This document shows, piece after piece, positions 1 through 25,258 of a stretch of DNA of 25,258 nt. The notes beneath the pieces are model-generated. The model was not told the origin of the DNA. It did not search any database and saw only the letters and a program-made list of their open reading frames with translations. Every line of letters begins with the position of its first letter. The stretch's first letter is position 1. The DNA comes from a virus. A program made the translations under genes and the position numbers. The stretch covers positions 1-25,258 of the IMG/VR virus record IMGVR_UViG_3300044644_001101; one strand, given 5' to 3'.

Positions 1-89
1 TGAGCAATCGCAAGTTCATCCGGTCGAAACTCTGCCAGCGTCGAAACGATCAGAGCGTCAACTGGAGCCGGTGTTTCTTCAATAATCAT
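1..89 (-). CDS. Partial CDS, unknown function (N-terminus only)
   Basis: An ATG at 89 opens a frame that runs off the left edge of the window after 29 codons, beginning MIIEETPAPVDALIVSTLAE. The ATG overlaps the TGA stop of the upstream HD-domain gene (ATGA junction, 86-89), so translational coupling is likely and this is the next gene of the leftward operon. Nothing in the visible residues identifies a family. Confidence 0.6.
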   Translation of the reverse strand, partial: MIIEETPAPVDALIVSTLAEFRPDELAIA

Positions 90-562
90 CTGAGAAATCC
101 TTTCATCAATTCGGAACGGGAAACAAAAACTTCAATCTGTCGGTCAACGGTCAGGAATGACCATGCGCCTTGGTAGTCAGCCCAACACCAGAATTCACGG
201 TCACCGGTCTCTGTGTCCATTTCGTACACGATCGATTCTGTGACCAGAATGCCGAGCTTCTCCTGCAACAGTGCATCGCAATAATCCTGAAACTTGCACA
301 GGTCGGCATTCTTGAACTTGCGAGGAACGTCACTTGTCAGGATCTCGTGTGCGTCGTGATACAGTCCCCACAGTTGCACCTGCGCAGGCTGTTCGCTGAG
401 TGCGTCAAACACGTTCAGCGAATGACTCAACACCGAGCACAGCGGGTGCTGACCACCAAATCGGCCAATCCGTGAAAGGCACTCAGCCACCCATTGCGGA
501 TCTTGCACACATCGACTTGACCATGTTTCAGGATCGTCGATGTAATTCGGCCATTTACTCAC
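86..562 (-). CDS. HD-domain phosphohydrolase (5'-deoxynucleotidase-like)
   Basis: The 158-residue product carries an HD signature: H47 in SVLSHSLNVFDAL, then H69-D70 in GLYHDAHEIL followed by SDVPRKFK. That arrangement is typical of YfbR-like and phage HD phosphohydrolases, which remove phosphate from nucleotides. A role in adjusting host nucleotide pools is an inference from the family. I chose the GTG at 562 because AAGGAG lies 7 nt upstream; the longer upstream frame crosses a strong terminator hairpin (594-632) and looks non-coding. The ribosome-binding site sits in a small hairpin (568-584) with ACGGA in its loop, a possible CsrA target. The end overlaps the next gene by ATGA. Confidence 0.8.
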   Translation of the reverse strand: MSKWPNYIDDPETWSSRCVQDPQWVAECLSRIGRFGGQHPLCSVLSHSLNVFDALSEQPAQVQLWGLYHDAHEILTSDVPRKFKNADLCKFQDYCDALLQEKLGILVTESIVYEMDTETGDREFWCWADYQGAWSFLTVDRQIEVFVSRSELMKGFLR

Positions 563-567
563 AGCGT

Positions 568-584
568 GACTCCTTCCGTGAGTC
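568..584 (-). promoter_or_regulatory. RBS-sequestering hairpin with GGA motifs (possible CsrA site)
   Basis: On the minus strand GACTC and GAGTC form a 5-bp stem around the loop ACGGAAG, directly upstream of the HD gene start at 562. The loop contains ACGGA, and AAGGA spans the loop/stem edge and is the Shine-Dalgarno sequence. CsrA proteins bind ANGGA in hairpin loops over ribosome-binding sites, and this operon encodes a CsrA. Binding itself is inferred. Confidence 0.4.
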
Positions 585-586
585 GG

Positions 587-632
587 TAAAAACAGCCCGG
601 CAGTGCGAGCTGTAGACAAACACTGCCGGGCT
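587..632 (-). terminator. Rho-independent terminator after the DUF669 gene
   Basis: A perfect 12-bp stem (594-605 with 621-632, AGCCCGGCAGTG and its complement) with a 15-nt loop is followed on the minus strand by GTTTTT. It lies between the DUF669 gene end (672) and the HD gene start (562), so it would end or attenuate the upstream transcript. Confidence 0.85.
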
Positions 633-671
633 TTCAGGAGGGCCATCGCAACGCACGACAGCCAATCGAGA

Positions 672-1163
672 TCACTGTTTCGCGAATGGATTCGCTTTGG
701 CGGCAGGTGCTGAAGCAGGAGTTTCAAACGCTTCCTGCATCATGTTGGTCTGCTGCTGAGCGTTTGATTCGGAACGGGACTTGTAGCCCTTGATCTCGTT
801 TCGCGGGTTTCCGTTCTGGTCTTTGCCGATCGCAACCTTGATCGTCAGCGGTCGGTTGTGCAGTTCCTCGCTGTGCTGCGGGTTCTCAATACCGGCTGCC
901 ACGCAGACTGCTTTCAGTTGCGCACGTCCGATTTGCTGAGCCTGTGCCGATTTGTTGACGATGTTCAGCCCGTCGAAAAGTGTTCGGTTCTGAAACGGAC
1001 CATTCAGAATCTGCAGTTTCAGTTCCAACCGCTGCCCGGTGTTGTCTTTCGTCGGATTCTTTTCGCTGCTGACAATCACCGCCGGATATTCGCCTGCCGG
1101 AATCGGTTCAAACGATCCTCCCGGCTGAACGTTTTTCAAATCAAGATCCATCAAACTCGCCAT
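672..1163 (-). CDS. DUF669 phage protein (recombination-associated)
   Basis: The 163-residue protein shows the DUF669 pattern: an N-terminal FEPIPAGEYPAVIV segment, a central GQRLELKLQILNGPFQNR block followed by LFDGLNIVN, then RAQLKAVCVAAGI and ELHNRPLTIKVAI, and a Gln/Ala-rich tail ending in FAKQ. DUF669 proteins are common in phage recombination modules next to Sak4- or ERF-type proteins and are suspected to bind single-stranded DNA; that role is inferred from family context. The gene follows the ATPase stop (1169) by a few bases, and no strong Shine-Dalgarno is visible, so it is probably coupled. Confidence 0.85.
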   Translation of the reverse strand: MASLMDLDLKNVQPGGSFEPIPAGEYPAVIVSSEKNPTKDNTGQRLELKLQILNGPFQNRTLFDGLNIVNKSAQAQQIGRAQLKAVCVAAGIENPQHSEELHNRPLTIKVAIGKDQNGNPRNEIKGYKSRSESNAQQQTNMMQEAFETPASAPAAKANPFAKQ

Positions 1164-1168
1164 GTCAA

Positions 1169-1945
1169 CTACCCTGCTTTCTGTACTGGAGAAACTGAAA
1201 CACCCTTCACGCTGTCATCACTTTTCGGAAACCACTTCGCATAGTCAGCCCATGAAAACCCGATCTCCGCTGGCATGCCTTCCAGCCGATTCTTTGCCAG
1301 GCATGCCGCTGATTCCTGTGTTCTCAGGTATCGCTCTGAATTGCCGACAGCAATTCCTCGTTCCTTGTTAAACCCGAGATCCTCTTTTCGGACGAAGACG
1401 CGATACGAGGCAAATAACACTTCGTCACACCATTCCTGAAGCATCGCTGATGCACTGTCATGCAGTGCTGGCTGATAGCGGTCGTATGAATCGGTTTCCG
1501 GGTCACTGTGTTTTTTGATTGCACAGTGAGCCAACAGAATGACGCCGATTGACTTTTCTTTTCGCAGCCAGTCGAGCTTAAATGTGATCTCGTCCCAGTA
1601 CTTCAGCGCAGATTTGTAGCCATTGCCAAAGCCGATATCCGCGAAGTCTTTTCCGGCCTTCTTCGCGACTTCAGCGTGAATCAGACCTTCCAGCCAATCG
1701 GCTGAGTCAATCGCGATGTGCTGGTATTTGTGCTTGTCGTTTGCAAGCCATATCAACGCTTCGTTAACTGATTCCAGTGACTGCAGATGCTCCGTTCGTT
1801 CGCAGTCAATGTCGTCAAGTCCGTCCTCCAGATTCAATAACAGGCAGTTCGGTGCCTGTGCCGCCCATGTGCTTTTACCGATGCCGTGAACGCCATAGAG
1901 CAGCGTTCTGCGCGGTTTGGTTTTCTTGCCACTAACAATCTTCAC
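1169..1945 (-). CDS. Sak4-like RecA-fold ATPase (AAA_24), putative annealase
   Basis: The 258-residue product has a Walker A motif GVHGIGKST at residues 18-26, a Walker B-like IAIDSAD at about 77-83 and a sensor strand GVILLAHC. This is the short phage AAA_24/Sak4 layout, a RecA-like core used in single-strand annealing recombination. The DUF669 gene immediately downstream supports a recombination module. I chose the GTG at 1945, which has AAGGAG 9 nt upstream and overlaps the preceding stop at 1932 by 14 nt; a GTG at 1972 is also possible but lacks a clear ribosome-binding site. Residues after about 150 (SYDRYQPALHDSASAMLQEW) fit the family's substrate-side region. Confidence 0.85.
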   Translation of the reverse strand: MKIVSGKKTKPRRTLLYGVHGIGKSTWAAQAPNCLLLNLEDGLDDIDCERTEHLQSLESVNEALIWLANDKHKYQHIAIDSADWLEGLIHAEVAKKAGKDFADIGFGNGYKSALKYWDEITFKLDWLRKEKSIGVILLAHCAIKKHSDPETDSYDRYQPALHDSASAMLQEWCDEVLFASYRVFVRKEDLGFNKERGIAVGNSERYLRTQESAACLAKNRLEGMPAEIGFSWADYAKWFPKSDDSVKGVSVSPVQKAG

Positions 1946-2288
1946 TGGTCTTCTCTCCTTCTTTGAAATCACTCAAAAACACTTCCACTTCACGACACTT
2001 CCATCTCTTTGTTTTCTTATTCTTCGCCCACCCATGCACGAAAATTCTGTGACCGTTTTCCACCCATTCTTTCGCCAATGGTGACGCTGAAATCTTTTTG
2101 ATTCGTGCTGAGACATTGCTTCCGCTTGTCACCTGAAAAGCCATCATCTTCGGAGCGATGACAAGCAAATCGATAAAACCGAACAGATCCTGCCGAATGC
2201 GTGCGAATGGGTTCCAGTGCTCGACAATGGCGACCGTCATTCCGCACTTACGAATCTGTGCAAGTGAACGCTGAGTGGGTGAACTCAC
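1932..2288 (-). CDS. Small phage protein, possible PD-(D/E)XK-type nuclease
   Basis: A 118-residue protein with the segment RQDLFGFIDLLVIAPKMMAF followed by QVTSGSNVSARIKKI. The Asp in a hydrophobic strand followed by a Q-V-T-S strand resembles small phage nuclease-fold proteins of the PD-(D/E)XK/VRR group, but the usual E-x-K is replaced by Q-V-T, so activity is uncertain. The C-terminal half (GHRIFVHGWAKNKKTKRW) is basic and may bind nucleic acid. The start is GTG at 2288, with GGAAGG 7 nt upstream and a GTGA overlap with the csrA stop. It sits between csrA and the ATPase gene in the leftward operon. Confidence 0.65.
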   Translation of the reverse strand: MSSPTQRSLAQIRKCGMTVAIVEHWNPFARIRQDLFGFIDLLVIAPKMMAFQVTSGSNVSARIKKISASPLAKEWVENGHRIFVHGWAKNKKTKRWKCREVEVFLSDFKEGEKTSEDC

Positions 2289-2452
2289 TTGCCATCCTTC
2301 CGGTCGTCTTGCACTTCCGCCCGCAAAACAGTTACATCTTTCGGAGCATGCACACCAACTCGAACACGCTCGCCTTTTATCTCCATAATCGTGACGACGA
2401 TTCCGCCATCAATCACGATCGATTCGCCGACCTTACGACCCAGAACAAGCAT
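2285..2452 (-). CDS. csrA: CsrA carbon storage regulator, phage-encoded
   Basis: The 55-residue product begins MLVLGRKVGESIVID and continues with VRVGVHAPKDVTVLRAEV, an unmistakable CsrA. The RNA-binding residues L4, R6 and R44 are present. CsrA forms a dimer that binds GGA motifs in mRNA leaders and usually represses translation. The ATG at 2452 has AGGGA 6 nt upstream and overlaps the end of the preceding small gene (2433). The frame is open farther upstream, but that part lacks family similarity. In a phage, the protein could reprogram host stored-carbon or motility mRNAs or regulate phage mRNAs. The hairpin before the HD gene is the best local target seen. Confidence 0.96.
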   Translation of the reverse strand: MLVLGRKVGESIVIDGGIVVTIMEIKGERVRVGVHAPKDVTVLRAEVQDDRKDGK

Positions 2453-2705
2453 TGCAGTTCCCTTCGCTAATGACCTTGAGAAATCTGTGAGTAGCAGACA
2501 TACTGACAGCAATCTGACCGCGTTTTCGCAGCACTGAAACAGCCACATTGGTGACTTCAGTTCCGTCCTCAAAACGCCACATGTCCGTCTTGCAGAAGTA
2601 CGGCGCAAAGAATCGGCCGCTGTTTCGCAGTCGCTGTTTGCAGACGTGGCCAGCTCGTAGCTTTCGCAGCACTGCATCTGCTCCGAGTCCTTTCACTTTT
2701 GACAT
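2433..2705 (-). CDS. Small basic phage protein, unknown function
   Basis: A 90-residue product from ATG 2705 with a good ribosome-binding site (AAAGGA, 7 nt upstream). It begins MSKVKGLGADAVLRKLRAGH and has a middle segment FCKTDMWRFEDGTEVTNVAV. The protein is basic, with no signal peptide or membrane segment. It overlaps the csrA start by 20 nt, so the two are probably translated together. I do not recognise a family; association with CsrA is suggested only by position. Confidence 0.6.
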   Translation of the reverse strand: MSKVKGLGADAVLRKLRAGHVCKQRLRNSGRFFAPYFCKTDMWRFEDGTEVTNVAVSVLRKRGQIAVSMSATHRFLKVISEGNCNACSGS

Positions 2706-2790
2706 TAAGACTTCCTTTCTTTTTTCTAAGTTGTTCGAGTCGTGGCAACCGGTCCATGGTCATTAAGAGCGTGTCACGGCTCACCACGAT

Positions 2791-2831
2791 TCCGCCGCCG
2801 GGAGTCGAACCCGGCGCAGACCGTCAGCGGA
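2791..2831 (-). ncRNA. tRNA-like acceptor/T-arm minihelix (possible att core)
   Basis: On the minus strand a 7-bp acceptor-like stem (TCCGCTG with CGGCGGA, one G-T pair) stacks on a 5-bp stem (CCGGG/CCCGG) closed by the seven-base loop TTCGACT, a canonical T-loop. Ten bases replace the D and anticodon arms, so this is not a functional tRNA. It may be a remnant tRNA, a tRNA-mimicking RNA, or an integration site matching the 3' end of a host tRNA gene. The T-tract of the hairpin at 2831-2898 abuts it. Confidence 0.4.
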
Positions 2832-2898
2832 AAAAACACTGGAAGCGGTCAATCAGAATCATTGATCCTGAGTCCCAAAACGCAGACCGCCTCCAGTG
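2831..2898 (-). terminator. Long stem-loop with T-tract, terminator-like
   Basis: Two 14-nt arms (2837-2850 and 2885-2898, CACTGGAGGCGGTC on the minus strand) pair with one G-T wobble around a 34-nt loop that holds an inner hairpin (TCAAT/ATTGA, 2849-2865). The minus strand then reads TTTTTT. The long loop is unusual for an intrinsic terminator, so a structured regulatory RNA is an alternative. Confidence 0.5.
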
Positions 2899-2910
2899 CG
2901 GAGAATGCGT

Positions 2911-3006
2911 TTAGTCGCGGTCGTTTCGACGCAAGTTTTCGTCAGTGATTACCCAGCAGACGATGCCGCCGAGCACAGCGAAAAATATGGCTATGAATTC
3001 ATTCAT
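2911..3006 (-). CDS. Tiny single-span membrane peptide
   Basis: A 31-residue peptide starting MNEFIAIFFAVLGGIVCWVI, one hydrophobic helix, followed by a short charged tail (TDENLRRNDRD). The ATG at 3006 has GGAG 8 nt upstream, which supports real translation. It lies in the leftward early region behind the zinc-ribbon peptide gene. The function is unknown; small membrane proteins of this kind may alter host membranes, but that is a guess. Confidence 0.6.
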   Translation of the reverse strand: MNEFIAIFFAVLGGIVCWVITDENLRRNDRD

Positions 3007-3090
3007 GGGACACACTCCGTTATGAGCGTTGAGAAAACGCGGCCTCAGTCGCAGCAGTCGGACAGAGCCACTGGCTGAGGACCGCGAAAT

Positions 3091-3117
3091 GATGCACCGA
3101 AAACAATCCGGTGCATC
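3091..3117. other. Perfect 9-bp hairpin in the early leader
   Basis: GATGCACCG (3091-3099) pairs exactly with CGGTGCATC (3109-3117) around a 9-nt loop, between the 39-residue and 31-residue genes. No T-tract follows on either strand, so it is not a typical terminator. It could be an mRNA processing or stability element. Confidence 0.45.
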
Positions 3118-3125
3118 GTGCTGTT

Positions 3126-3245
3126 TCAATTGCGGCGATACGCACCGCAAGAACAAATGGACGCGGTCCCAGCAGACTTAGGGTTCACAGTGCCACACGC
3201 AGGGCACTTCCGGGCATCTCGCAGGCGACGAAGAAAAGCAAACAT
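3126..3245 (-). CDS. 39-residue zinc-ribbon protein
   Basis: The ATG at 3245 is preceded by GGAGG at 7 nt, the best ribosome-binding site in the early region. The product begins MFAFLRRLRDARKCPACG and ends ICSCGAYRRN, giving C-P-A-C-G and C-S-C-G knuckles spaced like a mini zinc ribbon, with a basic N-terminus. It is the first gene behind the leftward promoter at 3288-3316. The function is unknown; nucleic-acid or protein binding is plausible for so small a zinc-binding fold. Confidence 0.7.
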   Translation of the reverse strand: MFAFLRRLRDARKCPACGTVNPKSAGTASICSCGAYRRN

Positions 3246-3287
3246 TGTCTGTCCTCCAATGTGTTTTTGTTTCAATTAACGCAACAG

Positions 3288-3316
3288 ATATTTACGACTC
3301 TGTAAACCAGAGTCAA
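3288..3316 (-). promoter_or_regulatory. Leftward early promoter with operator
   Basis: On the minus strand TTGACT (3311-3316) is followed after 16 nt by TAAATA (3289-3294), about 44 nt upstream of the zinc-ribbon gene. The palindrome TTTAC-GACTCT-GTAAA (3291-3306) covers the -10 and spacer, and a second dyad GACTCTG/CAGAGTC (3296-3314) overlaps it. This fits a repressible early promoter. Confidence 0.65.
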
Positions 3317-3318
3317 TC

Positions 3319-3522
3319 TCACTCTACCATATTTTTTTTATTTTTCAAAAAATTTTTGACACGGCGCAAATCTGCAGCGGTCAAAATCCATGCAGTACCG
3401 GATTCGGCCTTGCGCCCGATTGCTCCGCCTGCAGCGATGAGGATTTGTCGAACCCGTGCGTCAGTGCATCCCAGTTGTGCGGCTGCTGATTTCGCGGTGT
3501 AGAGTGGTGATGTTTTTTTCAT
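3319..3522 (-). CDS. Small helix-turn-helix regulator (repressor or excisionase-like)
   Basis: A 67-residue protein with an HTH segment SAAAQLGCTDARVRQILIA, a wing-like GRKAESGTAWILT and a helical C-terminus. This resembles MerR/excisionase-type or short phage DNA-binding proteins. The gene is flanked on both sides by the same palindrome (TTTAC-N6-GTAAA at 3291-3306 and 3577-3592, with an imperfect copy at 3531-3546 just before its start), so it probably binds these sites, represses itself and controls both the leftward early promoter and the rightward array promoter. The ATG at 3522 lacks a clear Shine-Dalgarno sequence. Confidence 0.7.
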   Translation of the reverse strand: MKKTSPLYTAKSAAAQLGCTDARVRQILIAAGGAIGRKAESGTAWILTAADLRRVKNFLKNKKNMVE

Positions 3523-3530
3523 GCCGTGAG

Positions 3531-3594
3531 TTTACGATATGGAAAAATAAAATCAATAATAAAGATTGACGAGTGGTTTACAATATTGTAAAAA
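3531..3594. promoter_or_regulatory. Divergent promoter/operator region
   Basis: A perfect 16-bp palindrome TTTACAATATTGTAAA (3577-3592) and an imperfect copy (3531-3546) lie between divergent genes. Minus-strand promoter for the HTH gene: TTGTAA (3578-3583), 16 nt, TATTAT (3556-3561). Plus-strand promoter toward the cassette array: TTGACG (3566-3571), 17 nt, TAAAAA (3589-3594). Both overlap the palindrome. Confidence 0.6.
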
Positions 3595-3611
3595 TTGAGA
3601 GGTAACGATAC

Positions 3612-3818
3612 ATGATAGGATTGAACCCCATGACAACACCAACCCCCGCCCACCATATTCTCGCAGCTACCGGCAACACCGATCATAGCCCATGCAAACG
3701 TTGTGATGGCCCAGGGCGAGAATTGCATGTGTGCCCGTTCGAGCAAGAAATCAACAACGATGAAACACCGTGCAACTGTTGCGCGAAATGTACTGACGAT
3801 TGCAGCATGGAAATTTAA
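3612..3818 (+). CDS. Cys-rich small protein, first gene of the cassette array
   Basis: A 68-residue protein with zinc-binding-like cysteines: CKRC in the middle and CNCCAKC plus TDDC at the end. The ATG at 3612 has GAGAGG 9 nt upstream; a second ATG at 3630 (MTTPTPAHH) with AGGA 9 nt upstream is also possible. It lies just downstream of the putative operator-controlled plus promoter and ends 4 nt before the left box of attC1. Its left cassette border is missing: a GTT core followed by ATGCGG would be expected. It may therefore be a native phage gene that now carries an attC. I do not recognise a family. Confidence 0.6.
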   Translation: MIGLNPMTTPTPAHHILAATGNTDHSPCKRCDGPGRELHVCPFEQEINNDETPCNCCAKCTDDCSMEI

Positions 3819-3822
3819 GTCC

Positions 3823-3912
3823 GCATAACGACGGCATTCACCGGGTTGCGGCCGGTGACTTTAACTCTTCAAGAACCGTGACCCGCAACTCCGGTGGAAT
3901 GCTTTGTTATGC
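3823..3912 (+). other. attC-like site 1
   Basis: The left box GCATAAC and right box GTTATGC pair exactly. Inner arms GCATTC-ACCGG-GTTGCGG and CCGCAAC-T-CCGGT-G-GAATGC pair except for two extra bases (T and G) on the right arm, the extrahelical-base pattern of attC. Unpaired spacers GACG and TTT separate the boxes. The right box contains the ATG (3909) of the next gene. Confidence 0.85.
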
Positions 3913-4190
3913 CGCCTTGTCTGTGGTATCAGGAAGCATTGCCGGGCAAAGACTGTTGTAACGGACCTCCGAACTATCGGTGCGAACACTGCGAGCCAGA
4001 CGGCTTCTGTGAGTCGTGCGATAGTTTCGAGGGTCGGGGCATAGAACAGATTTGTGAGTACGCTTCGACGTGTGACGAATGCGGTGAACTGGTGCATCAC
4101 GATCAGCAACGGATACCGCCGGACTCCAATGATCAACTCGGTTACTGCTGGCTGTGTCGTCCTGATTTGTTTGAGGATGAGTCGGCATAA
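3909..4190 (+). CDS. Cassette gene: Cys-rich multi-knuckle protein
   Basis: A 93-residue acidic protein beginning MPPCLWYQEALPGKDCCNG, with CEHC, CESC, CDEC and CWLC pairs that look like two or more zinc knuckles. The ATG at 3909 is built into the right core of attC1 (GTTATG), and the frame also extends to a GTG at 3894 inside the attC arm. The stop TAA (4188-4190) is part of the left box of attC2, so the gene spans its cassette almost exactly. I know no family for it. Related Cys-rich small proteins are common cassette cargo, and a nucleic-acid or protein-binding role is only a guess. Confidence 0.7.
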   Translation: MPPCLWYQEALPGKDCCNGPPNYRCEHCEPDGFCESCDSFEGRGIEQICEYASTCDECGELVHHDQQRIPPDSNDQLGYCWLCRPDLFEDESA

Positions 4191-4276
4191 CGCTATTTTC
4201 ACCGGGCAACCGGGAAAGGAATTTCAATGTCAAAGAACGCTTTACCGGTTGCTCCGGTGCAAAATATTGTTCACAC
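4184..4276 (+). other. attC-like site 2
   Basis: The left box GGCATAAC matches the start of its own cassette (GTTATGCC at 3906). The arms TATTTTC-ACCGG-GCAACCGG and CCGGTTGC-T-CCGGT-GCAAAATA pair with two extra bases on the right arm. The right core is GTTCACAC (4269-4276). The apical loop holds AAAGGA (4215-4220) and an ATG (4227). Confidence 0.85.
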
Positions 4277-4556
4277 GCCGGGACCGTGGGGCGTGGAACA
4301 AACGACTGTGAGCAATTGGATTGGACGCATGCGGGCAGATGGTTCCAAGGTGGAGTACATCGTAGCCCATACCGACCGCGATTCACTGCGAGATGATGTT
4401 CTGGTCCGGAATGACGCGAACGCTCGGCTGATTGCGGCGGCTCCGGAACTGCTTGAGGCGTGCAAGGCAGGATTGAAAGCGTGCGAGGCTTCTGGCTTTT
4501 TGGGGCCAGTGGAAATGATGCAGCGTGCAATTTCAAAGGCTGAGTCAGTCGTGTGA
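4227..4556 (+). CDS. Cassette gene: HTPGPW-type phage protein
   Basis: A 109-residue protein with the HTPGPWGVEQ segment at residues 16-25 and NARLIAAAPELLEACKAGL near residue 70. This pattern is widespread in phage proteins of unknown function. The ATG at 4227 lies in the attC2 apical loop, with AAAGGA 6 nt upstream; the first 15 residues (MSKNALPVAPVQNIV) are encoded by the attC right arm and core. Conserved members commonly begin close to HTPGPW, so the attC adds a leader peptide in frame. The stop TGA (4554-4556) lies in the left box of attC3. Confidence 0.85.
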   Translation: MSKNALPVAPVQNIVHTPGPWGVEQTTVSNWIGRMRADGSKVEYIVAHTDRDSLRDDVLVRNDANARLIAAAPELLEACKAGLKACEASGFLGPVEMMQRAISKAESVV

Positions 4557-4644
4557 ACGCTTGGCTTAACAGGGTTGCGGACGAACGACTATGAAAGCAG
4601 AACACGGCATGACCGCAACTCCTGTTCAAGCCATTGTTACCCTG
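4551..4644 (+). other. attC-like site 3
   Basis: The left box GTGTGAAC is the reverse complement of its cassette start (GTTCACAC, 4269). The arms TGGCTT-AACAGG-GTTGCGG and CCGCAAC-T-CCTGTT-C-AAGCCA pair with two extra right-arm bases. The right core is GTTACCCTG (4636-4644). An ATG in the loop (4590) opens only a 27-codon frame through the core, with no strong ribosome-binding site. Confidence 0.85.
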
Positions 4645-4649
4645 CTTTT

Positions 4650-4711
4650 TCTGCGACTTTCACCAATCTGGTAAAATCTTTCCGAATAGTATTGTATTCG
4701 TGGGACGAATA
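4650..4711 (+). promoter_or_regulatory. Probable cassette promoter with inverted repeat
   Basis: An extended -10 element TGGTAAAAT (4669-4677) lies 114 nt before the gene at 4791; a weak TTTCTG (4648-4653) is 18 nt upstream of TAAAAT. Just downstream is a dyad CGAATA-GTATTG-TATTCG (4683-4700), with a further CGAATA at 4706-4711, which could be an operator. This is the only cassette with a long leader. Confidence 0.45.
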
Positions 4712-4790
4712 GGCGATACTTCTTTTGTCGCAACGAAGAAGTTCAGCGAACGACTGACACGGGTTGTGCGACGCACACGGGAATAGAGCA

Positions 4791-5087
4791 ATGATTAACT
4801 TCGACGGAATCATTATTGGAACAGAATCAGAAGTTGCTTCTTTCGGTTCAGATCTGTGCTGGAACTACACCGATGGTGGAGTGGTGGTAAAGAATGGTGA
4901 CGCAATCGCGTGTGAGTTTGCGACAAGATTTGCAAGCCGTGACGGCCTCCGCGTGATTGACGCGATCCGCAAGTCGTCTGAGGGGTTCCGGGTTCAGGTT
5001 AGTGATCACGGGTGCGGACGCAAAAGCGTGCAGGTTTTTAATGCAGATGGTTCACTGGCGGCTGATGCAAGCGTTGGTGAAGAATGA
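4791..5087 (+). CDS. Cassette gene: small protein, unknown function
   Basis: A 98-residue protein starting MINFDGIIIGTESEVASFG, with an apparent beta-strand-rich middle (GGVVVKNGDAIACEFATRFA) and a C-terminal SVQVFNADGSLAADASVGEE. I chose ATG 4791, preceded by GGGAATAGAG; a TTG at 4764 is possible but weaker. It has its own probable promoter and is followed 16 nt after its stop by a strong terminator hairpin. It overlaps the next frame by ATGA. No family recognised; a two-gene cassette with a DNA-binding-like partner raises a toxin-antitoxin possibility that the sequence alone does not prove. Confidence 0.65.
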   Translation: MINFDGIIIGTESEVASFGSDLCWNYTDGGVVVKNGDAIACEFATRFASRDGLRVIDAIRKSSEGFRVQVSDHGCGRKSVQVFNADGSLAADASVGEE

Positions 5088-5311
5088 AAGACCCGATGAG
5101 CTTGCGGCTCGGCCCTCTGGCCGGGCCGCTTTTGTTGCGATGTGAAAGCACTGGAGAAACACCCAGCGACGTGCTACGGTTAGCACTGGCAAAAGAGCTG
5201 GGGCTTGAGCCTCCCGCGATGCCACAAGGCTTCGCGGCGATGTCGGAGAAGACTGCGGCAAAGGCTCGGAAGAAGTCTGCGAGAACGAGACGGGCCGCTA
5301 AGTCAGGGTAA
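5084..5311 (+). CDS. Cassette gene: possible ribbon-helix-helix protein
   Basis: A 75-residue basic product with the segment GETPSDVLRLALAKELGL, resembling ribbon-helix-helix regulators, and a Lys/Arg/Ala-rich tail (KARKKSARTRRAAKS). ATG 5084 overlaps the previous stop; ATG 5096 is another option. The start region encodes the 11-bp stem of a terminator-like hairpin (5104-5129), so translation and termination would compete. Its stop TAA (5309-5311) lies within the left box of attC4, as in the other cassettes, which supports it being real. Confidence 0.55.
   Translation: MKDPMSLRLGPLAGPLLLRCESTGETPSDVLRLALAKELGLEPPAMPQGFAAMSEKTAAKARKKSARTRRAAKSG
5104..5133 (+). terminator. Terminator hairpin inside the cassette
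   Basis: GCGGCTCGGCC (5104-5114) pairs with GGCCGGGCCGC (5119-5129) over 11 bp with one G-T pair and a 4-nt loop CTCT, followed by TTTTGTT. It stands 16 nt after the stop at 5087 but inside the 75-residue frame. Confidence 0.7.
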
Positions 5312-5397
5312 CGACGGCATTCACCGGGTGTGAGGGAGCGACTATGAATACTGAAAACGGGCAACCGAACACTCCGGTGCAATGCGTTGTTATCGTG
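5304..5397 (+). other. attC-like site 4
   Basis: The left box CAGGGTAAC matches its cassette start (GTTACCCTG, 4636). The arms GCATTC-ACCGG-GTGT and ACAC-T-CCGGT-GCAATGC pair with two extra right-arm bases; most of the left arm is identical to attC1. The right core is GTTATCGTG (5389-5397). The loop carries GAGGGAG (5332-5338) and ATG 5344. Confidence 0.85.
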
Positions 5398-6168
5398 CCT
5401 TCTGTTGTCAGTTTCGGCGCAGGAACGAACTCCACAGCGATTCTGCAGGGTATGCTGGAGCGTGGAGAAAAGCCGGACGCGATTTTGTTTGCCGACACAG
5501 GAGGAGAAAAACCGAAGACGTACCAGCACTTAGAACGCATGAAGCAGTGGTGCAAAGATGTCGGCTTTCCGGAAATGATCGTAGTGCGATACAGCGACAC
5601 AAGTCGACATGCAAGCCTTGAGGATGAGTGCCACAACAATGGAACACTTCCCAGTAAGGCGTTTGGCTTTGGTGGATGTTCACAGAAGTGGAAACGATAC
5701 CCAATGGATAAATGGGTGAAGGCGTGGCCTACCGCACAAGCGGCATGGGAAGCCGGAAACCGCGTGCAAAGAGTAATCGGAATTCACTACGGCGAAACAC
5801 GGCGTGGAAAGATTCCGGACGATGCACAGTTCACATATCGATTCCCGTTGAGGGAATGGACGTGGGGACAAGAGGAGTGTGAGGCCGCGTGCGTGCGTGC
5901 GTGCGGATACGTGCCTGAAAAGTCAGCGTGCTTTTACTGTCCAGCGATGCGAAAACCGGAAGTGCTCGCACTGGCAAAAGAGCATCCAGAATTATTTCAG
6001 CGAGCGGTTGAAATGGAACAGAATGCACGAGAGGCAGGGGGGCTCGATGTTGTGAAGGGACTTGGGAGACACTGGAGTTGGGAAAGCCTCGTTAAAGCGG
6101 ACAACGCACAGATGAGATTGTTTGTTGAAGACGGTCTTTCGATGTGTGAAACGTGTGTCGATTGGTAG
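5344..6168 (+). CDS. Cassette gene: PAPS reductase-like PP-loop protein
   Basis: A 274-residue protein of the adenine nucleotide alpha-hydrolase fold. The PP-loop VSFGAGTNSTAIL (residues 22-33) is followed by PDAILFADTGGEKPKTYQH, as in phage PAPS reductase/sulfotransferase-like proteins, and a Cys motif ACFYCPAMRKPE lies near residue 195. These enzymes activate or transfer sulfur or nucleotide groups; the substrate here is unknown. ATG 5344 is in the attC4 loop, 5 nt after GGAG, and the first 18 residues are encoded by the attC. A GTG at 5396, just past the core (MPSVVSFG), is probably the ancestral start. The stop falls 1 nt before the next left box. Confidence 0.85.
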   Translation: MNTENGQPNTPVQCVVIVPSVVSFGAGTNSTAILQGMLERGEKPDAILFADTGGEKPKTYQHLERMKQWCKDVGFPEMIVVRYSDTSRHASLEDECHNNGTLPSKAFGFGGCSQKWKRYPMDKWVKAWPTAQAAWEAGNRVQRVIGIHYGETRRGKIPDDAQFTYRFPLREWTWGQEECEAACVRACGYVPEKSACFYCPAMRKPEVLALAKEHPELFQRAVEMEQNAREAGGLDVVKGLGRHWSWESLVKADNAQMRLFVEDGLSMCETCVDW

Positions 6169-6169
6169 T

Positions 6170-6178
6170 CACGATAAC
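6170..6178 (+). other. Left half (R'' box) of a fifth attC-like site
   Basis: CACGATAAC is the exact reverse complement of the start of this cassette (GTTATCGTG, 5389-5397). No matching GTTATCGTG right core is found downstream, so the right half of the site is lost or replaced. It marks the right border of the recognisable array. Confidence 0.75.
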
Positions 6179-6195
6179 TTTGAATTATCAGCCGC

Positions 6196-6314
6196 AGTGA
6201 TATCCCATCCGACCCCGCAAAAACGCGGGGTTTTTATTCGCCCTGATGGAATATCACTCGCAGAGTCAGGTACATGATAATGCCTCGCAACTGATATTCA
6301 GAAATATCACTCGC
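6196..6314. repeat. Three ATATCACT repeats forming large inverted repeats
   Basis: ATATCACT occurs inverted at 6196-6203 and directly at 6251-6258 and 6305-6312; the two direct copies extend to AATATCACTCGC. The first two form a near-perfect 14-nt inverted repeat (6196-6209 with 6246-6259) enclosing the terminator at 6213-6238. TGATATT/AATATCA (6292-6309) forms a further 7-bp hairpin. This is the non-coding junction between the array and the phage tail genes. Confidence 0.6.
6213..6238 (+). terminator. Rho-independent terminator after the array
   Basis: CCCCGC (6213-6218) pairs with GCGGGG (6225-6230), followed by TTTTTATT. It would end plus-strand transcription from the array before it meets the converging minus-strand tail genes. 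Confidence 0.85.
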
Positions 6315-6407
6315 GCAGGATAAACACAGCGAGCCGCTGCGATTTCTCGTAACGGCTCTCCCGGTGCTGTGGTTGTGGCCTGCATGCCTCTACGACGGTC
6401 CGTGCTT

Positions 6408-9173
6408 TCAGGGTTGTGGCAGCTCTGCTCGTGACTCTGTGTTGTAGTGAATTGTGCGACCGTCTTTGATCCAGCTGCCGAATGCACGATTGGGAGCTTT
6501 TGGACGTGGAATCCATTTGCGAGACCAAATTAAATCCGCAGCGGAAGTTCGCTCTACCATCTGCAACGTATCATCGTATCCCTCAGGCCAAACCATGTTT
6601 CGAAATTCAAAAACGATGTTGGCTTGATTACTGAACGTGGATGATTTTTCTGAAGGAATGTAAGTGTCGGAGTCTATATCTTCTGTGCCAAAACGATCGG
6701 TGGTGTAAACCACTAAGATCCCACGTTCTAAAATTGAGTACCAGTTTCGATCCGGATCGATTTCATTGCCTATTCCCCAATCGTTGTATTGAGCACCCAT
6801 CAACGGTTGCACACTGACGATTGGAAAGTTACCGAATGGTGGTGTTCGATTGTAATTTGATCCGGGTGGTCCGAGGGTTTCTGTCAATTCGTCTTCTAGT
6901 TCCGTTTCCGTTGTTGATGTGTATGACATCCAATTCGTGTAGATGAAACTGTCCGGGCTGAAGGTCCATTTTATTTTGATCCGAAATTCGCCCGAAACTG
7001 CACGAATCGCGTTTCGCACCTGATACGCCCACCAGTAGCGACGATACGTTCTGAACCACGGAAGCAACAGATTGGGAGTTTCTACGTTTTCAGTTCTGCC
7101 CAGCCATCGCATAACCATGTCGTCTGATGGTGTCGTGTCGACGTTTCTGCCGACAAGCATACGATCGGATGCCGCTGCGTATAGATTCGCTACTCGACAA
7201 AACAAGTTGGCGTAATCCTCATTGTTGTCAAATAGGTGGGGTCTTGGGTCTGGATGTACAATAGTCGGCAACAGTTCAAGCGTGATGGTGTGCCCTGCTG
7301 TTATCGCGTAGTTGTCATCTTGATCGAGGTTCGCGTTTGTTTGATCTACTGTTGTGCCGAAATAGGCAATGTTTCGCAGGCTGGAAGGCCCATAGATACA
7401 CAAAGGGTTTTCACTATCTCCATCTGCTAGTTTTGCCGCCCAACTAGAACGATATCCAAGCGTGTGAAGAATAGCACCATCACCATAGTTCGCTGACGGA
7501 AGATCTGAAACGCTTCCTGATGATGTGGTCACGAACGTGCCGTATTTACCAAACGTACTATACTTGCCGGACTCCGGAGATAATATGTCCACCACCCCTT
7601 CGTTGTTGGTGCAAGCGTAGCTTATCAAAACAGTTTCGTTTTCGATGTTACTTACACCGCTAAAAGTCGGTGTGATGTCGTCAGTCGAATTTGGGACATT
7701 CAACCAAATCACCCAATTCCTAGTCCATGTTTCTCCGGGTGTCCAGTTTTCTAATGTGCCGAGTGTGGCTAGTAAAATAGCATTACTTCCGCACGCTCCA
7801 ATTATTGTGTTGATTGCTGTGGACGGGGCTGATGTTACTGTTGGCACATCATCATACCCGGAGCTGATCAGCTTGCTCGCTGTTACGCCAGTACCGAAGC
7901 CAAATGACTGCTGGTTGATTGATCCAATTATTTCGCCGGTCTCTGCATCGAACAGCGTCGCTCCTGCCCGTGTCAGTTTTCCGCCTGAAGTGTTGTCGAC
8001 AGAAAAGCCCTTGAAGTCACCAGAAAACACTGTCCACACAATCGTCAGTTCAACCGCCTTATGTGGCCACGGCCCGCCGGTCACCGTGACCGATGACACC
8101 TCTGTGAGAGCATCAATCGTGGCTTCGATGGTTGCATTTGACGCAGTAACAGCGAATACGCACGCTACGTTGCCAACAGTCGTCAGCGTGACGTTTCCGA
8201 TTTTGTAACTGTGCCCGTGCAACGTGTAGTATTTCGTGGCGTTGTTATCATCAAAATCAACCAGTTCCAGCACTGGCGGCGGTCCACCACTGGTCACAAT
8301 GTTTCCGCCGCTAAGCCCGAACAATTCTATTGGGAAATCCGTTGGTCGATAATTGCCTTTCGCGGTTCCGGTGACAAACGCACCGGGGACAACGATATCG
8401 CTTTCAACGCTGCCGTCCTCTGCGTTAAGAGTCACCCAATGCAATGCCTCTGCTGCGTTGGGAGACAGTCCGGGAGATGCACCGACAATGCGAGCCTCTA
8501 AATACACTGTATCGAGTTCGAGTGTTGCGTCTGCTGTGGTTAATCCAGCTGTTATTTCAAATGCTGGCAGTGTGCTGATTCCAGTAGTTCCAAACGCCGT
8601 GGTGATGGTCATCGATGCCCAACCCCATGCACCACTACCCGGTAGGTTTACTACACTTCCGGTGTGCCATGTACCGTTCAGTCGGACTCTCGCACTACTA
8701 ATTGTACCGTCAGAATTGGAATCAAACCGCACACGCATCCACAGCGTAACACTCGTGATTGAACCAGTTTGCAGAAAGTTTCGCAGCGTCCATTGCTGCG
8801 ACTGCGTGTCGGGTGCCCCGCTCATCGGCAACACCGGGCTGCACACGTTACCGTCTCCTGCAACCGGCTGCAGAATGTTTTCGTTGATATTTGTAACGGT
8901 GCGATTTGTCCACACGGCATTCAACGTCGCACGTGGGCGAATAAACTCAGTCAGCCCCGGACGTATCCACGTGCCACCACCGATGGATGATTGCACACGT
9001 TTATTGAGCACTGTATTTGCTGGCACATACCAGCCGGTGATCAGATCACTGTTGTAATGTGGTGTCCATCCTTCACCGGGACCATACTCCCACAGTGTTT
9101 CGCCTGTAGATGTGTCATATCGGCGAATTGTGATATTCGCCTCACCGCAACTACAGCACACCTTAAACGCCAT
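6408..9173 (-). CDS. Large putative tail-tip or fibre protein
   Basis: A 921-residue protein, the last of the leftward tail genes. It begins MAFKVCCSCGEANITIRRYD, an unusual Cys-rich start, followed by DTSTGETLWEYGPG and later LFDAETGEIIGSINQ, short segments reminiscent of beta-propeller or PQQ-like repeats. Much of the remainder is Ser/Thr/Gly-rich and predicted beta, as in phage tail tips and fibres. The C-terminal 250 residues are aromatic-rich (TYRRYWWAYQVRNAI, KIKWTFSPDSFIYTNWMSY). I chose ATG 9173 because GAGG lies 8 nt upstream and the upstream stop is adjacent; a longer frame to 9221 would overlap the previous gene. Adhesin or host-recognition function is inferred from position and size only. 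Confidence 0.7.
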   Translation of the reverse strand: MAFKVCCSCGEANITIRRYDTSTGETLWEYGPGEGWTPHYNSDLITGWYVPANTVLNKRVQSSIGGGTWIRPGLTEFIRPRATLNAVWTNRTVTNINENILQPVAGDGNVCSPVLPMSGAPDTQSQQWTLRNFLQTGSITSVTLWMRVRFDSNSDGTISSARVRLNGTWHTGSVVNLPGSGAWGWASMTITTAFGTTGISTLPAFEITAGLTTADATLELDTVYLEARIVGASPGLSPNAAEALHWVTLNAEDGSVESDIVVPGAFVTGTAKGNYRPTDFPIELFGLSGGNIVTSGGPPPVLELVDFDDNNATKYYTLHGHSYKIGNVTLTTVGNVACVFAVTASNATIEATIDALTEVSSVTVTGGPWPHKAVELTIVWTVFSGDFKGFSVDNTSGGKLTRAGATLFDAETGEIIGSINQQSFGFGTGVTASKLISSGYDDVPTVTSAPSTAINTIIGACGSNAILLATLGTLENWTPGETWTRNWVIWLNVPNSTDDITPTFSGVSNIENETVLISYACTNNEGVVDILSPESGKYSTFGKYGTFVTTSSGSVSDLPSANYGDGAILHTLGYRSSWAAKLADGDSENPLCIYGPSSLRNIAYFGTTVDQTNANLDQDDNYAITAGHTITLELLPTIVHPDPRPHLFDNNEDYANLFCRVANLYAAASDRMLVGRNVDTTPSDDMVMRWLGRTENVETPNLLLPWFRTYRRYWWAYQVRNAIRAVSGEFRIKIKWTFSPDSFIYTNWMSYTSTTETELEDELTETLGPPGSNYNRTPPFGNFPIVSVQPLMGAQYNDWGIGNEIDPDRNWYSILERGILVVYTTDRFGTEDIDSDTYIPSEKSSTFSNQANIVFEFRNMVWPEGYDDTLQMVERTSAADLIWSRKWIPRPKAPNRAFGSWIKDGRTIHYNTESRAELPQP

Positions 9174-9178
9174 GTGAT

Positions 9179-9538
9179 TTACCTCGAAGCCATCGGCCCG
9201 CAATCGCCCATGAACCACCAATGACCGTCTATTTTCATTGCGAATCCCAACGTGTCAGCCTCATAAGAATCCGATTCAGAATGATTCCACACGGTCATTT
9301 GCTCGGTGCCCTCGGTGTATTCCTCGTCGTCATTTGACCATGTGCAGCGTGTAGCCAGGCAGCTGGTGGCACCGGTTAAGGCGTGCGTCGCTACACCTAA
9401 AGCCGCGTCCAGAATCACGGCACGTGGTGGCGCACTGCGAGGGCTGTTTTCTTTGTACGCATTTTCCTGCGTGTTGATGCCCAGCAGCAGGGCTTCTGCG
9501 TCTTCCTTTGCGAATCCGTAGGTGCTTTCGTCGGCCAT
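9179..9538 (-). CDS. Tail-region protein, unknown function
   Basis: A 119-residue acidic protein starting MADESTYGFAKEDAEALLLG, with an Ala-rich middle and a C-terminal GHWWFMGDCGPMA. It begins just after the preceding gene's stop (9540-9542) and ends a few bases before the large tail protein. It lies in the segment where minor tail or tail-tip proteins are expected. No family recognised. Confidence 0.6.
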   Translation of the reverse strand: MADESTYGFAKEDAEALLLGINTQENAYKENSPRSAPPRAVILDAALGVATHALTGATSCLATRCTWSNDDEEYTEGTEQMTVWNHSESDSYEADTLGFAMKIDGHWWFMGDCGPMASR

Positions 9539-9539
9539 G

Positions 9540-10388
9540 TCAGATCCTCAGAAAACTGGCAAAAGCAACTTCCTGATACATGGCGAATTCACGAACACTC
9601 GGAGCTGTTCCTACTGCGACCTTGCCACCGGATCCGTTCAGACCACCTAAAATGATGTTTCCCGCAGCGTCCTCGTAGGGCAACTGATCTGTGCCGACCT
9701 TGTACACGGTGCCCACGTCTAGCCGCTTGTGTTTCCAGTTGCGTTTATCGTATCGCAACGAATACCGTGTTAGCCTGCGTTTGCGACCGTAATAAAAACC
9801 AATAACCGACGACATGACAGTGCACAGCAACGTGCCTGCTGCTCGCCCCTTAAACGGAACGCTGTTCACCACTTCATTGCGATCAATTATGGTTTCATCA
9901 CTTATTGATGGTGATTCGAATTGGAAAAACTCCCAGATTGGAATAAACCGCGCCCGTATCAATCCGTTTTCAAATGGCTGGCCTGCACTGTTCGCTACGG
10001 CGACACCATCAAAATCCTTTGTCACAATTTCCTGCAATCGCTCGAATTTGGTTTCGTAAATCGGCACCCATTCCTGCGGATCTTGCGAGTCGCTTTCTTT
10101 TTGCTGCGACTCATCAACCTCGCTTGAAAACGTTGCCGTAACGTCCCAGTATCGTGGGTGTTCCTCACGCCGTACGGCTGTTACCGCTTTGCATACCGCA
10201 TTGCCAAACGATGACACCGACACATTCGCAACAGGCAGGCCTGGCGTTGCGAGAATCGTGAGGCGGCTTTCGTTCGCGGAATCGGCCTTGACGAGAAAAT
10301 GAAACGTCTCGTCGAGAATTGGAATCCCGCCTGACGATCGAATCGCTGACTGTCCCTGGCGTTGTTCGCCGAGAAGCACTGAGGCCAT
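9540..10388 (-). CDS. Tail-region protein, unknown function
   Basis: A 282-residue protein starting MASVLLGEQRQGQSAIRSSG, with HPRYWDVTATFSSEVDESQ near residue 80 and a basic stretch YYGRKRRLTRYSLRYDKRNW near 200. It begins at a TAATG junction with the gene before it. Position after the tape measure protein suggests a distal tail or baseplate component; the sequence alone does not assign a family. Confidence 0.6.
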   Translation of the reverse strand: MASVLLGEQRQGQSAIRSSGGIPILDETFHFLVKADSANESRLTILATPGLPVANVSVSSFGNAVCKAVTAVRREEHPRYWDVTATFSSEVDESQQKESDSQDPQEWVPIYETKFERLQEIVTKDFDGVAVANSAGQPFENGLIRARFIPIWEFFQFESPSISDETIIDRNEVVNSVPFKGRAAGTLLCTVMSSVIGFYYGRKRRLTRYSLRYDKRNWKHKRLDVGTVYKVGTDQLPYEDAAGNIILGGLNGSGGKVAVGTAPSVREFAMYQEVAFASFLRI

Positions 10389-10792
10389 TATGGAACCTGA
10401 ATTTCTGTTGCTTTAATGCTGAGGTCTAACTGCGTTGTGCTTGATGCAGTCCCGAGTCGAGTCACGTAAGAACCAGTAGCACGGTCGACGTTTGGCATGA
10501 TGCCGCCGGCTGTTGGTGACACCAAATACGTTTCACCGACAACCATTGTGGTTCCCACTAAAATGACAGGGCCACCACTCGCCATGATTCCGTAACCGTC
10601 GGTCACTCCTGGCGTCATCGCGATTCCCTCAGCGGCGGCGAGTGCTAACGATGCGTTAGCATCTGCGGCGACGAACTTGCTCGAGCTTTGCGCAAGCGGC
10701 TGACCGACTGATACCGTGCCTCCGTATTGCACCAAACGAAACTGCGTGTTCGCTGTGGGTCTGACTGCTGTAATGCCGCTGAGATCCGCCAT
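10388..10792 (-). CDS. Gly/Ala/Thr-rich putative virion protein
   Basis: A 134-residue protein lacking long charged stretches, with VSVGQPLAQSSSKFVAADAN, GIAMTPGVTDGYGIMASGG and LVSPTAGGIMP. The alternating small and beta-branched residues and the GIA(M/L) turn resemble DUF2190-like capsid cement or trimeric fibre domains. It starts at a TAATG overlap with the tape measure stop. A decoration or tail-tip role is inferred; the location after the tape measure favours a tail component. Confidence 0.55.
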   Translation of the reverse strand: MADLSGITAVRPTANTQFRLVQYGGTVSVGQPLAQSSSKFVAADANASLALAAAEGIAMTPGVTDGYGIMASGGPVILVGTTMVVGETYLVSPTAGGIMPNVDRATGSYVTRLGTASSTTQLDLSIKATEIQVP

Positions 10793-12534
10793 TATCTGAT
10801 CCTCTTGAATCCGTTTTCTTTTGTCGCCGTCACCAGCTGCGTCAAAATCGTGGTTTGAGTTTCTGCCACTTTTACGGCTCGCTGTTGTTCTTTGTAAAGC
10901 TGCTCCGCTTTTTTGGCAATTTCCGTTTCGCCCGGTGTAGGCTGGTCCGGCACGGCAGCTACCCCGATCTGGCTGTTGACTCTGTCGGCAGCAAATTTAG
11001 CGGCCTCTGCAGATCCGACTTCCATTCCTGCGCCCGGGCCTGCGGCGACGTCGGCGCGTCGTTGCTGTTGCTTCTGTTCCTGCTGCGTGAAGTAATCCAT
11101 CGCCGCCTTGCGTGCGTTCTCCAGATCACGCTGGAACTGTTCTTCCGCTTGCTTTTCCGCTCGCTCGCGTTCTTTCTTTTCGTTCTCGATCGCTTTCAGC
11201 CGTGCTTTTTCCTGATCCTCGATTCGCTTCTTCTCGTCTTTGGCCGCCTGCTCCTGCTGTTTCTTATGTTCCTCCAGAGTCTTTCGCTGCGCTGCTGCTG
11301 CTTCCTGTGCGGCCTTTTGTTCTGCAGCCGCTACTTGCTTCGCTGCGGCTTCTCGTTTTTGCAGGTTCTTATCGGACGCTCGTGCCTTAGCGTCTTCCGC
11401 ATCTCGTTCGCGTTGTTCAATTCGGTCTAGTAGCTTGTCAATTTGCGTAATGTCATTCACGCCCGTCGTGGCAGTGTTGAACACATCTCTGACAAACGCC
11501 ACCATTAACGACAGCCCATCGACGACTCGTTGAATAACACTCACGATGTCGTCGAGTACAGGCTTGACTAAATCAAACGCTTCAAACAGCATTAGGCCCA
11601 ATGGTGCCAATGCCTGACCCGCTGCAGCCAGTTTCTGTTCCATATCGCTCAGCGCAATGTTCATTTTACCGCTTAAAGTTTCCGACAGCCTTTCAGTCAT
11701 GCCGTAGAACATTCCACCTTCTGCAGTGGCGTTTTCGAATGCTGTTCGCACTTCATCAGCCGAAATACCTCCGGCCTCCATGCGGGCTTTTAGTTCCAAC
11801 AGGGTTTCGCCGGTGTCTTTGCTGATTTGCTGCAGCGGGTTGAAACCTGCATTGACCATCTGAAGCAGGTCTTGCCCCATCAAACGCCCTGCGGCCGTAG
11901 TCTGTGAAAACGCGAGCGATAGCATTTTGAATCGCTCGTTGTTACCGCCAGTGACGTCCGACAACATCTGCAGATTCTTCTGCACGTCCTGCGCTGCGAC
12001 GCCGAAACTCAGCATTGTTTTCGTGGCTTCGGATGCATTTGAAAACGTTACCGGGGACTCTGCAGCGAACTGGCGGATTTGCTCGAACAACTGCCGGCCT
12101 TCTTCTACACTGCCGGTAAGCACTTCAAAGGCTATGGTTGCGTCCTCAACCTGCGTTGCCAGTTGCAGCGATTTCGCTACGGTCTGGAATCCAATGTAAG
12201 CGGCTGCCATGCCTTTAATAGAGGATATCGCTGACGCGGAAGACGACTGAGATTCTTTCGTAGCTCTCGCTGTATCGCGAATTGCCGGAGCGACTTGCTC
12301 ATGTTTTCTCTTGAGATGCTCTACGGCATTTCCGTATTCCCTAGATTTTTTACCGGCCTCACTAAACGCACGATTCAGCAGGTCCAGTTCCTGCTTGTAC
12401 TTCTCTGCCGGCGGAACGGACTGCCGCATTATCGTGGCCACCTTTGTGACCTCGCTCTTAGCGAGATTTGCACCCTCGCTGAAGTTTGACACGTCCATTC
12501 CAAGCCGGACGTTTAATGCGGTAATCGTTGTCAT
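10792..12534 (-). CDS. Tape measure protein
   Basis: A 580-residue protein with the N-terminal tape-measure domain (MAAAYIGFQTVAKSLQLATQ, then IAFEVLTGSVEEGRQLFEQI and AGRLMGQDLLQMVNAGFNPL, residues about 108-240), hydrophobic segments near 300-350 and a long Lys/Glu/Gln/Ala-rich coiled coil at about 370-480. It sets tail length during assembly. At the usual 0.15 nm per residue it predicts a tail of roughly 85-90 nm, so it is short for the family. It overlaps the chaperone gene stop by 4 nt, the canonical place. Confidence 0.92.
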   Translation of the reverse strand: MTTITALNVRLGMDVSNFSEGANLAKSEVTKVATIMRQSVPPAEKYKQELDLLNRAFSEAGKKSREYGNAVEHLKRKHEQVAPAIRDTARATKESQSSSASAISSIKGMAAAYIGFQTVAKSLQLATQVEDATIAFEVLTGSVEEGRQLFEQIRQFAAESPVTFSNASEATKTMLSFGVAAQDVQKNLQMLSDVTGGNNERFKMLSLAFSQTTAAGRLMGQDLLQMVNAGFNPLQQISKDTGETLLELKARMEAGGISADEVRTAFENATAEGGMFYGMTERLSETLSGKMNIALSDMEQKLAAAGQALAPLGLMLFEAFDLVKPVLDDIVSVIQRVVDGLSLMVAFVRDVFNTATTGVNDITQIDKLLDRIEQRERDAEDAKARASDKNLQKREAAAKQVAAAEQKAAQEAAAAQRKTLEEHKKQQEQAAKDEKKRIEDQEKARLKAIENEKKERERAEKQAEEQFQRDLENARKAAMDYFTQQEQKQQQRRADVAAGPGAGMEVGSAEAAKFAADRVNSQIGVAAVPDQPTPGETEIAKKAEQLYKEQQRAVKVAETQTTILTQLVTATKENGFKRIR

Positions 12535-12893
12535 GTGAACCCGAATGCTCTCTTCAGAATATCAGACTGTGCTTTCGGATGTGTTATGCCGCGAGTTTTG
12601 CGTTTCGTCCGTTTTTGCCATCGCAGTGAATCGGACGGCAAAAAATCCACCACGCTCATCGTGTCCATTTTGACGCCTCGCGTAGCTGCCAGAATCGCAC
12701 TGTTTGCGTGCACTGTCGCGGCGATCGACGCGACTTGTTCCCAGTGCGATCCGAACGGCTCACACTGGTAATATGCCCACCATACTTCAAACACTCTTTC
12801 CGGAATTGAGTCTAACCACGCTTCCGGATCATCTATTCCAAGCTCGAGACAGACTCTGCAAGCGAACCTGAGACGGTGGTTGAGACGGACTCC
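12531..12893 (-). CDS. Tail assembly chaperone T region, expressed by -1 frameshift
   Basis: In the -1 frame relative to the G gene, this stretch encodes LELGIDDPEAWLDSIPERVF and then EVWWAYYQCEPFGSHWEQVA, the conserved GpT/DUF4035-like pattern of tail assembly proteins. The frame has no start with a good ribosome-binding site, but it is open from 12911, upstream of the G stop (12833). The run CTG-GGG-GAG (five G at 12892-12896) allows a -1 slip on the GGG codon, giving a 233-residue G-T fusion. An internal start near 12794 would lose the conserved residues, so frameshifting is preferred. Confidence 0.8.
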   Translation of the reverse strand, partial: GVRLNHRLRFACRVCLELGIDDPEAWLDSIPERVFEVWWAYYQCEPFGSHWEQVASIAATVHANSAILAATRGVKMDTMSVVDFLPSDSLRWQKRTKRKTRGITHPKAQSDILKRAFGFT

Positions 12894-13231
12894 CCCAGCA
12901 TCTCGGGAGCCTCACTGACTCGCGTAAACTGCTGGCATTCCTCAGACAGTTTTTGGTAGAACCCCAAATCGATCGACCCGAGCGACTTCAGTTCGGTGTC
13001 CTTGAACAGCCGCTCGCCCTCGTCATCGATCCACATGCGAGCAACAAGCAACAGAATCGCGTCGTTCAGATTTGTCGCGTTCCACTTTCCATCTTTGTCG
13101 ACAAGTGACATTTGATACTGAGAAAACTCCAGCGGTGTTGGACGTTGAATCCGCACCGCATTTCCGTTGATCTCAATATCTTTTGTCGCTCGCTTTGTGA
13201 GCTTGCCTAACGTCGCTCGCGTTAGCGTCAT
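12833..13231 (-). CDS. Tail assembly chaperone G-like protein
   Basis: A 132-residue protein with IEINGNAVRIQRPTPLEFSQ near the start and a helical, acidic C-terminal half. It lies between the tail tube region and the tape measure gene, where lambda-like phages keep the G/GT chaperone pair. Translation starts at a 4-bp overlap with the preceding stop. A -1 shift at codon 113 continues into the T frame. Confidence 0.8.
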   Translation of the reverse strand: MTLTRATLGKLTKRATKDIEINGNAVRIQRPTPLEFSQYQMSLVDKDGKWNATNLNDAILLLVARMWIDDEGERLFKDTELKSLGSIDLGFYQKLSEECQQFTRVSEAPEMLGESVSTTVSGSLAESVSSLE

Positions 13232-13497
13232 AGGTCGTCATCCTCTTGTGGTTGCAGGTCAATATCGACGGGCATGACAACGCCGCCGATGGTCAGTGCT
13301 GCCGTTTTATTAACGGCCTCGATCAGTTCGGCTTTCGTGTTGTCGTCAAAGGTGACGATACACTGCAGCCAGGAATCGGGTTCCTTTGGCAAATACCCAA
13401 CCTGAATGTCATCGCAAAACACGATCCATTGACCGTGGTCGACTGGCGTTCCGTTGGGTGATTCGCCCACGTGATCAATCAACTTGATATCCATCAT
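13228..13497 (-). CDS. Small phage protein between tail tube and chaperone
   Basis: An 89-residue acidic protein (MMDIKLIDHVGESPNGTPVD, then VFCDDIQVGYLPKEPDSWLQ) with a DDDL end. It is overlapped by 4 nt on both sides and so is part of the tail operon. No family recognised. The position suggests a minor tail or tail assembly role. Confidence 0.65.
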   Translation of the reverse strand: MMDIKLIDHVGESPNGTPVDHGQWIVFCDDIQVGYLPKEPDSWLQCIVTFDDNTKAELIEAVNKTAALTIGGVVMPVDIDLQPQEDDDL

Positions 13498-13946
13498 GCT
13501 TCCCGAGTCTGTGCGAGTGATTCACCAGTCATTTTGAGGGTAAATTCAGAGTCCATCGTTTCATTGTTGGCCATTTGAGGAAATGCCACACGGCTGAAAA
13601 ATGCTTTGCCGGTGATTGTGCCGCGAGTCACTCCGCTGGTTGCAGTGCTCACCTGCGGCAACGTGACCGTCACCGTTGCAACGGTGCCGTCGATAGGCGG
13701 AACTCCCAAGGCAGCACTGAACCGCACTACTCCGCTAATTTCGTTCGGGACGGCCAAATCATGCGGGTCAACTCGCATAAAGCCAGTATCGGACAACAGC
13801 GTGACGTCTCTTTCTCCGAGCGTCCATTCGCCGGGATTGATCGAGACGATGTTTCCAGCCCATGCAGTGGTGATGCCAGTGGTCTGTGCACCGCCCAAGG
13901 TGATCGTTGCTGTGTTTCCAGTTTTGAAACGTGTTCCGGTAGCCAT
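13494..13946 (-). CDS. Major tail tube protein
   Basis: A 150-residue beta-rich protein: TRFKTGNTATITLGG, NPGEWTLGERDVTLLSDTGF, then VPNEISGVVRFSAAL and SEFTLKMTGESLAQ at the end. The short size and position between the tail terminator and the chaperones fit the siphovirus tail tube family, which polymerises around the tape measure protein. It starts at ATG 13946, 3 nt after the DUF3168 gene's end. Confidence 0.75.
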   Translation of the reverse strand: MATGTRFKTGNTATITLGGAQTTGITTAWAGNIVSINPGEWTLGERDVTLLSDTGFMRVDPHDLAVPNEISGVVRFSAALGVPPIDGTVATVTVTLPQVSTATSGVTRGTITGKAFFSRVAFPQMANNETMDSEFTLKMTGESLAQTREA

Positions 13947-13948
13947 GT

Positions 13949-14377
13949 TCAGATTGTCTCCTGATATGCGATCATGTAATCAAAAACGGTCAGGTAGCGA
14001 TGTTCCTGTGAACCATCCGTCGGCCGCTCATCCAATGTCTGGATGCCTCCGGAAATCATCACAGATTCAATAAACACACCACCCATTGCTCCGGTATAAC
14101 CCTGCAGATTACTTGTCCTCACGGCTTCTGCGATCAGATTCGCACCGGCTCGTGTCGATGCAAACGCAGTGAACTCAACTCTGCTTCTGACGATTCCTGC
14201 CAGTCCGTTAATCAAATGATCGTGAATGGTGCTGATGACTGTGTAAGTCAACGCTCCGCCAGTTCGTATTGTGTAGCCCTGTGGCAGCACGTCTGGATAG
14301 ATCCGGCTTGACACCAGCGCCGCTACGCCGGTGTTCGCTGCTAGGTATCCTCGTACTGCACTGCCGATGTCCGCCAT
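13949..14377 (-). CDS. Tail completion/terminator protein (DUF3168-like)
   Basis: A 142-residue protein with the family pattern: GSAVRGYLAANTGVAALVSS, RIYPDVLPQG, ALTYTVIS and VEFTAFASTRAGANLIAEAV. DUF3168 proteins cap the tail tube and join tail to head. It begins at a TAATG overlap with the gp10-like gene, in the expected order gp10-like, terminator, tube. Confidence 0.85.
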   Translation of the reverse strand: MADIGSAVRGYLAANTGVAALVSSRIYPDVLPQGYTIRTGGALTYTVISTIHDHLINGLAGIVRSRVEFTAFASTRAGANLIAEAVRTSNLQGYTGAMGGVFIESVMISGGIQTLDERPTDGSQEHRYLTVFDYMIAYQETI

Positions 14378-14919
14378 TAGTTGGCCGCCTGTTTTGCGGC
14401 TGCATCAATTCCCGCTTTCAAACTTGCTTTTACTGCCGATGCTGCTGCCGATTTTGTTTCGTCCGCCGTTCGTTTGACGAATTGATTTACCTTTCGCACC
14501 GTTCCAGCATCGCGACCCCACAACACTTTTCGATTGTGATCCCGCGAAAACAGATTTCCGTGACCGCCTCCGTCACTGTACGATGGTCCCACCAATCCCA
14601 GACGGCCGACGATTTGCCCGAATTTGCGTTGTGGACGCACGACAGAGCGAATCGTGGTTTTGAGCTTTTTGGCACCACTCCATTTCTGTTTCGTTTTTGC
14701 TGACTGCTGTCGTCTGCCGTCCTGACTTTCTGGCGTGTTGGCAATCATTGCCGACTCAACCGGACGGCTGCCCGCCTCAATCGCTTTTGTCAAAACTGTT
14801 GTTTGCACCTCGTACACCAACTTCTGCAGCGACTGCACTAACTCATCACCGTTAATCAATTCCATGCCGACCGACACGCCATGCCGTCGGCCGACAGTTT
14901 GTTTTCGAGGTCTGGCCAT
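14377..14919 (-). CDS. HK97 gp10-like minor head-tail protein
   Basis: A 180-residue basic protein: GMELINGDELVQSLQKLVYE, then ESAMIANTPESQDGRRQQSA and many Lys/Arg residues, as in HK97 gp10-family proteins. ATG 14919 forms a TAATG overlap with the preceding adaptor gene; the frame is also open 7 codons upstream. Gp10-like proteins act in head-tail joining or tail completion. Confidence 0.8.
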   Translation of the reverse strand: MARPRKQTVGRRHGVSVGMELINGDELVQSLQKLVYEVQTTVLTKAIEAGSRPVESAMIANTPESQDGRRQQSAKTKQKWSGAKKLKTTIRSVVRPQRKFGQIVGRLGLVGPSYSDGGGHGNLFSRDHNRKVLWGRDAGTVRKVNQFVKRTADETKSAAASAVKASLKAGIDAAAKQAAN

Positions 14920-15266
14920 TACAGCACCACCGATTTGCAATAAAGTTCGCGATACCGATCCATTCCCTGCACCGGCTTAACGTAGACGATGTAGAATCGC
15001 TGCCCCTCGAAGTCGATCGCCATTTCTGGCGTGTAGCCGCTTCGGTACCGCACGGTGAAAATCGCACTGATACCAGCCTCCACCTGTCTACCTCTTGCTC
15101 CTTCTCCGCCAGTTGTCGGTTCCATCTTTGCCGGTTCATCGGCTAACCAACGATTGACCGTCACCACAGGCTGGCCAGCAGCGTCCTGAGTCGTAGTTTC
15201 CACGCTGACCGTGATGCGGTGCCGCATTGTCCCGAGCCGGAATTTTCGTTCAGGGCGAAACGTCAT
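14919..15266 (-). CDS. Head-tail adaptor (PF05521-like)
   Basis: A 115-residue protein with RLGTMRHRITVSVETTTQDA, GQPVVTVNRWL, and RYRSGYTPEMAIDFEGQRFY, the signature of the head-tail adaptor family (SPP1 gp16/HK97-like stopper). It overlaps the connector gene stop by 4 nt. It is expected to close the portal channel and bind the tail. Confidence 0.88.
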   Translation of the reverse strand: MTFRPERKFRLGTMRHRITVSVETTTQDAAGQPVVTVNRWLADEPAKMEPTTGGEGARGRQVEAGISAIFTVRYRSGYTPEMAIDFEGQRFYIVYVKPVQGMDRYRELYCKSVVL

Positions 15267-15895
15267 GGATAACTGGCTCTCATTTTTTTGGCCACCAACG
15301 CCTCATAAGCTTTTCGTTCTCCCGGTGAAGCAATCATGTCTCTGTCTTCAAACCGATTCGCCAGGCTAAGCTTGATTGCCATGCGATCCAATTCCGGACA
15401 CGCGGCCGACGTCGTTCCATAGCCTGCCGTGTAAGTAATTCGCACGGCCTCACTACGATCCTGCAGCACAGGCTTTACAAATGTGTCCAGAAATCGCACC
15501 TCGTCGCCATTCAGATAATATTCCGACGAGGAAATAGTCTGTTCCGTTCCTGCGGCATCCATGTATTTGACCGACGATATCGCAATGACCGGCCGAACCG
15601 TCAACGTGATGACCTCCAGCAGTTTTGGCAGCCGATGCTCGAGCGTGCGTGTGATCAGTGCTATTGACGTGTCTCGTTCCCATTCCTCACGCGCGGCCGC
15701 GATGATTGACACAAGTTCCGTGTCGTGGCTATCGTCGCTTGCCCCGATGCTGAGCTGTGCTTTCGCTTCTGCGATCGTTACTGGTTCGCTGGTCGGTGGT
15801 GTCACTACTCTGACCGTGTGGCGAATCTCCTGATCCTTGATTCGCGTCGTTCGGCTCGGGTAATAATCTTGCCACGTTGTTGCGTTGCAGAACAT
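15263..15895 (-). CDS. Gp6-like head-tail connector
   Basis: A 210-residue protein with VVTPPTSEPVTIAEAKAQLS and a helical body (HDTELVSIIAAAREEWERDT), the gp6-like connector pattern that forms a ring under the portal. ATG 15895 has GGAGG 8 nt upstream. It overlaps the preceding small gene by 167 nt in another frame, an unusually long overlap, and its first 30 residues (MFCNATTWQDYYPSR...) are an extension before the conserved start. Confidence 0.85.
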   Translation of the reverse strand: MFCNATTWQDYYPSRTTRIKDQEIRHTVRVVTPPTSEPVTIAEAKAQLSIGASDDSHDTELVSIIAAAREEWERDTSIALITRTLEHRLPKLLEVITLTVRPVIAISSVKYMDAAGTEQTISSSEYYLNGDEVRFLDTFVKPVLQDRSEAVRITYTAGYGTTSAACPELDRMAIKLSLANRFEDRDMIASPGERKAYEALVAKKMRASYP

Positions 15896-15980
15896 CAAAC
15901 ACACCTCCGCCTATCACATCCAACTGGAACCGAGAACCCATACGATAACCGCGCCAGTCCTGCATTAACTCGACTTGCAT
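15729..15980 (-). CDS. Small head-tail region protein, overlaps connector gene
   Basis: An 83-residue product. Its first 42 residues (MQVELMQDWRGYRMGSRFQL, then DVLQRNNVARLLPEPN) match the type of small protein often seen just before gp6-like connectors. The second half is Ser/Asp/Arg-rich and encoded within the connector gene, so it may be an unselected tail. ATG 15980 overlaps the glycosyltransferase stop by 16 nt. Its function is unknown. Confidence 0.55.
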   Translation of the reverse strand: MQVELMQDWRGYRMGSRFQLDVIGGGVFDVLQRNNVARLLPEPNDANQGSGDSPHGQSSDTTDQRTSNDRRSESTAQHRGKRR

Positions 15981-16627
15981 GATTCAATCCATTCGTTCGG
16001 GTATGCGTGCACAGCTTCGTATGAGGTAGGGTCCACCATAACAACCATTTCCTCGAGATGTCCGATTCGCGTCTGGGGATCGAGATAGACGGTGTTGCCG
16101 GCTTTCTCCCATTGCTTCCAAAACCAGATGTCGTCATCGATTCGCAGATCACCCCATTCGCCGTGTTCGTCTGGCTGTGACCAGAACCAGGGCTTTGGTA
16201 CGTCCTTTAGTTTTCGCAGATCGATTACGGTTAGGCCGAAGTGTGCGGTTGAGACCTGCAACGGCTCGCCCGTTACCTCGACTGATGATTTTCCTTTGAT
16301 GCTCGCCAACATCGTCTTATTGCCACGTCGGATCTGCATTGATGCGAGTGCGTCAATGTGCGGATTTGCTTCAAGCGTTCCAAGCAGCCGCATGATGTCT
16401 GAATCTGTGAACAGAGAATCTCCATCACAGATCACAGCAATATCCACTTCGCGTTCTACGGCCTGCTGCAACATCCGCTGCATGCATTGGCCATAGAACA
16501 CACCTTGCGAATCCTGTAGAGGAATCTTTGCGGATACAAATGCCGCATCAATGTGGTCTCGACAGAGTCCGTTGATATATCGCGGCGATGTCATCATCCC
16601 GCACACTTTGACAGATTTTAAGGTCAC
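15965..16627 (-). CDS. Glycosyltransferase-like protein (GT-A fold)
   Basis: A 220-residue protein with the metal-binding DXD motif at D68-G-D70 (VDIAVICDGDSLF), a second acidic cluster DDD at 164-166 before IWFWKQWEKAGNTVYLD, and RIGH ending at H190, a plausible third metal ligand. This is the core of GT-A (family 2-like) sugar transferases, without an obvious membrane segment. The start is GTG 16627 with GGAG 7 nt upstream. Its place among head genes suggests that the phage decorates its virion, but it could act on host polysaccharide. Confidence 0.75.
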   Translation of the reverse strand: MTLKSVKVCGMMTSPRYINGLCRDHIDAAFVSAKIPLQDSQGVFYGQCMQRMLQQAVEREVDIAVICDGDSLFTDSDIMRLLGTLEANPHIDALASMQIRRGNKTMLASIKGKSSVEVTGEPLQVSTAHFGLTVIDLRKLKDVPKPWFWSQPDEHGEWGDLRIDDDIWFWKQWEKAGNTVYLDPQTRIGHLEEMVVMVDPTSYEAVHAYPNEWIESCKSS

Positions 16628-16656
16628 TCGTTTGCTCCGGGTGTTGTGAGAATGTT

Positions 16657-17100
16657 TCAGCCAATCGCGACGAAGTCCGCCTGTCCTGTGGTGCCTGATG
16701 GGTTCGTGTCCAGCACCAAATCAGCCACTGCCGACAGTGCTACCACACTGTTCGTGGTGTGAGTGCCAGGCGTCGCGAACAGGCGGATATAACGCTTTCG
16801 CGTACCGTCCTGATTCACATGAAATTTTGCGACACGCCCGGCTGTGGTCGACAGTGTGACCGACAGCTGCATCGTGGTTGTCGAAATGTCTGTGAAGTCG
16901 GTTGTGGTTGTGGTGTCCGATTCCTGAATCTTGACCACGACCGGAGCGGCGTTTGTGTTTGCTGCTGCTGAAGTGGTAAGAATGATCGTCGCGTAATCCG
17001 CGTTACGCATATCAACAATGGATCCAGCAACCGTGGCAGTTGCGGCTGCCGTCTGCGATGACAGTGCAATCACTGCCTGAGTCATTTGATTCGGTTTCAT
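16657..17100 (-). CDS. Putative head decoration protein
   Basis: A 147-residue Ala/Thr/Val-rich, beta-type protein, with SQTAAATATVAGSIVDMRNA, IQESDTTTTTDFTDIST and KRYIRLFATPG. It follows the capsid gene after a hairpin, the position of capsid-associated or cement proteins. No precise family recognised. Confidence 0.6.
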   Translation of the reverse strand: MKPNQMTQAVIALSSQTAAATATVAGSIVDMRNADYATIILTTSAAANTNAAPVVVKIQESDTTTTTDFTDISTTTMQLSVTLSTTAGRVAKFHVNQDGTRKRYIRLFATPGTHTTNSVVALSAVADLVLDTNPSGTTGQADFVAIG

Positions 17101-17143
17101 GTTTTTACCTTATGAAAATGATTTCGTTTTGTTCTCAGAAAGA

Positions 17144-17171
17144 CCGGAACGCCAGCGAACCAGCGTTCCGG
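17144..17171 (-). terminator. Hairpin after the capsid gene
   Basis: CCGGAACGC (17144-17152) pairs exactly with GCGTTCCGG (17163-17171) over 9 bp. The minus strand then reads TCTTTCT, a weak T-tract. It is likely a partial terminator or a 3' stabilising hairpin that raises capsid mRNA relative to downstream genes. Confidence 0.55.
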
Positions 17172-17205
17172 CCGGGTCCACCCGGAGCGACGAGTGGGTC
17201 AGTTA

Positions 17206-18555
17206 TCAGCCCATCTGAATCATCAGCAGCGGACCTGCAGCCGAAGCCGTTCCGCGTTCATGCACGTTGATGTCGAAACGCTCCGTCACTCGCAACGCCA
17301 AAGCGTCCTGAGCAAAGTACAGCGATTCGTCAGCCCGCAGCGTCACGCCGCGACGTGTGCCCATCGTGGCAGCCATTGCCAGATCACCGAAGTAGGCAAT
17401 CTTGGTTCCGGACGATGCCGTTGACGGCAGTGTCTGAATAAACCGCACTGGATAGCCAAGAAACTGCAGCACAGGGCCGCTTCCCAGATCTTGCACGGTG
17501 TTTCCACCGGCAGCCATCTGCAGGCGTCCCATAGACGCATGGTAGACGGCTTTGTGCACGTACCACGCTGGCTGAATGCCTGGGAATTCTGGCAGTTTGC
17601 CGACGGCTTCCTGAAACGTGCCGATCAGCAAATTGGACAGGGCCGTAACGCCGGTTGCCGTGACGATTGACCCTGCAGCCAGGGCATTCGCCACACCCGT
17701 GATACCTCCGAACGTGCTGGTAGCATCACCGAGAAAACCGCACTGGTCTTCACGGACTGCCAGAGCGTAGGCAAACTCCCGAGCGTAGTAATCCGCGACT
17801 GAAATGATTGAATCTTCATTCAGTTCGCTGGAATACTGCGTCAGAGCAGCCAATTTCTTGGCTTCCAGTCGCACTTGATCCAATGCGGTGACGGATGTCG
17901 TGATCGTGTCATTCTGTCCCACGAAATACGTGGTGAATCCAGACACGCGACGAGGAACAAGCGAAACGTCTGAAGTCATTGGCCAGTTCATGGCGTAACG
18001 CCGGAACATGCCGAATTCCTCCTTCAGGTCGATGAGAGCGTTTTCCAACACTTCCGGGACGAGGTAGCCGCCATTGCTGTTGTCGTCGCTGCTGTGCTGC
18101 ATGGATACGCCATGATCCTGCAGCCACATTTTAGACTTCTGATCACCACCGATGGCAGCCATCAAGAAACGGCCGGTCAGATAGGCGTTAGCTTCTGCGT
18201 CTGGCCCCTTGAAGTGCTTGACAGTGCCGTGACGCTTCGCAGTCGCGGGGACTTTGACGCGAGGCGGGTCTGCCGTGGCAATTGCCGTGCTATCGGTCTG
18301 GCCGCCGACTTCAATTGAGCCGATCGAGCGAACTCGAGCGGCTGAATTCTGCGACATCCGTGCCGCTCGCTTTTCGTCTGCGTAGAGTTTCTGCAGAACT
18401 CCGGGCTTGTCGTCCGTGCCCTGAATGCGATCAACTTCAGCAGTTTCTTCTGCCGTCAGATCGCGGTTCTCCTCTTTTGCCAGAGCAACAATTGCGTCGA
18501 CTTTGCCAAGCTCTTCGTCGATCTGCTCACGAATTACCTTGAGATTCCAAATCAT
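17206..18555 (-). CDS. HK97-fold major capsid protein
   Basis: A 449-residue protein. The first ~115 residues are a helical, charged N-terminal region (IREQIDEELGKVDAIVALAK, EETAEVDRIQ) like the scaffolding delta domain cut off by the head protease. The body then shows typical HK97-family segments: GGYLVPEVLENALIDLKEEF, SEDNIISVADYY-like (NEDSIISVADYYAREF) and AYFGDLAMAATMGTRRGVTL. ATG 18555 has AAGGA 9 nt upstream; GTG 18561 lies too close to it. It has its own promoter at 18712-18741 with a terminator-like leader between. Confidence 0.93.
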   Translation of the reverse strand: MIWNLKVIREQIDEELGKVDAIVALAKEENRDLTAEETAEVDRIQGTDDKPGVLQKLYADEKRAARMSQNSAARVRSIGSIEVGGQTDSTAIATADPPRVKVPATAKRHGTVKHFKGPDAEANAYLTGRFLMAAIGGDQKSKMWLQDHGVSMQHSSDDNSNGGYLVPEVLENALIDLKEEFGMFRRYAMNWPMTSDVSLVPRRVSGFTTYFVGQNDTITTSVTALDQVRLEAKKLAALTQYSSELNEDSIISVADYYAREFAYALAVREDQCGFLGDATSTFGGITGVANALAAGSIVTATGVTALSNLLIGTFQEAVGKLPEFPGIQPAWYVHKAVYHASMGRLQMAAGGNTVQDLGSGPVLQFLGYPVRFIQTLPSTASSGTKIAYFGDLAMAATMGTRRGVTLRADESLYFAQDALALRVTERFDINVHERGTASAAGPLLMIQMG

Positions 18556-18597
18556 TTTCACGGTTCCTTGAGTCGTTGTTATGCCGACTCAGGCCAT

Positions 18598-18654
18598 GAA
18601 AAAAGCGGCGCAAAAAGTCGGCGAATTGGTTTCGCTTTGACTTTTCCGGCCGCT
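18598..18654 (-). terminator. Strong nested terminator in the capsid leader
   Basis: Three nested stems, AGCGGC/GCCGCT (6 bp), AAAAGTC/GACTTTT (7 bp) and GCGAA/TTCGC (5 bp), form one long hairpin at 18604-18654. It is followed on the minus strand by TTTTTT. It lies between a strong promoter and the capsid start, so it can end a ~105-nt transcript or attenuate capsid transcription. Confidence 0.8.
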
Positions 18655-18705
18655 AACGAGTTGCTCAGAAAATTCGTGTTCGATGCGGGATGTCTCCCCC
18701 GCGTG
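18600..18705 (-). ncRNA. Candidate small RNA or capsid leader RNA
   Basis: A complete minus-strand transcription unit of about 105 nt: it begins about 7 nt below the promoter (18712-18741), contains a 5-bp hairpin (GCGGG/CCCGC, 18685-18702) and ends at the nested terminator (18598-18654). No credible ORF is present. It could be a stand-alone phage small RNA or the attenuated leader of the capsid mRNA. Confidence 0.45.
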
Positions 18706-18711
18706 ATTGTG

Positions 18712-18741
18712 ATTCTAGGCTACTTCCGTCAGTTATGTCAA
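18712..18741 (-). promoter_or_regulatory. Sigma70-type promoter upstream of the capsid gene
   Basis: On the minus strand TTGACA (18736-18741, perfect) and TAGAAT (18712-18717, 5 of 6) are separated by 18 nt, with an AT-rich stretch upstream. It is the best promoter match in the window and points to the capsid gene. Confidence 0.8.
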
Positions 18742-18755
18742 TATATTTTTGCGAC

Positions 18756-18947
18756 TTAGCACTTACCGCCGCATTGAGGACAAATACCGGGGTTTCGACC
18801 ACCGGCACAAATCAGCCAGACGATCAGCCATAATCCGCCGGTGAGCAAGCTTAGCAATAAATGCAGTACATGGTTTGCTGTCCGCACATCCGCGACAACT
18901 CGCTTGTGGCATTGTTTACAGTTACGAGCTTCTTTAATCATCGCCAT
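18756..18947 (-). CDS. Small zinc-ribbon membrane protein (moron-like)
   Basis: A 63-residue protein with CKQC near the N-terminus, two hydrophobic helices in the middle (VLHLLLSLLTGGLWLIVWLI) and CPQCGGKC at the end: a split zinc ribbon around a membrane hairpin. ATG 18947 has GGGAGA about 7 nt upstream. It is a non-structural-looking gene inserted between the head protease and capsid, with a terminator on each side, the layout of a moron. It may change the host envelope, but the function is unknown. Confidence 0.7.
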   Translation of the reverse strand: MAMIKEARNCKQCHKRVVADVRTANHVLHLLLSLLTGGLWLIVWLICAGGRNPGICPQCGGKC

Positions 18948-18960
18948 AACGAGTCTCCCA

Positions 18961-19002
18961 ATAAAAAACCCGCTCACGAGTGGTCAGGCTCGTGGCGGGT
19001 TT
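18961..19002 (-). terminator. Rho-independent terminator after the head protease
   Basis: AAACCCGC-T-CACGAG (18966-18980) pairs with CTCGTG-GCGGGTTT (18989-19002) over 14 bp with one bulged base and an 8-nt loop; the minus strand then reads TTTATT. It sits just before the zinc-ribbon gene start (18947). A weak promoter (TTGGTC 19046-19051, 17 nt, AATAAT 19023-19028) lies upstream of it, so this may also be an attenuator for that gene. Confidence 0.85.
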
Positions 19003-19097
19003 CTTAACACGGCCGGAACCGCATTATTTATTGTTTACCATTTCTGACCAAATGGCTGTGCTGCAATCGTAAGTTTAGCAGGCCCACTGATCAAGCG

Positions 19098-19766
19098 TTA
19101 TCGGCCGAACATCGCTTTTAATTGTTGGAGTCGTATTTCGCGTGATGCAATTACTGCGGGAGTCCTGCTGCCTGCGTGCGGCTCATGAGGGTGAGTCTTA
19201 TCAGGCTTTCCGCCATACATCGCTTTGGCAAACGCTGGCGCGTCGACGACAATATCACCGACCTCTGTGGCAAAGCCGGCAGCGACTGCCTCAGAGGCTG
19301 TGTACCATGTTTCCGCGTCAAGGATTTCTTTAACTGCGTTGCGGGTTTTCTTTGTTCGTTCTGTGTAGGCGTCAAGAATGGAATCGCGATATTTATCCAG
19401 CACGTCGGCCGTTTTGCGAAGCTCTTCTGCAGATCCCATGGCCATCGTCCAAGGATTGTGCACCATCATCATCGCGTTTTTTGCCATGACGACACGATCA
19501 CCAGCCATGGCGATGTAGCTGGCGATTGAGTAAGCTGATGAATCCACTACGACGTCAACGCCGCCCTGATGCCGCTTGAGTGCGTTGAAGATTGCCCGCC
19601 CTTCGTCGACGCTGCCACCAGGTGATGAAATTCGCAGCGTAACTCTGCGCCCAGACATTTTGGCCAAATCAGGCAGCACTGTGGATGCGTCGATCATTCC
19701 CCAGAATGAGGAACCGATAGCGTCATAAAGAAAGATTTCGCCTGTTTCGTGATCAGCTTGGTACAT
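19098..19766 (-). CDS. ClpP-like head maturation protease
   Basis: A 222-residue protein of the ClpP/crotonase-fold phage protease family (S14-like). SSPGGSVDEG (47-56) forms the oxyanion region, S80 in SSAYSIASYIA fits the nucleophile, H103 in MMMVHNPW the histidine, and LDAETWYTASEAVAAGF the C-terminal acidic region. It cuts the capsid delta domain and itself after prohead assembly. ATG 19766 with AAAAGG 9 nt upstream is preferred; TTG 19802 and ATG 19796 overlap the methyltransferase more deeply. Confidence 0.93.
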   Translation of the reverse strand: MYQADHETGEIFLYDAIGSSFWGMIDASTVLPDLAKMSGRRVTLRISSPGGSVDEGRAIFNALKRHQGGVDVVVDSSAYSIASYIAMAGDRVVMAKNAMMMVHNPWTMAMGSAEELRKTADVLDKYRDSILDAYTERTKKTRNAVKEILDAETWYTASEAVAAGFATEVGDIVVDAPAFAKAMYGGKPDKTHPHEPHAGSRTPAVIASREIRLQQLKAMFGR

Positions 19767-20388
19767 AGTTTGCGACCTTTTCGACAAAAGAGTCATGGAC
19801 AAAAATGGAATTGACTCGTGTCGTCCCGAGTCGCGTGTAACTGTGCTCGGCCGCGATTGCTTTCAACGTCGCAGCGTTATTCTGAATTGTGAACCCATCA
19901 CTTAACTGTTCACCCAGTAACCAGCTAGGAACTTTTTGAACGATATCCGCATTTTCCGGATGACATCGGTCAAAATGCTCCACCATCACGATGTGCGGAG
20001 TGCATCTTGAGAGAACCTCGTCCAGAATAATTGAATCAATACTGTCGACGTCAATTACAACCAGCAGCGGAAACGGTGCGAACTCTTTTACATTGTCCGG
20101 CACGAATTCGCCTCGATGTGTCGCTTTTGGGTATCTGACTATGAGCATACCAAGCGATTGTGAATCTATTTCAAACAACAGGCACTCATTGCCGCTTTTG
20201 TAAAACGGGGCGATTGTCAGCGGTAGCGTCTCGCCGTTTCCTGCTCCTATTTCTACACATTGGCCATCCATCACACCGATGGCTGCGGTTATTGCCAGCA
20301 AAATACGCTGCTCGCCAAATTGCCAGCCACCGGCTTCCTTGCACAACCATTCGAATTCCGGCCGATCCGCTACAAAACCCTGATTCAT
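19753..20388 (-). CDS. FkbM-like SAM-dependent methyltransferase
   Basis: A 211-residue protein with a SAM-binding motif VEIGAGNGET (45-54) and the sequence VVIDVDSIDSIILDEVL (109-126) followed by PHIVMVEHFD, as seen in FkbM-like and related sugar or nucleotide methyltransferases. ATG 20388 overlaps the portal stop (ATGA). It is not a standard head gene; its position between portal and protease, and a glycosyltransferase a few genes away, suggest O-methylation of a sugar on the virion or host surface. Confidence 0.75.
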   Translation of the reverse strand: MNQGFVADRPEFEWLCKEAGGWQFGEQRILLAITAAIGVMDGQCVEIGAGNGETLPLTIAPFYKSGNECLLFEIDSQSLGMLIVRYPKATHRGEFVPDNVKEFAPFPLLVVIDVDSIDSIILDEVLSRCTPHIVMVEHFDRCHPENADIVQKVPSWLLGEQLSDGFTIQNNAATLKAIAAEHSYTRLGTTRVNSIFVHDSFVEKVANYVPS

Positions 20389-21980
20389 ACTGTCGCTCCA
20401 AGTATGTTGTCAGCCAATTCCTCAACACGTTCACCCCATGCCGCTGTGAGTTCTCCCACAGCGTCTGGCAATGCTTTTACGGCTGTGCGTCCCATCATTT
20501 CAATGAGTGCATCCTGCGATTGTCTGCAGTGCTCAGCAGCCGCATAAGGTGTGCCGCCAAGCTGTTCACACACATCAGATAAGGTGTCCTGCCATTTCGC
20601 GTAGAATCGCTCTACGGCCGCTACCGGTGATTTTGTTTTCATTGCGGCCGCTACTCGCTGCTGCTCAATTGCAAGCAGTGGGCGAAGTCGGGAAACAATC
20701 GCCATTCGCTGGCGTGCGTCCGGCTCTAAATCGTCGTCGGGTTCAGGATTGTCTGGCACATCCTCCGGCTCATCGACTGGTTCAGTCACCGTGATGGCTG
20801 GATTTTTGTATTCATCCCCGCCTTCATACGGGTTCATTTCCAGTTTTTCGCGTGCCTCGTTAGGGCTCATCACCGTGGCTGCAATTAGTTTCGTCAAGTA
20901 CTCCGCCTGTTTAAGCGGATCCATTCTCATCAGTGCGTTTGTGTTGAATTTGAAATAGTGCGTTTCACTAGTCAACTGGCGTTCCGTCAGCAGCGATCGA
21001 TTGCAGGCCGCTTCAATGTGCACCAGCCAGCGGTTTAGGCAGTTCGTCAGGTAGGCAAGATGCTTTTCAGCGAGGCTGTTGTAAGAAACGCTGGAATCGT
21101 CGCCGAGAATTTCCTCAAGACAGAACCACATCGCAGCTTCCTGCCGCTGGAACAGTCGCTGCTCGATCCATTGCGAGTCCTTGCCGGACATAGAGACCAT
21201 ATTGGCCTTAATGCCCTCGCGTAGCATCGCCGTTTTGCCGGTGTTTTCTGCTCCGTCGTGAGCCTCACGAAACATCGACAAAAACTTTTTAGCTTCCTCC
21301 TCATTGCGGAACATTCCGCCAGGAGCTTCCAAAATAAGCGACCCGCTAAAGCCTTTTTTGGCGAGGTTCCTTACCTGATCTTCTGCAGACAAGCCGGCGT
21401 CCAGACTGTTGCTCATGACTGCCGAAGCATTCAGCCCAGCGAGCCCGTTGAAACTGAGGCCGTGCACGAAAAAAACGTCTTCATCTGGAAACCACACGGT
21501 TTGGCTGTCTTCCGTCACGCCGAGCAATTTCGCCAGCGGCTCATGCTTGCACAATACCGTGCCATGGTATCGCTTGCCCTCGTACCATTCGCTGCCGGAG
21601 CGGTCTGGCAATAGTGGATACAAGCCGACTGGCCGAGATCCTTCCCGCACAATCAGGCATCGCCAGTTACCGTAAAGCAGCAGGCTCGGCGCACCAAACA
21701 TCTTCCATTCGGGAGCGGTCTGGTACTCGTTCGGGCGAGTATGAACAAGCTTATGCCCAGGGTGAGTACGCTCGACTGTGCTGCCACGCTCGAGCCGTCG
21801 ATGGCAGTTTATAGGCAACTGCGAAAAGTGCCCGGCAATCTTGTTGACTGCGTACCATACTGGCGCATATTCAATTGCTCTTCGTGGCGTAACCTTAGAG
21901 TCGCCAAATTCCGGCGAAACGCCGAAAAAAGCACTCAAACCTGAGCCAATTCGTGTGATAAACCGTCTAAACAGGTCCAT
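20385..21980 (-). CDS. Portal protein (HK97 family)
   Basis: A 531-residue protein starting MDLFRRFITRIGSGLSAFFG, with the family segments RRAIEYAPVWYAVNKIAGHF, HPGHKLVHTRPNEYQTAPEW and GFSGSLILEAPGGMFRNEEE, and an acidic Pro/Asp/Glu-rich region near 410 (EPVDEPEDVPDNPEPDDDLE) before a helical C-terminus. It forms the dodecameric DNA channel. ATG 21980 is preferred; a TTG at 21995 overlapping the terminase stop is an alternative that adds five residues. Confidence 0.93.
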   Translation of the reverse strand: MDLFRRFITRIGSGLSAFFGVSPEFGDSKVTPRRAIEYAPVWYAVNKIAGHFSQLPINCHRRLERGSTVERTHPGHKLVHTRPNEYQTAPEWKMFGAPSLLLYGNWRCLIVREGSRPVGLYPLLPDRSGSEWYEGKRYHGTVLCKHEPLAKLLGVTEDSQTVWFPDEDVFFVHGLSFNGLAGLNASAVMSNSLDAGLSAEDQVRNLAKKGFSGSLILEAPGGMFRNEEEAKKFLSMFREAHDGAENTGKTAMLREGIKANMVSMSGKDSQWIEQRLFQRQEAAMWFCLEEILGDDSSVSYNSLAEKHLAYLTNCLNRWLVHIEAACNRSLLTERQLTSETHYFKFNTNALMRMDPLKQAEYLTKLIAATVMSPNEAREKLEMNPYEGGDEYKNPAITVTEPVDEPEDVPDNPEPDDDLEPDARQRMAIVSRLRPLLAIEQQRVAAAMKTKSPVAAVERFYAKWQDTLSDVCEQLGGTPYAAAEHCRQSQDALIEMMGRTAVKALPDAVGELTAAWGERVEELADNILGATV

Positions 21981-21991
21981 ATTATGGGCTT

Positions 21992-23698
21992 TCAAACGAT
22001 GAATAGAGAACCTGTAGGACGTGATGGAGCTAACATCGCTAAGCGAATCCCCATCAACAAGGCTACCGCAGCGTCTATTTTCTCGCTCGAATTCCGCTTA
22101 TCGGGCATCATTTTACCTTGTGCATTGCTGGTTGTCATCATGTTAAGTGCACACCAGCGTAATATGTTGTCAGTCTTGTCTGGAGTGAATCTGTTTTCGC
22201 GAATTGCCGCCGATAGCTCTTGCATCGGCTCATGAAATTGAAAGCAGTTCTGCGGCATTTTTATCACTTCCAGACCTGCCTGTGATAGCTCATCACCTAA
22301 TTGAGCTGCGTTGTATGGGTCATAGGCTACGGCACGAATTCCGATTTCGTCGGCAAGTTGCAAAAACACATCTCTGAGAGATGCAACGACGTATCGAACG
22401 ACCGTCAATTCTCCGGTTGCGATCCATCCAGCCCATGGCTGTTTTTTTAGGTCTCGACTCGTTTCGTCGACGATGAATGATTTTGTAAACCCCTCATATC
22501 GCCAGATGGTTTTCCCGTCATCGTCTTCGTCTACCGGAAACCTCGCTACAACACCGAAGCTTGCGAGGTCATCACGGCCGCCAAGGTCGATTCCTGCAGT
22601 AATTGCGTCGGCGTCACGCCATGAGGACAGACTGTCAGCCATATCATCCCAATCGGCCGGCAGAATAAATCGTTCGTATGCCGACACCTTGCGATTGCAG
22701 TGGTATCGCGTGAAGCGATTAAGTTCTACCGGTGAGGTTTTCGCCTTTGCTGCCGCTTCCCTGAGCGACTCCAAACCGATTGAAACGTGAATATTTGGAT
22801 TGGCTTTCGGCCACAGCGATTCGTCCAGTGCGTCGTCGTTTTCATCCAGTTCAAATATGTAGGAAAAATAAGACTCGTCTACGAAGTCGCCACGCACCAC
22901 ACCCGTTGCGTAGTTGTAATCCTCCTGCCAAAGCTGACTAGTATCGTCCCCTGCAGTAGTAAAGTCACCTATTAACGGCTGAGAACGGTTGCCCGAACCA
23001 GTCATCATTGTGTCATAAAATTTACGATGATGTTCACGCCATGCGTGCTTTTCATCCATCAGCACCATGTGAGGATTCAGTCCGTCAAACGGCTTATCGC
23101 TTCCAATGCAGTGGATGTACCCCTTGTTGTGACTGAACGTGATCTGCTTATTTATCGGAGTCGACAGGGCTTTTACGTGCTCAGATTGTCCTCGCATGCG
23201 TTCGATTTCCGCATACATCACCTTCTGCACCTGTTCGCGCTTTGTCGCACACAACACCACTTCGGCGACATCTTCCGGCCGTCCCGTAAATGGGTTCACA
23301 TCTGACATCGCGCCGAGTATTGCAATTCCTGAGCCAAGCGTAGATTTACCGTTCTTGCGTGCCATCGTCCAAAAGAAACGACGGAACCTGCGGGTTCTGT
23401 CAGCGCATCGCTTCCACCCAAAAATATTCCAGATCCCGAACAATTGCCAAGGCTCAAGCACAAAGGGCATTCCCGAACATTTGCCGATAGAGTGCTTCAG
23501 TATTTGAGGGAAAAAATCACAGCATGCGGTAGCGGCATCGAGCGAAAAATAGTACGGAAACTCACTGCTGTTTTGCCGTTCAAGATCGTCGAGGTATCGC
23601 TGAATTGCAGCACGATGCGACACACAAGACGCAATGCGACCGCTCAACACGTCCTTGACGTATTTGTCAACTGCCTTGTGTGCCTCATGCTTTTTCAT
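21992..23698 (-). CDS. terL: Terminase large subunit
   Basis: A 568-residue protein. The ATPase domain has Walker A ARKNGKST (113-120) after LEPWQLFGIWNIFGW, and Walker B MVLMDE (D215-E216). The nuclease domain shows acidic residues at GIDLGGRDD (D371), AYDPYN (D460) and KIDAAVALLMG near 543, the RNase H-like set. It pumps and cuts phage DNA at the portal. It overlaps the small subunit (ATGA) and the portal gene. Confidence 0.96.
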   Translation of the reverse strand: MKKHEAHKAVDKYVKDVLSGRIASCVSHRAAIQRYLDDLERQNSSEFPYYFSLDAATACCDFFPQILKHSIGKCSGMPFVLEPWQLFGIWNIFGWKRCADRTRRFRRFFWTMARKNGKSTLGSGIAILGAMSDVNPFTGRPEDVAEVVLCATKREQVQKVMYAEIERMRGQSEHVKALSTPINKQITFSHNKGYIHCIGSDKPFDGLNPHMVLMDEKHAWREHHRKFYDTMMTGSGNRSQPLIGDFTTAGDDTSQLWQEDYNYATGVVRGDFVDESYFSYIFELDENDDALDESLWPKANPNIHVSIGLESLREAAAKAKTSPVELNRFTRYHCNRKVSAYERFILPADWDDMADSLSSWRDADAITAGIDLGGRDDLASFGVVARFPVDEDDDGKTIWRYEGFTKSFIVDETSRDLKKQPWAGWIATGELTVVRYVVASLRDVFLQLADEIGIRAVAYDPYNAAQLGDELSQAGLEVIKMPQNCFQFHEPMQELSAAIRENRFTPDKTDNILRWCALNMMTTSNAQGKMMPDKRNSSEKIDAAVALLMGIRLAMLAPSRPTGSLFIV

Positions 23699-24189
23699 CC
23701 GCGTCCCATTCGTGCCATGATTTTGGCAAACGGATCCTCTTTTTCGTCATCGAGTTTCAGACTAGTCAATTTCTGCCGACTGGCTGGCGTCAGGCCCAAC
23801 TCAGGCAGCAGTTTATTCATCTGCTCGCGAAACTTATTCATTTCTCCAACGTAAGCATTTTTTGCAATAAAGGTGTTTCCGGCTTTGTCGACTCCTTCAA
23901 TTGCCAGTCCAGTGTTTGCGACCTGCTCACGTGCCTCCATCCATTTTGCATAAGCGGTGCAATACGCGATTAGTATTTCTCGCGTGTCCGATGACAACAC
24001 ACCATTCAGTTTCAGGTCCGCACTTAACTCTGCCCACTTTTGCGATTCACGATCGTCAAACCAGTCCGGCATTTGTGGACATTTTCCATCCGCAACCGGA
24101 GCAGCCTTGTTCTTGCGTTTCGGATTCTTGCGAAACGCGCCCGTCGCTTCTTTGAGTTCAGCCGCTAACGGCTTTCTACCTCTCACCAT
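23695..24189 (-). CDS. terS: Terminase small subunit (P27 family)
   Basis: A 164-residue protein beginning MVRGRKPLAAELKEATGAFR, with a basic N-terminus, PQMPDWFDDRESQKWAELSA and a helical DNA-recognition body ending in MNKLLPELGLTPASRQKL, the P27/phage terminase small subunit pattern. I chose ATG 24189, with a GGGGG run 9 nt upstream; ATG 24219 lacks a ribosome-binding site. It lies just upstream of terL with a 4-nt overlap. Confidence 0.9.
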   Translation of the reverse strand: MVRGRKPLAAELKEATGAFRKNPKRKNKAAPVADGKCPQMPDWFDDRESQKWAELSADLKLNGVLSSDTREILIAYCTAYAKWMEAREQVANTGLAIEGVDKAGNTFIAKNAYVGEMNKFREQMNKLLPELGLTPASRQKLTSLKLDDEKEDPFAKIMARMGRG

Positions 24190-24265
24190 TATTAAGAACC
24201 CCCAATTTTGTGGAGACATGCCTGTGCATAAACAGGCTATCAGGGACGACTGATCTCCAACATTA

Positions 24266-24601
24266 TCACCGCCCCCCTGCCTGTTGCCTCGCTAGCTCAA
24301 TTGATCTATGACATGTGACACACAGTGCCATGAGGTTGCTCCATTGCAACCTAAGCCATGGTGCTTCTGTAATGGGCACTATGTGGTGCACTTCCTCTGC
24401 AGCAACAGCCTTACCATTATTCGCACACTCTGTGCACAGTGGATTGTCTTTAATGAAACGATCTCGCAATTGCTGCCAGTCCCAGCCATAGCCTGCCTGT
24501 GTTGTACCTTGCCTCGCTCTTTTCCTGCCACGGCCGCACTGTGTACACTCCTTGTTTCGCAGTGCAAGCACGGCACCACATGCACACAGCTTTAGCGTCA
24601 T
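24266..24601 (-). CDS. HNH endonuclease next to the terminase
   Basis: A 111-residue protein with a zinc-ribbon-like N-terminus (C6, C8, C19, C22) and a C-terminal HNH domain: C56/C59, EVHHIVPITEA (70-80), N89 and CVTCHRS (94-100). HNH proteins beside cos-phage terminases cut packaging sites and are needed for HK97-type packaging. ATG 24601 forms an ATGA overlap with the preceding gene; a longer upstream frame is not supported. Confidence 0.92.
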   Translation of the reverse strand: MTLKLCACGAVLALRNKECTQCGRGRKRARQGTTQAGYGWDWQQLRDRFIKDNPLCTECANNGKAVAAEEVHHIVPITEAPWLRLQWSNLMALCVTCHRSIELARQQAGGR

Positions 24602-25248
24602 GTGTCTGCCTTCGGTGCTGCTACCACACTGCACACCCCTTGCAGATACATGGTCATTGGTGCTGCTGCATCACGTAGAGCGAACCGCAGTGTTCTCTCT
24701 GATGCTGTCACTGCAGACGGATACGCAAATGTCACGACGTTGTCACTCGTTCCACCGACGGAAATATCTGCATTGTCTACTGTCGCCACATCCAACCCTG
24801 ACAAAGTTTCGAAAATAATCTTTAAAGTTTTTCCGCTGAGGTCTACAGCTGTGGTTCCATCGGATTGATATACAGTAATAGTCTGACTTATCGTCTCTCC
24901 GACTACGGGCACTAACGTCACTCCGGCACTTCTGTTTGCCACGATCCCTGTGGCTGGCAGGACTGTGACCACGGTTGATGCTGCACTTACCGGATACTCA
25001 TCCTGCACCAGTGTGGACCCAACCGCCAACCACCCATCCCGCACCGGCCCGACCGCATCATGCAACCGTGCTGAAGCAATGGCTGAAATGCTTTCCGCAA
25101 CCGTCGCGACGAATCGACCTGAAGACGCTGGAGACTCTGACAACGCATCGCCGCCAGTGTTGATTAACACGCCCGCGGTGGTGTAGAGGTAGAGCGTCAG
25201 GCCGGTTTCACCAGTAAGTTCTGGTGCTGTCCATGCAATGTCAGCCAT
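24598..25248 (-). CDS. Two-domain beta-rich phage protein, unknown function
   Basis: A 216-residue protein with an N-terminal half TAPELTGETGLTLYLYTTAG...GPVRDGWLAV and a C-terminal half with ETISQTITVYQSDGTTAVDL-SGKTLKIIFETL, similar to the BppU/baseplate N-terminal type. It could be a baseplate, fibre or structural accessory protein, though here it lies upstream of the HNH gene. Its start is 10 nt from the window edge, so its upstream operon is not visible. Confidence 0.6.
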   Translation of the reverse strand: MADIAWTAPELTGETGLTLYLYTTAGVLINTGGDALSESPASSGRFVATVAESISAIASARLHDAVGPVRDGWLAVGSTLVQDEYPVSAASTVVTVLPATGIVANRSAGVTLVPVVGETISQTITVYQSDGTTAVDLSGKTLKIIFETLSGLDVATVDNADISVGGTSDNVVTFAYPSAVTASERTLRFALRDAAAPMTMYLQGVCSVVAAPKADT

Positions 25249-25258
25249 TGTCGGTCTC

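Follow-up and report, generated by a model that had tools for sequence, protein, structure and literature searches.

Why should a tailed phage carry an array of integron-type gene cassettes, which parts of this array move together, and which enzyme would move them? The stretch of DNA analysed here (the window) is an IMG/VR phage record of 25,258 nt in which four attC sites and a single end site are recognized. The genes by which a tailed phage is recognized (terminase, portal, capsid) are all present:

21992-23698, minus strand: terminase large subunit (PF20441, E 3.2e-33; PF03354, E 2e-20)
20385-21995, minus strand: portal protein (PF04860, E 4.6e-65)
17206-18561, minus strand: HK97-type major capsid protein (PF05065, E 2.5e-30)

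The original prediction of four attC-like sites separating plus-strand genes in a phage was borne out by a structure-only scan and by folding. In the following list, R1 is an attC model trained on eight sites read on the minus strand, attC1-4 of the window among them, and the cuts are those of the polarity discussed below:

3823-3913, minus strand (integron top strand): attC1, cut 3828/3829; R1 89.2 bits (training site); plus-strand fold z -6.2
4185-4276, minus strand: attC2, cut 4190/4191; R1 75.9 bits (training site); plus-strand fold z -5.8
4552-4643, minus strand: attC3, cut 4557/4558; R1 96 bits (training site); plus-strand fold z -3.7
5306-5396, minus strand: attC4, cut 5311/5312; R1 87.3 bits (training site); plus-strand fold z -2.5

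The scan of the whole window for the pattern AAC-arm-loop-arm-GTT (threshold 22) recovered attC1-4 with scores of 25-38 and one further site (12960-13081, score 23), and four Markov-shuffled windows gave a single site in total (score 22). The sites possess the attC fold, i.e., palindromic R''-L''/L'-R' arms with unpaired spacer and loop; on the minus strand, the fold z-scores of attC1-4 are -6.6, -5.3, -2.8 and -2.0. In the structure-fitted R1 alignment, 96.8% of cells pair (69.4% when shuffled) and covariation is 0.632 (0.151 when shuffled). R1 finds 73 sites in 13 sources, eight of these being the training sites. An Rfam search at a loose threshold returned three matches, all under the gathering score and no attC family among them, and two viral records (L127, L128) contain the left-arm pattern of attC with no R1 match. 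The R boxes do not fit the core GTTRRRY, of which only GTT is invariant, as had been predicted. With at least two clustered attC sites and no integrase found, the array is a CALIN as this term is defined in PMC9892861.

In 8/8 aligned sites, one arm has two extrahelical bases separated by six others; this includes all four sites of the window, where two extra right-arm bases about 6 nt apart had correctly been noted from the letters. On the bottom strand one of the pair is T in all eight sites, and the G position is occupied by G in four and by C in four; within the window the canonical G is found only in attC1, attC2-4 having C. Extrahelical bases 6-8 nt apart are described as marking the R''-L'' arm of attC (PMC2727003), and the top strand of the integron therefore appears to be the minus strand of the window. 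The CGTT boxes and the cassettes shared between phages (see below) point the same way. With this polarity, the cuts would fall at 3828/3829, 4190/4191, 4557/4558, 5311/5312 and 6177/6178. The last of them belongs to what had been taken for a "half site" at 6176, for which an attI-like end on the minus strand is the better interpretation (here and below, a slash within a sequence marks the cut):

6176-6189, minus strand: core of the attI-like end, GATAATTCAAAG/TT, cut 6177/6178; the flank is conserved from AAC, the preceding bases vary among phages
6190-6325, minus strand: conserved region upstream of the core, with GATATCAC motifs (from the alignment)

A complete integron possesses intI in cis, but the searches detected no such gene in the window, nor in 16 records in which attC or the attI-like end is present. 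PF00589 had no match in the window and none in the 16 records at E up to 10 (note that this profile also misses the divergent integrases of these phages and that the records may be fragments); two host integron integrases (IntI), compared with the phage loci by tblastn, gave no match at E 1e-4. The predicted lack of an integrase in cis thus agrees with both searches, as far as possible fragments go. The phage records are contigs of uncertain completeness, and IntI might therefore lie off-contig. As no integron integrase was found in the attC-bearing phages, a host IntI acting in trans is plausible as the likeliest agent. We consider it likely that the array represents an integrase-less integron platform, a standing accessory locus of a lineage of HK97-type phages. 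In this scheme, the conserved attI-like end at 6176 is where a host integron integrase would insert cassettes in trans, by recombining attI with the bottom strand of attC (the plus strand of the window) in its folded form.

The TerL alignment, searched against GTDB contigs, revealed no relative, and the host was therefore sought through the attC sequence. This search led to five metagenome-assembled genomes, four of which have R1 matches (Planctomycetaceae, Planctomycetota, Pirellula, Planctomycetales); the fifth (Chloroflexota) has none. R1 reaches up to 80.4 bits in the planctomycete genome G033, and 123 of the 170 genomes of its order contain R1 matches and 45 contain IntI. The phage lineage thus probably infects Planctomycetes. 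A search of the same 170 genomes with the protein of cassette C, run without a positive control and hence uninformative, found nothing. The sequence AATTCAAAG/TT adjoins 3/31 IntI loci. A 14-mer of attI was matched at 12 or more positions in 2/31 IntI loci (2/155 shuffled loci); lowering the requirement to 11 positions gave 7/31 (11/155 shuffled). A profile of the 150-nt attI regions gave nothing significant against the host IntI loci (best E 0.52; shuffled, 4.2). The attI match to the host loci is a short motif.

Alternatively, the phages could be self-sufficient, their cassettes being moved by a divergent tyrosine recombinase of their own. In L103, L104 and L110, a phrog_1 match (E 8e-8 to 2e-5) is indeed encoded immediately to the left of the array, and relatives occur in further records (several kb from the array in L107 and L155); these integrases, missed by PF00589, were recognized when the sequence adjoining the arrays on the left was inspected and matched to phrog_1. 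However, the gene in L103 adjoins a tRNA-Leu and a repressor gene, the usual layout of a lysogeny integrase. Furthermore, the similarity to the two host IntIs is at chance level (best E 0.14), neither the window nor the array pieces (fragments) L101, L102, L105 and L108 yielded such a gene, and the features of the sites are those of IntI substrates. We therefore regard this explanation as unlikely and retain the host integrase as the candidate agent.

With the cuts given above, the array is divided into four units:

3829-4190, plus strand: cassette D (attC1 body and gene; attI-distal), from AA/C of attC1 to that of attC2; R box match 9 nt
4191-4557, plus strand: cassette C (attC2 body and phrog_1273-type gene); R box match 9 nt
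4558-5311, plus strand: cassette B (attC3 body and two small ORFs); R box match 9 nt
5312-6177, plus strand: cassette A (attC4 body and PAPS-reductase/SspD-like gene), adjoining the attI-like end; R box match 9 nt

The rule that the start of a cassette is the reverse complement of its left box, recognized in the original prediction with lengths of 8, 8, 9 and 9 nt, holds in all four units with a corrected length of 9 nt throughout. Complementarity of at least 7 nt was found in 63/70 units when those of related phages were added to the four of the window (the box being the GTT closest to the expected position), and shuffled partners gave a mean of 7.4 and a maximum of 16 (2000 shuffles). Matching falls from 63/69 at position 9 to 16/69 at position 10. 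Expressed in terms of the sites, R' of the preceding site is complementary to the unit's own R'' in 63/70 units (4/4 in the window). Among the seven misses, at least one (L105, 5272-5492) proved on reading to be a wrong choice of AAC and was kept as a miss. Three sites are not represented among the 70 units, namely the first one in L110, the single one in L100 and the last one in L106; L109, whose population is that of the L108 end, is included in them but excluded from the 63/69, ribosome-binding-site and body-similarity counts.

Four cassettes are common to different phages, with gene parts 98.8-99.7% identical. They retain the upstream attC body (similarity 0.99, 0.99, 0.96 and 0.84), and their downstream bodies differ (0.67-0.71, or attI facing attC). 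Unrelated attC bodies have a median similarity of 0.64, 68/2087 pairs reaching at least 0.84 and 14/2087 at least 0.96; against this background, three of the shared cassettes are therefore clear and one is weak. The similarity changes at AAC, and for one shared cassette the downstream neighbour is attC in one phage but the attI-like end in a second phage. By this comparison, the cassettes appear to move as units with the crossover at the core. The same data make it improbable that the array is a fossil, captured once from a host and since then passed between phages solely through homologous recombination at attC repeats. Such exchange would be served by attC bodies that are often alike (the 68 pairs above) and would fit the finding of no integrase in cis, but it is at odds with the switch of similarity at AAC, with the cassette whose downstream neighbour (attC or the attI-like end) differs between two phages, and with the 9-nt R box match within units, which exchange inside attC bodies would break up.

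The original prediction had assumed the standard polarity, i.e., a gene followed by its own attC and a cut at plus-strand G/TT. The R'/R'' match is symmetric and compatible with both polarities, and GTT also occurs in the plus-strand boxes. However, the shared cassettes bring the upstream and not the downstream body (three clear pairs, one weak), the extrahelical bases lie on the arm beside the plus-strand GTT, which makes it the R''-L'' arm, and the conserved phage flank begins at AAC. Moreover, R1 (minus-trained) gives attC1 89 bits on the minus strand and 21 on the plus strand, where it detects no further site of the window at E up to 1. The standard polarity is thus very unlikely, and the comparison indicates that the mobile unit consists of an attC and the gene downstream of that attC, cut at AA/C. 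Consequently, attC would belong with the following rather than the preceding gene. Breakpoints of shared cassettes were indeed found at the sites, as the proposed comparison of related phages had anticipated; those predicted after G3906, G4269, G4636 and G5389 (plus-strand G/TT) were not supported, the cuts lying at the AA/C positions.

R1 detects attC sites in 12/28 related records examined, a fraction that gives no prevalence because the records were hand-picked (mostly longer ones, from 96 loci), some being already known for attC matches and five taken from a flank pattern. G001 is of the same population as the window. A chimera of a bacterial integron and a phage, produced by assembly or binning of these metagenomic contigs, is hardly credible given these 12 records (in 10, the stretch retrieved includes the attI-like end), the recurrence of window 1-6441 at 99.95% in one other contig and of 6275-20388 at 100% in another, and the phage genes on either side of the array.

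What do the cassettes encode, and how would their genes be read? The window contains the following ORFs and candidate start signals:

3894-4190, plus strand: Cys-rich ORF of cassette D; the likely start, picked by eye, is ATG 3908 within the R box; no family match
4215-4229, plus strand: candidate ribosome-binding site AAAGGA with ATG 4227 within the attC2 loop (from sequence)
4227-4556, plus strand: ORF of cassette C, 109 aa (109 open codons), start inside attC2, leader MSKNALPVAPVQNIV; phrog_1273, E 3.5e-15
4764-5087, plus strand: first ORF of cassette B, 107 aa from TTG; no family match
5084-5311, plus strand: second ORF of cassette B, 75 aa; no family match
5332-5346, plus strand: candidate ribosome-binding site GAGGGAG with ATG 5344 within the attC4 loop (from sequence)
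5344-6168, plus strand: ORF of cassette A, 274 aa, leader MNTENGQPNTPVQCVV encoded by attC4; phrog_424, E 1.2e-29; PADLOC SspD, E 9.5e-17

The gene lies opposite to attC in 59/73 phage intervals versus 6/94 in planctomycete integrons (8 host genomes), if its strand is taken from the longest ORF, a crude measure; the last unit beside attI was not counted, and L157 was excluded as it is identical to L155 across 11,778 bases. The usual order, a gene before its own attC on the top strand (which is not strictly required), is thus reversed in these 59 intervals; in 13/73, including two of the window's three, the longer ORF is on the canonical strand. As the cassette genes are opposite to the attC top strand, each gene would have the attC hairpin at its 5' end and would be read towards attI. 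A ribosome-binding site (SD) and an ATG with a leader peptide in frame with the gene are present in 19/72 phage attCs, and 19/22 ATGs with SD open at least 60 codons versus 15/63 ATGs without SD (SD motifs and SD window were of our choice). In a simpler SD test, with L109 omitted from the site count, the non-gene strand also scores (8/72 sites). The protein set of 74 comprised window ORF 3612-3818 and the 73 ORFs that were left of 81 after removal of repeats and a small ORF; some may be non-genes. In the homologue of cassette A in L002, the alignment begins at residue 19 and the homologue has its own start. Comparison thus indicates that the cassette genes are reversed relative to attC and that start signals are located inside attC; the attC loop would supply ribosome-binding site, start codon and short in-frame leader in about a quarter of the cassettes, and the attC-encoded leaders may be translated. 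With moderate confidence, we propose that the hairpin of these 5'-attC cassettes serves as a portable translation start adding a leader (such as M...TPVQ.IV) to otherwise unrelated proteins, genes being loaded and swapped at the integrase-less attI-like end via the host integrase.

Phage-borne cassettes with no integrase had been supposed to be rare or undescribed; they are not undescribed, as Qi et al. (2023; PMC9892861) report 17 phage CALINs (attC clusters without integrase) in 10,705 genomes and recombination of 5/6 tested phage attCs by IntI1. As in those clusters, no integron integrase was found with the arrays, which contain small ORFs and, among the cassettes, DNA methyltransferases. 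Relative to that account, as far as it is considered here, the phages belong to one lineage with a conserved attI-like end, many different arrays, reversed genes and start signals in attC; the lineage-wide, gene-reversed form is what is new. The Shewanella prophage M16-3 (PMC9892861) similarly has a CALIN opened by attI, but is regarded as cryptic and contains a complete integron, IntI included, as well, whereas no IntI was found here. Chromosomal integrons of Planctomycetota (G033, L150) have the same attC type, with AATTCAAAG/TT where the first cassette of L150 starts; unlike the phages, they possess IntI in cis, and their genes are on the attC top strand with attC 3' (88/94 intervals, 8 genomes). 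Start signals within a recombination site, read towards the inserted cassette, are described for ORF-11 of attI1 (PMC8876359), which sits in attI1 and serves the first cassette, whereas here the start would lie in the cassettes' own attCs and travel with the gene. One integron part in atypical orientation is also reported for Treponema (PMC3607928); there intI is turned relative to the cassettes, here the genes relative to attC.

If this reading is true, phage cassette clusters would be a standing gene-shuffling organ dependent on a host enzyme rather than occasional captures, and a testable system for cassette traffic between phage and host. Furthermore, attC could be coding and drive translation from the 5' end, with the usual gene-attC order reversed, and annotation pairing attC with the preceding gene would misassign these phage cassettes.

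Several elements flank the array:

3291-3306, strand not assigned: second copy of the palindrome motif, TTTACGACTCTGTAAA
3319-3522, minus strand: HTH/excisionase-like gene left of the array (phrog_2655, E 0.0077, weak)
3566-3595, plus strand: sigma-70-like promoter candidate reading into the array (consensus match only; 5 sites in the region, 2.0 expected)
3577-3592, strand not assigned: palindrome TTTACAATATTGTAAA over the promoter candidate, a possible operator (from sequence)
3612-3818, plus strand: ORF of 68 aa left of the first attC, no attC found to its left; array remnant or leader
6211-6232, plus strand: terminator-like hairpin just beyond the attI-like end (one of 6 in the region, against 3.7 expected); some members of the clade share its sequence

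The promoter left of the array would drive all cassettes up to the terminator just beyond attI, if both are used as such, and the region may have a role in lysogeny.

The window, 25,258 bases long, comes from an IMG/VR virus record. Its minus strand encodes terminase, portal and HK97 capsid genes, as revealed by family searches, which also detected Sak4 and tape measure genes. Four imperfect palindromes (attC1 to attC4: 3823-3913, 4185-4276, 4552-4643, 5306-5396) lie in a block of plus-strand genes that is flanked by two minus-strand features:

3319-3522, minus strand: small HTH-like gene, left of the gene block
6408-9221, minus strand: ORF of 937 aa, right of the gene block

A structure-only scan of the window found the four palindromes and one weaker site elsewhere, as compared with a total of one site in four shuffled windows, and their folding beats that of dinucleotide shuffles (z from -6.2 to -2.5, plus strand). 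Integron cassettes are classically recognised by complementarity between the boxes of successive sites. Each of the four window units has it over 9 nt: the left box of a site repeats, reverse-complemented, the right box of the site before (the fourth unit being scored against the attI-like end, minus-strand core at 6176-6189). In the window and related phages, whose array pieces hold 1 to 12 sites each, this complementarity spans at least 7 nt in 63 of 70 units; with shuffled partners, a mean of 7.4 and a maximum of 16 units matched (2000 shuffles). It ends abruptly, falling from 63/69 at position 9 to 16/69 at position 10. The structure scan, the fold scores and the box complementarity thus bear out the original prediction of an integron-type cassette array in this phage. 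AGTC-N5-AAC is present at all five unit ends of the window (AGTC starts at 3818, 4180, 4547, 5301 and 6167).

The polarity first proposed for these sites has to be reversed. Extrahelical bases lie by definition on the R''-L'' arm (PMC2727003). Here, they are located on the plus-strand arm adjoining GTT, so the plus strand is the bottom, recombining strand and the left box the cleaved one (CG|TT on the minus strand). In eight aligned sites, the C before GTT of the left box (minus strand) is invariant, and PMC2727003 also gives the matching G after AAC for most attCs. The second extrahelical base on the bottom strand is T in 8/8, the first G in four and C in four. Furthermore, R1, a covariance model built from these eight sites, detects further sites with the minus strand on top, the opposite strand scoring far lower where it scores (89 versus 21 bits for attC1).

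Four cassettes, their gene parts 98.8-99.7% identical, recur beside other neighbours in different phages. The upstream attC body is carried along with the gene (identity 0.99, 0.99, 0.96 and 0.84), and downstream the bodies show 0.67-0.71, or an attC in one phage corresponds to the attI-like end in the other. Because unrelated bodies have a median identity of 0.64 (68 of 2087 pairs reach at least 0.84, and 14 at least 0.96), three pairs stand out clearly, the fourth (phages L102/L107) being weak; a fifth, uninformative pair, L108/L109, comes from a single population. The sequences diverge at AAC. The shared cassettes agree with the minus-top polarity.

What had been read as a half site is better taken as the start of conserved phage sequence, attI-like, as it begins with AACTTTGAATTATC and the preceding bases vary among phages. 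On the minus strand, this end reads GATAATTCAAAG|TT. In G033 (locus L118), a planctomycete MAG from Lac Pavin, GTTAATTCAAAG|TTCTGCC is located beside one of two IntI genes; since GTTCTGC can pair with the left box of the first R1 site at this locus (TTGCAGAAC, by eye), the first cassette is joined on at this point. The exact 11-mer AATTCAAAGTT occurs at 3 of 31 IntI loci examined (L135, L174, L184). However, at least 12 matches to a 14-mer were found at 2/31 IntI loci versus 2/155 shuffled ones, and a 150-nt profile of attI regions had no significant match at host IntI loci, so homology of host and phage attI beyond the core is no more than possible. A GATATCACGCGC motif is common to locus L172 and some phage attI regions.

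R1 matched 12 of 28 chosen relatives, found via TerL, Sak4, a structural gene, the PAPS gene or a flank pattern (G001 being the window's own population, 99.95%). The attI-like end is present in the stretch fetched for ten of these 12 and was not seen in those of G006 and G023; G020 (phage L104) kept this end and had no R1 match at E 0.001. Among five further viral records found by attC pattern, three have R1 matches; the R1-positive G034 and G036 show no difference over 11,778 bases. The left flank (window up to 3245) and the right flanks (6173-6409, 9147 onward) match relatives and the interval differs. By this comparison, the array appears to be a locus of the phage lineage with a swappable interval between conserved flanks.

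In host arrays (8 genomes), the longest ORF is on the attC top strand in 88/94 intervals. In phage arrays, it is opposite to attC in 59/73 (same in 13, tie in one), so the phage attC mostly lies at the 5' end of the gene. In the window alone, it is opposite in one of three intervals and the same in two, whose plus-strand ORFs were judged the likelier genes. A Shine-Dalgarno sequence (SD) with ATG was found on the gene strand in 19/72 phage attCs. ATGs preceded by SD open at least 60 codons in 19/22 cases (the exceptions being two second ATGs and one 56-codon frame), those without SD in 15/63. A simpler SD test gave 19/72 on the gene strand versus 8/72 on the other in phages, and 2 and 2 of 36 for host sites. 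As their starts lie in attC, unrelated proteins start alike: MNTENGQPNTPVQCVV (PAPS-like), MSKNALPVAPVQNIV (phrog_1273) and MKAENGMTATPVEPIV (two methyltransferases of phage L105, which carry no SD by the rule used). R1 finds no site in L002, a locus harbouring a homologue of the PAPS-like protein; the alignment of this homologue begins only at residue 19, and it has an SD-like AGGAG and an ATG of its own. In the window, the leader frame of cassette B, which starts in attC3 (4591-4674), closes after 27 codons, so fusion does not hold for all cassettes; very similar L105 attCs read into methyltransferase genes.

Neither the window nor 16 records that carry attC sites or the attI-like end had a match to PF00589, a model that likewise overlooks the integrases of the phages themselves; when two host IntIs were run by tblastn against the phage loci supplied, nothing was found at E 1e-4. 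IntI (TIGR02249, E 1e-60 or better) is encoded in 45 of 170 genomes of G033's order (43 over the cut-off) and R1 attCs are found in 123 of them. We infer host IntI acting in trans as the simplest agent. A divergent tyrosine recombinase adjoins the array in three phages, where it matches phrog_1, and has relatives in others:

L103, 11573-12448: divergent tyrosine recombinase, beside the array
L104, 12864-13730: divergent tyrosine recombinase, beside the array
L110, 13429-14388: divergent tyrosine recombinase, beside the array
L107, L155, L039, L097, L098: relatives of this recombinase, away from the array

In L103, a repressor gene, tRNA-Leu and this recombinase precede the array; some members at least therefore look temperate and have the array next to their integration module. 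This recombinase family escaped the PF00589 genome search except in two records (weak, below cut-off). In L054, a close relative with 97% identity to window 2298-3245, a phage integrase gene follows shortly after the position where the window has the HTH-like gene and palindromes, apparently a module swap adjoining the array. L115, a MAG titled Chloroflexota, has the attC left-arm pattern once and no R1 match, possibly by chance or from a misbinned contig.

Integrons and 17 CALINs (attC clusters without integrase) have been reported in phages, and IntI1 recombined 5/6 phage attCs (Qi et al. 2023, PMC9892861); phage-borne CALINs as a phenomenon are therefore already known. For a phage lineage with an attI-anchored array, with reversed cassettes or with attC-encoded leaders, no description was found in searches of an open-access library. 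The window locus is a real integron-type array and a differing variant of phage CALINs. The core of this view rests on comparison; the integrase in trans, the host and expression are put forward as proposals.

Two putative expression elements match consensus sequences:

3566-3595, left of the array: promoter-like site and palindrome (five promoter-like sites in the region, 2.0 expected)
6211-6232, just past the attI-like end: terminator-like hairpin (six in the region, 3.7 expected)

Two copies of the motif TTTACN5TGTAAA flank the HTH-like gene left of the array (3291-3306 and 3577-3592; also L055/L087/L105) in the window's population and in one other phage, possibly as an operator pair. The 74 proteins scanned gave few family matches (three DNA methyltransferases, two PAPS reductase-like proteins, single others), most having none, and a role of the cargo in DNA modification and host interaction would fit. 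The ORF at 2285-2677, ending MLVLGRKVGESIVIDGG..., presumably resembles a CsrA-type regulator.
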